This document shows, piece after piece, positions 1-64,000 of a stretch of 64,000 bases of DNA. The stretch comes from Thermosporothrix hazakensis (GTDB taxonomy: Bacteria > Chloroflexota > Ktedonobacteria > Ktedonobacterales > Ktedonobacteraceae). Within the stretch, counting starts at the first letter, position 1. Every line of letters begins with the position of its first letter. A program made the translations under genes and the position numbers. The notes under the pieces are model-generated. The model made no database searches and was not told where the DNA came from. It saw nothing but the letters and a program-made list of their open reading frames with translations. The stretch lies in assembly GCF_003253565.1 (NCBI RefSeq), contig NZ_QKUF01000004.1, positions 1-64,000 on the forward strand. Direction: 5' to 3'.

Positions 1-731
1 CAGCCGCGAAGAAAGCGGGGAGGCAGGCTTCCCTCTGCTCGCGCGATCGTCTGCAGGTCCGGGAATGAGCGCCCGACATGATACGCCTGATCCAACCCTC
101 TCGCCCGATGCAGGGGACAATTGAGAATCCCCGTTTCCCAGAAGACGGCCTTCTCAAAGCTGGTCCCTGTCAGATCTGTCTCATGCAGCACCGTTCCACG
201 CAAATACGTCCATGAACAGTTTGCCTCTCGCAAGGAGGATCGTTCAAAACGCGTCAACCAGAACTTGGCGCCCTCCAGATCAGCCCCATCAAAGCACACC
301 TGCCGCACAATCATCTCATCCATGCAGGCATGTCTCAGATTCGCCCGGGAAAAGGTACCATGACAAAAGAACGCCTGCGTCCAATTCGTATACCGAAGCA
401 TCGCCTCTTCAAAAATAGTTCCCACATCCGACGTCACCTCTACAAGACTAGCAAATGCGAGATGGCATCTTCGGAAGCAAGTCCGGCTGATTTCTGCGCC
501 CACGAGATTCGCACTCTCCAGGTCCGCATCAGTGAAATCTGTCATATATAGTTCTGTATCACGCAAATTCACCTTCCGCATCCGTGCCCCCGTGAAATTC
601 GCCTGAAAGAAATGTCTCCCTGAAAGATCGGCTTCCTCTCAGTCGGGGACGATCTCGGGATGCTCCGTACGCCATTGATTCCATCGCTTCACGCCCTGTT
701 CCAGCATCGCCAGATGGTCGGGGTTAGCCAT
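1..731 (-). pseudogene. Pentapeptide-repeat protein, interrupted by in-frame TGA, C-terminus off window
   Basis: The leftward frame starts at 731 with MANPDHLAMLEQGVKRWNQW, a leader known from large pentapeptide-repeat proteins, and then reads HPEIVPD followed by TGA at 639-641. In exactly the same frame the repeat continues without another stop to the window edge, with typical A(D/N)LxG-like pentads such as EEADLSG, TDADLESANL, GADLEGAKF, ANLRHA and LRGTVLHETDLTG. Such repeats fold into a right-handed quadrilateral beta-helix; the role of this one is unknown. The stop may be a nonsense mutation or a compensated pair of indels: one C inserted and one G removed would give DLREADL, the family consensus. 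The far end lies outside the window. Confidence 0.75.
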
Positions 732-856
732 TGCACCCGTACTCCCTTCTTTTGTTTTCTGGCTATTCCAATCGGACAGAGCGAAAACGGAAAAAGAGGT
801 AAGAAAGAGGACTCCTTTTCCGTCTGCATCTCGTTGAAGCATCCTGGTTACAGGTT

Positions 857-1225
857 TTACACGCGATTCAGATGAGTATCTTTGAAAAAGGTGGGGTACT
901 TCAGACCATAGCCAAGCACGCGATCAAGCCCGATATGAGCCAGCCAGATCAGCGCCAGCAGCGCCAACAGCGTATTGTTTCCAATCAACCCGAAGGCCAG
1001 CAGCGCCAGTGGAAGCACATATGCATGGATCAGATTATAGATGATGGCTCCGACACGCGCTCCAGCCAGATAGCCAAGCATTGAGAGATCAGGCACAAAC
1101 AAAAGCAGGAGAAACAAAAGCCAGTTGCCTCCTCGCATGCCATAGAAGAGCAGCGCCAGCAAGAAGACCGTTATCCCTTCCAGTCGCAGTACAACAGCAG
1201 GGGCAAAGAGATTGAAGCGTTTCAT
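857..1225 (-). CDS. DUF4260 family membrane protein
   Basis: 122-residue integral membrane protein with about four hydrophobic segments. The order of motifs (LRLEGITVFLLAL near the start, VPDLSMLGYLAG, then GLDRVLGYGLKYPTFFKDTH at the end) is that of the DUF4260 family, whose length it matches. The function of the family is not established. The ATG at 1223-1225 is the only sensible start; a purine-rich AAGGATG lies about 11 bases upstream, rather far. It stands alone between the broken pentapeptide gene and a stretch without genes. Confidence 0.8.
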   Translation of the reverse strand: MKRFNLFAPAVVLRLEGITVFLLALLFYGMRGGNWLLFLLLLFVPDLSMLGYLAGARVGAIIYNLIHAYVLPLALLAFGLIGNNTLLALLALIWLAHIGLDRVLGYGLKYPTFFKDTHLNRV

Positions 1226-1743
1226 CTAGACATTCACATCCTTCTATAAGAAAACAGGAACCAGAGCAAGATCATCTGACTGAGAACGTGTGATTCAGAC
1301 CCCTGCTCATAAGTTAATTACCTACCCCTTTCGCAGGGGACTGCTTTGACCTCCTTGTCCGACACATCAGGGACACGTGCCCCATTCTCACCCGGTCCTG
1401 CCGGACGAGAAGCGTTCTCCATATGGCGCGTGCATCAGTTTCATGTGTGACCAGTTCTTGCTGAACGTCATTGATGGCATGATCTGAGAAAGAGCTTGTC
1501 AATCATTTTGTAGAGTCTGACATTTGTGTATGAAGTCTCTGTCTTTCTCTCTTTGACACGCTTTCGACGCCGTTGCAGCAAGCCCATTCCTCATCTGACT
1601 TGAAAGCCGTGGACTTCTTGTGGTCATCATACGGATGAGTCTATCAGGATAGCGCATGAAAAGCAAGCGGTACAAACAAAAAAAGAACCTCCGGCGTTTT
1701 TCATCCGCTCAGGAGGCCCTTCCATGTGCGTTGCAAGCTTGAA
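1226..1743. other. Gene-poor stretch with one terminator
   Basis: No convincing gene. A 62-codon leftward frame at 1314-1502 (ends KQSPAKGVGN) has no family match I recognise and a poor start; it may be a scrap of a dispersed element. The only clear signal is the hairpin before the T-run at 1677-1716 that ends the cupredoxin gene. Confidence 0.4.
1677..1716 (-). terminator. Rho-independent terminator of the cupredoxin gene
   Basis: Read leftward, a CCTCC/GGAGG stem (1712-1716 with 1688-1692) is followed by TTC and seven T. It lies about 27 bases past the cupredoxin stop codon. The stem is short, so the strength is uncertain. Confidence 0.5.
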
Positions 1744-2181
1744 TCACTGCTTGACGCTAACCGTTTGCTTCATCCCTGCCTCATAATGGCCCGCGATATA
1801 ACAGGCGAACTCAGGCTGTGTGTTTGCTGCCGACGTGGTGAAGGTATAATCCAGCGTTTTCGTCTCTCCAGGCTGAATATCGTCAACCATTGCCAGGGCC
1901 ATCGAGTCCATATGCTCCATAGACATACCGCTCATGTTGCCCTCCGACTTCGGCATAATCATAAACTCATGGGAAGTGTTGCCATTGTTCGTAATCACAA
2001 AGTGATACGTTTTTCCCGGAGTATAGTTCTTTTCAGATACATCAATGCTGAACTCCGAAAGCTTGACGTCAACCGTCTGTGCATCGGTGGGTGCACTTGT
2101 TGCCCCGGTATTGCCACCACATGCAGCGAGAACCATGATGAGAAGCCCGAACAGAAGGGACAAACCCAGACGATACTTCAC
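1744..2181 (-). CDS. Cupredoxin-type copper-binding lipoprotein
   Basis: Probable exported blue-copper protein that carries electrons or binds copper at the outer face of the membrane. The protein starts at a GTG (2179-2181) with GAAAGAGG about 7 bases before it; a longer upstream frame lacks a site and would bury the signal. Residues 1-22 form a lipoprotein signal ending LIMVLAACGG, with Cys as the likely lipidation site. The mature part is a cupredoxin fold: an SHEF histidine, then Cys, His and Met in CYIAGHYEAGM, the usual type 1 copper ligand set. A Met/His-rich loop (MSGMSMEHMDSM) could bind extra copper. It is monocistronic, with a terminator downstream and palindromic sites upstream. 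Confidence 0.85.
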   Translation of the reverse strand: MKYRLGLSLLFGLLIMVLAACGGNTGATSAPTDAQTVDVKLSEFSIDVSEKNYTPGKTYHFVITNNGNTSHEFMIMPKSEGNMSGMSMEHMDSMALAMVDDIQPGETKTLDYTFTTSAANTQPEFACYIAGHYEAGMKQTVSVKQ

Positions 2182-2310
2182 TGTGACACCTCTTTCCTCT
2201 TCTATGCTGAATGAGCTATGCATCAGACTATCCTGTATTCCCGCACTCATGCTCTGTTTCTCGCGCTGAGAGGATGAGCGCCGCAGATCAGGAATGGCTT
2301 GTTGTAGATA

Positions 2311-2339
2311 GAGAACTATGTTCTCAGGCAGAGAACATA
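2311..2339. promoter_or_regulatory. Triple GAGAAC half-site array upstream of cupredoxin gene
   Basis: Three alternating half-sites lie in 29 bases: GAGAAC (2311-2316), GTTCTC (2320-2325) and GAGAAC (2331-2336). They form two overlapping perfect dyads, GAGAAC-N3-GTTCTC and TATGTTCTC-N5-GAGAACATA. A fourth half-site, GTTCTC, is at 2476-2481. The layout looks like a cooperative repressor operator; the regulator is unknown. Confidence 0.5.
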
Positions 2340-2446
2340 CCCCCTTGAGATCGTGAAACAATATTGAGAAGAAAGGAAAAGCATCGATAGCACTCTATCA
2401 GCAGAATGCAGCCTTCCCAAAGAGGTATGACTTTCCCTTTCTTCTT

Positions 2447-2469
2447 ACCCTATACCAGGGGGTAGTATA
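2447..2469. promoter_or_regulatory. Possible CsoR/MerR-like copper operator
   Basis: The stretch CTATACCAGGGGGTAGTATA is an imperfect dyad with a G-run core, like CsoR operators (TACCC...GGGTA type). It sits upstream of the copper-protein gene but about 270 bases from its start, so the link is only suggestive. Confidence 0.25.
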
Positions 2470-2582
2470 AAACTGGTTCTCACTATACGCGAGCTTTTCG
2501 TTTTTGTCAACCCCTCGGGGTGGGGATGGGAAGAGAAGAAACGTACATTGCAAAGGGAATAAGGTTGCTGAAGTTGCTCATG

Positions 2583-2624
2583 AGAAACAAAAATGGGTCG
2601 GAACCAGAAGACCGATTCCGACCC
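2583..2624 (-). terminator. Terminator of the GH18 gene
   Basis: Perfect 9-bp stem GGGTCGGAA/TTCCGACCC (2616-2624 with 2595-2603), followed in the leftward direction by ATTTTTGTTT. It lies 34 bases past the GH18 stop codon. Confidence 0.8.
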
Positions 2625-2657
2625 TCTCCGAATGAGGGGATCTGTAAGATGCTTCGT

Positions 2658-3611
2658 CTAGCTGTTCATTGACTGTGTCATCAGAATGGACCATTGTTCA
2701 GGGTGCGCGGTTCCGCCCGGCAGAGAGTTAAAGTATTCCCAGGCGAACACGCCGCCGAAGTTTGAATATTTGCGTGCCAGTTGCTTGACCGTCGAAGCAG
2801 CCGTATGGATATTGACATAGCCGCCACCATTCGCCGGGTTGCTGAGCATCCCGGCAACAATCTTGTCCGCCGGGAAGCCATTTCGCACGGCCCGATCATA
2901 GTCAGAGGTCGAGGAAAGAGAACCAAACCCGCTATAGAACTGCGTGTTGAACCAGGCAATCCTGGCACCCTGGGGACTGTTATAGAGATCTTTATAATCA
3001 AAGCCAGAGAGGCCACCACCGCCAGTCAGATCTGAGGCAACCGGTGCAAGCGTGATCGCGAAACTGCTGCCGAAGTCGGCACTCAACTGATCGATCAAAC
3101 GTTGTACATCTGTCAGAGCGACCGACTCTTCGATATCAAGATCAATACCGTCAAAGTGGTACTGCTGCAACGTCTGCTTGAGCACGGGATAAAGCCTGTT
3201 CCAATCGCTGAAAAGGGACTGGAAAGAGCAGCAGGCCGCTCCGCCAAGCAGCATATGCAACTTCACCCCCATTCCCTGAAGCTGTTTGAGTTGCTGCCAG
3301 GGTTTCGCAAAAATAGGATTGTCGGGCGGATAATCATTGAGGTGCATCAATGTACCATCGCTTTGCGGGCCCAGATGGAAAGCCCCCAGATTGATATGGG
3401 TCGGATATGGTTTCCCGGTCGCGGGATTGAGGTTCTGAATCACAGGGGTGAGGTCGGTTAAGGTTTGATAGTAGTAGATCACACGATGGGTACTCGCCTG
3501 AGCCTGCACCGTCGCAGCCGAAGCACGCGGTTGAAACGAACTGAACGCCATCATGAGAAGCGCCAGGGCAAGGGCCACCATGCCTTTACCCGCTTGTCTC
3601 GTTTGGAACAT
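2658..3611 (-). CDS. Secreted GH18-family glycosidase (chitinase-like)
   Basis: 317 residues. Residues 1-33 are a Sec signal peptide with a Lys/Arg n-region, an ALALALLMM core and a RASAAT cleavage region, so the enzyme is exported. The catalytic signature of glycoside hydrolase family 18 is present as FDGIDLDIEE (about 153-162), giving DGxDxDxE with Glu161 as the proton donor. The beta-strand before it (KLHMLLGGAACC) also fits. It should cleave beta-1,4-GlcNAc polymers such as chitin by the substrate-assisted route, though GH18 also includes endo-GlcNAcases and non-catalytic lectins. No carbohydrate-binding module is seen. It is a single gene with its own terminator. Confidence 0.85.
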   Translation of the reverse strand: MFQTRQAGKGMVALALALLMMAFSSFQPRASAATVQAQASTHRVIYYYQTLTDLTPVIQNLNPATGKPYPTHINLGAFHLGPQSDGTLMHLNDYPPDNPIFAKPWQQLKQLQGMGVKLHMLLGGAACCSFQSLFSDWNRLYPVLKQTLQQYHFDGIDLDIEESVALTDVQRLIDQLSADFGSSFAITLAPVASDLTGGGGLSGFDYKDLYNSPQGARIAWFNTQFYSGFGSLSSTSDYDRAVRNGFPADKIVAGMLSNPANGGGYVNIHTAASTVKQLARKYSNFGGVFAWEYFNSLPGGTAHPEQWSILMTQSMNS

Positions 3612-4123
3612 TCTCTTTCTCCTCTTTACACCGTTGTATTTTCACGCCACGATTCCAGCCGCAGCGCTGACCTCCCGCTAAGAGGCCGACCTTTCGGGGA
3701 AGACTGAACAATTTGACTGGACATTTCAAACAAAAAGTCTACAGACAAATGCGTCGCTCTCTTGTACCGCTCTCCATAGCAATACAGCTTCACAAGAACG
3801 ACTACCCCACATCGGAGAATAAAGAATCTGTTATGCTATCAAAACTATACCACAAAAGTTGTGCATTTTTCAAGCCTTTATCCGAATATATTTGCAAGCA
3901 TAGCCAAAAATCACATACTCATTTGTCTATACTTATTACAATATGTTTATACTTTTCCTGCTTTTCTGAAGAAAATATCTCTATTTCTCTCATATATGCT
4001 TATTTCTATAGAATAGAAAAAATACTTTCTTGACAAGTAACACAATAAATAGTTATACTGTTACTGAAGTCGCACGAGAGACATAAATCATTTCTTCATA
4101 GCTTGTTCAGCGTTCTATAGCAG
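3612..4123. other. AT-rich intergenic region
   Basis: About 500 bases with no gene; the part from about 3840 to 4060 is markedly AT-rich. A 106-codon rightward frame at 3713-4033 is low-complexity and has no ribosome site, so it was rejected. The region holds the promoter of the xylanase gene. Confidence 0.6.
4030..4065 (+). promoter_or_regulatory. Promoter of the xylanase gene with overlapping dyad
   Basis: TTGACA (4030-4035), an 18-base spacer and TATACT (4054-4059) make a near-consensus housekeeping promoter. A perfect 7-bp inverted repeat, AGTAACA (4036-4042) and TGTTACT (4059-4065), brackets the spacer and -10 region. This is where a repressor would block RNA polymerase. Confidence 0.65.
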
Positions 4124-4141
4124 ATGAAAGGGGCACAACCT

Positions 4142-5107
4142 ATGACCGCTTCCGCTCCTTATCTCGATGAACCATCTCTGGGCGCGGCAGCGAAATTTCG
4201 CCTGTTCGGAGCAGCCGTCAGCGTGAACCATCTCAGCGAGCCACCCTACACCCATATCCTCAATTCCCAGTTCACCAGCATCACCCCGGAAGTCGAGATG
4301 AAATGGGATGCAACTGAGCCCGCCCCCGGTTCCTTCAGCTTCGATGCTGCTGATACGCTCGTCCGCTATGCCCACAGTCACCATATGCGGGTTCGAGGTC
4401 ACACGCTGGTCTGGCACACCGCATTACCCTCCTGGGTCAACGAGAGTGCCGATCTCCTTCAGGCAATGAGGAATCACATTATCGGCGTGATGCAGCATTA
4501 TACAGGCCACATCAGCTACTGGGATGTTGTCAATGAGGCTTTTGATGAGGATGGCTCACGACGGAAGAGCATTTTTCAGGAGCGAATCGGCGACCTCCAT
4601 ATTGAAGAGGCTTTCAGGGTGGCCCGAGCAACTGACCCCTACACCCGCTTATGCTACAACGATTACGGCATTGAGGGCATCAACGCCAAAAGCGACGCCG
4701 TCTACGATCTCGTCAGGGATTTCAAGCGGCGCGGCATTCCGCTCGATTGCGTTGGCTTTCAGTGTCACCTGCTGCTCGGCACAGTTCCCCCCGACATGCA
4801 GACAAACCTGCAACGCTTTGCTGATCTCGGCGTCGAGATCCATATCACTGAACTGGATATCAGAATGCCCGTTCCAGCCAGCACAGCGGAGCTACAGCAG
4901 CAGGCAGAGGATTACAGGAAGGTCATACAGGCCTGTCTCGCGATCCCACACTGTACCAGTATCACGACCTGGGGCATCACCGACAAATATTCCTGGGTCC
5001 CCGGCACCTTTCCCGGCTACGGCGCGGCGCTGCTCTTTGACGAAAACTATAAGAAAAAACCGGCCTACCATGCAGTGCTTCAGGCGCTCAGGGAGGCACC
5101 GGAATAA
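4142..5107 (+). CDS. GH10 endo-1,4-beta-xylanase without signal peptide
   Basis: 321 residues from the ATG at 4142, chosen because GAAAGGGG lies 7 bases before it; an in-frame ATG at 4124 has no such site. The protein is a complete GH10 TIM barrel. The strand-3 motif GHTLVWH is at about 87-92. The acid/base Glu is in WDVVNEAF (Glu132), and the nucleophile is in HITELDIR (Glu237). It should hydrolyse beta-1,4-xylan or xylo-oligosaccharides with retention. No signal peptide or membrane anchor is visible, so it may act on imported oligosaccharides in the cytoplasm or leave by a non-Sec route. The gene has a strong promoter with a dyad and a hairpin downstream. Confidence 0.9.
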   Translation: MTASAPYLDEPSLGAAAKFRLFGAAVSVNHLSEPPYTHILNSQFTSITPEVEMKWDATEPAPGSFSFDAADTLVRYAHSHHMRVRGHTLVWHTALPSWVNESADLLQAMRNHIIGVMQHYTGHISYWDVVNEAFDEDGSRRKSIFQERIGDLHIEEAFRVARATDPYTRLCYNDYGIEGINAKSDAVYDLVRDFKRRGIPLDCVGFQCHLLLGTVPPDMQTNLQRFADLGVEIHITELDIRMPVPASTAELQQQAEDYRKVIQACLAIPHCTSITTWGITDKYSWVPGTFPGYGAALLFDENYKKKPAYHAVLQALREAPE

Positions 5108-5146
5108 AGGCAAGTCCGTGGCCTCCCTGGCAAGCAACAGACAATG

Positions 5147-5169
5147 AGGGCGAGAGCAGTCCTCGCCCT
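5147..5169. terminator. Bidirectional hairpin between xylanase and monooxygenase genes
   Basis: Perfect 8-bp stem AGGGCGAG/CTCGCCCT with a 7-base loop, between two convergent genes. The flanking T content is modest, so termination strength is uncertain. Confidence 0.5.
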
Positions 5170-5224
5170 TACAACCTTCTTCAGGTTCTGGATTACATAT
5201 GTTCTGGCAGAAACATTTCTCCAA

Positions 5225-5539
5225 CTAGACGAAGAGCTCGAAGGAATGCAGCACCTTCTTGACCGAGAAACCATCATCTTCACCAGCCCGACGCCGCTGG
5301 ATCTGCTCACGGTGCTCCTGTTTATGAGCATCGCGAGAGATCCACTTCTTGAAATCGGCCTCTTGCTCCCACTTGGAGACAAAGACGTACTCAACTGTTG
5401 TATCGTGCTCTCTCCGCCAGCATTCATATGCAATATTCCCTTCAGCCTCCTTGATAGCCTCTCTATCCTTCCGATACTTGGCCTGCATTCGATCCTCAAA
5501 CTGACGAGCGACCTCAAAGCTTGCTTGCATAATAAACAT
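5225..5539 (-). CDS. Antibiotic biosynthesis monooxygenase (ABM/IsdG-like) protein
   Basis: 104 residues from the ATG at 5537-5539, preceded by AAGGAG at 7 bases. The pattern of a first beta-strand MFIMQASFEVA, a helix, then EYVFVSKWEQEADFKKWISRDAHKQEH is that of the ferredoxin-like ABM fold. That family contains haem-degrading IsdG/HmoA enzymes and cofactor-less quinone-forming monooxygenases. The substrate cannot be read from the sequence. The gene is divergent from the TetR gene, and two TetR-type operators lie between them, so it is probably induced together with the exporter downstream and may modify the same compound. Confidence 0.7.
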   Translation of the reverse strand: MFIMQASFEVARQFEDRMQAKYRKDREAIKEAEGNIAYECWRREHDTTVEYVFVSKWEQEADFKKWISRDAHKQEHREQIQRRRAGEDDGFSVKKVLHSFELFV

Positions 5540-5592
5540 TGGAAAAACTCCTTCTTGTGATAAGGCTTGACGAACCAAACAAGGTATTCTAT

Positions 5593-5610
5593 ATTGATCA
5601 TCAGGTCAAT
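5593..5610. promoter_or_regulatory. TetR operator copy 1 (imperfect)
   Basis: ATTGATCATCAGGTCAAT is a one-mismatch version of the dyad ATTGACC-N4-GGTCAAT. It lies in the divergent promoter region of the monooxygenase and TetR genes. Confidence 0.7.
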
Positions 5611-5635
5611 AGCCACAGAGATAGCATACCATTAC

Positions 5636-5653
5636 ATTGACCAAATGGTCAAT
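5636..5653. promoter_or_regulatory. TetR operator copy 2
   Basis: ATTGACCAAATGGTCAAT is a perfect 7+7 dyad. Its centre is 43 bases from copy 1, about four helical turns, and it ends 17 bases before the tetR start, so it fits autorepression. Confidence 0.8.
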
Positions 5654-5670
5654 AGCATAGAAGGAGGTTC

Positions 5671-6270
5671 ATGGTGCCAGGCGAGAAACAACCCGAGGAA
5701 CAGAGGCGCGAACAAATTATTCAGGCCGCCTTTACAGTTGCAACGCGTGAACGCCTCGATCAGCTCACCATTCGGAAGGTTGCAGCGGAAGCACATTTAA
5801 GTACAGGACTGGTCTTTTTCCACTTCAAGACAAAAGAAGCACTGCTCTACGCCCTGCTGGACTGGCTGCTTCAAACGATGTTTGAGGTCTGGGAGGTAGA
5901 TAGTTCACTTCCCCCAAGAGAGCGCCTCTTTGAGCTTCTCAGACAAGATCTTCTCGATGCTTACCAGCAAGGGCCAAATTCAGCCAAGCTGGAACTGTTT
6001 TTCTCCTTCTGGATCATGGGATTACGCGATCCAGTCATAAAAGCGCGTATCAGCCAGGCTATAGAGCAGGCACGTGAAATTTTCCGCCCCGCTGTCAGAG
6101 ACCTTTTGGCCAGCGAACCGGAACACTTTGCCGGAGTCACAGAAGATGGGCTGCTTTCCTTGATGACTGCTATCGCCGAAGGATGCCCGCTGCAAGCAGT
6201 ACAAAGCGACTATAAGGTTTCGCTTGAACAAACACTGGCGGCACTACGCGCCCTCCTGCTTCTCCCCTGA
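5671..6270 (+). CDS. TetR-family transcriptional repressor
   Basis: 199 residues from an ATG with GAAGGAGG 4 bases upstream. The N-terminal helix-turn-helix spans about residues 10-56 (REQIIQAAFTVA, LTIRKVAAEAHLSTGLVFFHFKTKEAL), the classic TetR_N layout. The rest is a helical ligand-binding and dimer domain with aromatic residues (FFSFWIMGLRD). Four nearly identical dyads around it, two before this gene and the divergent monooxygenase and two before the exporter, are the obvious binding sites. It probably represses all three genes until a toxic or signalling ligand binds. The inducer is unknown. Confidence 0.9.
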   Translation: MVPGEKQPEEQRREQIIQAAFTVATRERLDQLTIRKVAAEAHLSTGLVFFHFKTKEALLYALLDWLLQTMFEVWEVDSSLPPRERLFELLRQDLLDAYQQGPNSAKLELFFSFWIMGLRDPVIKARISQAIEQAREIFRPAVRDLLASEPEHFAGVTEDGLLSLMTAIAEGCPLQAVQSDYKVSLEQTLAALRALLLLP

Positions 6271-6271
6271 A

Positions 6272-6313
6272 CATTGGGAAGAGGCAAACAGGGCTTCTTG
6301 CCTCTTCCCAATG
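6272..6313. terminator. Strong hairpin after tetR
   Basis: A perfect 16-bp inverted repeat (6272-6287 with 6298-6313, CATTGGGAAGAGGCAA and its complement) with a 10-base loop follows the tetR stop directly. It lacks a T-run, so it may be an mRNA-end stabiliser or a weak terminator that separates tetR from the exporter. Confidence 0.6.
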
Positions 6314-6371
6314 CACAGACTCACGCCCTTTCCAATTCGCACATCCTTCAGGCAACACACTATACCTCCCT

Positions 6372-6389
6372 ATTGACCTTTGGGTCAAT
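6372..6389. promoter_or_regulatory. TetR operator copy 3
   Basis: ATTGACCTTTGGGTCAAT has the same 7+7 dyad as the sites before tetR. It lies 96 bases before the exporter start. Confidence 0.8.
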
Positions 6390-6410
6390 GTAATGATATA
6401 CTCCCTGTGT

Positions 6411-6428
6411 ATTGACCAATTGGTCAAT
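6411..6428. promoter_or_regulatory. TetR operator copy 4
   Basis: ATTGACCAATTGGTCAAT is a fully symmetric 18-base palindrome, centred 39 bases after copy 3. It ends 39 bases before the exporter TTG start. Confidence 0.8.
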
Positions 6429-6467
6429 GAGAAAGTACATTTTTTGAACGAAGTTGGAGGAAACACC

Positions 6468-7958
6468 TTGCAGCAAACTACCGGTGAAAAAACGGTATCG
6501 CGGGGATGGATACTGTTTGGAGCAGCGTTGGCGACGCTTATGTCATCGCTTGATACAAGTATTGTCAACATTGCGCTTCCCACCATCATCACAGATCTCC
6601 ATGCATCTTTTGCTCAAGCACAGTGGGTTGTTCTCAGCTATATGCTTGTTGTCACCTCTCTGATCGTCGGGATAGGACGTCTGAGCGATCTATTCGGAAA
6701 AAAACGGCTCTACCTCATCGGCCTTGCCCTGTTCTCCCTTACCTCTCTATTCTGTGGGCTCTCGCCTACTGCTGATTGGCTCATTGCTATGAGAGCCTTG
6801 CAGGGACTTGGTGCGGCTGTTTTGATGGCGCTCAGCTTCGCTATCGTCAGCGATGCATATCATGGTATGAAAGCTGGACATGCGCTCGGCATCCTGACCG
6901 CAATGGTTGCGTTTGGAATCGCATTAGGGCCCACGCTGGGCGGTCTCCTTCTCAGCGCCTTTAGCTGGCACGCCATTTTCATCATCAATGTCCCATTCGG
7001 GCTATTAGCTTGCGGAGTAATCTGGGTCTTTCTGCCCGGAAAGACATTCCAGGAACAGACATGGCGTTTTGACTGGCCGGGAATGATTGTACTCGCGCTC
7101 ACATTAGGCTGTTATGCCTTCGCAATGACTGAAGCCGAAGAGTTGGGCTTCACGTCTCCCCTTGTGCTTGGTCTCCTGGGTGGGGCTGTTAGTGGCGTGC
7201 TCCTGTTTCTCTGGTTAGAACGGCGTGTGATGTCCCCCTTATTGCCGCTCCAGATCTTCCGGAACGCAACCCTGAGCATCAGTTTGCTGGTCAGCGTGCT
7301 GGTCTATACTGTCATGATGGGTGTCATTCTCATCATGCCTTTCTTCCTGAGTGAAGGAGAGAGCTATTCCAGCGTCCTTACCGGCTTGCTGATGTCCACA
7401 GGCGCACTTATTACCGCATTGCTAAGCACGCCTGTCGGGCTGCTTGCTAACCGTTTCGGAGCACGACCGATAATGGCGATCGGCGTGGCGCTGATGGTCG
7501 TTGGCTGCCTCTTCATGTCCACCATCACGATCAAAGCAGGCATTGCAGGTTTCACGTTCCGTCTGGCCATCATCAATATCGGTCTGGCGCTATTCCAGAC
7601 GCCAAACAATACAGCGATGATGGAAAGCGCCCTCCCTTCACAGCGCGGGCTCATTTCCGGTCTTCTCTCGCTGGCTCGGACGCTCGGTCTGACCACGGGC
7701 GCGTCATTTATGGGAACCATCTATGCCAGTATGGTCGCCATCGCCGCTCAAACGGGGGTGACACACCCACAAGCAGTCGAGGCAGGAACACACGGTTCAT
7801 TCCTTGTAGCCAGCGCTCTGATAGGTATTGCATTCCTGCTCACCCTCCTTGTCCTCCGGATACAGCGGAAACCGGTCATCAACAAGCAGGATACAGCGCT
7901 CTCGCAACCAACCTCAACGGGAAAGCTATCCCTCGATGAGCAGCACACTTCCATCTAA
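6468..7958 (+). CDS. DHA2-family MFS drug exporter
   Basis: 496 residues, about 14 transmembrane segments, proton-coupled export across the cytoplasmic membrane. The TM1 motif LDTSIVNIALPTI is typical of the 14-TMS DHA2 (EmrB/QacA) group, followed by the loop 2-3 motif GRLSDLFGKKRLYLIG (motif A) and ALGPTLGGLL in TM5 (antiporter motif C). I chose the TTG at 6468, which has TTGGAGG 7 bases before it. The upstream ATG at 6393 would place coding sequence over the TetR operator and has no ribosome site. The gene is under the same operators as the divergent tetR and monooxygenase. Substrate unknown. Confidence 0.9.
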   Translation: MQQTTGEKTVSRGWILFGAALATLMSSLDTSIVNIALPTIITDLHASFAQAQWVVLSYMLVVTSLIVGIGRLSDLFGKKRLYLIGLALFSLTSLFCGLSPTADWLIAMRALQGLGAAVLMALSFAIVSDAYHGMKAGHALGILTAMVAFGIALGPTLGGLLLSAFSWHAIFIINVPFGLLACGVIWVFLPGKTFQEQTWRFDWPGMIVLALTLGCYAFAMTEAEELGFTSPLVLGLLGGAVSGVLLFLWLERRVMSPLLPLQIFRNATLSISLLVSVLVYTVMMGVILIMPFFLSEGESYSSVLTGLLMSTGALITALLSTPVGLLANRFGARPIMAIGVALMVVGCLFMSTITIKAGIAGFTFRLAIINIGLALFQTPNNTAMMESALPSQRGLISGLLSLARTLGLTTGASFMGTIYASMVAIAAQTGVTHPQAVEAGTHGSFLVASALIGIAFLLTLLVLRIQRKPVINKQDTALSQPTSTGKLSLDEQHTSI

Positions 7959-7960
7959 GC

Positions 7961-7990
7961 ACAAAAAAAGGCTGGCGAATATCGCCAGCC
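7961..7990. terminator. Bidirectional terminator between exporter and Suc_Fer gene
   Basis: The 9-bp stem GGCTGGCGA/TCGCCAGCC (7970-7978, 7982-7990) has a 3-base loop. Read leftward it is followed by seven T, so it ends the leftward ECF operon. Read rightward the tail is CTTTCATT, weaker. Confidence 0.8.
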
Positions 7991-8031
7991 CTTTCATTAC
8001 CTGGTCATTTGCCAGACACCCCGCCCACATA

Positions 8032-8967
8032 TTACAGCGTCACCACCTCCTCGCTTGCCTGAACCTGATACTCGATCAGGCGGTACTCCTGCCGATAGTT
8101 CTTCCCAAGCTGGTTACAGCTACACGCAAGCGGGCAGTCCAGCTCACAGTAGTGGCTCTGCACGCGCACGTGATGCAGTGCTCCATCCTGCGTACAGAAG
8201 GTCACACAGTCTGATCCGTCCTCCGTATGCACCTCCTGTAGCGAAAAAGCGCCCAACTCGAAGATCCCTGTCTGCATTCGCACATAATACTCGGCTGCCT
8301 GCACCACGGCTGGATACTGCACCCGCCCACGGCACTTCGGAAGATAAAGCCTGCCATGTCGGTCCGCGTCTAGAATCGTCTCGACCTCCGGCACCGCCAC
8401 GCGACTGTAATAGACGCCCTGCGGGAAACAAATCAGATTCGCCGCGAACTGATCGCCTCCAATATGCGAACAATGCCACGTATGGGCGGGATCAAGGCGA
8501 GCCAGCTCACGATAAATAGGCATGCCAAACTTGGCACAGCACATATCATGCTTGCCGTTTGTACAAATAATATACATTGGCTCATTGGTCAGGTAGCGAT
8601 CATATGCCGGAGCACCCGCTTTCAGGCCGGCCAGATCCAGGGAGAGCAGTTCTTCATAGCGCTCAAACTCGAAGGCATACAGCGCCGTTCGCTCTTTCAA
8701 CGTGACACCAACAAAACAGCGAATCGTTTTCAGTGGCCGCGAATGCTGCCTGACAAAGACGCCAACTCCTTTCATCGTCTCATAGCTCATCACGAAGTCG
8801 GAAAGCCACTTCGCAGCGGGTTCGGGCAAATCATTATCCAGCACCGCCGACCAACCCCACGGGCCAGTATACTCGATCATCACCCAGATCTCAGCAAAGG
8901 GGGCCAGACCAACAAATGGCTCCTGTCGTTCCTCCGAAATGCGTGCGCAAAAAGAACGTTCAGCCAC
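8032..8967 (-). CDS. Sucrase/ferredoxin-like (Suc_Fer) protein
   Basis: 311 residues from a GTG with AGGAG 7 bases before it. The motifs CTNGKHDMCCAKFG and WHCSHIGGDQFAANL are those of the Suc_Fer family (thioredoxin-like [2Fe-2S] ferredoxins). The Cys and His residues in them are the likely cluster ligands; another Cys pair (CSC) lies near the C-terminus. Such proteins are thought to be electron carriers, but their targets are unknown. It is the last gene of an operon with the ECF transporter (gap 21 bases). A link to use of the imported cofactor precursor is an inference from position only. Confidence 0.8.
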   Translation of the reverse strand: MAERSFCARISEERQEPFVGLAPFAEIWVMIEYTGPWGWSAVLDNDLPEPAAKWLSDFVMSYETMKGVGVFVRQHSRPLKTIRCFVGVTLKERTALYAFEFERYEELLSLDLAGLKAGAPAYDRYLTNEPMYIICTNGKHDMCCAKFGMPIYRELARLDPAHTWHCSHIGGDQFAANLICFPQGVYYSRVAVPEVETILDADRHGRLYLPKCRGRVQYPAVVQAAEYYVRMQTGIFELGAFSLQEVHTEDGSDCVTFCTQDGALHHVRVQSHYCELDCPLACSCNQLGKNYRQEYRLIEYQVQASEEVVTL

Positions 8968-8988
8968 GTGAAAACTCCTGTATTCCTT

Positions 8989-9807
8989 CTATAGGTTCTT
9001 CAGTAGAGAAAGGGGCCCAAGCCAGCCAGCATACCAGCATATCCCGATCAACAGGAGACAGAGCAGCCAGAAGCTGGCAATAAAGAGATAGTCGCGCCCA
9101 TGAAACCGAAACTGCTTAAAATAGGAGCGCCGTGCCAGCACGCCAAATGCCCGCCCATCCATCGCGAGCGCAGTGCGTTCGGCTCGCCGAATGGCTGTCG
9201 CCAGCAGCGGAATAATGTAGCGCCGCAGCCGCTCATACTGAACACGCAGGCCACCTCGATCCTCAATTCCGCGAATCTTATGCGCCGCCTGAATCAAGCG
9301 GAACTCGCTCTGTAGCATCGGCACGAAACGAAACGCGGCCAACACGCCATAACCAAGCTTGTAGGGAAACTTCCACTGCTGCACCAGCGCACGAATAAAA
9401 TCGCTGATATCGGTGGTAAAGGTAAAAATCAGTGAGAGCAAAAACATGGCATAGACCCGCAGGACCGCCGCCGCACCAGAAACGACCGCCGCCTGATAGA
9501 CGGTGATCGGACCAAGCTGCAAAAAGACCGGCGAGTGGTTGAACAGCTCCGCACGCACCAGAAATGGATACGTCACCATGAACGAGACCATCGCCAGAAA
9601 GAGGGGCACATTGATACGGCCAAACGTGCGCAGCGAGACACGCGCCGGTCCCAGGATGATTACCACTGCCAGCACCAGGAAGACCAGCGGCACCCAGGGA
9701 TCAGTAGTCAATGCCACAAAGAGCACAATTGGCACTAACGCCAATACCTTACTCAAAGGGTTTAAGCGATGAAGTGGTGAATCCACCTCCTGATAGATCA
9801 TTTGCAT
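8989..9807 (-). CDS. ecfT: ECF transporter transmembrane subunit EcfT (YkoC-like)
   Basis: 272 residues with five to six hydrophobic segments. The cytoplasmic coupling helices carry the EcfT/CbiQ signature: AFRFVPMLQSEFRLIQAAHKIRG and RAERTALAMDGRAFG, i.e. the two A-R-(G) motifs that dock on the ATPases. It links the ATPase pair to the S component so that ATP hydrolysis topples the substrate-loaded S subunit across the membrane. It lies 19 bases after the ATPase gene and 21 bases before the Suc_Fer gene. The order S component, double ATPase, EcfT is that of the ykoEDC thiamine/HMP uptake operon. Confidence 0.9.
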   Translation of the reverse strand: MQMIYQEVDSPLHRLNPLSKVLALVPIVLFVALTTDPWVPLVFLVLAVVIILGPARVSLRTFGRINVPLFLAMVSFMVTYPFLVRAELFNHSPVFLQLGPITVYQAAVVSGAAAVLRVYAMFLLSLIFTFTTDISDFIRALVQQWKFPYKLGYGVLAAFRFVPMLQSEFRLIQAAHKIRGIEDRGGLRVQYERLRRYIIPLLATAIRRAERTALAMDGRAFGVLARRSYFKQFRFHGRDYLFIASFWLLCLLLIGICWYAGWLGPLSLLKNL

Positions 9808-9826
9808 CTTCGCTTACCTTCTCCCG

Positions 9827-11563
9827 TCATTCAACATGCTTCACAGCGAGTTCCCGCCCGAGTGCCTGCATACACTGTTGATAGACTGCCTCAGACGTCA
9901 GCAAACCGGGCCAGCCCAACCGCGCCGCCAGACTGGTCAACGGCGGCAATGTGAGGTGAGCTCGCGCCAGCAGGTCCGGCTGCGCAAACAGGGTAGCAGG
10001 CGTTCCATGAAAGATCGGCCTCCCGCTCTCCATCACCACCACGTGGCGGGCATACTGAGCAACCAGCGCCATATCATGCGTAATCACGACAATGGTGCGT
10101 CCCTCGGTATGGAGTTGCCAGAGGATCTCAAGCAGCGCCTCCGCGTTGCGCTGATCCTGTCCGAACGTTGGCTCATCGAGAATCAAGACCTGCTGTCCCA
10201 CCGCAAGCATCGTTGCGACACTCAGGCGACGCTTCTCCCCATGACTTAACGTAAACGGATTGGCCCGCGCCAGTTGCAACAGACCGAAACGCTCTAACAG
10301 GGTGTTCGTTCGCTCGGTGATCTCTGCCGCCGATAGGCCCATCACGCGTAAACCGTAGGCGATCTCATCAGCAACCGACTCGGTGATAAACTGGTGCTCG
10401 GGGTTCTGAAAGACATAGCCAACATGATGCACCAGCTCGCGTGCCGGGATACGAGTAATGTCTTTTCCTTGCAGCCAGACGCGCCCCGCAGGCGGGTGCA
10501 GAATATCAACCAGATGATGTGCAAGCGTCGTTTTGCCCGCACCATTCGAGCCAACCAGCGCCAGAAAATCGCCCTGAGGCACCCGCAACGAGACATCATG
10601 CAGAATCTCTCGGGAAGCCACCCGATAGGACAGATTCCGCACCTCGATTGCAGCCTGCTCGCTCTCCTGCGTTAGCACAGGGGAAACAGACTGCTGCTCG
10701 ACAGGTTCCGCACCGATCCGTTTGCGGTTGATCGCTTCCTCGGCCTCATCCAGCGTCAGCGGGAAGGGATCAAGTACAATCCCCTCCTGGGCAAGTCGAT
10801 GCGCCAGTGAAGCCACCTGAGGCACCCAGACCCCATGCTTCTGCAAAAGCTCCATTTGCTCTTGGAAGACCGTTCGTGGCGCCCCATCCGCCAGCACTAC
10901 GCCCCCTTTTCCCAGTACCACAACCCGATCAATCAGGTCCATCAGATCATCAAGCTTGTGCTCAATCAGGAGAATGGTATGCTTCTTCATCTCCTTACAT
11001 TGCCGCAGAAGCTCGAATACATCCCGGGTGCCTACCGGGTCCAGATTCGCGGTAGGCTCATCAAAGAGCAGGACAGAGGGCTCCATCGCCAGCAACGAGG
11101 CCAGCGTCACCCGCTGTTTCTCGCCGCCGGAAAGCTGCTCAACGCGCCGGTAGCGATGCTGTGGCAGACCAACCTGAGCCAGCGCCTCTTCTACCCGTCT
11201 GTCCATCTCTTCAGGAGAGAGACAGAGATTCTCCATACCAAAGACAATCTCATCTTCAACGGTCAGCATGACAAACTGTGCATCCGGGTCCTGAAAGACG
11301 ATCCCGACCCGCCGGGCCAGATCAACCACTGATGCCTTCTGTGTGTCCAGTCCATCAACCCGCACCCGTCCCTCAAGGATCTTGCCAACATTGTGCGGGA
11401 TCAAGCCGTTGAGCGTCAGCGCCAGCGTGCTCTTTCCGCTCCCGGAGGCCCCGAGCAGCAGCACCGTTTCACCTTCGTGCAACTGTAGATTGACCTGCTC
11501 TAAGATTGGTCGTTTGCGCCCCGGATACTTGACAGCCAGGTTCTCAACCTCGATCAACGCCAT
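9827..11563 (-). CDS. ECF transporter ATPase with two ABC domains (YkoD-like)
   Basis: 578 residues from the ATG at 11561-11563, which gives the usual MALIEVENLAVKYPG beginning; the longer frame upstream overlaps the previous gene. Two complete ABC modules are fused. Module 1 has Walker A GASGSGKST, signature LSGGEKQR and Walker B LLFDEPTANLDP. Module 2 has GSNGAGKTT, LSHGEKRR and LILDEPTFGQDQ, where the second signature has His in place of Gly. The fusion replaces the EcfA1-EcfA2 pair and powers vitamin uptake with EcfT and the S component. The EcfA-type fusion next to a YkoE-like gene points to a thiamine precursor (HMP) or thiamine as cargo. Confidence 0.9.
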   Translation of the reverse strand: MALIEVENLAVKYPGRKRPILEQVNLQLHEGETVLLLGASGSGKSTLALTLNGLIPHNVGKILEGRVRVDGLDTQKASVVDLARRVGIVFQDPDAQFVMLTVEDEIVFGMENLCLSPEEMDRRVEEALAQVGLPQHRYRRVEQLSGGEKQRVTLASLLAMEPSVLLFDEPTANLDPVGTRDVFELLRQCKEMKKHTILLIEHKLDDLMDLIDRVVVLGKGGVVLADGAPRTVFQEQMELLQKHGVWVPQVASLAHRLAQEGIVLDPFPLTLDEAEEAINRKRIGAEPVEQQSVSPVLTQESEQAAIEVRNLSYRVASREILHDVSLRVPQGDFLALVGSNGAGKTTLAHHLVDILHPPAGRVWLQGKDITRIPARELVHHVGYVFQNPEHQFITESVADEIAYGLRVMGLSAAEITERTNTLLERFGLLQLARANPFTLSHGEKRRLSVATMLAVGQQVLILDEPTFGQDQRNAEALLEILWQLHTEGRTIVVITHDMALVAQYARHVVVMESGRPIFHGTPATLFAQPDLLARAHLTLPPLTSLAARLGWPGLLTSEAVYQQCMQALGRELAVKHVE

Positions 11564-11585
11564 AGCATCTTCACTCACTTCCGCG

Positions 11586-12191
11586 CTAAATCTCTTCGAG
11601 ATCCTTGCGAATGGTCCCGGCAAGCACGCCCGTACGAGCAGCAGCATCGCCAAGATATTTCGCCACAATACCACTGATCGTACTACTGACGATGGTCACG
11701 ACAATCACGCCGATCAAGATCGGCAATGCCAGATCAAACGATGTGGGGTAGAAGATAAGATAAATAATCAACATGGCAACGCCGCCCGCCGCACCGGTCA
11801 GTGCCATAGAAGGCAAGCCAAAATGACGATAGCGTGTCCCGACAGCTACCCCGATCTCTCCGGCAAACGCGTAAAGCAGGCCCGTAATCATGATCGAGGG
11901 ACCATACGGAGAAATAGGAAGCATCACCAGACAGTACAGCAAGGCAATAAGAAATGCTGCCCCGGCCCGACGCAGCGCGTATGCGATAAAGAAACAGGGA
12001 AGAATCATAATTCCGATCCAGGCCCAGGCGACAATCACCCCCAGAACAATGGAAAGCAGATACGCATACATCAGTGCACCAAGCACAATACCAAAAACAA
12101 CGCCGACAGCGGCAAGAACCAAAATATCGCGAGTGCTCCAGGCCAGCCACCCGAACCCTTTCCTGGATTGCTCAACAGGCTGTTCGCTCAT
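11586..12191 (-). CDS. ECF transporter substrate-binding (S) component, YkoE-like
   Basis: 201 residues, six hydrophobic segments (for example DILVLAAVGVVFGIVLGALM and LPILIGVIVVTIVSSTISG), first gene of a four-gene leftward operon. The sequence style (WSTRDILVLAAVGVVFGI near the start, PYGPSIMITGLLYAFAGEI in the middle) and the gene order agree with YkoE, the S component that binds hydroxymethylpyrimidine or thiamine in the membrane. The cargo is inferred from family and order, not from binding residues. No TPP riboswitch is seen upstream. Instead a promoter with two palindromic operators is present. Confidence 0.8.
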   Translation of the reverse strand: MSEQPVEQSRKGFGWLAWSTRDILVLAAVGVVFGIVLGALMYAYLLSIVLGVIVAWAWIGIMILPCFFIAYALRRAGAAFLIALLYCLVMLPISPYGPSIMITGLLYAFAGEIGVAVGTRYRHFGLPSMALTGAAGGVAMLIIYLIFYPTSFDLALPILIGVIVVTIVSSTISGIVAKYLGDAAARTGVLAGTIRKDLEEI

Positions 12192-12256
12192 TCTTTCTTC
12201 ATTCTCCTCTGTTTAACGACTCTTATTAAGAGCAAGAAGTCGTAATTCCCATCTCA

Positions 12257-12278
12257 GATATCAGCCATTTCTGATATC
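12257..12278. promoter_or_regulatory. Operator 1 of the ECF operon
   Basis: GATATCAG-N6-CTGATATC is a perfect 8+8 dyad 66 bases before the S-component gene. It is a relaxed copy of the site at 12294-12315; the centres are 37 bases apart. Confidence 0.65.
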
Positions 12279-12293
12279 CGACCTTTTTAATAA

Positions 12294-12324
12294 GATATTA
12301 GGGCATGCTAATATCCTTTGTCAA
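12294..12324 (-). promoter_or_regulatory. Promoter and operator 2 of the ECF operon
   Basis: Leftward promoter: TTGACA (complement of 12319-12324), an 18-base spacer and TAATAT (complement of 12295-12300). The dyad GATATTAG-N6-CTAATATC (12294-12315) covers the -10 and most of the spacer, so binding would block RNA polymerase. The shared motif is GATAT(C/T)AG-N6-CT(G/A)ATATC. Confidence 0.7.
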
Positions 12325-12550
12325 GAGCTCAGCCAGGAAAAAGAAAAAATCTGAAAGATATGGCGCTCTCACTCCCTCGCCCCTTGATCCTTTCAAAGCG
12401 CTTCTCATCTTGCTCCGCGGCAAAGACGGGCATCAAAAAAAGCAAGCATGCCGTCATTTCCAGAAATAGTTGCTTCAGGCGGCCTGAACATCATTTATGG
12501 TAGAATACATAAATATATGCCATTTTTCTTCAGGGAGAGAGGAGAGAGGA

Positions 12551-12871
12551 ATGTCCATTCAGCTCGGGGTCGTCCTTCCGCTGCTCTGGAAGCCAGATTT
12601 ACCTGTAGAGGCCTGTGAACATATTGTCCGCGTCGCGCAAGAAGCCGACCGCTCAGGCTTTGCCTCGCTCTGGCTTGAAGATCATCTTATTTCCCCTGTT
12701 CAGCCAGAGCAGGCGCTTTTCGAGTACTCGTCTATAACCTTCTCAGGTGAACCGTTCCATTTCCTGAAAATCCAGGAGGCACAATTCTCTGAACTGCCTG
12801 ATCTTCTCCGCTTTGCCTGTGTGTATCCTGCGTTATCCCGACTATATATTGTTCTATTTCAAGATACGTGA
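12551..12871 (+). pseudogene. Luciferase-like monooxygenase remnant
   Basis: The start MSIQLGVVLPLL...EADRSGFASLWLEDHLI (ATG 12551, with GAGAGG before it) is the first strand-helix unit of a bacterial luciferase-like (LLM) flavin monooxygenase. The sequence then jumps to TFSGEPFHFLKIQEAQF, which resembles the later T.xGxxFxF segment of the same family, and then ends in unrelated residues. Most of the barrel is missing, so this is an internal-deletion remnant of a gene normally about 300 codons long. Confidence 0.65.
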
Positions 12872-13370
12872 CAAGAAAGTGGGATCCCTCATCTCTACTG
12901 AGGGTCGAAACAAATCAAATAAACAAACGGGCTTTCTCTGATCTCAACACTTCGAGCTATACGAGATATGCACATCTATAGATCACCTTTTTGTCCTGTT
13001 TAAGCATCTTTCTCTTTCAAAACGGCTTTTGTAGAGGTAATATTGAAATAGCTCAAGCCTCTAACCGCATAAGAGTTGGCTTACGCTTGTTCTACTGTTC
13101 ATTTCTGATTGTACCCTGTGCTATCCTTCTGAACACACCTGCATCCGACCGCCAAATACACAGGATACTGAAAGGATTGAGGAACAGCCAGAATACTGTG
13201 ACATCGGAGTACAGCGTTCTATTCACACAAGAGAGGGCTTTTCAAGCATGGATGTGTCTTTTTTGCCTGTTACTCACTGTGGCTTGCCGTTTGCAGGCTT
13301 GTCTCAAGCCTTGCAGCCAGACAGTTGATAAAGTACGACAATAAAGACACATGTAGGAGAGGGATTAAAC
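12872..13370. other. Intergenic stretch without a recognised gene
   Basis: About 500 bases. A 117-codon rightward frame at 12991-13344 is rich in Cys, Leu and Phe, has no ribosome site and matches nothing I know, so it is not called. It may be decayed sequence belonging to the monooxygenase remnant. Confidence 0.4.
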
Positions 13371-15587
13371 ATGCTCTCTGTTCCGGCGTCCATTCGTATC
13401 TTCTTTCTTAACCCTAATTGCAGCCCCCAAACTTGCTGTCCGGGCGCTCGGGACACACTTAGAAAGGTGTATTCTACATTGATAGAACTAAATGAACAAA
13501 TCATATCAAGGCAGCAGCGAGAGGAGAAGGCTGCTGCTTCGTTTTCGGTAAGCAGGCCCTGGTATCTCTGCTGGGAAATCTACGCCCTGCTTTTGGTAAC
13601 AGTTGGACTGAGGTTCATCCGGCTGGATACCACCCAGTTTGATACTGATCAGGCAAAACTGTTCGGCCTGGCCTATGAAGCTATCCATAACGGACAGCTT
13701 CCGGCAACCGGCATTCTCTCTTCCATTCGGATACTTAATCCACCAGCCATTCTCTATATGATGATGATCCCGGCGGCGTTTGGTGCAAATCCATTCGGAG
13801 CTGCTCTATTTATCGCGCTATTCAATGTCGCGGCAGTTTTGCTCTGTTATTTCTTTGTGCGGTGCTACTATGGCCGGTTTCCTGCAACCATTGCGGCGCT
13901 GCTCTTTGCCACTGCGGCACGAGCGGTCTATTACTCTCGCTTCTCCTGGCAACAGAACCTGTTACCCTTCTTTCTGATGCTCTTTCTGATCGTGCTCTTT
14001 CAGGGAGTTGTTCGCAGGCGCAGCGGCTGGTTTGCGCCCGCATTAATTCTGATCGCCTGGATGGCTCAGCTCCATAGTACCGGTGCAATGCTCCTTGCAA
14101 TGCTGGCCCTGGCTGTTGTGCTGGCATGGAAAACATTACGCTGGTGGGATATTCTACTCGGTATCGTTGTCTCTCTCTTGCTCTACGCCCCCTTTTTCTA
14201 CTGGGAATATAGCTCGCATCTCTATGATCTGCATGCCTATCTCGATTTTCAGAAGAAGTATACCTGGGAAGATACATCGCAGTTTACTTACTACTACTAC
14301 ACACTTGGACTCAGCCCTTATGCCTCATTCATGAACGATATCCCACCGGTCGGCTCGCGCCTTCTCCCCCACTGGCACTGGCTCACCAAGATCAAGTATC
14401 TCCTGCTGCTCTGTGAGATTGGTGGTATGGTGGTTGCTCTCGGGAAAGCGCTCTTGATCCGTGTTCCAGTTGAAAAGGGTTTGGCTCCGCTTCAACAGGT
14501 CTGGCGCTGGTGTGTCAGCTACTATACCACGCTATGTAAAGATCCCTATCGCTGCGGTCTCCTGTTATTACTAGCATGGCAGCTTGTGCCCTTATTTGCC
14601 CTGCGACGGCAGAGTCTCCCCATTTATCCACATTATTTTATTGTCTTCTTTCCCGGTCAATATCTCTTCATCGCGCTCCTTTTCACCTGGGTCGTTGAGT
14701 GGCTTAAACGCTGGCAGGGATGGGAGACGTTCGGTCGAGGAGCCATTGTCGCAATCAGTATTCTGCTGGTTGTCATGCAAGGTGCAGGCTCTTCCCTTAT
14801 GATCCTGGATTTCGTCAGAGGAAGGATCTATGCCGATGTTGATGTAACGCTTCAGCAGGTGATTCGTCAAGCAGAACAGCTCGCGCTCAAGCAACACATC
14901 AAGCGAATCTATGTGCTGTTCAACGTCAAAACGGAAGACACGATGCGCGTCCTGACCTATCAGTCACATATTCCCGTCACGCTGGTGAGCACGTCGTGTT
15001 TGATGCTGCCCGGTTCTCCTGATGAAAGGGCCGTCCTGGTTGTCCCTCCTCTGCATCGGAACACTGAAGCTCTTGCAACTCAGTTCGGACATGGACAGCA
15101 TCAAGGAGATGTCGCCCGGCTGCGTGGTGAGCCATTTCACCTGTATACGGTTCAGGGCAATGCCTCCACTACGAGCACACAGGCAGGCTTCCAGCAGCAT
15201 CTACAGGCGGAAGAATCAGTCATGCAGAAACTCAAAACCAATGCAACCGTCTTTGTCTCGCGCTGGCGCTTTACCCGGAATGCACCGACCCAATGGCGCA
15301 CAACCTATATTTATAGCTTTGTTGCGAAAGGTCCAGGCGGGAAGCAGCAAGGAGTCCAGTGCACAGTGAGCAATGCAGCTCCTGGAGACGAGTTACTGGC
15401 ACCGATGCAGTTTAAACAATGGCATACCAGCCAGATCGAGGTGCAAGCTAAATATACAGTCAGGGCGCCACGTACGATTGCACTTGGATCACTCACCCTG
15501 CTTACGGATACCTTCGTTGAATCGCCGAAAAGCCGCCTGCTTACAGACAAGGGTAAAGACTGGCTCACCCTTTCTCTTCAGAAATAA
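13371..15587 (+). CDS. GT39/ArnT-like membrane glycosyltransferase
   Basis: 738 residues. After about 60 N-terminal residues there are 10-12 transmembrane segments, then a soluble C-terminal part of some 270 residues. The first loop has the acidic motif of GT-C transferases (RFIRLDTTQFDTDQAKLF), and IRILNPPAILYMM resembles the PP-motif loop of the ArnT/PMT_2 group. Such enzymes use polyprenyl-phosphate sugars to glycosylate proteins or lipids on the outer face of the membrane. The ATG at 13371 has AGGAGAGGG 8 bases upstream. It is a single gene, followed by a strong terminator. The acceptor is unknown. Confidence 0.75.
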   Translation: MLSVPASIRIFFLNPNCSPQTCCPGARDTLRKVYSTLIELNEQIISRQQREEKAAASFSVSRPWYLCWEIYALLLVTVGLRFIRLDTTQFDTDQAKLFGLAYEAIHNGQLPATGILSSIRILNPPAILYMMMIPAAFGANPFGAALFIALFNVAAVLLCYFFVRCYYGRFPATIAALLFATAARAVYYSRFSWQQNLLPFFLMLFLIVLFQGVVRRRSGWFAPALILIAWMAQLHSTGAMLLAMLALAVVLAWKTLRWWDILLGIVVSLLLYAPFFYWEYSSHLYDLHAYLDFQKKYTWEDTSQFTYYYYTLGLSPYASFMNDIPPVGSRLLPHWHWLTKIKYLLLLCEIGGMVVALGKALLIRVPVEKGLAPLQQVWRWCVSYYTTLCKDPYRCGLLLLLAWQLVPLFALRRQSLPIYPHYFIVFFPGQYLFIALLFTWVVEWLKRWQGWETFGRGAIVAISILLVVMQGAGSSLMILDFVRGRIYADVDVTLQQVIRQAEQLALKQHIKRIYVLFNVKTEDTMRVLTYQSHIPVTLVSTSCLMLPGSPDERAVLVVPPLHRNTEALATQFGHGQHQGDVARLRGEPFHLYTVQGNASTTSTQAGFQQHLQAEESVMQKLKTNATVFVSRWRFTRNAPTQWRTTYIYSFVAKGPGGKQQGVQCTVSNAAPGDELLAPMQFKQWHTSQIEVQAKYTVRAPRTIALGSLTLLTDTFVESPKSRLLTDKGKDWLTLSLQK

Positions 15588-15596
15588 CGCTTGATT

Positions 15597-15636
15597 GAGG
15601 AGGCTCTGGTAGCCTCCTCTTCTTCTTCCTTCTTTT
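15597..15636 (+). terminator. Terminator of the glycosyltransferase gene
   Basis: Perfect stem GAGGAGGCT/AGCCTCCTC with a 5-base loop (15597-15619), followed by a T-rich tail TTCTTCTTCCTTCTTTT. Confidence 0.85.
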
Positions 15637-15676
15637 GAGAAACTGCAACTATCCCTGTTAAAAAGATAAAAACGTA

Positions 15677-15705
15677 TTGTCACTATTTTTCATTTATGCT
15701 ATATT
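15677..15705 (+). promoter_or_regulatory. Promoter of the small secreted protein gene
   Basis: TTGTCA (15677-15682), a 17-base spacer and TATATT (15700-15705), in AT-rich sequence about 85 bases before the start codon. Confidence 0.55.
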
Positions 15706-15789
15706 TTGAGAATATTTCAATGTGCAGCCTCAATTGCTCAAAAATAGCTGATAGCTTATTCTTATTAGATTTTTAGAGAGGAGGAATCC

Positions 15790-16287
15790 ATGCGTTTCTC
15801 TACGATTACCTCTGCATTCGCTTTCTTTCTTCTTTCCGGCCTTTGTTGCCTCCTTTTGCTCTCAGGAGATGCTTCAGCCACAAGCCCATCATCACAGGCA
15901 ACACCCCGGCACCCACTGAGCGCTGTCGGCCTCCCGGCTATTCCCCCCCGCTTGCAAAGCGACGGCAAGACCCGGCCTTCTTTCACCGAACAGGATGTCA
16001 AAGACTATATCGCCAGAAACGGCTTTATTGGCGGTACGACCGCTCCGGGCACGGCCATCACAATCAAAACGCTTCAATTTATGACTGCGCAGGAAGCCAG
16101 CAAGCGTCTAGGAGGTGAAGATATCGGTCGAAACATGGATAGTCTGGTTTGTATGGTAGAGATACAGGGCTCATTTACGCTCACGCATATGCATATGGTT
16201 ATACCCCAAAAAGATGCTCTCACACAAAAGAATGGCTTTCTGATTTTCGATGCCTACACCGGGAATATCCTGCTCTGGGGCGTATAA
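15790..16287 (+). CDS. Secreted protein of unknown function
   Basis: 165 residues from an ATG preceded by GAGAGGAGGAA at 4 bases. Residues 1-31 are a signal peptide (FFLLSGLCCLLLLSG core, DASATS cleavage region), so the protein is exported. The mature part has a Pro/Ser-rich linker, then FTEQDVKDYIARNGFIGG and a compact C-terminal domain ending FDAYTGNILLWGV. The last motif resembles the end of PepSY-like or DUF-type exported domains, but I do not recognise a family with confidence. No partner genes are apparent: the next gene is on the other strand. Confidence 0.6.
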   Translation: MRFSTITSAFAFFLLSGLCCLLLLSGDASATSPSSQATPRHPLSAVGLPAIPPRLQSDGKTRPSFTEQDVKDYIARNGFIGGTTAPGTAITIKTLQFMTAQEASKRLGGEDIGRNMDSLVCMVEIQGSFTLTHMHMVIPQKDALTQKNGFLIFDAYTGNILLWGV

Positions 16288-16443
16288 ATGAGCCTGCTCG
16301 TTATTGCTGAGACGGAGAAGAGGGTCACCATCACAATTGTGCTCCACTCTTGAAAGCCCCCTTCAATCAAAAAAAGGTGGGGAGTGTTGTTCTCTTGAGA
16401 GGGGGGAAGCATGCATTCACTTCCCCCGGTGTCTGGATAGAGC

Positions 16444-17661
16444 TTAGATGCGCCCGCGCCACTGCTCAAAGAGCCGGTCAAAGCTCCCTTCCGGGTCACG
16501 ATACCATTCCTCAACGTTGAGCTGTAGCGGGCTGATCGTCCGCTGCGGAATCTCGTTCGCGGCAACGCGCTGCGCGAAATCACGCATGGCTTCACCCGAG
16601 GGCTTGACCGTTCCATCATAGCGCGTCAGGCCAAAGAAACGTTCATGCACATTGAGCTTGAAAGGCGGCTTCTCCCACAACGAAGGATCATAGTCAGAGA
16701 ACATCCAGCCAAAAGCGCCCAGAGAGCCACAACGCGCCAGTTTCTCTAATACCTCGCGATAGTAGCGCCCTCCATCCTCATCGGAAGCCAGATACTGGCT
16801 GATCTGCTTCCCGGCTCGCTCAATTGAGATATACTCTGAAACGTCTCCATGTTCCGAGCTGGCATAGCCAAACTCTTCAAACAAAACAGGCTTGCCTCCC
16901 AGAGCCTCGACAACCAGATTGGCAAGTGGCACGACGTCGCTGTTCAGCGGATCGGAGTTGCGGATCAGATCGTAGTAGATGCTGTACGCATGCATCGAGA
17001 GGAAGTCATTATGAGGTGCCAGCAGATCAGGACGAAAACCATTATGGCTTGTCAGAAGTGGTAAATGCATGCCTGCACTCACCGGACGCGATGAATATTT
17101 GCGCACTTCCTGACTCAACAATCTGTTCCAGTTCGCACTATCCCGCACGTCTTTTGGCTTCGCGAACAGATCCGGCTCGTTGGAGAAGTTCCACGAATAG
17201 ACAGCCGGATGCTCTCCGTAGCGCCCACAGACCGCCGCCACCAACGTGCGTTCTGCCTCAAGCATCAGGGGATCAGTGTACGGGTCCCGTCCCAGGCGCA
17301 GCGTATACACTCCGTTGGAAAGACGAGGCGGATGACCGGTATCAGCCTCCTCATCAAGCAGAGCCCACGCAGGCCACCAGTTCGCCCCGGACATGTGGCC
17401 GGTAAAGAAGGTCGGCATCACCTGAATACCCACCTCCCGGGCCACATCGAGCACCGTTCCCAGATTCGCCAGCGCCTCTTCACTCACGCGATCAGGCGCG
17501 GGCTGAAAATCTTCCCAGAAGAGAAAAATACGGGCAACCTGCAACTTGAGAGCCGCGATTTCCGCGAACTCCTGCCCGACTTCAACTCGATCAAAATCTT
17601 TCCACCAGTACATGGCCTTCTTGCGCGGCCAGTAATTCACTCCTAATGTGAACACCTGCAT
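16444..17661 (-). CDS. GH5-like (cellulase/mannanase-type) glycoside hydrolase
   Basis: 405 residues, TIM barrel of the GH-A clan. The start TLGVNYWPRKKAMYWWKDFD and the motifs WEDFQP, WNFSNEPDLF (acid/base Glu after Asn) and VLFEEFGYASS (nucleophile Glu) are those of GH5-like cellulase-fold enzymes, including mannan endo-1,4-beta-mannosidases. No signal peptide is present, so it probably works in the cytoplasm on imported beta-glycosides or oligosaccharides. It follows a LacI-family gene by 22 bases on the same strand. The two are almost certainly one operon, with the sugar released or bound by the pathway as inducer. Confidence 0.8.
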   Translation of the reverse strand: MQVFTLGVNYWPRKKAMYWWKDFDRVEVGQEFAEIAALKLQVARIFLFWEDFQPAPDRVSEEALANLGTVLDVAREVGIQVMPTFFTGHMSGANWWPAWALLDEEADTGHPPRLSNGVYTLRLGRDPYTDPLMLEAERTLVAAVCGRYGEHPAVYSWNFSNEPDLFAKPKDVRDSANWNRLLSQEVRKYSSRPVSAGMHLPLLTSHNGFRPDLLAPHNDFLSMHAYSIYYDLIRNSDPLNSDVVPLANLVVEALGGKPVLFEEFGYASSEHGDVSEYISIERAGKQISQYLASDEDGGRYYREVLEKLARCGSLGAFGWMFSDYDPSLWEKPPFKLNVHERFFGLTRYDGTVKPSGEAMRDFAQRVAANEIPQRTISPLQLNVEEWYRDPEGSFDRLFEQWRGRI

Positions 17662-17683
17662 TCTTCCTTTCTCTTTGTGCCTT

Positions 17684-18718
17684 TCAAGCCTTCGATATGC
17701 TCACAGACTCACGTTCTATCAGCTTAACGGAAATGGTGGTACGACGTGCGGCCATCTCGGGATGCGCAAGCCGATCAAGCAATAATCGCACTCCTTCCGC
17801 TCCTAGCAAGGCTTTATCTACCCGAATAGTGGTCAGCGGCGGCGTTGTGTGCGCTGCCATATCGATATCATCAAAACCGATAATGGAACACTCATCAGGA
17901 ACAGCTATTCCACGCTCGTGCAGCGCGTTTAAGGCTCCGATAGCCGCCTGATCGTTACTACAGAAAATGGCGTTGGGTGGCTTCGGCAAATCCAGCAACG
18001 TCTTCATCGCGTGATACCCTTCCTCCGCCGCGCTCTTCACCTGACAGACATAGCGTTCGTCATAGGGGAGGCTGTATTCAGCCAACGCCCGCCGATAACC
18101 AAGCCAGCGCTCATAAAAGCTAGAGCGATTTGGCAGCCCCATAATCATCGCGGGTATCGGATGAGGAACATGTTGAAGGAGATAGGTCGTTGCAAGGTAC
18201 CCCCCACGCTCATTGTCGCTGACAACGCTATCAACCTCGAACGCGGCATCGCTCTGGTCAACCATCACAAACGGTATGCCAGTATCTCGCAGCAGTGTAA
18301 AGCATTCTGTGGAAAAATAGCCAACGACCAACAACCCATCTACCTGCCTGCGCTGAATCATGGCCGGCATGGCTGTCATGCTCTTTGTCTCCGCATCCAG
18401 CGTGCCATAGAGGAGACTGAGACCACGTTCAGTACAGGCCTGTTCAGCGCCAGAGAGAACATAAGAATAGAACTGATTGATTGGAAGAGGAATCTCAAGC
18501 GCGGAACGCAAAAGAAAACCGAGCGTCTTTGTCGCGGGCTCAGGAGTCCGTGGGGCAGGATGATATCCCAGTTCATCCGCGGCCTTCAATACCGCCTCAC
18601 GCGCCTTCTGTGAAACACCACTTCTTCCCGCAAAGACGTTTGAGGCCGTTCCAAGAGAAACGCCCGCCCGCGCGGCAACCTGACGCAACACAACCTTTTT
18701 TCGGGTCTCTTCGCTCAT
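17684..18718 (-). CDS. LacI-family transcriptional regulator
   Basis: 344 residues from the ATG at 18716-18718 (MSEETRKKVVLRQVAA). The N-terminal helix-turn-helix and hinge are clear: LRQVAARAGVSLGTASNVFAGRSGVSQKARE. A periplasmic-binding-protein-like sugar domain follows (GFLLRS, DGLLVVGYF, VSDNERGGYLAT, FCSNDQAAIGALNALHERG, IGFDDIDMA). It probably represses its own operon, which includes the GH5-like enzyme, until a sugar binds. The perfect dyad TGTTCAATGAACA lies about 20 bases before its start codon. Confidence 0.9.
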   Translation of the reverse strand: MSEETRKKVVLRQVAARAGVSLGTASNVFAGRSGVSQKAREAVLKAADELGYHPAPRTPEPATKTLGFLLRSALEIPLPINQFYSYVLSGAEQACTERGLSLLYGTLDAETKSMTAMPAMIQRRQVDGLLVVGYFSTECFTLLRDTGIPFVMVDQSDAAFEVDSVVSDNERGGYLATTYLLQHVPHPIPAMIMGLPNRSSFYERWLGYRRALAEYSLPYDERYVCQVKSAAEEGYHAMKTLLDLPKPPNAIFCSNDQAAIGALNALHERGIAVPDECSIIGFDDIDMAAHTTPPLTTIRVDKALLGAEGVRLLLDRLAHPEMAARRTTISVKLIERESVSISKA

Positions 18719-18737
18719 TACAGTTGCACAGCCTCTC

Positions 18738-18769
18738 TGTTCAATGAACATAATGAACTATTATATGAA
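18738..18769. promoter_or_regulatory. LacI-type operator and GTTCAT repeats
   Basis: The perfect dyad TGTTCA-A-TGAACA (18738-18750) is followed by two more copies of the half-site ATGAAC (18754-18759 and 18765-18770) in AT-rich DNA. The position just before the lacI-like gene fits autoregulation; which dimer or tetramer arrangement is used is unknown. Confidence 0.5.
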
Positions 18770-18770
18770 C

Positions 18771-19016
18771 ACCAGAAAAAACTTTCAGCCATATTACTGG
18801 AAAGTGCGCTGCGCTGTCAAGGGAAAGAGACAGTTTCATCCCGCTGTAGCACGCAATGAAACACTCCTGCATTCCAAACACGCTATACCCGCTCCTATTT
18901 CGCTGAAATAGCATCTGAACAAAGCAGAGGTGTTGTTTCTCTGCAGAGGCATACAGCATACAACTCATCATCTCCCGGGACCTCGGCGCTCCGCCATTCC
19001 ACATTCGCTTTGTTCA
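18771..19016. other. Divergent intergenic region
   Basis: Holds the regulatory DNA between the leftward LacI-GH5 operon and the rightward GntR operon. No gene is supported. An 87-codon leftward frame at 18741-19004 covers the LacI operator region and was rejected. Confidence 0.5.
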
Positions 19017-19052
19017 TAGACAGGACGACGTAATTATGTTACTATATCGCTA
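19017..19052 (+). promoter_or_regulatory. Promoter of the GntR operon, probably leaderless
   Basis: TAGACA (19017-19022), a 17-base spacer and TACTAT (19040-19045). Transcription would start about 7 bases on, at or next to the ATG at 19052. There is no Shine-Dalgarno sequence before that ATG, which fits a leaderless mRNA. Confidence 0.5.
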
Positions 19053-19813
19053 TGATGACAAACAAGAATAGCCGTATCCCATTGTATGTACAGGTAGAAG
19101 ACACCCTTCTCGCGCGTATTACCAGCGGGGAATTACCGCCCGGGAGCCAGTTACCAACCGAAGAGGAGCTGATCAAGGAGTTTGATGTCAGCCGAACTAC
19201 GATTCGGAAAACGATTCAAAGCTTGCTCCAGCAAGGGCTTGTCGAGATTCGGCGCGGGAAAGGCACCTTTGTCACCCTTCCTAAAATCACACAGGAACTG
19301 ACCGAGCTGACCGGCTTTGTGGAGGACATGCAGGTACAGGGCCGCACGCCAACTGCGAAAGTCCTCGGGAGGCAGATTGTCGCGGCAAACGACGTTGTAG
19401 CGCGTCAGTTGATTGTGCCCGAAGGAACGCCTGTGGTACAGATTTACCGCGTTCGTCTGGCCGACAATATCCCCGTTTCCTTTGACGAAACGTATCTCCC
19501 GAGGGAACTCGGTGAGAAGATTCTAGCCGAAAATCTTGAAACCGACCCCATTTTCACCTTGCTTGAACAGAAATATGAGACACCTCTGATCGAGGCAAAA
19601 TATCAAATGGAAGCGGTCGCAGCCAGCCCCGTTGTGGCGGAGGCACTCGAAATCGAGGTCGGGAGCCCCATCTTCCTCATTGAGCGAACTTCATATACGG
19701 AAGGGAATCGACCGGTTGATTACGAAAAGCTCCACTATCGAGGCGATCAAATCCGCTTCGTGACACAACTCGCACGCCGATCAACAAAGAAAGCGCAGGA
19801 GCATAATGCCTGA
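19052..19813 (+). CDS. GntR-family (HutC/UTRA) transcriptional regulator
   Basis: 253 residues. Residues 8-76 are a GntR winged helix (PLYVQVEDTLLARITSGELPPGSQLPTEEEL, VSRTTIRKTIQSLLQQGLVEIRRGKGTFV). Residues from about 95 form a UTRA ligand domain of the HutC subfamily, with GRTPTAKVLGRQIV and IFLIERTSYTEGNRPVDYEKLHYRGD as typical landmarks. It overlaps the next gene by 8 bases, so the regulator and the TauE-like permease are translationally coupled, and the ligand is probably the anion that the permease carries or a metabolite of it. The ATG lacks a ribosome site, see the promoter entry. Confidence 0.85.
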   Translation: MMTNKNSRIPLYVQVEDTLLARITSGELPPGSQLPTEEELIKEFDVSRTTIRKTIQSLLQQGLVEIRRGKGTFVTLPKITQELTELTGFVEDMQVQGRTPTAKVLGRQIVAANDVVARQLIVPEGTPVVQIYRVRLADNIPVSFDETYLPRELGEKILAENLETDPIFTLLEQKYETPLIEAKYQMEAVAASPVVAEALEIEVGSPIFLIERTSYTEGNRPVDYEKLHYRGDQIRFVTQLARRSTKKAQEHNA

Positions 19814-20663
19814 GGTGACACACATGCTCTGGTTGTTTGCTGCCGCTCTGGGAGCCAGTGCGCTTGGTGGTATGTTGGGCATGGCAGGTGGCATTTTCAT
19901 CGTTCCCATTCTTACTATATTCGGGCACATCAATATTCATCAGGCGATAGGCGCAAGCCTGGTTTCCGTCATCGCCTGTTCCTGTGGCAGTGCCGCCCCT
20001 TTTCTTAAGGGCCGCCTGACCAATGTTCGTCTCGCGATTGTGCTGGAAACCTGCACAACGCTCGGCGCCCTGACCGGCGTATTTCTCTCGGGGCTGTTAC
20101 CGACGCCCTTCCTTTTCTTCATCTTTGCCGTCGTCCTGCTTATCTCGGCGCAACAGATGCTCGCTCGCCGGAAAGAGCCCGAAGCGGTGGCAACAGCACA
20201 TGCTTCGCACCAGTGGGCACGAAGATTGGATGCCAGCTATCCAGATCCTGCACAGGGACGCGATATCCCCTATCAGGTACAACATCTGCCTCTGGGCTTG
20301 ACTCTGATGTATGGAGCGGGGCTGCTCTCGGCGCTTCTCGGCATCGGCAGCGGTGTACTCAAGATTCCAGCGATGGATACAGCGCTCCGCCTCCCGATCA
20401 AGGTATCATCGGCAACGTCGAATTTTATGATCGGCGTCACCGCTACCGCCAGCGCAGGAGCGTATTTCGTGCGAGGTGACATTGTTGGCCCGATTGCTGG
20501 CCCCGTTGCACTGGGATCAGTTGTGGGGGCGATTCTGGGGGCGCGCATCCTGATGGCCATCTCGAACGAGAAAGTTCGCTGGCTCTTTGTCGCGGTGCTG
20601 GTCATTCTGGCAGTGCAAATGCTGCTCAGCGCTTTTGGTGTACAACTCATGCCCGGAGGGTGA
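19806..20663 (+). CDS. TauE/SafE-family anion permease
   Basis: 285 residues, about eight transmembrane helices in two homologous halves. Each half carries the family signature: GMLGMAGGIFIVPIL (about 20-34) and GLLSALLGIGSGVLKIPAMDTAL. TauE/SafE proteins move sulfite, sulfonates, sulfoacetate or other organic anions across the cytoplasmic membrane. The direction and substrate here are unknown. The start overlaps the gntR stop, and the DUF1634 gene follows directly. That pair is a known conserved neighbourhood. Confidence 0.88.
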   Translation: MPEVTHMLWLFAAALGASALGGMLGMAGGIFIVPILTIFGHINIHQAIGASLVSVIACSCGSAAPFLKGRLTNVRLAIVLETCTTLGALTGVFLSGLLPTPFLFFIFAVVLLISAQQMLARRKEPEAVATAHASHQWARRLDASYPDPAQGRDIPYQVQHLPLGLTLMYGAGLLSALLGIGSGVLKIPAMDTALRLPIKVSSATSNFMIGVTATASAGAYFVRGDIVGPIAGPVALGSVVGAILGARILMAISNEKVRWLFVAVLVILAVQMLLSAFGVQLMPGG

Positions 20664-20666
20664 TTG

Positions 20667-20987
20667 ATGAAGAGAAAACCTGCTCGCCTTGATTTCATCC
20701 TGGCGTGGCTTTTAAATTCGGGAACAGGGATCGCGTCGGCGCTCCTGACAATCTGGTTGCTCTGCACATTCCTGGGCCAGAACCTGGCCATTCCTCTTCC
20801 CTTCGGATTTGGAAACCTCTCGCTCGTCACAGCCGGTATCGCCGTCATTATCCTGTTGCCGGTGCTGCGCATCATCACGATGCTGGTTGCTTTCCTCACA
20901 AAACGGGAGTATCAGTTCGCCGCGATTGCCGCGCTGGTCCTGCTGATTATTGTATGCGCCTTCGCGCTAGGAGCAACCGCCGCCTGA
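20667..20987 (+). CDS. DUF1634 membrane protein
   Basis: 106 residues with three transmembrane helices, from the ATG at 20667, which has CGGAGGG 7-8 bases upstream; a TTG directly before it is also in frame. DUF1634 proteins are usually encoded next to TauE/SafE permeases, as here, and are thought to be accessory subunits. The gene starts 4 bases after the permease stop, so it belongs to the same GntR-controlled operon. Confidence 0.8.
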   Translation: MKRKPARLDFILAWLLNSGTGIASALLTIWLLCTFLGQNLAIPLPFGFGNLSLVTAGIAVIILLPVLRIITMLVAFLTKREYQFAAIAALVLLIIVCAFALGATAA

Positions 20988-21517
20988 CGCATGCATTCGT
21001 GGCTTCATGGCAAGTAGTGCATCATTTTTAGAAGAGTGGTGCACCTTCTCTCTTTTCTTCCTCATCATTTCCTGTCATTTTCCTCACAAGATCCTCACAA
21101 TGCTCACGTATAGTACTTCGTAACAAACATAATCTCATCAGACGGCAGTAACGAGAGTACCGGCACAACCAGCGATACAGCCAGGAACCTCATCGAGGCA
21201 GCACGCCTATCAGTGGCCACCTTGAATCCGCAAACGCTACTCATTATCGTGGGTGTTGGTATCGGTCTGGTCCGGGTGACAAGTTTGATCCCGATATGGT
21301 TCGTTGCCCGCCTCAAGCCCGCTCACGCCAAGCCAACTAAGAAAGGATAGATCCATCTCATGGAGACAGAACGCATTCAGCTCACAAGCGAAAACAGCGC
21401 GGAACACCCACATCCTGCTATAGTTACCGTCACCACTTCACTTTTTTCGTGCTTCATACATCATACTCTATAGAAGATATCTCTTCTTTCGATATTCATC
21501 TGTAGAGGGAAAAGAGC
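20988..21517. other. Intergenic stretch with possible small-gene remnants
   Basis: No well-supported gene. A rightward frame from about 21118 to 21349 reads ISSDGSNESTGTTSDTARN and then a good membrane helix (TLLIIVGVGIGLVRV) to a Lys-rich end, but it has no start codon except an internal GTG. It may be a broken small membrane protein. A 37-codon frame at 21361-21474 has an ATG but a poor ribosome site. The leftward frame at 21104-21316 is the shadow of the first. Confidence 0.35.
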
Positions 21518-22087
21518 ATGCCACACCACCAGAAGGGCTCAACTCAACTCCATGCAAACAGATCGTATGCCCCATCTTCACCTTTTCAGCAGCGCCTCTT
21601 ACGACAGGGAAATGTGATTGCCTTTGCGTTGCTCATCATAGCACTGCTCGCCTGTAGCGCTCCGAATACCCCCCAACCGGCACAGCAAGCGACGACACTC
21701 CCACAGCCAACCTCGACCCTACCGCTCACCCTGGAAGGGCAAATAGAGCGACAGGCCGCCCAGGCGACACGCTATGGACACGCTTTCTTCGCCTTCTACA
21801 CCGATACCGATAAGAAGCTGACAATGGAAGAGACGCTCCAGAATGGAACAGGTACTGTCGCCACTATCAAGGAGGAATGCCTGCGGATGCACAAGCTGAT
21901 CTGGCACAATCAGGAACGCATCGGGCAGGACTCGTTTATGCTTCAGCTTTACGATAAAGCCAGCTCAAAAGCGTCTGGCTATGTGGGAGTCTGCCAGATG
22001 CGCAAAGAGCAAGCACAGGCCGCTCCCTGGGATACGCTGAACGCGGAAGCCGCCTGGAAGCTCTATGAGAGCAAGAACATCTTCTGA
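21518..22087 (+). CDS. Putative lipoprotein of unknown function
   Basis: 189 residues. A long hydrophilic N-terminal stretch (about 32 residues) precedes a hydrophobic segment that ends in a lipobox (IIALLACSAP), so the protein is probably anchored by lipid at the outside of the membrane. A Pro/Thr/Gln-rich linker follows, then a helical domain of about 120 residues (LEGQIERQAAQATRYGHAFF, TMEETLQNGTGTVATIKEEC). I recognise no family. If translation began later, the signal would have a more usual length, but no good internal start is visible. Single gene. Confidence 0.6.
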   Translation: MPHHQKGSTQLHANRSYAPSSPFQQRLLRQGNVIAFALLIIALLACSAPNTPQPAQQATTLPQPTSTLPLTLEGQIERQAAQATRYGHAFFAFYTDTDKKLTMEETLQNGTGTVATIKEECLRMHKLIWHNQERIGQDSFMLQLYDKASSKASGYVGVCQMRKEQAQAAPWDTLNAEAAWKLYESKNIF

Positions 22088-22695
22088 GTTTCGGGTCTGG
22101 GAAAGCGCTTTCGCTTGCCAGTTCGAGAGCACGACACCGCTTCCGCCTTGACACATCAGTGGTAGCTGGCGAGATCTATATGCAGCAATAGTATCGTAGT
22201 ATGAAGGACGCGGCAACTGGACCCCATTCCACTCCTTCAAACGAGCGCTCTAAGCGCCCATCGCACATGACACGGCATCTCCCTCCGATTGAGTGGAGGG
22301 AGATGCGCCAGACCCAGGGAAACCCGAACAGCCAGCGAGGCCTCCAAACGATCACTCACAAAAAGCAGAACGCTGTTCTTGCCCGGCAAATCAGGAAACT
22401 GTTACCCGAGACTCCTGAGGCGATGAGCTCGCTCCTGGAAAGCCGCAGCATGCCTTCTAGAACCCGCCAGGATTTCCCCCTATAGGGACATTTGTCCCTG
22501 TATTCTCCTTTTCTTTTCCTGCCAGAATCCATACAATTAACTATTACAATCCAAATTCACCTTTGCACCCGTAGCTCGCGCCCACAAGGCTCGCTGAACT
22601 ACTATGCGCAAAGGATATGTCCCGTTCACGTCCCACAAGGATCGCCCCTGTCAACAGGGCTCGCTGAACCGAGGACTTGAACAACCACCTATGGC
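22088..22695. other. Intergenic stretch with a TGTCCCT dyad and short repeats
   Basis: About 600 bases without a supported gene. It contains the palindrome at 22484-22499 (own entry) and short direct repeats: GGCTCGCTGAAC at 22588-22599 and 22658-22669, and CCCACAAGG at 22581-22589 and 22632-22640. Frames of 60-94 codons here overlap each other and lack family features. Confidence 0.45.
22484..22499. promoter_or_regulatory. TGTCCCT dyad, copy a
   Basis: AGGGACA-TT-TGTCCCT is a perfect 7+7 palindrome. The bases that follow make ATTTGTCCCTGTAT, identical over 14 bases to a site at 24212-24225. Confidence 0.5.
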
Positions 22696-24063
22696 ATGCT
22701 GCCTCTCGACGGATTTCTGTGTGCGATCTCGTACGCAGATTTCACAGAAGGGAAGGAGGAAGTGTCAGAACAAGGGAAGATCACCTGCAAGGAAAACGTG
22801 GAAGAAGAAGGGAAGAGGATTCAGGTGTATCACCACCGGAAGAAGAACAGTAAGGGATTCATCTCGCGAGTGCGTGACTCACTCGTGAAGTGGCTCGTCA
22901 ACCAGTCCACGAAGCTGCTGTGCTTCGTCGCCATCGCAAGCCTCGCGTTCGTGATGGCGATCGCCATCGCCGTCGTCACAGGTGTGGGGACGCGTGGCCC
23001 CATCGCGCTGCCGGACAAGCTCCTGCTCACAGTAGGGGTGATCGTCGCCTCAACCAGCTTCGGTACCTTCACCTCGCTGCTGGGCGCAGTGGTGATGAGG
23101 AAGAAAGCTACGGGCCAGTGGCCCTGGCAGCTCAACAGGGGAGAGCGCAACCACTGGAGCAAAGATGTGCTCCTCTCGCAGCTCCTCAACATCTTCGGCA
23201 GCCTGCTGGCCACAAGCGTGGCAACGTGGGCGGCCAACAACTACGCCAGGATGTGGCACACGAAGGAGAAGGTCTCCTACGCGCTCTCTCTGTCCATCGT
23301 GCAGATGACGATCGGTGGCGTCGTGTACCTGCTGATCATCTGGCTGCAAACGCAGCGCACGAAGGACGGCGCGGGCTCTTCGGCGGCTTCGCCCGTCGTC
23401 ACACCGACGGCCCCGGCGGTCACTCCTTCGCAGGAGACGCCGCGCACGTGGTACAGCAAGCTGAAGGCGCTCATCGTCCGGGAAAGCACCAACCAGGCAC
23501 GGCAGTGCTACGACCGACTGAAGGCACAGCTCCCGCCGGCGGCCGATGAGCTGTCGCGCTGGTGCTACGACCGACTGACGGCCCGACTCGTTCGGGAAGC
23601 CACCAGGCTGGCCTGTCGGTACTACGAGAAGCGCATGGCCCTGCTCTCTCAGGAGAACGGCGCTCACGGACAGCCCGACAAGCCGAAGACACGGCTCCCG
23701 CAGTGGCTCGACAAGGGAATCGATGGAGTGTACACGCTGAGTGGTTGGCTGAAGGCCGCCCGCGGCGCGTACGCCACGGTTACCCCCATGACCACGCCGC
23801 AGAAGCCGAGCACGTGGACCGACAAGCTGAAAGCTCGCTTCGTCCAGAAAGCTACCAGGCTGTCGGACAAGTGGACCGACAAGCTGTGGCAGCGACTCTC
23901 GCAGAACGCTGCCGAACAGCCGTACTGTTTCTACACCAAACTGCTGGCACATCTCTCACAGGAGGCCGACAAACTGCCTCGCTGTTTCTCTGACAGGCTG
24001 AAGGCCCACCTCCAGGAGGAGGAAGCCGACAACCTGCCTCGCTGGCGGAAGCGCAAGCGCTGA
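22696..24063 (+). CDS. Membrane protein with degenerate C-terminal helical repeats
   Basis: 455 residues in the ATG-initiated frame given. The start is unresolved: a GTG at 22825 with GAGG 6 bases upstream, or a GTG at 22762, are good alternatives. A charged N-terminus is followed by about four transmembrane helices (LLCFVAIASLAFVMAIAIAVV and others). The C-terminal half has at least seven imperfect units of the form (W/C)YxRLKAxLxxEADxLxR, probably amphipathic helices. I recognise no family. Its base composition is visibly richer in G and C than its neighbours, and the product ends KRKR. It may have been acquired by transfer. No operon partner: the next gene starts 326 bases on. Confidence 0.65.
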   Translation: MLPLDGFLCAISYADFTEGKEEVSEQGKITCKENVEEEGKRIQVYHHRKKNSKGFISRVRDSLVKWLVNQSTKLLCFVAIASLAFVMAIAIAVVTGVGTRGPIALPDKLLLTVGVIVASTSFGTFTSLLGAVVMRKKATGQWPWQLNRGERNHWSKDVLLSQLLNIFGSLLATSVATWAANNYARMWHTKEKVSYALSLSIVQMTIGGVVYLLIIWLQTQRTKDGAGSSAASPVVTPTAPAVTPSQETPRTWYSKLKALIVRESTNQARQCYDRLKAQLPPAADELSRWCYDRLTARLVREATRLACRYYEKRMALLSQENGAHGQPDKPKTRLPQWLDKGIDGVYTLSGWLKAARGAYATVTPMTTPQKPSTWTDKLKARFVQKATRLSDKWTDKLWQRLSQNAAEQPYCFYTKLLAHLSQEADKLPRCFSDRLKAHLQEEEADNLPRWRKRKR

Positions 24064-24093
24064 CGCTCTCTGAACAGGCGGCAACCATAGAGT

Positions 24094-24134
24094 GAAGATC
24101 CAGTCCCTCCGGAGACCCCGGGGCCTGGATCTTC
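24094..24134 (+). terminator. Terminator after the repeat membrane protein
   Basis: Perfect 10-bp stem GAAGATCCAG/CTGGATCTTC (24094-24103, 24125-24134) with a GC-rich inner part (CCCC/GGGG), followed by CGCCTTTCCTG. The T-tail is weak. Confidence 0.6.
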
Positions 24135-24211
24135 CGCCTTTCCTGTTATACTTTCTCGCCTTCTCCCCACTATAAAGAGAATCCCCATTCAATGATAACC
24201 ACACTTAATGA

Positions 24212-24225
24212 ATTTGTCCCTGTAT
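24212..24225 (+). promoter_or_regulatory. TGTCCCT element, copy b
   Basis: ATTTGTCCCTGTAT matches the right half of copy a base for base but lacks the left half of the dyad. It lies about 165 bases before the pseudokinase start. Confidence 0.4.
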
Positions 24226-24389
24226 CCCCCTATCGAGAGCAACCATTTTGCACCATACTATTACATGCATCATTCTCACGTCTCCCTTGAGGAGCATCAG
24301 AAATACTGCACAAGCACTGAAGGCTGAGAGGGAAGAAGGGCCACTTGTACGCTACCGTACAGCAATCAGGTAGAAAGGAGCCCATCATT

Positions 24390-25565
24390 ATGTCAGCATC
24401 GTCTGATCCATATCTGGGAAGGAAGATTCGCGGATATCGGCTGGAACATCTCTTACAGCATGGATCCAGTATGAGCATCTATCGCGCCCGCACACGAGAA
24501 CTCTGGCTTCTTCCAGAGGTTATTGTTACCATCTTTCACCTTCCCAAAAATATGTCAAAACAGGCTCGTGACCGGTTTCGCGACCGTTTTGAACAGGAAA
24601 GCGAACAACTTATCACGCTCCGCCACCCCCATCTCTTCCCGCTCTACGGCTACGGAGAAGAAGAGGGTATCTTTTATCACATTACGCCCGACGCACCCGG
24701 CGAGCTTCTGACAACGCGCCTCAAGCATCAGAAACAATGGTCCGCGCAGGCCGCACTCCAGCTCTTGACCCGGCTGGCCGACCTGCTCGAATACCTTCAC
24801 GAGCGCGGCAGAGTCTTTCTGTACCTGAACAAAAATACCATCTTCCTCAACAAGGATGATGAGGTTCAGGTGATGAAGCTCGGCCAGCCGCAAATACTCA
24901 GTGCGTCCAACCTGAGTGACCAAAAACTCTCCCTGGCCTCCTACGAGCATCTGAAAAGCATTACGGGCAGTTTTCTCAGCGCACCCGAATACCTTGCACC
25001 CGAAGTCGTCCGGGGCGCGGAAGGTGATAAGCGCTCGGATGTGTACTCGCTTGGTGTGCTCCTCTTTGAGCTCTTGAGCGGCAGACCGCCCTTTATGGGT
25101 GAAACCTTTGTCGAAACGGTTCGTAAGCACGTGCACGAGCCTCTCCCCTCGTTACATGAGATCGCGCCTGAAATACCAGTCGCCCTGGAACTGGTCATCA
25201 ACCATGCGCTTCAGCGTGACCCTGAACGGCGCTTCCAGTCGCCCCAGGCCCTGATTACCGCGCTGGCTCATGTGCTTCAGGAGCGGCTGTATACGTCGTC
25301 CTATAACCAGATCGCGCAAACAATCCAGCAGATACGCGCCCTTGCCGAACCACAACAAACACGGGTCGTCTCCTCAACGCTTCATCTCCCCGAGCAGCAA
25401 CAGCCCGCCGAGGAGCAAGCACAGGCAGAGCCCATCTCGTTCTATATCAAGAAACAGCAGGCGTTCTCACACCTGCAAGCCCGACAACCGGTCTCGCATA
25501 AGCCGCTCACGAATGGAGGAGATCCCGACGCAACCCTGCTCTTTGAGCGACCTTTAGAAGCATAA
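24390..25565 (+). CDS. Predicted pseudokinase of the Ser/Thr protein kinase family
   Basis: 391 residues from the ATG at 24390 (AAAGGAG 9 bases before it). The overall bacterial Hanks-kinase layout is kept: IRGYRLEHLLQHGSSMSIYRA, HPHLFPLYGY, LEYLHERG, APEYLAPEVVRG, SDVYSLGVLLFELLSGRPPF. But every catalytic residue is changed. The glycine loop is HGSS, the VAIK lysine is Phe (VTIFHL, about 49), the HRD aspartate is Tyr (FLYLNKNT, about 145) and DFG is QPQ (about 166-168). It should not phosphorylate and may work as a scaffold or ATP-independent sensor. It is followed 29 bases on by a HAMP-domain membrane protein, which is the likely partner. Confidence 0.8.
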   Translation: MSASSDPYLGRKIRGYRLEHLLQHGSSMSIYRARTRELWLLPEVIVTIFHLPKNMSKQARDRFRDRFEQESEQLITLRHPHLFPLYGYGEEEGIFYHITPDAPGELLTTRLKHQKQWSAQAALQLLTRLADLLEYLHERGRVFLYLNKNTIFLNKDDEVQVMKLGQPQILSASNLSDQKLSLASYEHLKSITGSFLSAPEYLAPEVVRGAEGDKRSDVYSLGVLLFELLSGRPPFMGETFVETVRKHVHEPLPSLHEIAPEIPVALELVINHALQRDPERRFQSPQALITALAHVLQERLYTSSYNQIAQTIQQIRALAEPQQTRVVSSTLHLPEQQQPAEEQAQAEPISFYIKKQQAFSHLQARQPVSHKPLTNGGDPDATLLFERPLEA

Positions 25566-25594
25566 CGGAGTACAAAAGCAAGGAGTCATTTTTC

Positions 25595-26740
25595 GTGAAA
25601 TCATCCCTTTTTCGCATTGAGATACTTGTTGCTGCAATGCTTCCTGTTACAGCGCTCTGGGTTATTGGCATCCTCAGCATGCGCAACCTTGATAGCGTGC
25701 TCTTCCTTGTGGTCCTGGCTCTCAGCAGCGTGCTGGTCTTTCTTGCCGAACTCGCTATTTTCTGGTTCTTCCAGCGCACCACGCGCAGCCAGCAACAAGC
25801 GCTGACTGAGGTCTGTCGGGCCTATGTCGCAGGTGATCTTAGCCAACGGGCAACGCCTCAGGGAGACGAGACGCTGCTTGAGCTGACCCATACCATCAAC
25901 ACGCTGCTTGAGCACATCAGCTCGCAGATGCAGACAGCCGCCCGCAATCAGTTCGCCGCGAACGAGTTCCAGCGCACCACACAAGCCGTGCAAAAGCTCA
26001 TTGGCGAGATCAAGCCGGTCATGGAAGGCGATCTCCGCGTACACGCCAGCGCCACTTCTGGTGACATCGGCCTCATCAGCGATATCTGTAATGCTCTTAT
26101 CGAAGAACTGGTTGATCTGGCAAAATGGACACGCTACTCCACCGGGCGAGTCAAAACGAAAACTCACACGCTGCTCTCAAACGCGGTCGAACTGGCGCGG
26201 ACCACCGAAACGCAGATGCTCCGCTTCTCTGAGACCACAGAGGCGGTAGAAAAACTGGTCGCCTTTGTGCAGCGCCTGAGCAATACGCTACAGCTCAATG
26301 TCGAGATTGTCCACGAAGCGCTTACCGCTCTCAAGCAGCATACTGGCCTGCGTGCCGTTTCAGCGGACGTAACCGTTTTGCGCAATGAGGGATCCGACCT
26401 GCACCTTGTCGCTATGCTCCAACGCCTGCAAACCGATCTACAGCGTCAGGAGCAATTGCTGAAATCCCTGCTCGACTCGACGCAGTCACACGCCACCCTG
26501 GCCGAAAGCATGATCTCGGATCTTTATGCCATTGCGCGACGCAGCCATGATGCAAGTACCGCGATTCTCACGACAGCGCAATACATTCACTCGCTTTCTG
26601 TGCTGGCTCAACAGTGGCATAACTCTGTTGCCACCTTCCAACTTCCCGAGGACGCCCTTCAAGAGTCCACACAGGAGGAGGAAGAGGATAGCATGACACC
26701 AGAAGGTCCCTTGCGCAAGCAGGTCTCCCTGCTCTCCTGA
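25595..26740 (+). CDS. HAMP-type membrane signalling protein, MCP-like without signalling tip
   Basis: 381 residues from a GTG with AAGGAG 9 bases before it. Two N-terminal transmembrane helices (LVAAMLPVTALWVIGILSM and LFLVVLALSSVLVFLAELAIFWFF) are joined by a very short loop, so there is no extracellular sensor domain. A HAMP-like unit follows (CRAYVAGDLSQRATPQGDETLLELTHTINTLL), then a second similar unit and a long coiled coil (about 180-350). The coiled coil lacks the conserved tip of chemotaxis receptors, so it is more like PilJ-type or orphan adapters. The pairing with a pseudokinase suggests a two-protein membrane scaffold. No che genes are nearby. Confidence 0.65.
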   Translation: MKSSLFRIEILVAAMLPVTALWVIGILSMRNLDSVLFLVVLALSSVLVFLAELAIFWFFQRTTRSQQQALTEVCRAYVAGDLSQRATPQGDETLLELTHTINTLLEHISSQMQTAARNQFAANEFQRTTQAVQKLIGEIKPVMEGDLRVHASATSGDIGLISDICNALIEELVDLAKWTRYSTGRVKTKTHTLLSNAVELARTTETQMLRFSETTEAVEKLVAFVQRLSNTLQLNVEIVHEALTALKQHTGLRAVSADVTVLRNEGSDLHLVAMLQRLQTDLQRQEQLLKSLLDSTQSHATLAESMISDLYAIARRSHDASTAILTTAQYIHSLSVLAQQWHNSVATFQLPEDALQESTQEEEEDSMTPEGPLRKQVSLLS

Positions 26741-27135
26741 TCGTTCATGCAGTATTTCTGGAGCTTCCGGCATGATTACCCTGTGAATCCATAAAAATCG
26801 GCGTCTCGCTATAGCTTTGAAGCACACTCTCCTACCCCAATTCTGGAAGTGAGATTCCAGAAAAAGTCTCAAAATGTGAAATAGTTCATTTCTTTTTCCA
26901 GAAATGAAATTCTATTCTATAAGCCAGGCACAGAACTATCTCTGTATCGGTTCCTCATAGAGTGTTGCAGAGAGATGCCACGGCTCGATATTAAAGGATA
27001 GAGAGGCAATGCACAATAACGAGCACGATCTATAGGAGCATGCACTATCTATTGCAAACAGTCTTGTTGGTTTCCATACCACTTACATCGCAAGGATGTG
27101 CATTCAATGTCCGGTAAAACAAGGAGTGTTGACAT
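26741..27135. other. Intergenic stretch with two perfect hairpins
   Basis: No gene. It contains two inverted repeats, TTCTGGAA-N6-TTCCAGAA (26841-26862) and TTCATTTCT-N6-AGAAATGAA (26885-26908), just before the winged-helix regulator gene. They may end the upstream pair's transcript or act as operators. Confidence 0.5.
26841..26908. promoter_or_regulatory. Tandem inverted repeats
   Basis: Two perfect dyads of 8+8 and 9+9 bases with 6-base centres lie 22 bases apart. Neither has a T-run long enough for a classic terminator, and both share the core TTCTGGAA/CCAGAA, which suggests binding sites rather than terminators. Confidence 0.4.
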
Positions 27136-27480
27136 ATGGGCGTTTCCAAGTGGTACCTTGCATCCGTAAGCACACCAGAAAAAAAGCCATTGCATATCAG
27201 TGAACTGCAATGGGATATCAAACGGCGATCCGTCACCATCGGCAATCTCATTGTTACCTTTACGGCAACCGAATTCCGCCTGCTTTATCCTTTGCGCAGC
27301 GGAGCACCCGTCACCTATGCAGATCTGGCCTGGTATGCTTACAATTACACCGTTGATGAAAAGGTACGTGTCATGATGGATAAACACATCGACAGGATCC
27401 GAGGGAAGCTACGCGGGAGTGGGGTCTATATTTATTGTGTTCTCAATTATGGCTACCTGCTTCTTCCTGAGGCCCAATAA
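27136..27480 (+). CDS. Stand-alone winged-helix (OmpR/PhoB C-terminal type) regulator
   Basis: 114 residues from an ATG with AAGGAG 9 bases before it. There is no receiver domain. The whole protein is a Trans_reg_C-like winged helix: two short strands (ELQWDIKRRSVTIGN), the helix start TFTATEFRLLYPLRSGAP, then YNYTVDEKVRVMMDKHIDRIRGKLRGSGV and the wing hairpin YIYCVLNYGYLLLP. OmpR-type proteins read VxxhIxxLRxKL...I.TVRGxGY at this place, so the match is good. It probably binds DNA near the secretion locus next to it. Two similar receiver-less proteins are encoded at 47652 and 49937. Confidence 0.7.
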   Translation: MGVSKWYLASVSTPEKKPLHISELQWDIKRRSVTIGNLIVTFTATEFRLLYPLRSGAPVTYADLAWYAYNYTVDEKVRVMMDKHIDRIRGKLRGSGVYIYCVLNYGYLLLPEAQ

Positions 27481-27616
27481 TCGACAGATAGCAATACAAC
27501 AATCGAGAGAGATGTCCATTCTCTCATTCGTTTCCCTGGAGTGGCACTATTAGCCCTGGAAAGGATTCTTCTCCCCTTTAGCACAGTTATTTGCGCAACA
27601 GGCAGAGGTCAGAGCC

Positions 27617-28648
27617 CTATACGCTCTGGCCTCTGTGCGCTTCACCCTTCTTCTTTTTCTTCCCCTGACCTTTTTCCTCTATCAGTTCTCGCTTTAACGT
27701 CTCATCATGATAGAAGATGTCCGGTAGTGGACCGGCCAGCGGATCACCAAACACGTAGAGCGAGTCCGCGCCGGGCTCTGGCTCCGTTTCAGCCTCCTCC
27801 TCAATCGCGCTCTCCTGCCCGAACAGCGTGATCAGGTCATTCTGCACGTCGAAGGGATTGGTTGTCGCAAAAGGATTCGCCCGCGTCACCTCGATTGGCT
27901 CCACATGCTTCACCTCAGGAAGCACCTCATCGTCGGACTTTTTCGCCACAGGAGGCACCGCAACTGGCTCACGTGGAGCTTCCACTTGCGGCCCTTTCCG
28001 GGGCTGTACCGCTGGCTGTGGTGAGGTGGGCTCTTCTACTTCTGCCTGAAAAGGTTTCTCCGTCAGCATATCCGCCTGCTGTTCAGAGGATACTCCAGGC
28101 TTCTCCTGGACCTCCGGCTCTTCTGCCTCAGTCTCAAAGGGATTCTCTGCCAGCATATCAACCACCATCGACTTCGGCGCTGACTCCTGCGCTTGCGGTT
28201 CCGGGATTGGCTCCTTGAACTCCGCAATTGGCTCCGGTACTTTGAACTCAGGGATCGGCTCCTTGAACTCAGGGACAGCCTGTGGCGCTCCCTGCTCTGG
28301 CGCAGGCGGTTGTTTTCGGAAAGCGCCAAAGCCACTGACCTTTACGCTCAGACGCGGGATAGCAAGCTCACGGTACACACGCCAGACCCACAGGCCCCAC
28401 GCCGCCAGTAAGAACAGCGATTGAATACACAGCAGCACCAGCGGCAGAATCAGGCTTTCCTGATGCTTTTCCCATAAGGGTTGAAAGTTCATCAGGCACT
28501 GTACCAGCAAGGCCCAGGTTGTGGGTGGCCAGCCACCCGCAAGCCAGAACATCAGTCCCCCTGTGACGAGAAGCAGAAGCCAGCGCGTGACGACAGGCAG
28601 ATAGGGAATAGAATAAGTGCGTTTCGTCTGCACAATCTCACTCCTCAT
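27617..28648 (-). CDS. Membrane protein with Pro/Glu-rich NPF-motif tail, last gene of T4SS operon
   Basis: 343 residues. Two N-terminal transmembrane helices (about 20-38 and 68-88) are followed by a long disordered cytoplasmic tail. The tail has PEFKEPIPEF-like repeats and several NPF or KPF motifs (AENPFETE, TEKPFQAE, RANPFATTNPFD), then a Lys-rich end (KGQGKKKKKGE). The start codon overlaps the virB4-like stop (ATGA), so the two are translationally coupled. The tail could tether cytoplasmic ATPases or substrates to the secretion channel. That role is an inference from position and composition; no known family was recognised. Confidence 0.65.
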   Translation of the reverse strand: MRSEIVQTKRTYSIPYLPVVTRWLLLLVTGGLMFWLAGGWPPTTWALLVQCLMNFQPLWEKHQESLILPLVLLCIQSLFLLAAWGLWVWRVYRELAIPRLSVKVSGFGAFRKQPPAPEQGAPQAVPEFKEPIPEFKVPEPIAEFKEPIPEPQAQESAPKSMVVDMLAENPFETEAEEPEVQEKPGVSSEQQADMLTEKPFQAEVEEPTSPQPAVQPRKGPQVEAPREPVAVPPVAKKSDDEVLPEVKHVEPIEVTRANPFATTNPFDVQNDLITLFGQESAIEEEAETEPEPGADSLYVFGDPLAGPLPDIFYHDETLKRELIEEKGQGKKKKKGEAHRGQSV

Positions 28649-31281
28649 GCCCGCTCAGGATGCTTCTTGCTATAGCCGTTCAAGGGGGGCTCCAGATCTT
28701 CTAGCTCTAACTCTTCCAGCAACGCTTCAGTGCTTCGCACAGATGAGGCCAGGGTCAACGTCGTGTTCGCCATCTCGGCCTCTTTCGGCGACGCGACCAC
28801 CTCCATCGGCGTCCAGCTCTTGGTAGAGAACAGCCCTTCACCGCGCCGAGCTGCCAGCAAGAAGTTTCGCTGTCCCGGGCTCAGGCGGAACGTGCGCATC
28901 ACCGACTCAATCGTTGATGAGTCCTGCTTCATTAAGAACTTCATAGTTGCCATTGCCAGGATCGTGCGCCCCTCCTCTGACCCCAGGAAGTCATCAGAGT
29001 TCTGCGTTGTACACCAGAGACCGCCACCATATTTACGAATACGCCGCGCAAATGCCGCCAGGAACTTCGCCCCCTGCTGGAACTGCATCAACAGCCATGC
29101 CTCGTCAATCAGAATGATCGAGTGGCGTTGTAACACACGTTCCTGTCGTGCCTGGCGCAGCTTCGTCCAGAGGAACTCGGTGATCAGGAAGAGCCCGACC
29201 GGCTTGAGCGCGTCGTTCAACTCCCGGATGTTAAAGTCCACAAAGCGATTGTCCAGAATCACGCGGGTTCGGCTCGGGAAGAGATGCAGATAGCGCTCCA
29301 GGCGGTCACTCAGCCCGAACGTATCTTCGCCGACGCCAAAGCGCTTATCACCACGCGATGCGCTCGACATAATGACAAAGAATTCCTGCATATTGGGCGG
29401 CGTGCGATGGTGCGTGCGCGGATCCATCGTAATGCCGCGGTTCTCGTATGTCTTGATCAGACAGCGATAGAGGAACGCCTTCTCTTTCTGTGAAAGTATC
29501 CCTTCATCCGACAGCAGCAACTCAAAGAACGTGATCAGGTTCAGGATCTTCTCGCGGAAGAAGTTGCCTTCATCGGTGCCCTCATCCTCCTCCAGCGCAT
29601 CGGGCCGCCCGTAGAGATCGAACGGGTTCAACTGGAGCGACTCCGATGAGAGCCGCACATATTGGCCGTGTACCCGTTCGCACAGGTTGTTGTATTCCGC
29701 CTCCGGGTCGATCACGTAGACGTTACAGGTAGGCAGCAGGCGGCACGAGACCGTTTTCAGGAAGAAGCTCTTCCCGGCACCCGACTTGGCGAACACGACC
29801 ATATTCGCGTTTTCCAGCTCCTGGCTGTTAAAGGGATTCAGGATCACAAGGCTGCCATTGGGATGCACACCGAACATCACGCCGCTATCCATACTGATAT
29901 CACTGCCGGTAAAGGGATAGAACGTCGCCGCCGAGCTGGTGCCAAATAGCCGGGCACGCCCTAGCTGGTTATCGCCATCCGGCAGACAACTGAGCAGGCC
30001 AGCATGATGCTGCCAGTGCGCGGGCAATGCTCGAAAGTCGAGGCTTCTGATTGCGGCAACCAGGCGGTTATTGCGCTCGCTCAACTCCCGGCGGGTGCGT
30101 CCGCGCACCTGCACAAAGAGCGACAGCGAGAAGATACGCTCATCTCCGCGTGCCAGGCGCTCCCGCAAGCCCTCAATATCCTGCAATGCGATCGCTGCGC
30201 TTGGATCGGGCGCCTTCCCCTGACGCTGCGAGGCCAGCACCGAACCGCGAAACTCCGTCGCTTTGCGTCCCAGGCGGCTCGTGACCTGCTGTGGTGGCAG
30301 AGGCGAGATATGCAGGCTGAAGTCAACGTTTGGCTCATCCACCTGGATAATCGCATCCAGCCAGCCCGGATACGCGCTTCGGGGATAGTTGACAAATACC
30401 AGCGTTCGCACAAACTCATGCCCGAGCTCGCCCGCGATGCGCACTGCCCACGGAAAGACCTCGATACTGCTTGGCGCGATCAGCTCGGGAACACTGACAA
30501 AATCGGGCGTTTTCTGTTTCTTTGTCTTTTGCTTCTTCTTTTTTCGCTTCTTGTCTGGCTTCTCTTCTTCCAGCAGATAATCTTCATCTTTTTCCAGTAA
30601 TGTCTGAAGATCAGGCTTCTCTCCCTGCGGTTCCTTCGCTGAGACCATCAGGTTGTTGGCACCCGCCATCAGGTTATCAGAGATCGGGAACAGCTTCGCC
30701 TCTTCTGAGAGAAACGAGGATTGATACAAATGTAAAATCTCTTTATCATTCAGCCGGTGTCCTGACAACCCAAGTCGTTCAAGCTGGCGCAGCAGCTCAT
30801 CACAGCGCAGTTGAAGCTGTGTCTGAGCATTGCGCAGCGCCTCCTCTTTGTTGCGCGTCATCGACTGGTCAGCCGGAATCACAATATAGAAGTTTCGCTT
30901 AATCAGCGCCCGGCGCGAGGCCAGTTGCCGCACGAAATGCGCATGATCGCGCATCACATCCGACAATTCATCATCAATTTTATCCAGCGAGTTCAAATAT
31001 TCATCTAGACGATATGGCAGATTTTTAATCAAAATTTGGACAGGGAAGGACAACCCGTTCAAGAAGCCCTTGAAGCCTTCTATCAGAGCATCCTGATCCT
31101 CTTCAGACATCAAAGAGAAATTTAACGTCGTCAGCTTAATAATGGAGCGATACTCATACATTTTTCGCCCGAAATTCAGGCAAACGACCCCATCTACAAT
31201 TTCTCGCACTCGGACAAAGCTTTTGAGCACGCTTCCAATGCCGCCAAACATTTGACTTGGTGTACGAGGCAACGTAAACAT
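28645..31281 (-). CDS. virB4: VirB4/TraE-type secretion ATPase
   Basis: 878 residues from an ATG with AAAGGAG before it. This is the motor conserved in all type IV secretion systems, bound at the cytoplasmic base of the channel. The N-terminal domain is the usual VirB4 adapter (VREIVDGVVCLNFGRKMYEYRSIIKL). The RecA-like domain has Walker A FAKSGAGKSFFLKT (about 497-510) and Walker B SIILIDEAWLLM (about 718-730), then the TQNSDDFLGSEEG motif. It sits after prgI and the virB2-like gene in the same leftward operon, the usual order in monoderm conjugation and export systems. A Lys-rich insert (KKRKKKKQKTKKQKT) near residue 245 is unusual. Confidence 0.92.
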   Translation of the reverse strand: MFTLPRTPSQMFGGIGSVLKSFVRVREIVDGVVCLNFGRKMYEYRSIIKLTTLNFSLMSEEDQDALIEGFKGFLNGLSFPVQILIKNLPYRLDEYLNSLDKIDDELSDVMRDHAHFVRQLASRRALIKRNFYIVIPADQSMTRNKEEALRNAQTQLQLRCDELLRQLERLGLSGHRLNDKEILHLYQSSFLSEEAKLFPISDNLMAGANNLMVSAKEPQGEKPDLQTLLEKDEDYLLEEEKPDKKRKKKKQKTKKQKTPDFVSVPELIAPSSIEVFPWAVRIAGELGHEFVRTLVFVNYPRSAYPGWLDAIIQVDEPNVDFSLHISPLPPQQVTSRLGRKATEFRGSVLASQRQGKAPDPSAAIALQDIEGLRERLARGDERIFSLSLFVQVRGRTRRELSERNNRLVAAIRSLDFRALPAHWQHHAGLLSCLPDGDNQLGRARLFGTSSAATFYPFTGSDISMDSGVMFGVHPNGSLVILNPFNSQELENANMVVFAKSGAGKSFFLKTVSCRLLPTCNVYVIDPEAEYNNLCERVHGQYVRLSSESLQLNPFDLYGRPDALEEDEGTDEGNFFREKILNLITFFELLLSDEGILSQKEKAFLYRCLIKTYENRGITMDPRTHHRTPPNMQEFFVIMSSASRGDKRFGVGEDTFGLSDRLERYLHLFPSRTRVILDNRFVDFNIRELNDALKPVGLFLITEFLWTKLRQARQERVLQRHSIILIDEAWLLMQFQQGAKFLAAFARRIRKYGGGLWCTTQNSDDFLGSEEGRTILAMATMKFLMKQDSSTIESVMRTFRLSPGQRNFLLAARRGEGLFSTKSWTPMEVVASPKEAEMANTTLTLASSVRSTEALLEELELEDLEPPLNGYSKKHPERA

Positions 31282-31319
31282 AGCTATCTCCTTTTACACC
31301 GCTTCTCTGAGCGTAGCCC

Positions 31320-31712
31320 TCATTCTAGAAAATCTTCCTCCTCGTTTGGCTGCTGCTTCGGGCTCTTTTTCTTCGCCTTCGAGGGCTTCTCATCCTCCGC
31401 CACATCCTCAGAGGGCCTATAAAGATAGAGGCGTGGCATCGAAACAAAGAGCAACCAGCACATAAACCACTCTTCCATTGGGCGTTCTGCGATCGGGAGC
31501 AATGCGATGATAAGAGAAAGCAGCACAACCAGCCCGGCCAGGATGGCGCATGTAATCATCCACCACAGGTCAGGAAGCAGCTCGCTACAATTCACCCACA
31601 GCGAATACCCGCCAACAACTCCACAGACAATAATCAACAGTTCCCGCCCGGTACGCCCGAAGATAATGGTTGGCTGCTCATTGAGAAAAGTTGGAAACTC
31701 CTCTTTCTTCAT
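31320..31712 (-). CDS. prgI: PrgI-family (VirB3-like) T4SS inner-membrane protein
   Basis: 130 residues from an ATG with AAAGGAGG just before it. Two transmembrane helices (LLIIVCGVVGGYSLWV and ILAGLVVLLSLIIALLPI) follow the typical N-terminal motif FPTFLNEQPTIIFGRTGRELL, where PrgI proteins normally have a similar short conserved segment. PrgI is the monoderm counterpart of VirB3 and helps VirB4 dock on the membrane complex. The C-terminal tail is Lys/Glu-rich (KAKKKSPKQQPNEEED). The gene lies between the virB2-like and virB4-like genes, as in other such systems. Confidence 0.85.
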   Translation of the reverse strand: MKKEEFPTFLNEQPTIIFGRTGRELLIIVCGVVGGYSLWVNCSELLPDLWWMITCAILAGLVVLLSLIIALLPIAERPMEEWFMCWLLFVSMPRLYLYRPSEDVAEDEKPSKAKKKSPKQQPNEEEDFLE

Positions 31713-31733
31713 AGGCCTCCTTTCCTCCTCCCC

Positions 31734-32117
31734 TTATTTCGTTGTATACTCGAACGCATTGGTTATGAGTTTATCCAGCGTGTTTGCCATGACCACAATC
31801 ACCAGGCCAACTACCGCAGCCGTCAGCGCCATATTTGACATGGCAACGCGCCGCTCACTTCCAAACGCGGTCATGCGCATAATACCGGCAACGGCCACCC
31901 CGATCCCAAAGACGATACCCCCAAGCGTGGTAAGAAAGCTCCTGATATTGCTGGCAAAATTTTCAATATCCTTATACGCGTCGCCTGTGGCCTTCTTGGG
32001 TGCTGCCAACGGAGCCAGCACCGTCAGCGCTGCATCGCTTACATGTGCAAATACAGTATGCAGATGAGCAACAATGATACCGAGATCTATGCTATGAAGA
32101 AGCTGTAGCAACATCAC
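31734..32117 (-). CDS. VirB2/TrbC-like small membrane protein (candidate pilin)
   Basis: 127 residues; GTG at 32117 or ATG three bases on, with AAAGGAG before both. The layout is VirB2-like: an N-terminal hydrophobic part, a hydrophilic stretch (KKATGDAYKDIENF) and two hydrophobic helices (LTTLGGIVFGIGVAVAGIMRM, ALTAAVVGLVIVVMANTLDKLI) joined by a short basic loop. VirB2 proteins polymerise into the pilus or line the channel. Family assignment rests on length, topology and position directly upstream of prgI and virB4. Confidence 0.7.
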   Translation of the reverse strand: MMLLQLLHSIDLGIIVAHLHTVFAHVSDAALTVLAPLAAPKKATGDAYKDIENFASNIRSFLTTLGGIVFGIGVAVAGIMRMTAFGSERRVAMSNMALTAAVVGLVIVVMANTLDKLITNAFEYTTK

Positions 32118-32181
32118 AAATAATCACTCCTTTCAATAGTAGTGGCAGATATTCTGCCGAATGTGCGGCACAAGAGTGATA

Positions 32182-33504
32182 CTATACTCTGCGCCCGTAA
32201 TCATCCATTCCTGCAAGAATCACAGCTAAATAATTTCGCGTCTCAACAGGCAGACAGGGGCGGAAATTCTCGCCACAGCGCCTGACTGCGCTTGCCACAC
32301 CACCTCCTCCGGCGTTATATGCGGCCAGCGCCTTTGCATAATTGCCCCCATACTCTTTGAGTTGGTTCGCCATCAGCTTCGCACCGCCACAGAGGGCCTG
32401 CCCGGGATCATGCGGATCAATTCCCATTCCAGCAGCAGTAGCGGGCATAAACTGCGCGATTCCAATGGCCCCCACCGGTGATACCGCATCCGGGTTAAAG
32501 CCGCTCTCCTGCTTGATCTGGCGCAAATAGATATCTGCATTGATCCCCATCTGTTGGGCCGCCTTTCGCGCCATCTCGACATATTCCGACCGGGGCAACT
32601 CATGAGACACGTGTTTCACCTTCGAGCAATCGATATTGCCCCCGCCCGCTGTAAAGAGTGGATTTCCCCATTGCTTACTTAATTGCTCATTATGGATATA
32701 GCCCATAACCCGGTAATCAGGTCCCCAATCCTGAACAAGATAGCCACTGGAGCGCAACGGCCACTTGAGCAGCGGCGCACCACCAATCTCAGTATTGCTT
32801 GTTGCGTTGGCCTGCGCCATATAGAGCGCCCCATCCTTGCCGTTTTTGGGCGGCTCAACGCCCACTACCATCAGGATATGTCCATACAGTCCATGATCCA
32901 TCACCACGAGATCACCAATTGAGGGCATACCTTCCCCGTTGTTGATATACTTCCAGCCGGCCTGCTTGAATGCCTGCTGATCTTCCGCACTCCAGTAGTC
33001 GATAGCGTTCCCGCCAGCAGGCAGCGGATGGTGCGCAAGATCATACACTGTATGGATGAACATCGCACATTGCAACCCAATTCCGCCCTGACTTTTGGGC
33101 AGGGCATGGGGACAAATTGACCCGTGACATTGCTGCTTCCAGTACTTGATAACGGGCTGCATGATCGAGTCATTAAGGTCATACTCATTCCATGAGCCCT
33201 TCTCATCCTTTTTGAGATGGCGCACAATCGCCAGCGCGACCAGCACCGGATTCTTTGATTGCAACATCGCCAGGTCATCGCCAAGCATCGCTGTTTGCGT
33301 GGTCGCCGGCGCATAATAGGCCGGAGCCATAAACTTGAGCCACCAGGAACCGATATTGCCAAGCAGCAACAGGCCGACCGAGATCACCGCCAGCAATTGC
33401 AACCCGAGTGCCGACGCAATGCCCCACAAAGAGCCAAGCAAGCCACCCATCGCGCCCCCGTGCAGGCCGCCCGCTACAAGTCCTTTTGCATATTTGCTGC
33501 TCAT
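32182..33504 (-). CDS. VirB1-like cell-wall hydrolase: CHAP-like plus lytic transglycosylase
   Basis: 440 residues from an ATG with AAAGGAG before it. One N-terminal transmembrane helix (about 30-50) anchors the protein with the enzymes outside. Residues about 85-270 look like a CHAP amidase/endopeptidase: Cys in LQCAMFIHTVYDL and His in LYGHILMVVGV. Residues about 320-435 are an SLT lytic transglycosylase: RQIKQESGFNPDAVS with the catalytic Glu, GAIGIAQFMPATA, AKALAAYNAGGGGV. Cutting peptidoglycan makes room for the secretion channel. Two-enzyme fusions of this sort are common in monoderm type IV systems. Confidence 0.85.
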   Translation of the reverse strand: MSSKYAKGLVAGGLHGGAMGGLLGSLWGIASALGLQLLAVISVGLLLLGNIGSWWLKFMAPAYYAPATTQTAMLGDDLAMLQSKNPVLVALAIVRHLKKDEKGSWNEYDLNDSIMQPVIKYWKQQCHGSICPHALPKSQGGIGLQCAMFIHTVYDLAHHPLPAGGNAIDYWSAEDQQAFKQAGWKYINNGEGMPSIGDLVVMDHGLYGHILMVVGVEPPKNGKDGALYMAQANATSNTEIGGAPLLKWPLRSSGYLVQDWGPDYRVMGYIHNEQLSKQWGNPLFTAGGGNIDCSKVKHVSHELPRSEYVEMARKAAQQMGINADIYLRQIKQESGFNPDAVSPVGAIGIAQFMPATAAGMGIDPHDPGQALCGGAKLMANQLKEYGGNYAKALAAYNAGGGGVASAVRRCGENFRPCLPVETRNYLAVILAGMDDYGRRV

Positions 33505-33519
33505 CCGCTCTCCTTTCCC

Positions 33520-35325
33520 TTAGCGAGCTGCCGCCAGGCCAGAAATAGCGCCGCTGATCGCCTGAAGTCCCATTTGCAGTTCGGCCATCTGCATTGCCAT
33601 TGTCGTGCCCACCACCTGCCCCATCATCTGCCCTGCCTCAACCATGGTGCGCATCGGAGCCGTGCCAAGCAACGCCGGAATCCGGATGATAAACCAGAGA
33701 CAGGCGACACACATCAGGTCTACCCAGACATTCTCATCCAGGCCCCCAACCGTGTTGCTCGGCGTTCCACCAGCAAAGTGCATGACGTTTCCGAGCATCA
33801 CCTGCGTGATAATCAGGGCGACCACCATCACGAATTGCACCATCAACGTTGAGAGAAAGCCGCTCAGCCAGAGCCGGGTGACACCCTGCCCGACCTTACC
33901 CGGTAGCGCCCAGCATGCCAGCCCGATCGGTGCAGTAATCACGTACAGGTTGATAAAGAAGAGGCGTATAATCATTTGTGCCAGCAGCATCAGAGCAAGC
34001 AGCTTTCGCACAACGTGAAGGCCTTTTCCCAACTCTTGCAGGTTCTTAAAGAGATCCTCGAATCTCAAATTATCGGGCACAAGCTGAAAGCTCTTGCTGC
34101 TGGTTGCATCGTCCTGGCACGAATAGTAGAGTGTATCGCCAAACGAATTCACCTGCCGTGGCTCGCCCTGCACCAGCGAATTCATATACTGGCGCACACG
34201 GTACTCGCCACCGCCCTCCTGCTCACCCATCATCCGCTTGATATCTTTGGGGATATCCGTGCCATATGTATCCCAGGCATTGTCAACCAGTTGATCCCAT
34301 TCATCGAAATGGCGATACCAGGCCAGCGTATCGGTTGTATCTTTCAGCATCTCCATGTCGTTCTCAAGTTGCGGAAAGATCGCATCCAACTGCTTGCGTG
34401 TCGCGGCAGGGACTTTCTTCCCATCGTACTCATAAAGCAGCTCGACACGCCGATGCAGGATACTGTAGACGCCCCCCTCTTTGTAGTTGCCGTCGTCATC
34501 AAAGAGCACCCAGCGCCCATATTGATCGAAACTGGTCTTACTCCAGGTGCAGGACTTCCCCTTCATCTTTTGCAAGGTCTCATCAGTATTCGGAGCATGC
34601 CAGAGCTTGGCGGCCTGCTCGGGCGTCATACTCTTGTACTTATCTTTTCCCTCTTTCTCAAAATGGTCCTTGTCTTCCTCGTTATAGGTGGGGAACAGAA
34701 CATGCAGCTCCATCGTCTTCTCATCGCCGGTACCAAAACCGGAGCCAGACCGTTGGATCGAGTTTGAATACTCGGCAACGGTATAGATCCCGCCGGTCAG
34801 CGAGTTCTGAAGATCGACCAGCACGGTAATAAAGAAGAGGCTGACATGAGCTGCGATCAGGGCCAGCAGAATGCCCGGCAACTCCTCGACCGCCTTCGCA
34901 AAGCGGAAGGTGATCCCCGCGAAAATAACCCGGATGCCGGTCATGATGATTGCTACAACTGCCAGTCCATCGACAACCGTTATCATTGCCGTCCAGAGCG
35001 AGCGAATGTTCTGGTTTCCAACGGTACTTTCGGGCGGCGTATAGAAAAAGAGCAGGTTCTGCTTCGCTATAGGATTCTGGATTTTGGGATTCTCGTTTTT
35101 ATAAGCAGACACATAGAGATGCCCCGCAAGACAGGATTGTTTCAGCTCGTCTGGCAACTCCTGGCACTCCTCAGCGGTTGCCTGAGGACTCTGAGTCGCC
35201 GCCTGTACATGCTGTTGAGCGGGCAAAGCAAGGAGCGTTCCGGCAAGAGCCAGCGCGATCAGCAATACAGTCGCGATATCGAACGCTCGCAGTATCTTTC
35301 GAGCAGTCTGAGTTTTTCGCTTCAT
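33520..35325 (-). CDS. VirB6/TrbL-like polytopic membrane protein, paralog 1
   Basis: 601 residues from the ATG at 35323-35325. The protein has a signal-like first helix, PKIQNPIAKQNLLFFYTPPE, two helices (with GIRVIFAGITFRFAKAVEELPG), a long variable hydrophilic part of about 240 residues, and then a conserved block of about five helices (VIRLFFINLYVITAPIGLACWALPGK, VQFVMVVALIITQVMLG, LWFIIRIPALLGTAPMRTMVEAGQMM). This is the topology of VirB6/TrbL channel proteins. Two paralogs precede it in the operon with the same blocks but unrelated middles. Probably part of the inner-membrane pore. Confidence 0.75.
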   Translation of the reverse strand: MKRKTQTARKILRAFDIATVLLIALALAGTLLALPAQQHVQAATQSPQATAEECQELPDELKQSCLAGHLYVSAYKNENPKIQNPIAKQNLLFFYTPPESTVGNQNIRSLWTAMITVVDGLAVVAIIMTGIRVIFAGITFRFAKAVEELPGILLALIAAHVSLFFITVLVDLQNSLTGGIYTVAEYSNSIQRSGSGFGTGDEKTMELHVLFPTYNEEDKDHFEKEGKDKYKSMTPEQAAKLWHAPNTDETLQKMKGKSCTWSKTSFDQYGRWVLFDDDGNYKEGGVYSILHRRVELLYEYDGKKVPAATRKQLDAIFPQLENDMEMLKDTTDTLAWYRHFDEWDQLVDNAWDTYGTDIPKDIKRMMGEQEGGGEYRVRQYMNSLVQGEPRQVNSFGDTLYYSCQDDATSSKSFQLVPDNLRFEDLFKNLQELGKGLHVVRKLLALMLLAQMIIRLFFINLYVITAPIGLACWALPGKVGQGVTRLWLSGFLSTLMVQFVMVVALIITQVMLGNVMHFAGGTPSNTVGGLDENVWVDLMCVACLWFIIRIPALLGTAPMRTMVEAGQMMGQVVGTTMAMQMAELQMGLQAISGAISGLAAAR

Positions 35326-35398
35326 AAGAAATATAACCCCCTCGTACCGCCCTATCACTTATAGTAAAAAAGTTCTCGTTCCCTGTATAGGGAGAGAG

Positions 35399-35405
35399 AG
35401 GGACA
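35399..35405 (-). promoter_or_regulatory. TGTCCCT element, copy c
   Basis: On the minus strand AATTTGTCCCTCTCTCTCCC lies about 75 bases before the paralog 1 start, between two genes of the operon, and may mark an internal promoter. A short palindrome CCCT-GTAT-AGGG (35381-35392) is next to it. Confidence 0.4.
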
Positions 35406-35433
35406 AATTGACCTATCCCTTTCGCATACAGAC

Positions 35434-37176
35434 CTAGCGCACAAACGCGAGTCCGGCTGAGACCAGCGCCGATACGCCCTGTACAATCATCTGGAATTGC
35501 TGGATCTGCATCATCACGGTCGCGCCCACTACCTGCGTTACCATCTGCCCGGCTGAGACCATCGTGCGCATCGGGGCAGTCCCGAGCAGCGACGGAATGC
35601 GGATGATAAACCAGATACAGGCAATGCGCATCAGGTCGAACCAGACATCCGACGAGAGACCACCCACCGGCGTTCCCGGCGTGGCACTGGCGAAATCCGA
35701 GACGACGTTAAAGATCGCCTGTAACACGATCAAGGCAACCACCATCAAGAACTGCACAAAAACCGTTGAGAGAAACCCCTTCATCCATTCCAACGTGAGC
35801 GATTGCCCGATGCGGCCAGGCAAGGCCCAGCAGCCAATACCAAGCGGAGCCAGCACAATATAGAGATTGATAAAGAAGAGGCGCACCACCATCTGTACCA
35901 GCAGGATCAAGGTCAGCACCTTCACGATCATCTTGACCCCTTTTCCCAGATCCTGCAGGTTCTTGAACAGATCAGTAAAGTTCAGATCTGTCTCAAAGAG
36001 GCCTTTCTGCTCGACCGGCTTCGGTGTCTGGCAGGTAAAAGTAATGATATCCCCCCGCTTGCCCGGCATCGACTCAATATAGGTGCCGTTGGACTTGAAC
36101 AGCAGCGACATGGTCAATTTCACCCGGTTCGCATGGTCGGCGTTCACGTCCTGGCGCTCATAGTTCAGATACTTCTTTTCATAGCCCGATAGCTCCTCAT
36201 CAAACTTCAACCAATCAGTATGCCAGCGCAGAGCGTCATTCTCAATCTGGTTGACATCGGTCTCGATCTGGCTGACCATCTGATGCAGACGCGCAATCAC
36301 CGAGGCAGGCACATTCTCCCCCAGTTCCTCAATGGATTCAGCCCGCATCGAGATATCGAAGGCGATGTTCCCATCTTCGGGCTTGCCCTTCTTGCCAAAC
36401 AGGTTCTTGCGGCTCTCGACATCGAAATTGATCTCTTTGGCCTTACACGTCCAATCCTTCTCGAAGTGGCTCAGATCGCTCTGCGTCAACGACTTACCGT
36501 CTGGTGCCCCATATATTTTCCCGTCGGGTCCACCCCATGCCGACGCCACCGCAAAGGGATCTGTAAGCAACTTCTTCTCAAACTCGCTCTCTTTACCGGG
36601 ATCACCCGTCGGGAAGAAAACATGCAGCTTCTCCTCCTTTGTCTTGGACTTGCCATACTTGACTGGCCCCTCAATGTTGATCTCCTTCGCAGAGAGGTAG
36701 AGCGAGTGCGTCAGCATATTCCCGAGCCCGATCGCCGACGTCATAAAGGTCAGGCTGATATGGGCCACAATCAGCGCCAGCAGCACGCCGGGTAATGTCT
36801 CGACCGCATCAGCAAAACGGAAGACGCTTCCCACCAGCATCACGCGAATTCCGTTTAACATGATGGAAATGACGAGGAACATGTCCACCAGGGCCAGCAC
36901 CCCGCCCCATAGGAGCCGTACCGTCGGATTATCAACCGTGATGTCGTACGGTGTGAAAAAGAACAGCGGGTTATCGGGAAAGGGGTTCTGTATCTTGCTA
37001 TCGTTTCCGGTATAGGAGCTTGACGAGACCGACGTTCCTTCCAGACAGGCCTTCGTTGCCTTTCCCTCGCTACAGGGATCCGCGGCCTTCGCGGGCGTCG
37101 TCAGGCAGAAGAGCGCGAACAGCCCATGCAAGCACAACAGCAGTAGTGCCAGGCGCAACCAGCGTCGTTTCTTCAT
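35434..37176 (-). CDS. VirB6/TrbL-like polytopic membrane protein, paralog 2
   Basis: 580 residues from the ATG at 37174-37176, which has GGGGAGG 8 bases before it; a longer frame upstream overlaps the previous gene. A cleavable signal (LALLLLCLHGLFALFCLTTPAKAAD) is followed by KIQNPFPDNPLFFFTPYDIT, then GIRVMLVGSVFRFADAVETLPGVLL and, after a hydrophilic variable stretch of about 230 residues, the shared C-terminal block (VVRLFFINLYIVLAPLGIGCWALPGR, FIIRIPSLLGTAPMRTMVSAGQM). It belongs to the same operon and is a clear duplicate of the genes on each side. The variable part should face the outside or the periplasm-like wall zone. Confidence 0.75.
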   Translation of the reverse strand: MKKRRWLRLALLLLCLHGLFALFCLTTPAKAADPCSEGKATKACLEGTSVSSSSYTGNDSKIQNPFPDNPLFFFTPYDITVDNPTVRLLWGGVLALVDMFLVISIMLNGIRVMLVGSVFRFADAVETLPGVLLALIVAHISLTFMTSAIGLGNMLTHSLYLSAKEINIEGPVKYGKSKTKEEKLHVFFPTGDPGKESEFEKKLLTDPFAVASAWGGPDGKIYGAPDGKSLTQSDLSHFEKDWTCKAKEINFDVESRKNLFGKKGKPEDGNIAFDISMRAESIEELGENVPASVIARLHQMVSQIETDVNQIENDALRWHTDWLKFDEELSGYEKKYLNYERQDVNADHANRVKLTMSLLFKSNGTYIESMPGKRGDIITFTCQTPKPVEQKGLFETDLNFTDLFKNLQDLGKGVKMIVKVLTLILLVQMVVRLFFINLYIVLAPLGIGCWALPGRIGQSLTLEWMKGFLSTVFVQFLMVVALIVLQAIFNVVSDFASATPGTPVGGLSSDVWFDLMRIACIWFIIRIPSLLGTAPMRTMVSAGQMVTQVVGATVMMQIQQFQMIVQGVSALVSAGLAFVR

Positions 37177-37189
37177 CGTTGCGCCTCCC

Positions 37190-38569
37190 CTATCGTGCGA
37201 ATCGTGCAAGCGGTAGCAGACCTGCCCCCGCCTGGAACACCATCTGCGCCTGCGTAAACTGTGAGACAATGGTTGTGCTTACCACCTGCGCCATCATCTG
37301 ACCACTCTCAACCATCGTACGCATGGGAGCCGTGCCCAGTAGCCCCGGAATCCGAATGATAAACCAGAGACAGCACACGTGAATCAGATCAACCAGTGTA
37401 TTCACCGGGAGCCCCCCCGGACCGGTCATGCCATCGTCACCAGAAGACTTGAGCGGCGTCGCCACAACTTGCAGGACCGCGCCAAGCATAATCTGCGTGA
37501 CGATCAGAGCCAGCACCATCACAAACTGCACCAGCGCCGTCGAAATAAAGCCCTTGAGCCATAGCGAGGTAACCCCCTGCCCGCTTCGGCCCGGTAAGGC
37601 CCAACACGCGATAGCCAGCGGCGCGAACACGATATAGAGGTTAATAAAGAAGAGACGTATCACCATCTGAATCAGCAGCATCAGCGCCAGCACCTGAATA
37701 ATCAAGGGCAGAGCATCACCGAGCTTTTGCAGATTATCGAAGAGATTGGTAAAATTCAGATCCTCAGGCACAAGCCGGAAATTCGTCATCATGCTGTCGC
37801 CAGGGATCGGGCATTTCTTGAAGATCTGGGTGTAATCATGCACGTAGAGGATGCGATCCGGCTCGCAGCGATTCTTAAAGCTCTGTGGCAGCTTGTCATA
37901 GGTATCACGATCCCTGCCAGCCGCGCCATTCGCGGAGATCTGGAGATCCTTCCATTCCTCGCGCCGAAAGTCGGTCTGTACCAGTTTGTCGTTCGCCCAG
38001 GTATAGGCATGATTGACCAGAACATTATTCAGGCCGATAAACAGCGAAATAAAGGTGAGACTGACGTGCACCACGATCAGGGAGAGCAGCACACCGGGAG
38101 ACTCTTCAATCGCCTTGCTGAACTTGAACACCGTGCCCGCGATCATCATGCGTAAACCATGCATCATGAATACGAGCACAAGGAAAATATCTACAATTGC
38201 CAGCATCGCTCCCCAGAGCAACCGCACAATCTCATTGTCGACGGTGTAGCGATAGGGCGTGTAGAAAAAGAGGGCACTGTTGTCGTCAATCGGGTTCTGA
38301 ATCTTCTTCCCGCCGCCCTTATAATCTTGCTCCAGGCAGTCGCCCGCCTGCACCAGCTCCGCAGGGCAAGCATGTGGGGCAAGGACAGCCCCCACCTGCA
38401 TCAAGCTCTGAGGCCGCTGCTGTAGCGTCTCGATTGCGTGCAGCATCATATCTGGTCGGCACACGATCAGCAGAAGAGAGAGCACGATCAGGGCCACCAG
38501 GGTGATAAAAATATCAAGAAAAGAGAGCCACGAGCGCTTGCGTGGCCTTATCAGAAACAGGTCTCTCAT
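37190..38569 (-). CDS. VirB6/TrbL-like polytopic membrane protein, paralog 3
   Basis: 459 residues from the ATG at 38567-38569 (AGAGGAAG before it), first gene of the leftward secretion operon. Same plan as the next two genes: KKIQNPIDDNSALFFYTPYR, GLRMMIAGTVFKFSKAIEESPGVLL, a shorter variable region of about 110 residues, then VIRLFFINLYIVFAPLAIACWALPGR and FIIRIPGLLGTAPMRTMVESGQMM. The gap to paralog 2 is 13 bases. It is the shortest copy, mainly because its central part is reduced. Probable inner-membrane channel component of the type IV system. Confidence 0.75.
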   Translation of the reverse strand: MRDLFLIRPRKRSWLSFLDIFITLVALIVLSLLLIVCRPDMMLHAIETLQQRPQSLMQVGAVLAPHACPAELVQAGDCLEQDYKGGGKKIQNPIDDNSALFFYTPYRYTVDNEIVRLLWGAMLAIVDIFLVLVFMMHGLRMMIAGTVFKFSKAIEESPGVLLSLIVVHVSLTFISLFIGLNNVLVNHAYTWANDKLVQTDFRREEWKDLQISANGAAGRDRDTYDKLPQSFKNRCEPDRILYVHDYTQIFKKCPIPGDSMMTNFRLVPEDLNFTNLFDNLQKLGDALPLIIQVLALMLLIQMVIRLFFINLYIVFAPLAIACWALPGRSGQGVTSLWLKGFISTALVQFVMVLALIVTQIMLGAVLQVVATPLKSSGDDGMTGPGGLPVNTLVDLIHVCCLWFIIRIPGLLGTAPMRTMVESGQMMAQVVSTTIVSQFTQAQMVFQAGAGLLPLARFAR

Positions 38570-38620
38570 ACGCTTCCTCTTTCTGCTCTCAATGATAGGC
38601 AAGAAGAACCGCCCACGTAC

Positions 38621-38660
38621 AGGAGGAAGCAGGGACAAAAATATGTCCCTCTTTCCTCCT
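38621..38660. promoter_or_regulatory. TGTCCCT dyad, copy d, in the divergent T4SS promoter region
   Basis: AGGGACA-N6-TGTCCCT (38631-38650) is a perfect dyad, extended on each side, after two unpaired bases, by AGGAGGAA (38621-38628) and TTCCTCCT (38653-38660). This near-palindrome of 40 bases sits between the leftward VirB6-VirB4 operon and the rightward HerA operon. It is a strong candidate operator that controls both. Confidence 0.6.
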
Positions 38661-38721
38661 GGAAAGCAACCGGCCCCTTATGGTACGCTCAGAAGCAAGC
38701 CACTACAGAAAGGTGCACCTT

Positions 38722-41700
38722 ATGATTCCAGGGTTTGACGTCGAATCACTGAACAAACTGGGAAAACTGATCGCAGGCCTCGAACGCTACAATCTGGAAG
38801 GTGCGTCACCCGAACCATTCGACCCGGCAGACCTGCTTGAAGAGAGCGAGCAGGCTTTCTTTCATATTCACGGCCTGGGGAATTTCTGGAAAGCGCCCCA
38901 CGAGTTTATTCACCGTCTGGTTGATCTGGTCGTTAGCGCCCACCATCAGCGCCATACCGACCTCACCTTTCTCCTTCTGGGAACGCAACAACAGATCGCA
39001 CTCTATTTGTCGCTAGGCAGCGAAAAAGCGACGCGCAGCGCACTGGAAGGGCTCTTTCCGGGCATTTCCTTTTCTCCGGCCTCGCCAAAAGATCTGCTTC
39101 ACAGGTTACGGGGACATCTGCGCGTTCAGGGAGTCGTTACCGGCATCCCGAGCCGCCGCGCCTTCACCCCCAACCATCTCAAAGAAGATGAGCAACCACA
39201 CAGCCCCCCGGAGCGCACGCCACTTGAGCGTGTCATTCGTGGGATGGATGGCGCGACCTGGGCCTACATCGTTCAGGCGCACCCCAGGCCCCGACAAAAG
39301 GTGATCGAGGAGCGCATGCGCACCATTGACCTGCTGACGCAGATCACCACACGCTCACGGGTGCAGTGGTCATCAACCAGACAGGATTCGCAGCAAGTCA
39401 CCAGCGTTGAATCTGGCGGACAGAGCAAGAGCTTTAGCGGCGACATGGTGAACTACCGGGCGCAATACCTGCATAAATTGCTTGAACACGAGCTCGCTCG
39501 CCTTGATGAGTCCTCGGCTACCGGTCAGTGGATCGTGCGTACCTACTTTGGAGCCAGCGACCAGGAAGACGCACAGCGTCTCAGCTCGCTCCTGCTTGGC
39601 ACGCTTGCCGGAGCCGATTCACGCCCGGAGCCGCTGCGAGTCTCACTCTGCGAAAAGTTCGGCGCACCGCTGGAAAGCTTCCATACCTTCCTGTCATCGC
39701 AGGAGCTTGCCACGCTGATTCAGCTTCCGCGCGAGGAGTTCCCGGGCTATGCGCTGCACGATCACGTCACCTTCGACGTTGATTTTCAGGCACAGACCGG
39801 CGTCTCTCTGCCCCTGGGTATGATCCTGCAACAACAGAAAAAGACCCATGTCACCTACGATATCAACATCGATGCCTTAAGCAAGCATGCCGTCATCGTT
39901 GGTGTCACGGGCAGCGGCAAGACCACGACCGTCATGAACCTGCTTGACCATCTCACAGGGGCTCGCAAGCCCTTTCTGGTCATCGAGCCCGCGAAAACGG
40001 AGTACCGCGCTCTCAAAAATGCGCAGGCTGACCGCGCCGATGTACGGGTCTTTACGCTTGGGAACGAGATGCTCGCCCCGTTCCGCCTCAATCCCTTCGA
40101 GTTTGAGACGACCGACGAACCGGGCAGCGGCTCGCTCATGGCACACATCGACTTTCTGAAAGCCGTTTTTACCGCCGCCTTCCCGATGTATGCGCCATTG
40201 CCGCAAATCATCGAAACGGCCATGTATGAGATCTATGAAGAGAAGGGATGGGATATCACCAGCAGCACAAACCGGCGGCTCTCCAACTGGGCCGACCGCC
40301 ATCGCTACCCGATCTTCCCAACTCTTGCCGATCTCGATTACAAGACCCAGGAGGTCGCGGACCGGCTCCGCTACAATCCCGAAGCCGACGCGCATATCAA
40401 GGCATCACTGAAGGCGCGGATTGGCTCGCTCCGTATCGGGGCAAAGGGCCTGATGCTCGACACCGCCCGCAGCTATCCAATGCGTGCCCTGCTCTCGCTG
40501 CCCACAATTCTCGAACTGGAGAGCATCGGCAATGATGAAGAGAAAACGTTCCTGATGGGCCTGCTGCTGGCTCGCATCTACGAATACCGGCGGCTACAGG
40601 CAAGCAGCGGTGCGGAAAATGAGCTGACCGGACGCACACTGCAACATCTGATCGTCATCGAAGAGGCACACCGCCTGCTTCAGAATACCGGTCCCGTCAT
40701 GCCGACCAACCCGGATTCTGCCAACCCGCGCGCACAGGCAGTCGAGGTCTTCACAAACATGCTGGCCGAGGTTCGTGCCTACGGTCAGGGCATCCTCGTC
40801 GCAGAGCAGATTCCGAGCAAGCTTGCGCCCGACGTGCTGAAAAACACCAATCTCAAAATCGTGCACCGTCTGATTGCGCAGGATGACCGCCAGAGTATCG
40901 GACACACCATGAACCTGAATGAGGCACAACAGACCCACCTCGGGATTCTGCCTCCGGGAACGGCGGCCGTCTATGCCGAAGGGGCCGACCACGCCTATCT
41001 TGTGCGTATGGACAACTACAAACGGCAGCTTGAGCCGCTGCGAGATCCCGCCCTCAAGCAGGACAGCCGCTCATATGCGCGCGTCTCGGCCTATCATGCA
41101 ATTCTCGATTTCGACGCGTACAAGATCCCACGGACCTCGATCGGGAGCCCGCCGCCCATGCTCTATCAGCTTGCAGGCAAGCTCTTTGAGACGACACAGA
41201 AAAAGGGGTTCTGGGCTCGCTTGCTCCTGAGCATCCTTGCCAACCCTGCCGAAACGCTCAACGTCCTGTTCCAGCTTGAGGAGAGCATTGAGGCCGAAAC
41301 CTCATCGCTTGCGCCCTCGCTGCATGACGTGCTCTTCCGCCTGCTGATCGTGCGCGGCTGCTTTGAACTGCTCCAGCAACGAGGCGCACAGCTTGGCTGG
41401 ACCTACCCGCAAACCGATGAGTTGCGCCGCCAGCTCACAAGCGGTCTGCTCGCGCTCTACCGTTCGCAGCAGCTCGCCAACGAGGACCCCGACAAGGAAG
41501 GCCGCCAGGAGATTCGCCGGGAACTCGACTCCGCAGAGCAACATCTGAATCGCTTCCTGCAAGCCTATCTTGAACTGACACAGCGGAGACGCGGTCCGTT
41601 CCGTGGATGCGCCATCTGTCCGGCAAAATGCCTCTACCGACGCGATGTCCAGACACTTTTAGAGCCACGCGACCGGGAATGGATCGGAGGCGAGTTGACC

Positions 41701-41985
41701 GCTGCGACCTACGAGACGGAGGAAGAGCGCTATCAGGCTGCCTTTACCAGTGCTCAGATACTTGTGAAGGGCTGGCTGGCCGGCGGCAACGAAGAGATTC
41801 TCCCCTGGGTCAGCTATTGTACCGTGCTGCACACGATCGAGGGCAGTGATCTGAGCGGCTATGAGCGCATAGTCACCGCCGACGCCTTCCAGCGCTACAT
41901 CTCGGCGCAAACTGCCGCAAACACCGAAGAGGCAGAAGAACAGCCAGAATGGCCCGATTCGGAACTTGCGCTCACCAACGAGTAG
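38722..41985 (+). CDS. HerA/VirB4-superfamily ATPase (DUF87-like)
   Basis: 1087 residues from the ATG at 38722 (AAAGGTG 8 bases before it). Residues 1-370 are an uncharacterised N-terminal region. The HerA-like motor follows: Walker A VIVGVTGSGKTTT (about 390-402), the VIEPAKTEYRAL motif, Walker B HLIVIEEAHRLL (about 641-652), and the GQGILVAEQIPSKL and sensor segments. The C-terminal third is helical, with a CAICPAKC motif (about residue 970) that could bind zinc or an iron-sulfur cluster. Such hexameric ATPases move DNA or proteins. It is first in a rightward operon opposite the secretion operon and may feed substrates to it. Confidence 0.85.
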   Translation: MIPGFDVESLNKLGKLIAGLERYNLEGASPEPFDPADLLEESEQAFFHIHGLGNFWKAPHEFIHRLVDLVVSAHHQRHTDLTFLLLGTQQQIALYLSLGSEKATRSALEGLFPGISFSPASPKDLLHRLRGHLRVQGVVTGIPSRRAFTPNHLKEDEQPHSPPERTPLERVIRGMDGATWAYIVQAHPRPRQKVIEERMRTIDLLTQITTRSRVQWSSTRQDSQQVTSVESGGQSKSFSGDMVNYRAQYLHKLLEHELARLDESSATGQWIVRTYFGASDQEDAQRLSSLLLGTLAGADSRPEPLRVSLCEKFGAPLESFHTFLSSQELATLIQLPREEFPGYALHDHVTFDVDFQAQTGVSLPLGMILQQQKKTHVTYDINIDALSKHAVIVGVTGSGKTTTVMNLLDHLTGARKPFLVIEPAKTEYRALKNAQADRADVRVFTLGNEMLAPFRLNPFEFETTDEPGSGSLMAHIDFLKAVFTAAFPMYAPLPQIIETAMYEIYEEKGWDITSSTNRRLSNWADRHRYPIFPTLADLDYKTQEVADRLRYNPEADAHIKASLKARIGSLRIGAKGLMLDTARSYPMRALLSLPTILELESIGNDEEKTFLMGLLLARIYEYRRLQASSGAENELTGRTLQHLIVIEEAHRLLQNTGPVMPTNPDSANPRAQAVEVFTNMLAEVRAYGQGILVAEQIPSKLAPDVLKNTNLKIVHRLIAQDDRQSIGHTMNLNEAQQTHLGILPPGTAAVYAEGADHAYLVRMDNYKRQLEPLRDPALKQDSRSYARVSAYHAILDFDAYKIPRTSIGSPPPMLYQLAGKLFETTQKKGFWARLLLSILANPAETLNVLFQLEESIEAETSSLAPSLHDVLFRLLIVRGCFELLQQRGAQLGWTYPQTDELRRQLTSGLLALYRSQQLANEDPDKEGRQEIRRELDSAEQHLNRFLQAYLELTQRRRGPFRGCAICPAKCLYRRDVQTLLEPRDREWIGGELTAATYETEEERYQAAFTSAQILVKGWLAGGNEEILPWVSYCTVLHTIEGSDLSGYERIVTADAFQRYISAQTAANTEEAEEQPEWPDSELALTNE

Positions 41986-42028
41986 TCTCACGTCCTACCT
42001 GACAGGTACTAGCGAAGGAGAAAAAAGG

Positions 42029-42829
42029 ATGCGTCCCCCTGTATTCAGAGCGCCGACACCAATGAAAGCGCCGATGCCCGCGCCCAAAGTGGCAACACCA
42101 CGCCCACATGTGGGCTCGACCCAGAAACCAGCCGCGAAGCCCGATGACTTGAAGCAGATGTCGAGCTCCATCATTAACAAGAACCCGTTCACGCTGAAGC
42201 CAAACGCTCCTGAGCCTTCCCCTGCTCCCAAAGCCAAGCCATCGCTGCCCCCCTCGAAGCATGATCCGAAGGCAGAGGCGAAGCCCGATGAGAAGCATGA
42301 TCCGAAGAGCACAACAAAGCCCGATGACTTGAAGCAGATGTCGAGCTCCATCATTAACAAGAACCCATTCACGTTGAAGCCAAACGCTCCTGAGCCTTCC
42401 CCTGCTCCCAAAGCCAAGCCATCGCTGGCCTCGCGGATGAAGGAAGCTGTTTCGGCCCTCCCCGAGCATGACAAACTTGGGGCGTTGCTTCGCGCCGACA
42501 ATCCCGCCGCTCTGGCCCGTGAGAGATCATCAGCCCGAACTCCACGGCAACCATCCCTCCCAAAGCCCGAGCCGAAACAACCGGAGCAGCTTCACTCAAC
42601 CTACGGGAAGGTCACTATCAACGGTTCTGGAAACGCGGTCGGCTCGCACAACATCGTGAACAATGGCACGATCATTCAGCAGCCCGGAGGAGGCAAGGTG
42701 AGAAATACGTCCCATAGTCCCCTCTGGATTGCCTACCATACACTGCATTCGCTTGGTGAGAATATCGTCAACATAAAGAAAGAAGAAGCAATGGGCGCGA
42801 TCCGTACGGCGGAAACGGCAGCCCATTAA
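42029..42829 (+). CDS. Low-complexity NPF-motif protein with internal duplication
   Basis: 266 residues from the ATG at 42029 (AAGGAG 9 bases before it). The first 170 residues are Pro/Lys/Ala-rich and disordered, with two copies of SSSIINKNPFTLKPNAPEPS produced by a recent 111-bp DNA duplication (own entry). The C-terminal part has TINGSGNAVGSHNIVNNGTI, a Gly-Asn pattern like the short beta-strand repeats seen next to effector-associated domains in conflict proteins, and a final helical stretch. No enzyme domain was recognised. The upstream ATPase stop lies 44 bases before it, so it belongs to the same operon. Confidence 0.65.
   Translation: MRPPVFRAPTPMKAPMPAPKVATPRPHVGSTQKPAAKPDDLKQMSSSIINKNPFTLKPNAPEPSPAPKAKPSLPPSKHDPKAEAKPDEKHDPKSTTKPDDLKQMSSSIINKNPFTLKPNAPEPSPAPKAKPSLASRMKEAVSALPEHDKLGALLRADNPAALARERSSARTPRQPSLPKPEPKQPEQLHSTYGKVTINGSGNAVGSHNIVNNGTIIQQPGGGKVRNTSHSPLWIAYHTLHSLGENIVNIKKEEAMGAIRTAETAAH
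42137..42427 (+). repeat. Direct repeat of 111 bp with 180-bp period
   Basis: Positions 42137-42247 and 42317-42427 differ at two bases only, at 42187/42367 and 42194/42374. The first of these and the second are third-codon changes, so the protein repeat is identical. The period is a multiple of three, which keeps the frame. The second copy is separated by a Lys/Pro-rich segment. It is a young in-frame duplication. Confidence 0.95.
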
Positions 42830-42851
42830 CCCTGAACGTCGGAGAACCAAC

Positions 42852-43685
42852 GTGCCAGCCATCAAATGTGAATACTGTGGATATCGTAATATGGCATCCA
42901 GCGGCTTACAGCAGTGTGCCAACTGTGGTGAGCCGCTCTCAGGTCCACCTGTGCCGCAACAGCCAGCCAGGCCAACGGAAGAGCTGCATCAATCAACGCC
43001 ACCGCTCATGGCGCCGCTCCACGAAGAGCAGATGCTTCCTCCTGCGCCGCAGCCACCCGCACTCTCAGCGACGGAGCTACCGGCACGCCAGCAGACAGAG
43101 ACCAGAATCACGCTCCAGGAGCAGCACTTTCCCTATCACACAGCGGCGCCACTGGACGTCCAGCCGCTCAAAGAGCAGCCCAGGCCGCTGGAAACGCCAC
43201 CGTGGCTACAGGAGAAGCTGCCCTTCGGCTTCCCGCGCCGTCCGCCCGATCTCTGGGGAACGGTCATCCATGTGCATTCACAACAAGAAGTGGCACCTTA
43301 TAGCGGCCTCTCATCTATCGCCCGACAACTTCGTGACGCCATCTGGTATATCCCGAGCGAGGTGCACCATCCCTATGAGCGCGAACGCGTTCAGGTGACG
43401 ACTATTCGCGTGCGGCGGCCTGATGGGCGGCAACAGGATGCCCGCATTCAGGGCTATCTGCGTGGAGCGAACGTCTCACTTGGTGATACTATCTCGATCT
43501 GGGGGAGCTATCGCAAAGGCGCATTCATCATTCACAAAGCCTTTGACCACACCGCTCACGGCACTGTCTATACCACAGCGACGGCCTCCGCACTGCCGTT
43601 CTATGCCGTCATTCTCCTGTTGCTTCTCCTGTTCCTCCTGTTTCTCTACTTCTTTCAAGTCCCGTTCACCCTGCCCGGATTATAA
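42852..43685 (+). CDS. Zinc-ribbon protein with C-terminal membrane anchor
   Basis: 277 residues from a GTG with GGAG 7 bases before it. The N-terminus is a short zinc ribbon, CEYCGYRN...CANCGEPL, with two CxxC pairs. A Pro/Gln-rich disordered linker of about 100 residues follows, then a compact beta-rich domain (residues about 130-235, with VQVTTIRVRRPDGRQQDARIQGYL and GDTISIWGSYRKGAFIIHKAFD, like an OB fold) and a C-terminal transmembrane helix (FYAVILLLLLLFLLFLYFF). It is probably tail-anchored with the domains in the cytoplasm. No family beyond the ribbon was recognised. It is third in the HerA operon. Confidence 0.65.
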   Translation: MPAIKCEYCGYRNMASSGLQQCANCGEPLSGPPVPQQPARPTEELHQSTPPLMAPLHEEQMLPPAPQPPALSATELPARQQTETRITLQEQHFPYHTAAPLDVQPLKEQPRPLETPPWLQEKLPFGFPRRPPDLWGTVIHVHSQQEVAPYSGLSSIARQLRDAIWYIPSEVHHPYERERVQVTTIRVRRPDGRQQDARIQGYLRGANVSLGDTISIWGSYRKGAFIIHKAFDHTAHGTVYTTATASALPFYAVILLLLLLFLLFLYFFQVPFTLPGL

Positions 43686-43706
43686 CCATTCAGGAGATGA
43701 AACCGC

Positions 43707-44573
43707 ATGCCAACCTATCTGGTACATGATACATTTGATACTGCCCGCCTGATCGCGTGGTATCGCGCCCAGGAGACCGAGCGGCCCGAGGGACTCTTTC
43801 GCGACCCCTATGCAAAACGTCTTGCGGGTGAGCGCGGCGCAGAGCTGGTTCGCACTTTGCCCCAAAGCGAGCAGGATAGCTGGCCTATCGTCCTGCGCAC
43901 CCATATCTATGATGAGCTACTTCAGCAGGTGCTGGCCGAAACAGCGATCGATACCGTCATCAATCTGGCAGCCGGGCTCGACACGCGTCCTTACCGGCTC
44001 GCGCTCCCTGAAGGGCTTCGCTGGATCGAGGTCGATCATGAGAACGTGCTTTCCTACAAGGAAGAGCTGCTTGCAGGCGAGCGGGCCCGCTGTCAGGTTG
44101 AGCGCGTCCCGTTCGACATCACTGATGCCGAGACGCGCACCGCGTTTCTCGATCGCGTCCAGCAGGAAAGCAAGCAGATCTTTGTGCTGACCGAGGGCCT
44201 GCTTGTCTACCTGACCGAAGCAGATGTGCGGGGACTGGCAACCGACCTCACGGCCCATTCAGCTATTCGCTGGTGGCTGACCGAATTTATCTCGCCGCTT
44301 GCTTTGCGCCAGGATGCCAACCGCTGGAACGCGTATGCGGCAGAAAGCGTCCGAACGCGCTTTGCCCCACCAGGAGGGCTGGCCTTCTTTGAGGAATATG
44401 GCTGGCAGGCCCGAGACTACCGCTGGCCCTTGCGCGAGATGTTGCGCCTGAAATTACCGCTGCGCAATCGCTGGCTGCTTCAAATCATTAACGCGCTTTC
44501 CGGGAAGAAGATCGCTCCCGAGACAGGTGGCTTTCTGCTGCTAGAGCGAGCGGATAGAAAGGAGACGCCATGA
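43707..44573 (+). CDS. SAM-dependent methyltransferase, LCMT/PPM1-like
   Basis: 288 residues from an ATG with AGGAGATG 9 bases before it. The motifs ARLIAWYRAQETERPEGLFRDPYAKRLAG and VINLAAGLDTRPYRLALP (SAM site, motif I) followed by WIEVDHENVLSYKEELL are those of the leucine-carboxyl-methyltransferase-like (PPM1/TcmP) family. These enzymes methylate carboxyl or hydroxyl groups of proteins or polyketides. The target here is unknown; as part of the HerA operon it might modify a component or cargo of the secretion system. Its stop overlaps the next start (ATGA). Confidence 0.8.
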   Translation: MPTYLVHDTFDTARLIAWYRAQETERPEGLFRDPYAKRLAGERGAELVRTLPQSEQDSWPIVLRTHIYDELLQQVLAETAIDTVINLAAGLDTRPYRLALPEGLRWIEVDHENVLSYKEELLAGERARCQVERVPFDITDAETRTAFLDRVQQESKQIFVLTEGLLVYLTEADVRGLATDLTAHSAIRWWLTEFISPLALRQDANRWNAYAAESVRTRFAPPGGLAFFEEYGWQARDYRWPLREMLRLKLPLRNRWLLQIINALSGKKIAPETGGFLLLERADRKETP

Positions 44574-44698
44574 AACAACCGGATACGGTACAGAAGAAAG
44601 AGCCCTTGCTGACCTTGTGCCTCTGGCTACTTATCATCCTCTGGCTGGCCTGCATGGGCTCATTCGCCTTGCTTCCTTATCTGCTTCCGGACCTTTAA
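44570..44698 (+). CDS. 42-residue single-pass membrane protein
   Basis: Short gene not found by length-limited searches. The ATG at 44570 overlaps the methyltransferase stop (ATGA) and has GAAAGGAG 5 bases upstream. The product has a Lys/Gln-rich N-terminus (MKQPDTVQKKEP) and one hydrophobic helix (LCLWLLIILWLACMGSFALL), ending YLLPDL. Translational coupling and a strong ribosome site make it a real gene. The role is unknown, perhaps a small subunit of the membrane complex. Its last four bases overlap the end of the convergent VirD4-like gene. Confidence 0.7.
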   Translation: MKQPDTVQKKEPLLTLCLWLLIILWLACMGSFALLPYLLPDL

Positions 44699-47520
44699 GC
44701 CCCTTCCTCAGAGGGGCTTTCCTCTTCTTCGCCAGCCGCAACCAGTGCCTCGGCCTTCTTTTTGCCTCCTTTGCCACGTTTCCGGCGCTTGCGCTTCTTT
44801 TCCACTGCTGCTTCTTCCTGCGGCTCCATGTCTTCAGCAACCGGCTCCGTTACTGGCTCCGTGGCCGGGGGAAGCAGAATCACAGGCGACTCAACAGCTT
44901 CAGGCTGGCGAGCAGGTTCACTCGGCTGTCTGGCCTTCTTCTTCTTCTCGGGCTGCACAGGAGCCATTCGAATACCGCGCACCATCGCCTCGCGTAGCAT
45001 CTCATCAACCAGTTCAACCGAGGAGGCATAGCGAACGCGGCTCCGCGTCCGGATGCTCTCCGCCTGCTCAACATTTCGTATATCGAGTGGCGTGACCTTC
45101 AGCGAGAAGGTGGGCTGGCGCTTCTGCAACGCCGAGAGCCTGACATAGCAGGTATGCATATCAAGGTTCAGGATGTCATCGCGCTCCACACCAAGCTCGC
45201 GATACATCGTCTCGGCATCCTGTGCCGACAGATTGAAGATAACAAGCTGCTTGACGTTCGCCAGAACGGTTGGCAATAGCAACGGATCGAGGTTCTGCAA
45301 ATACTCAAGCGACTGTGTGGCCAGAAAGAAGGTCGCACCATACTTACGCAGCTCCGCCAGGGCACCATAATCAACACCCGCGAGTGTCTGGAATTCGTCA
45401 AGGATGATCGGATAGCGTACCCGCTCTATCTCTTGTTTGATGCCTTGCTCCTCAAGCGTAATCTGGAAGAGGCCAAGCATGCTCGCCCCGAGCAGGGCCG
45501 CGACATCGGCTCCCACAACGCCCTTCGCCAGCTTAAAGAGAATAATCTTGCGCTCCTCAATCATCTGTGTGAAGTTGATGGTCGAGACAGGCTGCCCGAT
45601 AATCCGCCGGGCGATCACGCTTTCAAACTTCGCGACCTTTGTGATAACGGGGTTAATCACCTCGCGCTGCTGCATCAGCGTGAGCGGCTCATAGTACTCG
45701 CGCCACCAGCGATGCAGGTAATCATCATCAATCTGCTGTAGAATCGCATGGCAGAAGTTCTCATTGGTCAGAATCGGCAACACATCGAGCAGTGTATATT
45801 GCTGACGCGGCCCTTCGAGCGGATCGCGGGCTACCAGCACGCGATTTGCCTCAAAGAGCGTGCGCAGGCTCATCTCGAAGGCATTTTCCATCCGTGGGCC
45901 CCAACTCGTCGCCCAGATATGCGCCAGTGTTTTGAGCAGGTCAGAGATTGCTTTATCACGTCCCCTGCCAAGCGTCACATCCAGCGGATTCAGGCCCACA
46001 GCAGCATCAGGGTCAGAGAGGTCGATAAAGACAACATCTTCAGCGCGGTATTCCGGCACGATATGCAGAATATGCTCACACAGGTCTCCATGCGGATCGA
46101 TGACCATCAGCCCGCCTAGCTTCATCGCATCATGCGCGATATGCTCCATAAACGTGCTTTTGCCCTCACCCGATTTACCGGCAATCAGGGTATGCTGCGT
46201 GAAGAACGTGGAATCAAGCCCGAAGGGAAGCCGATAGCCGCCATGCTCCGAGTAGCCAACCGGACGCAGATGCGCCACCTGGCGGGCCAGGTCCGGCGGA
46301 AGCAACATGGTGCGGGCGCGTCGGTGCTCGACCAATGAGAGTTCAGGAAGCGCGTCGGCCTGTGGTAAATGCCAGAGCGTCGCGAGCGCATCGACCGTCA
46401 GCAGGTGCTGAGAGCGCGCTACATCCCGATGCCAGCGTTGAAACAGGCGACCGGGCCGCCTGATTCGCTTCGGTTGAAAATAGGCACCATTCGCCCGATC
46501 AAACTGGCGATAGGCTGCGATCAGGCGTAGCAGCATATCCTTCCGTTCCCGCGTCTCTTTCCATCGCTCCTGCAAGCGCTTGAGCAAGCCACCATCGCCC
46601 AGATAACTGGCCTGTTTCGGTCCGATCACATAAAGGCGGAGCCGCGCTTTATACGCCATGCGCGAGACACGCTGAGCAACCATCCGGGTGTCATAGGCGC
46701 GTCGCTCTTTCAGCTTCCTCTGAATAAAGGCGCCCACGCCCCAGAACAGGAGAATCGCACAGAAGATGCCGCCTATCAACAGGATCAACTGAAGCACCTG
46801 CTCGGACGAGAGCTGAGGAACGCGACCAAGCAGCAAGTCAGTGAGCATATCCCAGGTCCACCCGGGAATCAACGGACGCATTGCCAGAAAGAGCAGCAAC
46901 AGCAGGCCAAGCGCTATGATAATCGGCGTACTGATTACAGCCTCACGGTTCAGCCTCATCTCGGCCATCTCGACCTGCATGGCGCGCCGTTCCTTGTCCA
47001 GCGGGCTTTCAATCGCCTTGCGGGCATCGCGGCGAGACCAGGCAGGAGGTGCCGGAACCAGCGCAAGCTGAGAGATCACACGCGTGTGTTCCGGGAGCCT
47101 GCTTAACGCCGCCAGCAGCCCTTGCAGTGGATCAAGATCCTCCTGCCGCTCCTGTTCCTGCTGCCATGTGCGTAGCGGCATGTATGTCTGACCGCCAGTG
47201 ACCAGCTCAACCGCAGTTACCGCTTCATAGGGCTCCAGCACAAACGGGTCCTCATGCGGATACAGGGGGCGCACTTCCATCTGCGGATACTGAGAGCGCA
47301 ACACCGCTTCTGCGTGGTCAAGCGCGGTCCGGGTCGTGGCTCGCAGAATAAAGCTTCGACGTTCGGCGGTCCCGGCAAGTTCCAGCGAGAGCGGATGCTT
47401 TTTATCGAGCACAAGGCTCTGCATGGCGGCTTCCAGCGCAACCTGCTCCTTCTTCAACCGGGACGGCGGAATCACGAGCAGCGCCAGTACCGCCTCATTC
47501 TGTTGTGGTTCCAGCATCAT
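44695..47520 (-). CDS. VirD4/TraG-like type IV coupling ATPase
   Basis: 941 residues from the ATG at 47518-47520; ATG at 47517 is also possible. The coupling protein brings substrates to the type IV channel. Residues about 1-200 form a soluble N-terminal domain, then two transmembrane helices (ISTPIIIALGLLLLLFLAM and ILLIGGIFCAILLFWGVG). The motor domain has Walker A TLIAGKSGEGKSTFM (about 441-455) and Walker B PIILDEFQTLAG (about 701-712). Between them lies MVIDPHGDLCEHIL, and later FFLATQSLEYL, as in the TraG/TraD family. Its tail is disordered, Lys/Arg-rich (KKRKRRKRGKGGKKK) and acidic at the very end, likely a substrate or DNA contact. It faces the HerA operon. Confidence 0.85.
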   Translation of the reverse strand: MMLEPQQNEAVLALLVIPPSRLKKEQVALEAAMQSLVLDKKHPLSLELAGTAERRSFILRATTRTALDHAEAVLRSQYPQMEVRPLYPHEDPFVLEPYEAVTAVELVTGGQTYMPLRTWQQEQERQEDLDPLQGLLAALSRLPEHTRVISQLALVPAPPAWSRRDARKAIESPLDKERRAMQVEMAEMRLNREAVISTPIIIALGLLLLLFLAMRPLIPGWTWDMLTDLLLGRVPQLSSEQVLQLILLIGGIFCAILLFWGVGAFIQRKLKERRAYDTRMVAQRVSRMAYKARLRLYVIGPKQASYLGDGGLLKRLQERWKETRERKDMLLRLIAAYRQFDRANGAYFQPKRIRRPGRLFQRWHRDVARSQHLLTVDALATLWHLPQADALPELSLVEHRRARTMLLPPDLARQVAHLRPVGYSEHGGYRLPFGLDSTFFTQHTLIAGKSGEGKSTFMEHIAHDAMKLGGLMVIDPHGDLCEHILHIVPEYRAEDVVFIDLSDPDAAVGLNPLDVTLGRGRDKAISDLLKTLAHIWATSWGPRMENAFEMSLRTLFEANRVLVARDPLEGPRQQYTLLDVLPILTNENFCHAILQQIDDDYLHRWWREYYEPLTLMQQREVINPVITKVAKFESVIARRIIGQPVSTINFTQMIEERKIILFKLAKGVVGADVAALLGASMLGLFQITLEEQGIKQEIERVRYPIILDEFQTLAGVDYGALAELRKYGATFFLATQSLEYLQNLDPLLLPTVLANVKQLVIFNLSAQDAETMYRELGVERDDILNLDMHTCYVRLSALQKRQPTFSLKVTPLDIRNVEQAESIRTRSRVRYASSVELVDEMLREAMVRGIRMAPVQPEKKKKARQPSEPARQPEAVESPVILLPPATEPVTEPVAEDMEPQEEAAVEKKRKRRKRGKGGKKKAEALVAAGEEEESPSEEGA

Positions 47521-47651
47521 CGTAGCATACTCTTCCTTCAATGGCGTGAACGGATTTCCTGAACTGGTGGCTCACGAGCGGTCACCCCTTGAACAGGGCC
47601 CGCTTCCAACGATACAATGAGAGCAGATACCCGGAAAGAAAGTGACCCACC

Positions 47652-48119
47652 ATGTCAGGAGCATTTCTTCACTTTACCGCACAAGAAACACTGGCGCTTC
47701 CTGCCGGACATATTCTGATGCTCAACACGGAAGAGCGCATTGTAACGCTCTTTCATGCGGAGTACGTCCGGGCTCAATGTCGCCTCACATATAGCGCGAT
47801 GCGCCTGCTCTTTCTCCTGTTACTCGCGCCCAACGGGGCGGATTACGCCGAGTTACTCGCCTGCTTGCACAGCAAAGAGCGCAGCCTGTTTACCGCAACC
47901 AGCCTTACAGAGCTTCGCGAGCGGCTCGCTCCCCAGATTCACCACTGGTCAAGCTGGCTGAAGGAGGCCGAACCTGAAACCGTCGAGCAGGCGCTGAAAA
48001 AAGTGCGACGCGTTATCAAAGAACGAAATGGGTTGAATACCCTGTTTGAAAAGCACCATTTTGGTATGACCATCAGAGTGCTTTATGGTAAAGGCTACCT
48101 GCTTACCGGTGCAGACTGA
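47652..48119 (+). CDS. Winged-helix-like regulator, receiver-less
   Basis: 155 residues, divergent from the coupling ATPase. The order of elements resembles an OmpR-type winged helix with an insert: a beta N-terminal part (HILMLNTEERIVTLFHAEY), helix start RLTYSAMRLLFLLLLAPNGADYAELLACLH, recognition-like helix VEQALKKVRRVIKERNGLNTLF, and the wing end MTIRVLYGKGYLLTG. The GKGYLL end matches the conserved wing turn of that family. It overlaps the 3' end of the convergent kinase gene by 17 bases. It is one of three such genes around the secretion locus. Confidence 0.6.
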   Translation: MSGAFLHFTAQETLALPAGHILMLNTEERIVTLFHAEYVRAQCRLTYSAMRLLFLLLLAPNGADYAELLACLHSKERSLFTATSLTELRERLAPQIHHWSSWLKEAEPETVEQALKKVRRVIKERNGLNTLFEKHHFGMTIRVLYGKGYLLTGAD

Positions 48120-49722
48120 GCTTATGCGGGATCTGACGCGTTGCGATGCCAGAAACAGCCTGCGCATTCGGCACGGCCAGCACCTCAAGTAAACGCTCAA
48201 GATCTGTGCACTGAAGCGGCCCGATCAGATACTCACCACGCACACGCTCGGTCGTTCGCTCTAAAAGATGCACCAGCGCCCGCGAGGCCCCCGCAGGTCG
48301 AACATGTTTCAACACAACGTCATGAAGTGTCAAATAGCGACAATCGCGATATCCTCTCCCATACAACTGATAGAGCAGCCATTCAAGCAGGTTCATCGGG
48401 CCATTCCGACGCTCACCGAGCAGCAGGGAAACCAGCAAGGAACGGATCCTTTTTGCCACCTCAAGAATGTGCTGCTCCTGTGCATAGAGGCTTTGATGCG
48501 CCACGCCTTCCCTCTCGAACAGCGTCTCAACTTGTGGGAAAACAGGGAGCTGGGCCTGTAATGGTACCACCAGCACGTGCTTCATCGTCAGTGCTCGCTC
48601 AAGGTGCTCCCGCCCCGAAGCAAGCAGGGTATCGCTGAGGAGCACAAGCGCAAGCTGTGGCTCTCGCCCGTCCTCTCGAAAGCGCTCGATCTCGATCGGT
48701 GGGAAGCCCACAAGCAGCGCATGCAATTGCTGCTGTATCCCCCTCCAGAGCCGTTGATCCTCCGGGGCCTCCGAGAGCAGCACAGAGAGCCGAGGCGTTG
48801 TCTTTTTGGGTGGCTTCGTCGCTTTTCGCGTCGGGCGTCGCTGCTGCACACGTTCAATAACCCGCAAGATCTCCAGCATATCGGCGGGCCGCTCATCCTC
48901 TTCCAGCGCTACCATCCGGCGTATCAGGCGTTCAAGTGGAGGAGAGCCCAGGGTCAGCGGGCGAAAGGAAAAGGGAGATTGTGCCGGGTCATCTCCGCTC
49001 AACAGCGCGTGCAGCGTTGCCCCCAGACTGTAGATATCTGAGCGCGGAGACGTGGCCTTCCGGTACTGTTCGGGTGGCGCATAGCCCGGTGAACCGAGCG
49101 CGACCGTGTCCTTCACCTGACCAGCCGTGAAAAGCCGTGCAATACCAAAATCGATCAGGTAGACACGCTGCTCGGCATCCAGCATAATATTTGAGGGCTT
49201 CAGATCGCGAAAGATAATCGGGGGCTGCTGCGAGTGCAGATAATGCAAAACGAGACAGAGCTGACGCGTGATCTCAAGCGCCAGTGTCAGTGGGAGCGAG
49301 CGTCCTTCCCGCTGAAGCCGCTGCTCAAGCGTTTCGCCCTCGATAAATTCCATGACCAAATAGCGCCGTCCACGGTCCTCAAACTGCTCATAAATATGGG
49401 GCAGGCTGACATGATGAAGGTGGGCCAGCATCTCCGCCTCACGCTCAAACGCGGCAACAGCGTCCTGAAGCTCTTGACCGGTCAGGCCATCCTGACCCAT
49501 CTCTTTAATCGCTACCAGACGCCCCTTGAGCTGTGTATCCTGAGCGCGATAGACAGCGCCCATACCACCTCTGCCAACGGTCGCAAGAATCAAATAGCGT
49601 CCGTGGTGAAGTGTCGCGTGTGGCGGCAACAGCCCGGTTCCATGATCCTGCACCGCGCCGCACCAGCTACAAAAGCGTGCGCCGATCTGAAGCGCCTTCC
49701 CACAAACCAGACAGGAAGCCAT
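48103..49722 (-). CDS. Zinc-ribbon Ser/Thr kinase with possible TIR-like domain
   Basis: 539 residues from the ATG at 49720-49722 (MASCLVCGKAL). A zinc ribbon opens the protein (Cys4, Cys7, Cys18, Cys21). An active-looking Hanks-type kinase follows at about 43-300: GRGGMGAVY loop, Lys73 in VAIKEM, Asp173 in FRDLKPSN (His of HRD is Phe), Asp191 in DFG and APPEQY. After a basic linker, residues about 311-430 show a TIR-like pattern: RLSVLLSEAPEDQRLWRGI, then PQLALVLLSDTLLASG and HVLVVPL. The last 100 residues are helical and unknown. There is no membrane helix, so it is cytoplasmic. It is divergent from a winged-helix gene at 49937. Confidence 0.75.
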   Translation of the reverse strand: MASCLVCGKALQIGARFCSWCGAVQDHGTGLLPPHATLHHGRYLILATVGRGGMGAVYRAQDTQLKGRLVAIKEMGQDGLTGQELQDAVAAFEREAEMLAHLHHVSLPHIYEQFEDRGRRYLVMEFIEGETLEQRLQREGRSLPLTLALEITRQLCLVLHYLHSQQPPIIFRDLKPSNIMLDAEQRVYLIDFGIARLFTAGQVKDTVALGSPGYAPPEQYRKATSPRSDIYSLGATLHALLSGDDPAQSPFSFRPLTLGSPPLERLIRRMVALEEDERPADMLEILRVIERVQQRRPTRKATKPPKKTTPRLSVLLSEAPEDQRLWRGIQQQLHALLVGFPPIEIERFREDGREPQLALVLLSDTLLASGREHLERALTMKHVLVVPLQAQLPVFPQVETLFEREGVAHQSLYAQEQHILEVAKRIRSLLVSLLLGERRNGPMNLLEWLLYQLYGRGYRDCRYLTLHDVVLKHVRPAGASRALVHLLERTTERVRGEYLIGPLQCTDLERLLEVLAVPNAQAVSGIATRQIPHKLSLHR

Positions 49723-49792
49723 ACGCCATCCCTTCTCTGATGCTCTTCTTTCAAGCATACCGTCCTTGCTCTTCAGAAACAGGAAGGTTCAC

Positions 49793-49837
49793 GCCAGATT
49801 TTTCTTCAACATCTGCCGAAAGAAAACGGCAAATCTG
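49793..49837. promoter_or_regulatory. Bulged hairpin in the kinase 5' region
   Basis: CCAGATT and AATCTGG pair around an inner TGCCG-N8-CGGCA stem with a 12-base bulge. It lies in the divergent region before the kinase and could act in its leader RNA or as a binding site. Confidence 0.35.
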
Positions 49838-49849
49838 GCCCACTTCACA

Positions 49850-49876
49850 AAAAATGTCTCTCTTTCCCTCCTGATT
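49850..49876 (+). promoter_or_regulatory. TGTCTCT element, copy e
   Basis: AATGTCTCTCTTTCCCTCCT differs by one base in the core from the right arm of the dyad at 38621-38660. It lies 60-85 bases before the winged-helix start. Confidence 0.35.
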
Positions 49877-49936
49877 TTCCGTATCAGCGGGGGTACAATT
49901 GCAACCAGAACGAGCACAACAGAGAGGGTCTATCAG

Positions 49937-50338
49937 GTGGCAAAGCACATCGATCAACTATACGCGGGGCCACATATCGAGGGCTACCAGATCTATCACA
50001 ACGATCACTTCCATCATCTGCAAATTAATGGCAGGCTGGTTCGGCTCTCACCAACGGAATATAAGCTCTGCATCTATCTGCTACGTCATTTTGAGCGACT
50101 ACAGCATTTCGCGCTCTATCGGCGGGAGCATCCAGAAACAAACGTGCCGCCGGTCTATGTCAGCTTTGAGCAGCTACAGCATTGCGCCCAACTGGCCGAG
50201 CGGTCGCATGTCACCAAGCATCTGAGCAACGCCAACGGCAAGCTGAAAGTGCATGGCATCTCGATTCTCTGCGTCAACGAATATGGCTACACCCTGGATT
50301 TTCAACACCCCGTTCTTTCCTCATCATACGAACGGTAA
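49937..50338 (+). CDS. Winged-helix (OmpR/PhoB-type) regulator, receiver-less
   Basis: 133 residues from the GTG at 49937 (GAGAGGG about 10 bases before it). The longer upstream frame would begin in the promoter region. The sequence is a stand-alone winged helix: HHLQINGRLVRLSPTEYKLCIYLLRH matches the start of Trans_reg_C domains (L..xxx.v.LtpkEf.lL..L), followed by a lengthened middle with VSFEQLQHCAQLAERSHVTKHLSNANGKL and the wing end GISILCVNEYGYTLDF. No receiver is present. It is divergent from the kinase gene, which may phosphorylate it, though that is speculation from position. Confidence 0.7.
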   Translation: MAKHIDQLYAGPHIEGYQIYHNDHFHHLQINGRLVRLSPTEYKLCIYLLRHFERLQHFALYRREHPETNVPPVYVSFEQLQHCAQLAERSHVTKHLSNANGKLKVHGISILCVNEYGYTLDFQHPVLSSSYER

Positions 50339-50479
50339 AGGCGTTTCCATACCGATCACCACAATGATAGTGCATCGTGCTCTCTTCCATTCCTTTTTTA
50401 CCGCTTCCAATTTCTCCCCTGCATCTTCTTCAAAAGTCGTTTTCACCAGAATCTTAATATATTTTTTATATTCTTTTTA

Positions 50480-50508
50480 TTGTAGTAGAAGTAGAGTTAC
50501 GCTATAAT
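50480..50508 (+). promoter_or_regulatory. Promoter of the RecQ-PRTase/DprA unit
   Basis: TTGTAG (50480-50485), a 17-base spacer and a consensus TATAAT (50503-50508), inside a strongly AT-rich stretch (about 50440-50510) unlike its surroundings. Confidence 0.65.
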
Positions 50509-50578
50509 TTCAGCCTGGATTCCATTACCCCCTTTCTTTCATAAACTCGGAGTATTTCTTGTAAGGTAGGTTTTTCTT

Positions 50579-52621
50579 ATGGTAGATAAGCTTCCGATAG
50601 CACAAGTATCCCCCGAAACCCTCCTTGTAGAGCGTTTCCACATCACCACAGGCTTTCACGAAGGGCAACTGCACATCATCAAGAAATTGTTGCAGCGCAA
50701 ACGTGTGCTCGCAATCCAGAAAACCGGATGGGGAAAATCACTCTGCTATCAAATGGCAAGCCTCTATTATCCTCACCTCACCATCGTCTTCTCTCCGCTT
50801 AAAGCTCTGATGCGCGATCAGTGCACGCGTTGCAATGAGAGATACCATATACCGGCTGCAATTGTCAGTTCTGATTTCAGCGTGGAAGAGAATGAGATGA
50901 CACTACAGCAGGCAGTTGCAGGGAAGCTTAAACTTCTCTTCATAGCACCCGAACGTCTGGAAAACACGCTCTGGCGTGAATACGTACAGAAAATGCGTAT
51001 CAGCCTGGTAGTGATCGATGAAGCGCATTGTATTTCAACCTGGGGGCATGATTTTCGGCCAGATTACCGCCGCATTCGTCACTTGATCAGCGCCCTCCCG
51101 GCACAAACACCACTCCTTGCTTTAACCGCCACCGCAAACCCACGGGTAGAGCAAGATATCCTGGAACAGATGGGGACAGGCACTGAAGTGATACGAGGCT
51201 CAATGAAACGCCCGAATCTCTATCTCAACGTGATTCCGCTCTCCGATGATAGCGAAAAACTGAGCTATCTCGCTGCCCTCATTCCCCATCTTCCTGGTAC
51301 CGGAATTCTATATACGGCGACACAAAAGGATGCAGAAATGACTGCCGACTTTCTTCGTAGACAAAACATTGATGCACATCACTACCATGCCAGGCTGGAA
51401 GACACACGCAGGCAGGAAATCGAAAACAACCTTCAACAGAATCACCATAAAGTGATCTGCTCAACCAATGCGCTTGGTATGGGCATTGATAAGCCCGACC
51501 TTCGTTTCATTATTCACTACCATTTTCCTGCTTCTCCCATTCATTATTATCAGGAAATTGGCCGTGCCGGTCGCGATGGTCTGCCATCATACTGTTTTCT
51601 GCTCTATGACGAGAAAGATCGAAAAATCCAGGAGCATTTTATCAAAAGAGCAAAACCAGAAAGTCGCTGTTACAGAGAGGTGATGACCGCTCTTCAGCGC
51701 TCATCTCATGGGATGACCGAAAAAGAGCTACTATTAAGCCTTTCGCTCTCTACGAATGTTCTTCGTACGGTACTGAAAGATCTACGAGAGCAGGGATATG
51801 TGCGAAAGGAGAAGAGCCGTCGTTATAGCTCCATCCAATATACCAATCACATCGACTTCTCCTTTTATGACACAATTGCAGAGCAAAAGAAGCAGGAACT
51901 ACAAGAAATGATCCAGTATGCAAAGTCAGACACATGCTACATGACCTATCTGACCAGTTATCTGGGCGACCCGGATCAAAGCCCCTGCGGAATATGTGGT
52001 GCATGCAGGCCTGAGGCTTATCAGATCATTACTCCCTCGTCTCAACTCAAACAGGCAGCCCAACACTTCTTGCAATATGAGTATCTCCCGCATATCGATA
52101 GCAAGGGCAAGCAAGGGAAAAAACATGAGGAAGGTTGGTCGCTTTCGTATCATGGAAATACTGAAATTGGGCGGCTGGTACGTGGTAGCAAATATGAAAA
52201 CATGGGGCCATTCCCGGATATCCTGGTACAGCGGGCGGCAGAAATATTACGTGAACGCTACCCACTGCAACAGATAGATTATATTGTCAGCATTCCCCCT
52301 ACGAAAAGTGGGAATTTGGTTGAAACATTTGCACAACGTGTTGCAAATATGATATCTATAACATATGTTCCTACTTTGACCAAAAACCGTGTGACAAAAC
52401 AACAAAAGGATTGCCTGAATAGCAAACAAAAGGAATACAATGTCAAAGGGTCGTTTACTGTTAGCGCTCCCGAACAGGTACGCAATCGCAGGATTCTCCT
52501 GATAGATGACATTTATGATTCAGGGTACACGATACGAGCAGCGACAGAAGCACTCATAGAGGCGGGAGCAGTAGCGGTCTATCCCTTTACCATTACGCGC
52601 ACGCTAGCAGCAGACCAGTAA
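50579..52621 (+). CDS. RecQ-like helicase fused to ComF-like phosphoribosyltransferase
   Basis: 680 residues. Residues 1-350 are a RecQ superfamily 2 helicase: Walker A TGWGKS (Lys53), DEAH at 147 in VVIDEAHCISTWGHDFRPDYR, LTATANPRV, and motif VI in QEIGRAGRDG. The zinc-binding segment follows (SDTCYMTYLTSYLGDPDQSPCGICGAC). Instead of an HRDC domain the C-terminus (about 490-680) is a type I phosphoribosyltransferase like ComF, with the PRPP motif RRILLIDDIYDSGYT at about 637-651. So a 3'-5' DNA unwinding motor is joined to a nucleotide-binding PRTase. A DprA-like gene follows 11 bases on. The unit is lower in GC than its neighbours. Confidence 0.88.
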   Translation: MVDKLPIAQVSPETLLVERFHITTGFHEGQLHIIKKLLQRKRVLAIQKTGWGKSLCYQMASLYYPHLTIVFSPLKALMRDQCTRCNERYHIPAAIVSSDFSVEENEMTLQQAVAGKLKLLFIAPERLENTLWREYVQKMRISLVVIDEAHCISTWGHDFRPDYRRIRHLISALPAQTPLLALTATANPRVEQDILEQMGTGTEVIRGSMKRPNLYLNVIPLSDDSEKLSYLAALIPHLPGTGILYTATQKDAEMTADFLRRQNIDAHHYHARLEDTRRQEIENNLQQNHHKVICSTNALGMGIDKPDLRFIIHYHFPASPIHYYQEIGRAGRDGLPSYCFLLYDEKDRKIQEHFIKRAKPESRCYREVMTALQRSSHGMTEKELLLSLSLSTNVLRTVLKDLREQGYVRKEKSRRYSSIQYTNHIDFSFYDTIAEQKKQELQEMIQYAKSDTCYMTYLTSYLGDPDQSPCGICGACRPEAYQIITPSSQLKQAAQHFLQYEYLPHIDSKGKQGKKHEEGWSLSYHGNTEIGRLVRGSKYENMGPFPDILVQRAAEILRERYPLQQIDYIVSIPPTKSGNLVETFAQRVANMISITYVPTLTKNRVTKQQKDCLNSKQKEYNVKGSFTVSAPEQVRNRRILLIDDIYDSGYTIRAATEALIEAGAVAVYPFTITRTLAADQ

Positions 52622-52632
52622 GGAGAAATAGT

Positions 52633-53631
52633 ATGAACGCACGCGAACAAGCCTGTTGGTTCGCATTAGTATTTCAAAGCAAGTTACCTATCAGGGTCAT
52701 CAATACGATACTGGTCACATGGTGCAAGCAAGCAGGCAGAACTATTGAAGACCTGTTTGCTGCCGAGGCGCAGGAATGGGCTCGGGTGTGCCATCTCACA
52801 ACCGAAGGGCTTCAAAAGCTCGAGCAGGCCCGAGAAACCATCGTTGCTCAGTCCTTTCTTGTAGAGCAGCTTCAACATAGCGGCATTTCCGTAATCAGCG
52901 TGCTGGACGAACAGTATCCAGAAACGCTGAAACTGGCTCTTGATCGCAACCACATCCCTCCGCTCCTTTTTTATGCAGGACAACTGGATATTCTGAAGCG
53001 GCAGACAGTTGCCATTATCGGTTCACGTAATGCCAACGCCGAAAGCCTGCACTTTACCAGACTGGTAGCTCGCTACCTTGCAGAAAAAAACACAAATGTG
53101 ATCAGCGGGTTTGCTCGTGGCGTAGATCGAACCGCCTATGAAGGGGCTACAGAAGCAGATGGACCTACTACTATCGTACTTCCCCAGGGAATTCGGAAGC
53201 TGAGCAGGACACAGTTACGCGAACTACAACCACGTATCGAGGCAGGGAAAGTGCTCCTTCTCAGTCAGTTTCACCCGGATGCCCCCTGGCTCGTCAGCCG
53301 TGCAATGGAGCGAAATAAGGTTGTCACCGGGCTGGCACAAATCGTTATTGTCGCGGAGTCAGATACCAAAGGCGGTACATGGGAGGGCGCGAATGGAGCT
53401 CTCCATCAAAAACGCCGGGTCTATGTGCGGGCAACAAAGGATAGCTCTATCCCTGCCGGAAATGCCGCTCTGCTAGAAAAGGGGGCAAGGCCGCTCTCCT
53501 GGTCTCCGTCAGACGAAGATCAGGCGTTTGCACCCTTACTTGAAAAAGCCCGAAAGGTACAAGAGCAACAACGCAGCATGCCTCCTTCTCCCAGACAGCT
53601 CTCGCTTCTGGCAATCGAGTATAAACCTTGA
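52633..53631 (+). CDS. DprA/Smf-like Rossmann-fold protein
   Basis: 332 residues from an ATG with AAGGAG 8 bases before it. Residues 1-120 include a helical, SAM/HhH-like part. The Rossmann domain spans about 125-300: PPLLFYAGQLDILKRQTVAIIGSRNAN, VISGFARGVDRTAYEGA, IVIVAESDTKGGTWEGANGALHQKR, all DprA hallmarks. Classic DprA loads RecA on incoming single-stranded DNA in natural transformation. The motif GKVLLLSQFHPDA is also usual. Here the protein is linked to a RecQ-PRTase fusion, not to competence genes, which fits a specialised, possibly defensive role like ShosA. It ends the two-gene unit with a terminator. Confidence 0.85.
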   Translation: MNAREQACWFALVFQSKLPIRVINTILVTWCKQAGRTIEDLFAAEAQEWARVCHLTTEGLQKLEQARETIVAQSFLVEQLQHSGISVISVLDEQYPETLKLALDRNHIPPLLFYAGQLDILKRQTVAIIGSRNANAESLHFTRLVARYLAEKNTNVISGFARGVDRTAYEGATEADGPTTIVLPQGIRKLSRTQLRELQPRIEAGKVLLLSQFHPDAPWLVSRAMERNKVVTGLAQIVIVAESDTKGGTWEGANGALHQKRRVYVRATKDSSIPAGNAALLEKGARPLSWSPSDEDQAFAPLLEKARKVQEQQRSMPPSPRQLSLLAIEYKP

Positions 53632-53647
53632 GAAGAGGTAACTGAGG

Positions 53648-53690
53648 GAAGCAAGCATACTTCACACCCGCTTGCTTCTCGGCCTTCTCT
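53648..53690 (+). terminator. Terminator of the RecQ-PRTase/DprA unit
   Basis: Perfect stem GAAGCAAGC/GCTTGCTTC (53648-53656, 53670-53678), then TCGGCCTTCTCT. It lies 17 bases past the dprA-like stop. The T-tail is short. Confidence 0.7.
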
Positions 53691-53846
53691 GACACCTCAT
53701 GTCATTGCAGTTTTTTGAAATATTGAAATACCCCTTCCCACGCATGGATTACCCCTTTTGGGAGATCACACTACCACTACGTATCCTCTATCCTTAGAGC
53801 AAGCTCACGATGACGAGCACAGTATTCAACACAAGAGGAGATCCAT

Positions 53847-54044
53847 TTGCAACCGTATTCTTCTTTTATAAACTTGAACATTGTTCATGACCAACAGGTA
53901 CAGGAGTCGATCGAACGCGCTCGCCTGACGGCAGAGCTAAGAAACAAAAAACGCGGGCTGTTGAGCAGAGTGCCGGCAGCCATCCGCCAGAACTACGAGA
54001 AAGAAACGGTTTCCTGCAAAGTCCAGGAACTCGTTCAGCCATAA
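53847..54044 (+). CDS. Small charged protein of unknown function
   Basis: 65 residues from a TTG with AGAGGAG 6 bases before it, so the start is well supported even though it is a rare codon. The product reads MQPYSSFINLNIVHDQQVQESIERARLTAELR... with a helical middle (QQVQESIERARLTAELRNKKRG) and a basic patch. It lacks membrane segments. No family recognised. It may be a small regulatory or antitoxin-like protein; this cannot be shown from the sequence alone. Confidence 0.5.
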   Translation: MQPYSSFINLNIVHDQQVQESIERARLTAELRNKKRGLLSRVPAAIRQNYEKETVSCKVQELVQP

Positions 54045-54194
54045 AGCGGAACAGGCGTTGTCCCGCCACAAGCAGGCAAACTGTCCCTCTGAACAGGAAT
54101 CATTCTGTCTTTTTGGACAATTTCTCTTCTCGTTCCGCATTCTATACTCAGGCGTAGGAAGGCATAGCGAAAGAAATGGAGGAATACAACGACA

Positions 54195-54884
54195 ATGAAA
54201 ATCAGGGCACTGACGCTCCAAACGACACAACTTGAGACACAAAAGGCGTTCTATACCTCGCTTCTACACCTTCCACTGCTCGCGGAAACACAGGAGAGTT
54301 TTACGGTCAAAGCCGGAGAGACCCGCATCACGTTTGAGGCAACGGAACAGCGTGGATACGTCTATCATTTCGCCTTCAAGCTTCCCCTCAACCAGTTCGC
54401 TGAGGGGAAAGCCTGGCTTCAGCAGCGGATTCCCCTGTTGCAGGAAGATGGACAAGACGAGTTCGCCGCAACAAACTGGGTCGGTCGAAGCTGCTACTTC
54501 TATGACGCGGCCGGAAATATTCTGGAATTCCTGGTACGGGCAGACCTGCCTGAGGAGCGGCCTGAGGACATATTCTCATCTGATATGATTCTACGCGTTG
54601 GTGAGATCGGACTTGCAGTCGAGAACCCATTCATAACGTCAGCCTACCTGCAAGAACAGTTCAATTATGTCTCGATCAAAAAGGAGCCCGGCCCGACCTT
54701 CAACCCCGTCGGTGATCGCTACGGAAGCCTGATCGTGGTCAAACTCGGGCGCTCATGGTTCCCAACAACAAAGGCGGCAGTCTCTGCCCCTATCCGCGTT
54801 GAGATCGAGGGAGACCAGCCGCAGCAGGTTCTCATTCCCGGCACCCTATATGAACTGCGGATCGTTCCGGGAGAGCCTGCCTGA
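54195..54884 (+). CDS. VOC-superfamily (glyoxalase/dioxygenase-like) protein
   Basis: 229 residues with two VOC (beta-alpha-beta-beta-beta) domains. The first is residues 1-115: ALTLQTTQLETQKAFYTSLLHLPLL, ITFEATEQRGYVYHFAFKLP, FYDAAGNILEFLV, with His and Glu at the positions of metal ligands. The second, more divergent, begins at about 130 (RVGEIGLAVENPFITSAYLQEQFNY). VOC proteins include glyoxalase I, extradiol dioxygenases and fosfomycin/bleomycin resistance proteins. The substrate is not evident. Single gene with a weak ribosome site (GGAGG 12 bases before the ATG). Confidence 0.75.
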   Translation: MKIRALTLQTTQLETQKAFYTSLLHLPLLAETQESFTVKAGETRITFEATEQRGYVYHFAFKLPLNQFAEGKAWLQQRIPLLQEDGQDEFAATNWVGRSCYFYDAAGNILEFLVRADLPEERPEDIFSSDMILRVGEIGLAVENPFITSAYLQEQFNYVSIKKEPGPTFNPVGDRYGSLIVVKLGRSWFPTTKAAVSAPIRVEIEGDQPQQVLIPGTLYELRIVPGEPA

Positions 54885-54920
54885 GGACACAGGGAGCGGG
54901 AGACGCTTCGCTCCCTGCGG

Positions 54921-55377
54921 CTACCTCACATATCGTACAAGGCAATACAGAGCGACATAGACAGGCAGCACGACAAGCCACGCCACAAGAATGGGCATCA
55001 GTTCATTTCCGTGCATCGAGAAAAGCACCACACAGACAAAGAGGAAGATCATGTGAGGGGAGAAAGGACACAGGAGTACAGGGACTTGAATACTTACCCC
55101 CGTGCCCCAGAGCATCACAAAGAAAAAAGCGTTCAGGCACACTATCACCACAGCCATCGGCATCAAACCGCGCATAAGGGCGACCAATATGGAGAAAAAA
55201 GATACAGTAGAATAGAATAGCACAAAGAAGAACATTTAAAACGATGTGGACGATACTCCGCTTCTCCTGAATCTTTCCGTGATCTCGTATGATAAAGCGC
55301 TCTTCCGAAAACGGCTCTCTCCGCCGATACTGATAGTGCCGCTTTTTCCACACGGGTATTCTACTTTCTTCTTTCAT
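54921..55377 (-). pseudogene. Small membrane protein, probably split by a frameshift
   Basis: The N-terminal part (ATG at 55375-55377, MKEESRIPVWKKRHYQYRRREPFSEE...) reads to a first hydrophobic stretch at about 55200-55250. The better continuation, with four strong membrane helices (FFSILVALMRGLMPMAVVIV, LLCPFSPHMIFLFVCVVLF, ILVAWLVVLPVYVALYCLV), is in another frame that begins just after a TAA at about 55236-55238. One indel in the run GTTTTAAA would join them. An original 4-TM gene of about 150 codons broken by a single indel is more likely than two overlapping genes. Confidence 0.5.
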
Positions 55378-55768
55378 ATATAGATCTCTATTGTAGCACA
55401 CCTATGCACAGCCACTACTCTGATATCCTTTTTGTAGAGAAGCACACGCAAAATCGCTTCACGATTGGAGATGCTTTCTGAAGATGCGGAGCACGCCGCG
55501 CACCTATAAGATTCATCCTGGCTCCAGTAACATCTTGATGGAACCCAGAATGACCAGTATCTCTGATCGCGCCCCGAGCACTATCAAATAAACGGACTGT
55601 TCCCCCTTTCGATGGCGGATTCACCCCTGTCGCTGATCCTCTCAAGGGCCTTCTTGCTCGCCGAAGACATGAAAATACCATCACCCAACACATCAACCTG
55701 ACAACCACCGCATAACTCCAGAGGCGGGTGAGCACAGCATCATATCCTCTCCCGTCACCAGCGTCCAC
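55378..55768. other. Intergenic stretch without a recognised gene
   Basis: A 129-codon leftward frame at 55415-55804 covers most of it but has a poor start, high Arg and Cys content and no family resemblance, so it is not called a gene. No hairpin or mobile-element end was recognised. Confidence 0.4.
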
Positions 55769-55798
55769 TTGCCATTCTGAACACATCCGCTTTATAAT
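55769..55798 (+). promoter_or_regulatory. Promoter of the first GNAT gene
   Basis: TTGCCA (55769-55774), an 18-base spacer and a consensus TATAAT (55793-55798), about 40 bases before the start codon. Confidence 0.6.
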
Positions 55799-55837
55799 GA
55801 GCACAATGCTTGTTGAGAAAGGAGAACATGGGCCACT

Positions 55838-56365
55838 ATGGTTGTCCCATCACTAACCATTGAGCGCGTGCCGTCCGAAGCCAGAGAAGCTGTCCTTCCC
55901 GCCCTGACCCACCTGCTTCAGACGGTCGTCGCAACCGGAGCCTCCATCGGATTTCTGCCGCCTCTGGACACAAAGGAAGCCGAAGCCTACTGGCACGGCG
56001 TCTTTCAGGATATCATCCGGCAGACAACCATCCTGCTCCTCGCACGTATTGCTGAACAGATTGTCGGATCGGTACAGCTCGCGCTGGCCACAAAGCCCAA
56101 CGCACTGCATCGCGCCGAAGTGCAAAAGCTCTTTGTACATCCTGAGCAGCAAGGACGCGGCATCGGACGGGCGCTGATGCAAGCGCTTGAGCAGGTCGCA
56201 CGCGAGCACAAACGCAGCCTGCTTGTCCTTGATACGCGTCTGGGCGATACGGCCGAGCAGCTCTACCGAAAGCTTGGCTATCAGGAAGCCGGGATTATTC
56301 CTGAGTTTGCTCGTAGCGCCACCGGCACGCTTGATAGCACCATTTACTTCTTTAAGAAACTCTGA
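55838..56365 (+). CDS. GNAT-family N-acetyltransferase
   Basis: 175 residues. The acetyl-CoA-binding core is clear: KLFVHPEQQGRGIGRALMQALEQVAREH (motif A, Q-x-x-G-x-G/A), then LLVLDTRLGDTAEQLYRKLGYQEAG (motif B). The N-terminal part with GFLPPLDTKEAEAYW fits the same group of small-molecule acetyltransferases. The acceptor is unknown. The site AAAGGAG lies 3 bases before an out-of-frame ATG (55828) that opens an 11-codon reading frame overlapping this start, and 13 bases before the ATG used here. That arrangement could slow or couple initiation. Confidence 0.85.
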   Translation: MVVPSLTIERVPSEAREAVLPALTHLLQTVVATGASIGFLPPLDTKEAEAYWHGVFQDIIRQTTILLLARIAEQIVGSVQLALATKPNALHRAEVQKLFVHPEQQGRGIGRALMQALEQVAREHKRSLLVLDTRLGDTAEQLYRKLGYQEAGIIPEFARSATGTLDSTIYFFKKL

Positions 56366-56447
56366 TCCAACAAGCACAAAACCACTGTTTCAAAACAAAG
56401 AAGCAGGAAGCAATGCAGCCTCCTGCCTTATTTTGTTGCAAGCATCG

Positions 56448-57329
56448 CTATTCGTAATCAGCAAGCACTTCGTCGATCATATGTCGAGCCGTGACAGCAA
56501 ACACCGGATTGGTATGCTGATAGTAGGGCAACGCAATCAGCCCGATAGAAAGCGCCCAACCACGACCGCGCTCCCATGTCGCGTTGTCAACCGACAGAGC
56601 CTCACGAAACAAGGGCCGCGTTTGCCGGGAGAGCAAACACCACGCGGGAATCAGATCGCATGCAGGATCGCCGATTCTCAGGCCCTCAAAATCAATGATA
56701 GCACTGATTCGCCCCTGTTGCACCACCATATTGCCCGGTAACAGGTCTCCGTGGGTCAGGACGGGGAGTCCCGCCCATTCCGGCGCCTGAAGAGCTTTCT
56801 CCCACGCTCGGGTCACAGCATCGGTGTTGACGGCGATTGCCTCTCGAACATATCGATCTCGCCGGGAAAGTGGTCCACTGCGTGAAGACGGAGACGGCTG
56901 TATCTGCCAGCGCGAAAAGTCAATTCGCTGCAACGCGCTGATGAAGTGCGCCAGATCATGCACCGCCTGCTTTTCATCGCTGATCCCCTGCCGTTCCGCA
57001 CTCTCACCATCGAGCCAGCGATACACCGCCCACGGCCAGGGATAGCCTTCACCCGGTTCTCCGATCGCAAGCGGAGCCGGGATCGCCAGCGGCAGATGTG
57101 GAGCAAGTTCCTGCAACCACTGCTGTTCCTTGTGCTGATGTTTCACGACACCCGGAATCCGAGGCAGTCGGGCTGCCATGTCGGAACCAAGCCGATAGAG
57201 CGCGTTATTCGTCCCGGCGGAACGAACCAGCTCAAGTGGCAATGCCGCCCACCGGGGAAACCGGGCAGCGATCAACCGACCGACAAGAACACTATCAATG
57301 TCTACCTCGTCGGCATGCATTTTACTCAT
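56448..57329 (-). CDS. Aminoglycoside phosphotransferase (APH)-family protein
   Basis: 293 residues from the ATG at 57327-57329; the longer frame upstream is not supported. The APH/choline-kinase fold is seen in VLTHGDLLPGNMVVQ (catalytic loop, HxDxxxxN, about residue 197-207) and ISAIIDFEGLRIGDPACDL (metal-binding Asp). The start HADEVDIDSVLVGRLIAARFPRW and the glycine-poor N-lobe are usual for the group that includes antibiotic kinases and sugar or amino-acid kinases. Whether it confers resistance cannot be told from sequence. Single gene on the minus strand. Confidence 0.85.
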   Translation of the reverse strand: MSKMHADEVDIDSVLVGRLIAARFPRWAALPLELVRSAGTNNALYRLGSDMAARLPRIPGVVKHQHKEQQWLQELAPHLPLAIPAPLAIGEPGEGYPWPWAVYRWLDGESAERQGISDEKQAVHDLAHFISALQRIDFSRWQIQPSPSSRSGPLSRRDRYVREAIAVNTDAVTRAWEKALQAPEWAGLPVLTHGDLLPGNMVVQQGRISAIIDFEGLRIGDPACDLIPAWCLLSRQTRPLFREALSVDNATWERGRGWALSIGLIALPYYQHTNPVFAVTARHMIDEVLADYE

Positions 57330-57767
57330 AGAAAATAGTCTATCCTTTTTCTGTACAAAATCTCTATCCTGTGCCAGAAAGTATAGCCGACAGAAGGGAG
57401 GAATGAGATCTTCCAAAAGGGGTATTTCTGCGCGCTCCGTTCATAGAAGAAACGCTGTTTGTTTCTGGCCACCTGCTCGCACATATGAACCTGCGTCCGT
57501 GCCTGAGCCGTTAACAGAGCCAGACCAACCGGGCGAATCACCGTGATCAGTTGAACTGTTCGCCACTTCTACGGGATCGTGGAAAGGAGCTATAGCCACA
57601 ACCATCAACAGCCGTAAGATCAAGCCAAACGCCAGCCCGATTTTCATGGACAATACAAATCGCTCGCTTTAGACTGTTCCTTTATAACTGCGCAATATAG
57701 GAGAAGTCCTTTCCGCTCTCATCTGCTATACCAGAGAAAGAGCTTTCAGATGAGAAAAGGAGAGAAT
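57330..57767. other. Intergenic stretch
   Basis: About 440 bases between the APH gene and the NTF2-like gene. Frames of 62-82 codons on both strands overlap each other and have no ribosome sites. Nothing else recognised. Confidence 0.45.
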
Positions 57768-58154
57768 ATGATCAACGTCATTTGCGCCGAGGATTGTGGG
57801 AATGCCCCCAAAAAGCAGCAGCTCAAAGATTATACCATCGCCTGTGCGAACAATAATTTTAGCAGCGCAGCCGCCTTCGTGACAGATACCATCGTCTGGG
57901 ATATCGTGGGACAAGAGCGCTTTGAAGGCATCAACCGGTATACACAGGCCCTGGAACGTTTGAAAGAGGAAAATATTACCGAGCTCCACATAGAGAACAT
58001 CATCACGCACGGCAACACTGGTGCCATCAACGGCACAAAAAAGCTGGGAAATGGCACAACTATTGCATTTTGCGATGTCTTTATATTTACCAGTACAAGA
58101 AGAAATTCGAGTATCAAAGCGATCAGTTCATACAGAATTCCGCTTTGTTCGTAA
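57768..58154 (+). CDS. NTF2/SnoaL-like protein
   Basis: 128 residues from the ATG at 57768 (AAAGGAG 7 bases before it). The cone-shaped NTF2 fold is suggested by the helix LKDYTIACANNNFSSAAAFVTDTIVWDIVGQERFEG and the later strands IENIITHGNTGAINGTKKLGNGTTIAFCDVFIF and KAISSYRI. Members act as ligand-binding or small hydrolase/isomerase proteins. The active-site residues cannot be assigned here. The last ten residues differ from the usual ending, so a late change may have occurred, but the domain is whole. Single gene. Confidence 0.7.
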   Translation: MINVICAEDCGNAPKKQQLKDYTIACANNNFSSAAAFVTDTIVWDIVGQERFEGINRYTQALERLKEENITELHIENIITHGNTGAINGTKKLGNGTTIAFCDVFIFTSTRRNSSIKAISSYRIPLCS

Positions 58155-58220
58155 GCAGAGAGAACAATGATGCGTCTCCTCGCATCGGGTTGAAGAGACG
58201 CACTGCTGCTATAGGATTGA

Positions 58221-58688
58221 TTAGATCTCCTTTGCCATATGCAGATTCGTTACCACGTAGCCAAGCTTCGTATAGAGCTGGATGGCGCCATGATTGTGCC
58301 CGAAGACGTGTAGTGCGATCTTGCTCCCTCCGAGCTCGCGCACCTTGTGCTCCAGCTCCCGGAACGCCTGCGAGGCGTAGCCACGGCGACGAAATGGCTC
58401 ATCAACTTTGACATCATAGATGAATGCGGCCAATTTCCCCTGTCGTTTGCGCAACATGAACCAGATCATGCCAACATTCTGTTGCTCCTCATTGACGATC
58501 GTAAAGAGATAGTGATTCGGTGTCTCAAGCCCTTGCGGCAACAAATCATAGAACTCTTTCCGTGATTTTTCTAGCGCCTCTTCCTCTGACCACTCGCCAT
58601 CTTTGACATGGTCCTCTGCATACTCTCGAATTGATGGTTCCAGAAAAGCTTGATATTCGGCTTCAGTCATTGGCCGTAATGTTACCAT
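58221..58688 (-). CDS. GNAT-family N-acetyltransferase
   Basis: 155 residues from an ATG with GAAGGCGAG 8-9 bases before it. The fold is seen in the N-terminal MTEAEYQAFLEPSIREYAEDHVKDG, the middle strand VGMIWFMLRKRQGKLAAFIYDVKVDEPFRRRGYASQAFRELE (motif A, RRxGxA) and the C-terminal IALHVFGHNHGAIQLYTKLGYVVTN (motif B). The LHVFGHN.xAIxLYxKxGY pattern places it near the small-molecule or ribosomal-protein acetyltransferases. Substrate unknown. It is transcribed opposite to the NTF2-like gene. Confidence 0.85.
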   Translation of the reverse strand: MVTLRPMTEAEYQAFLEPSIREYAEDHVKDGEWSEEEALEKSRKEFYDLLPQGLETPNHYLFTIVNEEQQNVGMIWFMLRKRQGKLAAFIYDVKVDEPFRRRGYASQAFRELEHKVRELGGSKIALHVFGHNHGAIQLYTKLGYVVTNLHMAKEI

Positions 58689-58885
58689 AAGAAAAATCTC
58701 GCCTTCATTTTAAAGCAGTAGTAATTTCATCCTCTATTACTCCATATATACGCATGATTGTATCGCTATTTCTCAGTACTCTACCTTCTCTCAGCTTGAC
58801 CTTTATGCGAGACTAAAGAGTACGTCCCCCCCCAAAAAAGATGGCAACACAAAGGTGCATTGAAACAATCTCCAGGAGAGATCTT

Positions 58886-59790
58886 ATGTCATATGTCACG
58901 TATGTACACGAGATGAGCCCCGATAATCGCATACGCATGTATCGAAGCAGTCAGCCCAATCTCAGCGATTTTGATGACTTTGAGGTTGATAGCTACCTGA
59001 TTTCGACCGGGCGATTTATCCTGTTCTGTGATACCCTCTTTCATCCTGAGGATATGGCAAGGATCGTTCACGATCTGGGGCAGGAGCGAGTCGGACGGCC
59101 CTTCCTGGTTATGAACAGTCATGCAGACTGGGATCATGCATGGGGCAACAGTTATTTCACGGGAGAGCAGACAGCCCCCATTATCGGGCACACCCATTGC
59201 CGTACTCGCATGACAGAAGAGCGGGAAAAGACGATGCTGGCCAGCTTTCAGCAGCGGTATCCAGCACAGTTCAGTTCTGTGATCCTGATGCCTCCAACCG
59301 CCACATTTCAGGGCACCTTCACGCTGTATAGCGGCAACCTCACCGTTGAACTTTTTGACGCACCCGGTCATAGCCTGGATCATATAGCAGCCTGGATTCC
59401 TGAATTGTGCCTTCTTCTGGCATTTGATGCTGTCGAAATTCCTATCCCTCTGAATAAAAAAACGTTGCAGGCGTGCCGAGCATGTTCACTACTTTAGAGC
59501 ACTTCCTACAACTCAATCCTCAAACTATTCTCTGTTCTCATGGGAGAACAATCAGCCCTGATAGCATCAAAGCGAATGTAGCGTATCTTCATAAGGTAGA
59601 GCCGCTCTGTCGTACCCTTCTGAGCCAGCGTCTTCCTGGCTTCGACCGTTATTGTTGTCCGTGCGCTATAGCACACACCTCATTGCGGAGACACGCGGCA
59701 GGAAACGCGATTAGTCCGAGGGCTGTTTTTCCTGCTCTCATACAAAGCCTTTTGCTAGAATTAAGCCTCTTTGAGCAGAAAATCCCTTGA
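58886..59790 (+). pseudogene. Frameshifted metallo-beta-lactamase-fold hydrolase
   Basis: The first part (ATG at 58886, AGGAGA 7 bases before it) is a good MBL-fold protein: FILFCDTLFHPEDM, the metal motif NSHADWDHAWGN (HxxxDH) and a later FDAPGHSLDHIA. It ends early at about 59497 with unrelated residues. The expected continuation, VPSMFTTLEHFLQLNPQTILCSHGRTISPDSIKANVAYL, is in another frame from about 59470, so one indel near 59460-59475 has broken the gene. The second part also degenerates after RTLLSQRL. It is likely inactive. Confidence 0.7.
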
Positions 59791-59837
59791 TCCTGTCGGC
59801 AACCAACAGAGCAAGCTCTTCCCGCACGATGTCCGTA

Positions 59838-61451
59838 CTATTGATTCAGGCAGAGGATGCGCTTCACTGCCCGCGCAAGCTGTCCGCTCGGGTCATGCTC
59901 CGCCGAACACGTGCGCCACGCAACAAACAAATCCGGTCGCACCAGCACCGCCCCCGTTGCCTCTACTCCATAGGCTTCACCGAAACGGCCTGCCACATCC
60001 TTCCATTCTTTGCCAATCATGCACACCTGAAGGGGCAAGTCCACCTGTTGGGCCGCCTCTTTCCAGATCTCCCCCTGCTCCCCCACCAGCAAGGACCACT
60101 TCCCGGCACAGAGATCAATCGTCGAAACGGCTTTCCCATCCCGCTCCACATACAGGTTCGGGATACGCGTTCCCGGCTCTCCATTCAGCGTGGCAGGTGG
60201 CTGCGTCAAGGCGGTCTGCTCAGCGGCACCCTCGGTTATGATCGCAGCGCTTCGATATCGATAACCGAACACCAGTTCGTCCGTATCGATCATGCGGCTC
60301 TCGCCGGTTCCGGTGCGATAGAAGTAGCGTTGCCGCGTCTGCTCCACTGTCAGGTTTCCGATGGGCAGCCGCTCTTCCTCATAGGTTCGCAGCAACGCGC
60401 TCCCGGCCTTGCCTGAATGAACAAGCGCCAGCTTCCATGCGAGATTAAAGGCATCCTGAATGCCGGTCCCCGCACCAAGCCCACCACTGGGTAGAACCGC
60501 ATGTGCGGCATCACCGACCAGAAAGACGCGCCCCTGTTGATACCGCTCGGCTGCTCGGGCCGCCTGCTCCCACATGCCTACTTTCACAGCGTCCCAGGGA
60601 TAGGCAGGCAGGATCTTCACATCTAGATCAGGCACACCAACAGCGATCCGGATCTGCGCGATACAGCGTTCGTCGGTCATGTCCTCACGCCGCTCCCCTC
60701 GTTCGGGATGGATAGGAGTGCCAAAGCTCCAACGCCGCTGATTATCCAGAGGCATCACCCCCCCCTGCCCATCAGGTAATGCGGGGTTACTGATATAGTA
60801 CAGATACACATTCCGACCTCGTAACACATCAGACAAATCCGCTTCAAAAGCGATATCTGTCATATAGGCGATCGTGCCAGGTCCCTGCGTCTTGATGCCG
60901 AGCGCCTCACGAATGCGGCTCCGGTTCCCATCAGCAGCGATCAGGTAATCAGCGCGAACTCGCCACTCACGTCCATTTGTGCGATCACGAAGGAGAGCGC
61001 TCACGCCCGTTTCATTCTGCTCAAACGAGATCAGCTCTGTACTGAAACGAATGTCACTCCCGAGCTTTCTTGCCTGCTCGATCAGAATCGGTTCAAGGGT
61101 GTCCTGACCGATCACGGTTCCCGTCGTCGGGGTCAACGCGGAAAGATCAGGAGAGGCTCCTTCATCCAGCACAACCATCTCCTCCGAAGCAAGGGACGAC
61201 GTTCGGATCATGCCATGATTGGCCGCTGTAGGCGATTGCGCCGCTCGAATCGTCTCCTCTAAACCAATGGCGCGAAAGAGCTCCATCGTACGTGCATTAT
61301 AGCCACGAGCCCGAGGTAAACGCGCCGGTTCCGGATGCTTCTCAACGACCAGCGACGGAACGCCGTGCCAGGCCAGAAACAGAGATGTCGACAATCCGAC
61401 CAACGCTCCGCCTGCAATTAAGATGGGAATATGCTGTTCTTCTGTATGCAC
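59838..61451 (-). CDS. FAD-dependent aromatic monooxygenase (polyketide-hydroxylase type)
   Basis: 537 residues from a GTG with AGAGGAA a few bases before it. The N-terminal FAD site is ILIAGGALVGLSTSLFLAWHG (the usual GxGxxG reads GGALVG), with the second motif GRDGREWRVRADYLIAADGNRSRIREALG-like (ADYLIAADGNRS) and the third GRVFLVGDAAHAVLPSGGLGAGTGIQDAFNLAWKL, cut here to its landmarks GDAAH and GTGIQDA. A thioredoxin-like C-terminal domain is typical of the RdmE/PgaE group. It hydroxylates aromatic rings using NAD(P)H and oxygen. Two copies of a palindrome lie upstream. Confidence 0.85.
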   Translation of the reverse strand: MHTEEQHIPILIAGGALVGLSTSLFLAWHGVPSLVVEKHPEPARLPRARGYNARTMELFRAIGLEETIRAAQSPTAANHGMIRTSSLASEEMVVLDEGASPDLSALTPTTGTVIGQDTLEPILIEQARKLGSDIRFSTELISFEQNETGVSALLRDRTNGREWRVRADYLIAADGNRSRIREALGIKTQGPGTIAYMTDIAFEADLSDVLRGRNVYLYYISNPALPDGQGGVMPLDNQRRWSFGTPIHPERGERREDMTDERCIAQIRIAVGVPDLDVKILPAYPWDAVKVGMWEQAARAAERYQQGRVFLVGDAAHAVLPSGGLGAGTGIQDAFNLAWKLALVHSGKAGSALLRTYEEERLPIGNLTVEQTRQRYFYRTGTGESRMIDTDELVFGYRYRSAAIITEGAAEQTALTQPPATLNGEPGTRIPNLYVERDGKAVSTIDLCAGKWSLLVGEQGEIWKEAAQQVDLPLQVCMIGKEWKDVAGRFGEAYGVEATGAVLVRPDLFVAWRTCSAEHDPSGQLARAVKRILCLNQ

Positions 61452-61490
61452 AAGTTTCCTCTTTCTGCACTGCTATGGTATACTCATTAC

Positions 61491-61561
61491 TGCAAGTCCC
61501 TTGCATCAGTCAAGGGAGTGATAGTCTATCATATCTCAACCCATAACGCAAGTGGCTTGCA
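61491..61561. promoter_or_regulatory. Two TGCAAG-N3-CTTGCA operators
   Basis: TGCAAG-TCC-CTTGCA (61491-61505, perfect) and CGCAAG-TGG-CTTGCA (61547-61561, one mismatch at the edge) are 56 bases apart centre to centre, before the FAD monooxygenase gene. No regulator gene is adjacent, so the protein that binds is encoded elsewhere. Confidence 0.6.
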
Positions 61562-61732
61562 TTAATATCCTCATCGCACAAGGTCCCTCCTCATTAACAT
61601 GCGAGAGCAGCGCACCAGAGCCGCCAAAAACAAACCATTCAGGACCGTCTCTTTTCTCCGTTTGTCAATATTTCCACTTTTTCAGAGCAGAAAAAGAAAA
61701 GAAAAGGGAGAATACAAATAAAGGAGAAATGT

Positions 61733-62080
61733 ATGAACCCGGAGATTACAGAGTATATCGAGAAGATAGAGCAGCCCTGGCAGGTCGAGGCATGTAACCG
61801 CTTTCGTCAGATCATTCTGCAAACGGTGCCAGAGGTTGAGGAGTTGAAACAATATGGCCGCCCCCACTATAAAAAGAATGGCAAATACCTCTGTGTCTTC
61901 AATACCGCGAAGAAACATGTCAATGTCATGCTGTTTCATGCTCAAGCCCTTTCTATCCCCGAAGGCTATGGCGAACTCAGCCCAAACGGCGAGCGCGTTA
62001 CCGCAAAGCTACAGGAAGGCCATCAATTCGACTATGACCTCTTCACAAAACTGCTGCAAGAGGCAGCCCAAACCCTCTAA
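61733..62080 (+). CDS. DUF1801 domain protein
   Basis: 115 residues from an ATG with AAAGGAG 6 bases before it. The sequence follows the DUF1801 (YdhG-like) plan: VEACNRFRQIILQTVPEVEELKQYGRPHYKKNGKYLCVFNTAKKHVNVMLFHA, then ALSIPEGYGEL. The family is widespread in soil bacteria and has an iron-sulfur-protein-like fold in one solved case; the role is unclear. Single gene. Confidence 0.75.
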   Translation: MNPEITEYIEKIEQPWQVEACNRFRQIILQTVPEVEELKQYGRPHYKKNGKYLCVFNTAKKHVNVMLFHAQALSIPEGYGELSPNGERVTAKLQEGHQFDYDLFTKLLQEAAQTL

Positions 62081-62101
62081 ACGATCGGTCGCGGCTTCAC
62101 T

Positions 62102-62189
62102 GGATGAGGCCGCTTCTTTGCTTTTTGGGCCAGTGAAAGAGTAAGCAAACGCAAGGCAACCAGATGAGGCCGCTCTTTGCTTTTTGAGG
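62102..62189 (+). repeat. Duplicated terminator-like element
   Basis: GATGAGGCCGCTTCTTTGCTTTTTG at about 62104-62128 recurs with one base deleted at about 62164-62187. The first copy forms a weak hairpin with GCGGCTTC just before it and has a T-run, so it probably ends the DUF1801 transcript. The second looks like a tandem copy. Confidence 0.55.
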
Positions 62190-62265
62190 AATATGGAAAA
62201 AGAAGGAATCAAGGTGGGACAAGCTATAGATGCTTCTGAGGAGAAACCTAAAAAGAGGACATAAG

Positions 62266-62313
62266 GGGAAGAGAGCGCCTTCAGGAACTACCTTACAGGC
62301 GCCATCTCTTCCC
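62266..62313. terminator. Hairpin after the DHFR-like gene
   Basis: GGGAAGAGA-GCGCCT pairs with AGGCGC-CA-TCTCTTCCC around a 16-base loop, 15 pairs with a two-base bulge. Read leftward it lies 8 bases past the DHFR-like stop. Confidence 0.7.
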
Positions 62314-62320
62314 GCCTCTG

Positions 62321-62899
62321 TTAGAGCGCTTTCGGCTGATAGGTCAGCAACACAACGCCGGAAGGATGCGTTTTCGTCTCGACCAGTTGCAATTTCACGC
62401 GATTCTTGCTTTCAGGGAATAGTGGCTTCCCGCCTCCCAGGACAACCGGATGCACAAGGATCTGATATTCATCGATCAGGCCAAGCTCGGTAAGCGCCTG
62501 AATCAGGCTGATACTTCCATAAACGATGATATTGCGGCCCGGTCCCTGCTTCAACTGTCTGATCTCGTCCGCGTTCACCTCTCGCACCAGCCGTGAATTG
62601 TTCCACTCGGCCTTCTCGAGCGTGCGGGAAAAGACGATCTTCTCCAGTGCAGTAAGTTGGCGAGCATACTCTTTTTCCTCCTCAGAGGCATTGGGATTAT
62701 CGGGCACATAAGGCCAGGAACCGGCAAAACTCTGGTAGGTCACGCGACCAAGCAAGAGCGTATCGGCGGAGCGAACGAACTCAGACTCGTACAGTCCCAT
62801 TGCTTTGTCATAGGATTCGCCGACCCAATCCATCTCACCATTCGGTCCTGCAACCTTGCCATCAAGAGATATCCAGGTAGTCGTAATGATTTTTCGCAT
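62321..62899 (-). CDS. Dihydrofolate reductase-like (RibD C-terminal) protein
   Basis: 192 residues from an ATG with AAGGAG 10 bases before it. Landmarks of the family are the first strand MRKIITTTWISLDGKVAG, ADTLLLGRVTYQSFAGSWP, PGRNIIVYGSISLIQALTELGLIDEYQILVHPVVLGGGKPLFP and the end strand KTHPSGVVLLTY. These proteins use NADPH to reduce a pyrimidine- or pteridine-like substrate, but many members in this sub-family have unknown substrates. Single gene; the region upstream has no clear operator. Confidence 0.85.
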   Translation of the reverse strand: MRKIITTTWISLDGKVAGPNGEMDWVGESYDKAMGLYESEFVRSADTLLLGRVTYQSFAGSWPYVPDNPNASEEEKEYARQLTALEKIVFSRTLEKAEWNNSRLVREVNADEIRQLKQGPGRNIIVYGSISLIQALTELGLIDEYQILVHPVVLGGGKPLFPESKNRVKLQLVETKTHPSGVVLLTYQPKAL

Positions 62900-63153
62900 T
62901 GTTTTTCTTCTCCTTATCTATATGTCTTACGTTTCATTCCGTCTCTATCATACTATTCTCGATCGAGAAGAAAAACCGGAAACATCATCAGTCTGAAATT
63001 GAGGGTGAGCTAAGATCCTGGCGATTTTGTGCAGTAAAGCAATTTGTTATCTTGGCGCAGGGCTGAAGCCGGGTTGTCTTCTGGCTCCAGCTCGTTTGGG
63101 GTGACGGTTGTGAGGAAGAGGAAAGAGAGAAACGTCCTCTGTTCCCTCCCGGC

Positions 63154-64000
63154 TTACGCAAGCGTTGGTACCATCTCCTCCTGTTCCTGTTCTGACTCCA
63201 GTTCAAAGGCCAGATCATCGGTTGGCGGGGCAGCAATTTGGGACAAGTCCTGCTCATCATCCAAAGCGTTTGATATGGCGCGTCTGGTAGGGCGAGAGAG
63301 CTGCTCATTCGTCAATGGTCGGAATCACCCCTTCCTTCGCCCGGGTATTGAGCGCGGCGTTGAGTTCAATCACATTGTCCAGCATGACGCCGTTGGCAAT
63401 CACGCCCGTATATTTGACGCGCTTTTCCACTTCCTCTAAGGCTCGCTCCAAGAGCGCATTGCCATAGGCAAAAAGAATCCAATCCTCAAAGTTATTGTAT
63501 TGCTCGGTTTTGTTCGTGCTTCGATGAATGATCTCGCGGTGCTTAACATCCAAAATGAATTTGAGCAGGAAGATGGTCCGCTCGACGCTTCCCAGAGCGT
63601 GGAACGCCTGGTAGAGCCGATTTTTGCGGCTGTAGGTCGGGCACTTGCCCAGGAGCATCGAGGACAGAACTTTTCCCTCCTGGATCGAGATCACCACGCG
63701 CAGCAGATCCGCCAATGCGTTTTGATCCGTTCCCAATCAACCACCTGATCGCCAAACAAGGATTCAATATGGGTATAATGGGGCGCGCTGTCTGGACGGT
63801 AAAAGGTCAGGTCTTCCCAGTTGCGGATACGTGGCATCAACTCGATGCCGAGTAAGGAGGACAGACCAAAGACGGGCAGGTTCTGCCCTGGTATCCGCTT
63901 GAACGGTGGTGAGTTGAATGGAAGAGCGGTTGCGAATGAGTCCATCGAGCATACAAATGGCTTCCCAGACCCCACAGGCGATAAAGTGGCTAAAGAGGCA
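63154..64000 (-). pseudogene. Degenerate Tn3-family transposase, running off the right edge
   Basis: Three frames joined by frameshifts give one transposase. From the edge: LPVFGLSSLLGIELMPRIRNWEDLTFYRP; then, after a shift at about 63715-63735, ADLLRVVISIQEGK and the catalytic-domain block HALGSVERTIFLLKFI...REIIHRSTNKTEQYNNFEDWILF; then, after a stop and shift near 63300, NEQLSRPTRRAISNALDDEQ to the natural end MVPTLA at 63154. The RIHRxTNKxE-like block is a hallmark of Tn3 transposases. At least two frameshifts make it inactive. The N-terminal part lies outside the window. Confidence 0.8.

Follow-up and report, generated by a model that had tools for sequence, protein, structure and literature searches.

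The window analyzed here, a stretch of 64,000 nucleotides, belongs to the 7.28 Mb genome of a soil bacterium of the Ktedonobacterales (Thermosporothrix hazakensis) and carries three VirB6/TrbL-like gene copies in tandem on the chromosome. All three lie on the minus strand and are transcribed in the order S, B, A: the operon starts with the short paralog S (positions 37190–38569, 459 amino acids), followed by the two long paralogs B (35434–37176, 580 amino acids) and A (33520–35325, 601 amino acids). In the comparisons given below B represents the class with an exchanged middle and A the class with a conserved one. Common to the three proteins are the motif KIQNP(x)LFF[YF]TP, a helix pair with G[IL]RV/M and a C-terminal block with LLGTAPMRTMV. 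Pairwise identity is 50–57% in the N block (from KIQNP) and 54–61% in the C block, and BLASTP E-values are 5e-131 for A/B and 5e-71 for A/S. As both blocks are shared, the alignments place it beyond doubt that S, A and B are paralogs. A first-pass annotation of this DNA had correctly located the three tandem genes and recognized the three common parts, and the lengths it gave for the middle regions are about right.

Downstream, the same strand carries a VirB1-like wall hydrolase with CHAP and SLT transglycosylase domains (32182–33504; Pfam PF01464 and PF05257 above cut-off), a VirB2-like pilin (31734–32117; PF18895 and PF04956 above cut-off), a VirB3/PrgI-like protein (31320–31712; PF12666 with E 4e-5 slightly below cut-off, and a syntenic ortholog with 62% identity), a VirB4 ATPase (28645–31281; PF19044, and NCBIfam conju_CD1110 with E 2.7e-84) and a 343-residue protein with two hydrophobic helices at its N-terminus and a tail that is acidic and rich in proline (27617–28648). 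VirB4 orthologs adjoining VirB6 genes are 67–80% identical. VirB4, VirB3 (just below the cut-off), VirB2, the wall hydrolase and the VirB6 genes are all found in a single operon, and by its predicted gene content the locus is a chromosomal type IV secretion system (T4SS) of the monoderm type, headed by three VirB6/TrbL-like genes. The hydrolase and its orthologs (loci L040–L044, 413 to 549 amino acids) are mosaic, with a conserved N-terminal CHAP part, a varying C-terminal part and in some cases a second CHAP-like stretch.

Divergent from the operon, on the plus strand, lies a HerA/FtsK-like ATPase of 1101 amino acids (38680–41985). It is a conserved neighbor with a 64% ortholog at the same place in relatives, and it bears weak similarity to the model of the archaeal DNA-transfer ATPase CedD (E 1e-17). 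A candidate coupling ATPase of the TrwB/VirD4 type (44695–47541, minus strand; PF10412 above cut-off) is also present near the same T4SS in Ktedonospora formicarum (G032) and in a further genome (G026). Transfer of DNA to a partner is putative, as both relaxase families tested are absent: PF03432 was not found in the window's own genome and PF08751 not in five genomes. The T4SS region is flanked by serine/threonine kinase genes (24345–25565 and 48103–49758), and about 12 kb from the operon a gene for a fusion of a RecQ-like helicase with a ComF-like phosphoribosyltransferase domain (50579–53631) directly precedes dprA.

Searched directly against Pfam and NCBIfam, the S, A and B proteins gave no match. 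Neither PF04610 nor PF19597 detected them, which may reflect limited sensitivity of these models, since intermediates make the connection. A profile built from 20 proteins retrieves short Chloroflexota proteins with E-values of 1e-12 to 3e-22, and four out of five of these match PF19597 (TrbL_4) above cut-off; two of the four also pass the cut-off of PF04610, one only marginally. Through these intermediates S, A and B are, on profile evidence, homologous to the TrbL/VirB6 membrane core. They differ from the TrbL_4 and TrbL families (PF19597, PF04610) by an added domain of about 200 residues. A PDB sequence search, with the whole protein and with the insert alone, found no match. The C-terminal membrane block of the B model aligns with VirB6 of R388 (8rtd_L, Z 8.7; 7o3v_H, Z 8.5; identity at most 16%), but these matches stand among unrelated helical bundles of equal Z with Foldseek E > 1, which places them at the noise level of such bundles. 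No significant Foldseek match to the B model was obtained, and the insert has no nameable fold.

The middle regions had been described as unrelated in the first-pass annotation, which holds for S and fails for A versus B. The inserts of A (34114–34698) and B (36028–36642; residues 179–383), both on the minus strand, are about 200 residues long and lie between the predicted transmembrane helices TM3 and TM4. They are 24% identical; their local alignment scores 93, where shuffled sequences average 33 (z = 11), and the BLASTP alignment covers both middles end to end. An alignment of 12 A- and B-type middles contains 14 invariant columns, including a C...C pair, among them W28, C58, D66, R70, W132, GD and C196 in the numbering of the B segment. 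Judged by these alignments the A and B middles are homologous. The S middle of about 60 residues (37790–37990, edges approximate, minus strand) cannot be aligned with them and showed no detectable relation to either one (z = −0.3 and −1.4); it is a shorter insert of a different kind with its own cysteine pair. In the short Chloroflexota homologs the two blocks follow each other directly, approximately 16–44 residues apart, so that the simplest reading of the middle is an insertion between TM3 and TM4 specific to this lineage.

With regard to topology, the hydrophobicity profile displays a single helix at the N-terminus behind a KKRRW-type start; two more precede the insert and several follow it. 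The N-terminus is basic and hence expected inside according to the positive-inside pattern, from which we infer that the insert lies outside the membrane. All B and nearly all A and S proteins retain one cysteine pair before KIQNP and a second one around the insert, as would be expected for disulfides outside the membrane. In the structure model of the window B protein residues 179–383 are the best-predicted part (pLDDT mostly 80–94), a compact fold with strands at both ends, and the insert is confident although overall confidence in the whole-protein model is low (pTM 0.41). The S model (mean pLDDT 55) was too poor for use.

The trio is conserved in four other Ktedonobacterales genomes, namely those of Ktedonobacter racemifer, K. 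robiniae and K. sp. SOSP1-85 along with that of Ktedonospora formicarum. In these relatives the HerA-like ATPase, S, the A/B genes, the hydrolase, pilin, VirB3 and VirB4 are syntenic, and VirB4 is 79–80% identical to that of the window. Our sample comprises five relevant genomes with one strain per species and, in most, one trio per genome. In a tree of all copies S and A form clades (support 98/95 and 95/96), each including its ortholog from the window. The window B gene is unplaced in the whole-gene tree, but in the tree of the middles alone its insert belongs to a group of all B inserts that is separate from every A insert (100/100). The gene order is S-A-B in Ktedonobacter versus S-B-A in the window. 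Of two loci in K. formicarum, one holds S with four long copies and the other S-A-B; related T4SS loci elsewhere in the family have one to four VirB6-like genes. The second block of K. formicarum (L041, G032:C8:110001-130000, positions 6106–13259) also contains a wall hydrolase; no VirB2-4 genes were found beside it, and its A gene is split into two overlapping frames (7627–8331 and 8193–9632). Another Ktedonobacterales T4SS with the same VirB4 family (L046, G023:C3, positions 6258–13523) contains a tandem of four VirB6-like genes belonging to another subfamily, in which a large exposed region between TM1 and TM2 replaces the TM3–TM4 insert and is cysteine-rich in three of the four.

In the closest pair of species, K. 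robiniae and K. sp. SOSP1-85, the A proteins are 96%, 96% and 98% identical in the N block, middle and C block, while the corresponding values for B are 94%, 33% and 97%. At the DNA level the B middles of this pair are 46% identical with saturated synonymous sites, whereas the dS of the flanks is 0.17–0.47. Over 20 kb the two genomes are mostly 90–99% identical; the B insert is the lowest stretch (55–71%), and a weaker dip to 71–89% occurs at the S middle and the S-A junction. An adjacent pair of B genes in K. formicarum has 99.7% identical DNA in the N block, 99.3% in the C block and 49.8% in the middle. For B, insert DNA in these pairs is 46–50% identical with saturated dS, and flank dS ranges from 0.01 to 0.47. 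Compared over four loci, the middle diverges approximately 1–1.5 times as much as the C block in A, approximately twice as much in S and 2.8–16.5 times as much in B.

The only pair with an unsaturated B middle is K. racemifer and K. robiniae, with a dS of 0.67 resembling that of the flanks. Here dN/dS is 0.64 in the B middle (95% interval 0.40–1.01), compared with 0.08–0.15 for its flanks and 0.06 for the A middle; the B value is not significantly above 1 and so gives no significant signal of positive selection on the insert. The B insert undergoes both fast amino-acid change and wholesale replacement. As the A middle is alignable and conserved (96%), the A insert is, by the same comparisons, free of diversification. 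The earlier proposal that an exposed part of the channel protein diversifies had been derived from the contrast among the three paralogs, which does not bear it out. Comparison of orthologs supplies the support instead, for B and not for A, with the S middle showing a weaker version of the module replacement seen in B. The immune-type selection and the hetero-oligomeric pore that were offered with the proposal are both conjectural. The observation named as refuting that proposal, middles that are alignable and conserved, is made for A, while the B middle evolves far faster than its flanks. GC3 in the relatives is mostly lower in the inserts than in the C blocks, and since this applies to A as well as to B it is no clear sign of foreign origin.

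The trees of the B insert and of its flanks are in conflict. In the tandem B pair of K. formicarum, one middle falls beside that of a different locus in this species (95/96), the other (a_5) beside the inserts of K. racemifer and K. robiniae (90/81); a tree constrained to unite the two is worse by 60 log units (AU p = 1.7e-51). For the pair K. robiniae/SOSP1-85 the conflict is weaker (AU p 0.02). The breakpoints fall just after LFFP and at YxCENDATG, i.e. at the edges of the predicted domain. From tree conflict and breakpoints we conclude that in relatives the B insert is swapped as a whole module by recombination, a mechanism absent from the earlier proposal. Regarding the mechanism, no orphan donor cassettes were found outside intact genes in nine genomes, and the window array has a single family of direct repeats, namely the shared C block. 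An inversion switch was rejected, as neither the window array nor the Ktedonospora pair has inverted repeats of at least 25 nt. A diversity-generating retroelement was excluded because of the many indels and the saturated synonymous change, unlike adenine-directed substitution without indels. The simplest mechanism would be homologous recombination in the conserved flanks, with either incoming DNA or tandem copies.

The swapping of a domain that probably faces outward suggests a recognition module. With slightly less than even confidence we favor the view that B is a channel subunit bearing an exoplasmic specificity module, which is exchanged between alleles and may serve partner or self recognition. 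A VirB6/TrbL-like subunit would have been triplicated into three fixed classes on a common membrane core, each with an insert placed outside the membrane between TM3 and TM4. The A insert would be a constant structural domain, the homologous B insert would be swapped whole between co-existing divergent alleles by recombination in conserved flanks, and the short S insert would change more weakly. S, B and A could together build one channel as a hetero-oligomer, A and S holding the shared scaffold, with the B domain as a specificity module at the channel mouth that reads the recipient cell or an exclusion-type partner protein. The S middle, which also changes, is one candidate partner for the B insert. 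In the 20 kb compared it is the only other part to vary in this manner, and a separate exclusion-like gene that co-varies with the B insert was not found there. This is the main weakness of a recognition role, for which a distant partner is possible. We regard as doubtful the more far-reaching idea that the allelic domain on one of three VirB6 proteins reassorts across species in the manner of a self/non-self system, by which cells choose their transfer or attack partners through a shared domain.

The replacement of a whole domain with an untouched membrane core would likewise fit balancing selection on a surface target, as would alleles with cross-species ancestry like a_5. The B insert could then be an exposed face bound by phages, predators or toxins of competitors, with rare alleles favored and secretion independent of the insert. 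We consider this unlikely: the equally placed A insert is strictly conserved, and viral contigs searched with the channel protein contained no relative. A dN/dS below 1 in the unsaturated pair, together with tandem copies whose homologous flanks are able to recombine, could also be taken to mean that the insert is a weakly constrained, drifting spacer merely shuffled by recombination. Yet length, cysteine pair and the 14 invariant columns are retained across very large divergence, the insert has a confidently predicted compact fold, and inserts at 33% between flanks a few percent apart are far beyond drift since the flanks split, so that this explanation is improbable to a similar degree. That the S and B inserts change together between K. 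robiniae and SOSP1-85, as interacting parts would, may point to a matching of the inserts to the cell's own secreted substrates or pilus parts, with cargo differing by strain. Here the likelihood is low, as pilin, VirB3, VirB4 and wall hydrolase are 97–98% identical between these two species and the 20 kb compared contain no variable cargo gene. Very improbable, finally, is the earlier proposal of a hetero-oligomeric pore with unrelated middles each under its own diversifying selection, which agrees with the unrelated S middle and with three classes kept together, but is refuted for the middles as a set by the homology of A and B and the conservation of A.

Returning to B as a subunit with an exchanged specificity module, exclusion systems offer, by analogy, the best precedent for a recognition role. 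We take ConG of ICEBs1 to be VirB6-like. ConG is recognized by the exclusion protein YddJ (PMC9086855), and TraG of IncC, SXT and F, a VirB6 homolog, is reported as the target of exclusion specificity, exclusion genes usually adjoining their target (PMC11493245). As in the published accounts of TraG and ConG, a membrane subunit of the mating channel would carry the specificity that tells transfer systems apart. The determining regions of F and SXT are reported to be cytoplasmic (PMC11493245), whereas the variable domain of B probably lies outside, and unlike in those systems no exclusion gene co-varies in the 20 kb neighborhood compared.

That most systems have one such gene, as the first-pass annotation stated, is valid as a general rule with an exception in the Rickettsiales, where virB6-1 to -4 are in tandem in Anaplasma phagocytophilum and five copies are described in Rickettsiaceae (PMC7648143, PMC3556328). 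There, as here, tandem VirB6 genes are located beside virB3/virB4 in one cluster, and these reports also mention exposed hydrophilic parts and strain diversity concentrated in VirB6. The variable part of the Rickettsiales proteins is, according to them, a C-terminal extension made largely of tandem repeats, whereas in our proteins the C block is conserved and a non-repetitive domain between TM3 and TM4 is exchanged as a unit, with one paralog constant and one swapped, in free-living soil Chloroflexota. Monoderm (FATA-type) and Patescibacteria T4SS are reported to share the clustering of VirB4, PrgI/VirB3, VirB2-like pilin, VirB6-like channel and wall hydrolase (PMC12102498). They differ from our locus with its several VirB6 genes, a chromosomal synteny that is stable within a family of soil bacteria and its lack of a relaxase of PF03432 (own genome) or PF08751 (five genomes).

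Tandem arrays and exclusion targets are already known, but domain swapping in one fixed member of a VirB6 trio appears to be new. Among titles and abstracts on Ktedonobacter and type IV secretion, with subscription papers outside the search, none was about such a system, and for the phylum we found almost no secretion-system work. VirB6 is among the least understood channel subunits of T4SS. The fates of the paralogs described here are distinct and conserved, with one constant, one swapped and one carrying a short insert, and for this reason a division of labor among VirB6 paralogs becomes directly testable by a single-domain swap. If the swapped domain sets specificity, it would represent an outside-facing counterpart to the exclusion determinants of TraG and ConG.

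Follow-up and report, generated by a model that had tools for sequence, protein, structure and literature searches.

PsyrTA was found as a toxin-antitoxin pair by Sberro et al. in 2013, as related in later papers (PMC8790059, PMC9122126), and RqlH-RqlI of Escherichia coli F11 is PsyrTA under another name (Russell and Mulvey 2015, PMC4670107). RqlH toxicity triggers the SOS response and filamentation and requires the active site of its phosphoribosyltransferase (PRTase), in which D663 is needed for toxicity: the D663A substitution abolishes the PRTase-dependent effect, and K49A and D148A alter helicase behavior (PMC4670107). RqlI binds RqlH and relieves its toxicity (PMC4670107). A 2017 survey pointed out a helicase-PRTase fusion coupled to DprA and its resemblance to ComFA/ComFC/DprA (PMC5512222). 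RqlH of M. smegmatis (Ordonez et al. 2012, as cited in PMC5512222) likewise joins a RecQ-like helicase to a PRTase but is presented there as a stand-alone protein, without an RqlI/PsyrA partner, and partnerless PsyrT/RqlH in Actinomycetota and haloarchaea has already been published (PMC4670107).

Here, we analyzed a stretch of 64,000 nucleotides from Thermosporothrix hazakensis (contig NZ_QKUF01000004.1, positions 1 to 64,000), hereafter the window, in which an original prediction had read two adjoining genes as a candidate defense system. The view that they form a toxin-antitoxin-like, defense-associated pair related to ShosTA, and not a competence operon, is upheld. The helicase-PRTase architecture with a DprA-like partner is known and no new candidate system: it is PsyrTA in PADLOC, was studied as RqlHI, and was noted in the 2017 survey.

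Results

A divergent PsyrTA pair

Both genes lie on the + strand. psyrT (rqlH; 50579..52621) encodes a predicted toxin of 680 aa, a RecQ-family helicase with a C-terminal PRTase, and psyrA (rqlI; 52633..53631) encodes a predicted antitoxin of 332 aa, a DprA-like Rossmann protein of the short form. Open reading frames and Pfam domains confirm the predicted layout, with 11 bases between the genes and an AAGGAG ribosome-binding sequence overlapping the psyrT stop codon. In PsyrT, Pfam places DEAD at residues 29-191, Helicase_C at 227-334, RecQ_Zn_bind at 434-477, and Pribosyltran (PF00156) at 583-664, the last within a PRTase domain of about residues 510-676 (52106..52606, + strand). PsyrA carries DNA_processg_A (residues 80-287) and lacks the C-terminal winged helix of DprA.

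The PADLOC PsyrT profile matches the first protein end to end (residues 13-679; 774 bits, 2.3e-233), and the PsyrA profile matches the second (263 bits, 1.3e-78). PADLOC, Pfam, and the AlphaFold model agree on a RecQ-type helicase and a C-terminal PRTase in one protein, and the DprA-like partner with the PsyrA match follows directly downstream. Judged by these sequence matches, the locus is a PsyrTA/RqlHI toxin-antitoxin pair, a kind already catalogued in PADLOC. It shares with described members the helicase-PRTase domain order, the T-then-A gene order, the tight spacing, the catalytic residues, and the DprA-like partner, and differs in the short form of its PsyrA, without winged helix and with the tail QLSLL. 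By percent identity it is a divergent member: its PsyrT shares 53-58% identity with the proteins of other family genera and about 32-37% with homologs elsewhere.

The residues on which RqlH function depends are kept. Helicase motif I, TGWGKS (residues 49-54; 50723..50740, + strand), and motif II, DEAH (residues 147-150; 51017..51028, + strand), are invariant in 15 homologs, K53 and D147 corresponding to RqlH K49 and D148 (PMC4670107). The PRPP-binding motif LLIDDIYDSGYT (PsyrT residues 640-651; 52496..52531, + strand) is conserved in both alignments made, of 15 and 25 homologs: D643 and D644 are invariant in both, and D647, which aligns with RqlH D663, is invariant in one and nearly so in the other. 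The AlphaFold model of PsyrT (pLDDT 90.5) has RecQ catalytic cores as its best structural matches, and that of PsyrA (pLDDT 89.7) is nearest among solved structures to E. coli ShosA (8zva), ahead of competence DprA. Since catalytic residues and architecture are kept, we infer that PRTase toxicity, SOS induction, and neutralization carry over from the homologs to this copy.

Comparison with related systems places ShosTA as a cousin of the pair and not as its family. ShosTA also combines a PRTase toxin with a DprA-like antitoxin, and ShosA (8zva, 9vzo; Rousset et al. 2022, PMC9122126) is the best structural match of PsyrA, but ShosT has no helicase. Membership in ShosTA, with its stand-alone ShosT PRTase, was considered and rejected: here the PRTase is fused to a helicase and matches ShosT weakly (29 bits, residues 560-674), and the second protein matches ShosA (138 bits) less well than PsyrA. 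ShosTA itself is rare in the phylum (2/301 genomes at a threshold of 1e-25).

The folds are also common to canonical DprA/Smf and ComF. Describing the PRTase as ComF-like holds for distant kinship but goes no further, TIGR00201 comF scoring 34 bits against a cut-off of 234; PsyrA, too, scores below the dprA cut-off. Canonical DprA differs in having a winged helix and no clamp motif (see below). The original prediction reported no other competence gene, which is true locally; elsewhere in the genome, away from the pair, comEC is found at C4:174978 and a housekeeping dprA, which encodes a winged-helix domain, at C16:108683. With both proteins below the cut-offs and these genes elsewhere, assignment to a competence module was rejected.

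DprA-like proteins also adjoin PRTases fused to HAD domains, without a helicase (loci L245 to L248), and several of these carry Q-based, clamp-like terminal motifs. The DprA gene mostly comes first in such pairs, and the PRTase gene comes first in L248. At L245:44-3068, a DprA-like protein with an N-terminal QLSMF, a HAD-PRTase, and a trypsin-like protein form a three-gene unit, and similar DprA and HAD-PRTase pairs are found on plasmids of Rhizobium, Piscirickettsia, Priestia, and Bermanella. On an E. coli plasmid (L249:1977-4777), a DprA-like gene lies upstream of a very large RecQ-family gene (34711-39387 of the record), the reverse of the PsyrTA order. A second RecQ-like helicase on the same contig as the pair (G000:C5:137603-138974) is split into two open reading frames in different frames.

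The AT-rich promoter and the terminator that had been proposed for the pair were not recovered: scans found no sigma-70-like site 5' and no terminator-like site 3' of it, and site totals were no higher than in shuffled sequence. No Rfam family matched at the locus. The GC content of the pair is indeed lower (47.1% and 52.4% versus 53.5% in the window), as the original prediction had it when suggesting transfer. However, the pair is AT-richer than its neighbors in relatives too, at a conserved site, so that low GC is typical of the pair and is weak evidence for transfer; as proof of recent transfer, it was rejected.

Distribution and co-inheritance

Mapping the pair across the family, we found psyrT in 7 of 29 genomes, that of the window included, with no competence genes as neighbors, a pattern opposite to the universal, competence-linked one that would have spoken against a defense role. 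A contig search with a single-protein query gave no matches, and an alignment query was used instead. In the phylum sample, matches reached the PRTase end of the profile in 35 of 400 genomes, and other matches were partial or, like plain RecQ, stopped around position 480-560. Wherever the contig of a relative allows the check, psyrA is the next gene after psyrT, and among 118 loci from many phyla, the two genes adjoin in 69. Those lacking an adjoining psyrA are mostly from Actinomycetota and haloarchaea, with some contig ends; since many PsyrT of these two groups are without PsyrA, toxicity is not universal.

Four relatives (G006, G008, G010, and G001) carry the pair with meaB on one side and an XPB-type helicase gene on the other, although the G001 locus is split over two contigs and the XPB gene of G010 was matched in its first part only. 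The same site is without the pair in G000, G007, G012, G016, G017, and others. G009 retains a psyrA remnant, the C-terminal third, without psyrT, and psyrT of G003 is broken, which is no strong evidence because the contig contains Ns. Patchy presence, meaB-XPB sites that are empty in several genera, and the G009 remnant together fit a dispensable toxin-antitoxin module. The surrounding order is a family-wide gene string (L024, L025, L026, L029, and L128) of rnc, an N6 methyltransferase gene, a B12-binding mutase subunit gene, meaB, an optional insert, and the XPB-type helicase gene; the slot after meaB is filled by PsyrTA, by a psyrA remnant, or by other genes, or is left empty, and with such varied content behaves like a hotspot of insertion or loss.

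In the genome of the window, meaB and the XPB gene lie about 200 bp apart on contig C16 and the pair lies on contig C5, so it probably moved or was regained, and this is the only concrete sign of movement; these two histories look alike here because the flanks of the pair are not syntenic in relatives. For the same reason, no empty site matching the window's own position could be shown in them. Trees of PsyrT and PsyrA agree (distance correlation r = 0.91; 0/500 permutations) and both group the window with its family, an agreement that could partly reflect shared host ancestry.

Defense context

The expectation of defense genes nearby is borne out for homologs and not for the window. Homologs on plasmids occur within defense operons, of type I restriction genes in E. 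coli and of BREX genes in Acinetobacter, whereas no defense island was recognized around the window's pair, where kinase and HerA-like ATPase matches are generic. Two large HerA/type IV coupling-like ATPases (38680-41985 and 44695-47541) are encoded near a Ser/Thr kinase gene in the window.

A candidate sliding-clamp motif in the PsyrA tail

The feature that appears to be new, and seems unreported, is a clamp-type tail on PsyrA. The protein ends in RQLSLLAIEYKP, and the tail peptide SPRQLSLLAIEYKP carries QLSLL (residues 322-326; 53596..53610, + strand), a candidate beta-sliding-clamp-binding motif, in a stretch that AlphaFold models with low confidence, as disordered. A C-terminal Q-L-x-L-F is the consensus for binding the beta sliding clamp, typical of replication and repair proteins, though short and weak (PMC4549789); QLSLL in a disordered terminus is of the kind that clamp clients carry.

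The strict pattern Qxx[LM]F, which does not count the window's own QLSLL, was found within 15 residues of the C-terminus in 15 of 50 nonredundant PsyrA (representatives clustered at 60% identity), whereas 1000 shuffles averaged 0.2 and never exceeded 3. With stricter clustering at 45%, it is found in 6/20; among short-form PsyrA, 6 of 11 carry it, and 8 of 11 match a looser pattern. The motif is absent from the C-termini of PsyrT (0/20) and from canonical DprA of the phylum (0/21), and control patterns on PsyrA tails, namely, the reversed motif and ten substitutions of Q, gave no matches. This test was not blind, having been prompted by tails seen in the first alignment and the locus list.

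Within the family, the window shares QLSLL with G006, G010, and the G009 remnant; G001 has QMSLF and G008 a weaker QLSRLL. Relatives show QLSLL, QMSLF, QLGLF, QLSMF, QMTLF, QMNLF, QRSLF, and similar forms, of which the canonical QMSLF, QLGLF, QLSMF, QMTLF, and QMNLF occur across unrelated phyla; a few tails are variants such as QLSLP or QLRLA. Most long-form PsyrA, those with a winged helix, lack the motif at the C-terminus, and some have a candidate in the linker. As an anecdote only, the DprA of HAD-PRTase pairs shows QLSMF at its N-terminus in L245 and QLNMF at its C-terminus in L248. A literature search, mostly without subscription journals, returned no paper linking DprA-like antitoxins to the clamp.

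Discussion

We consider it quite probable that the locus is a PsyrTA/RqlHI toxin-antitoxin pair in which PsyrA restrains a PRTase toxin and may dock on the clamp through its tail. PsyrT would be a RecQ-type DNA translocase that does its harm through the PRTase, with the use of PRPP, and PsyrA would be the DprA-like partner that binds PsyrT and holds back its toxicity. Through QLSLL, PsyrA may be held on the beta sliding clamp at replication forks and bring PsyrT with it. If the fork or the state of the clamp became abnormal, as in phage replication or on stalled or damaged DNA, the PRTase would be freed or activated, and growth would stop. A clamp-docking tag on the antitoxin suggests the site where the pair keeps watch. 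E. coli RqlI 1-320, without the winged helix, still neutralizes RqlH (PMC4670107), so the tail may be dispensable for the antitoxin role itself.

From the tail sequences, we infer that the complex is held at forks by the binding of PsyrA to the clamp. The broader proposal, toward which we lean slightly, counts PsyrA among the clamp clients, possibly together with other DprA-like proteins that partner PRTase toxins, the C-terminal peptide parking the toxin where the replisome senses and decides its release. Alternatively, the motif may be real and its partner something other than the clamp, since the case for the clamp is one of sequence, resting on so short a consensus, and a few tails diverge from it. 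We find this doubtful, because Q and the hydrophobic ends are needed position specifically, the canonical forms recur in unrelated phyla, and the motif lies in a disordered C-terminus.

What the pair does for its host can be read in several ways. An anti-phage role is plausible by analogy but unproven: homologs lie in defense operons, and the related ShosTA gives protection from T7 and lambda (PMC9122126), whereas no phage protection was detected from one E. coli PsyrTA in the assay used, and its expression slowed growth (PMC12409345). That missing protection, together with patchiness and plasmid-borne homologs, would suit a purely selfish addiction module without anti-phage benefit. This we rate as rather unlikely, given a chromosomal position common to several genera, homologs inside BREX and restriction operons, and the protection by ShosTA. 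The authors of the RqlHI study favored a cooperative DNA function (PMC4670107), and the stable place beside the XPB-type helicase gene in several relatives and a motif typical of replication and repair proteins would likewise suit a DNA-maintenance module, in which the helicase and its DprA-like partner work together on DNA that is damaged or stalled and toxicity arises only from the loss of either one. Yet the pair is absent from most genera of the family, no fitness cost was detected, in vitro or in mice, when rqlH and rqlI were both deleted (PMC4670107), and homologs are nested in restriction and BREX operons; we hold this account to be possible but improbable. The DprA domain, the ComF-like PRTase, and the resemblance noted in PMC5512222 could also suggest a DNA uptake module of the ComFA/ComFC/DprA type for natural transformation. 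That this is so seems very improbable indeed: comEC and canonical dprA are elsewhere in the genome, the PRTase falls far under the comF cut-off, PsyrA is without the winged helix of DprA and resembles ShosA most closely in structure, and the pair is patchy within the family.

Thus, on the reading that we prefer, of a toxin-antitoxin pair docked through its antitoxin, the conserved clamp-type tail suggests that DprA-PRTase systems may do their sensing at the replication clamp, and it lends itself to a simple point-mutation test. Such a tail would also set PsyrA-type DprA apart from competence DprA by a visible feature.
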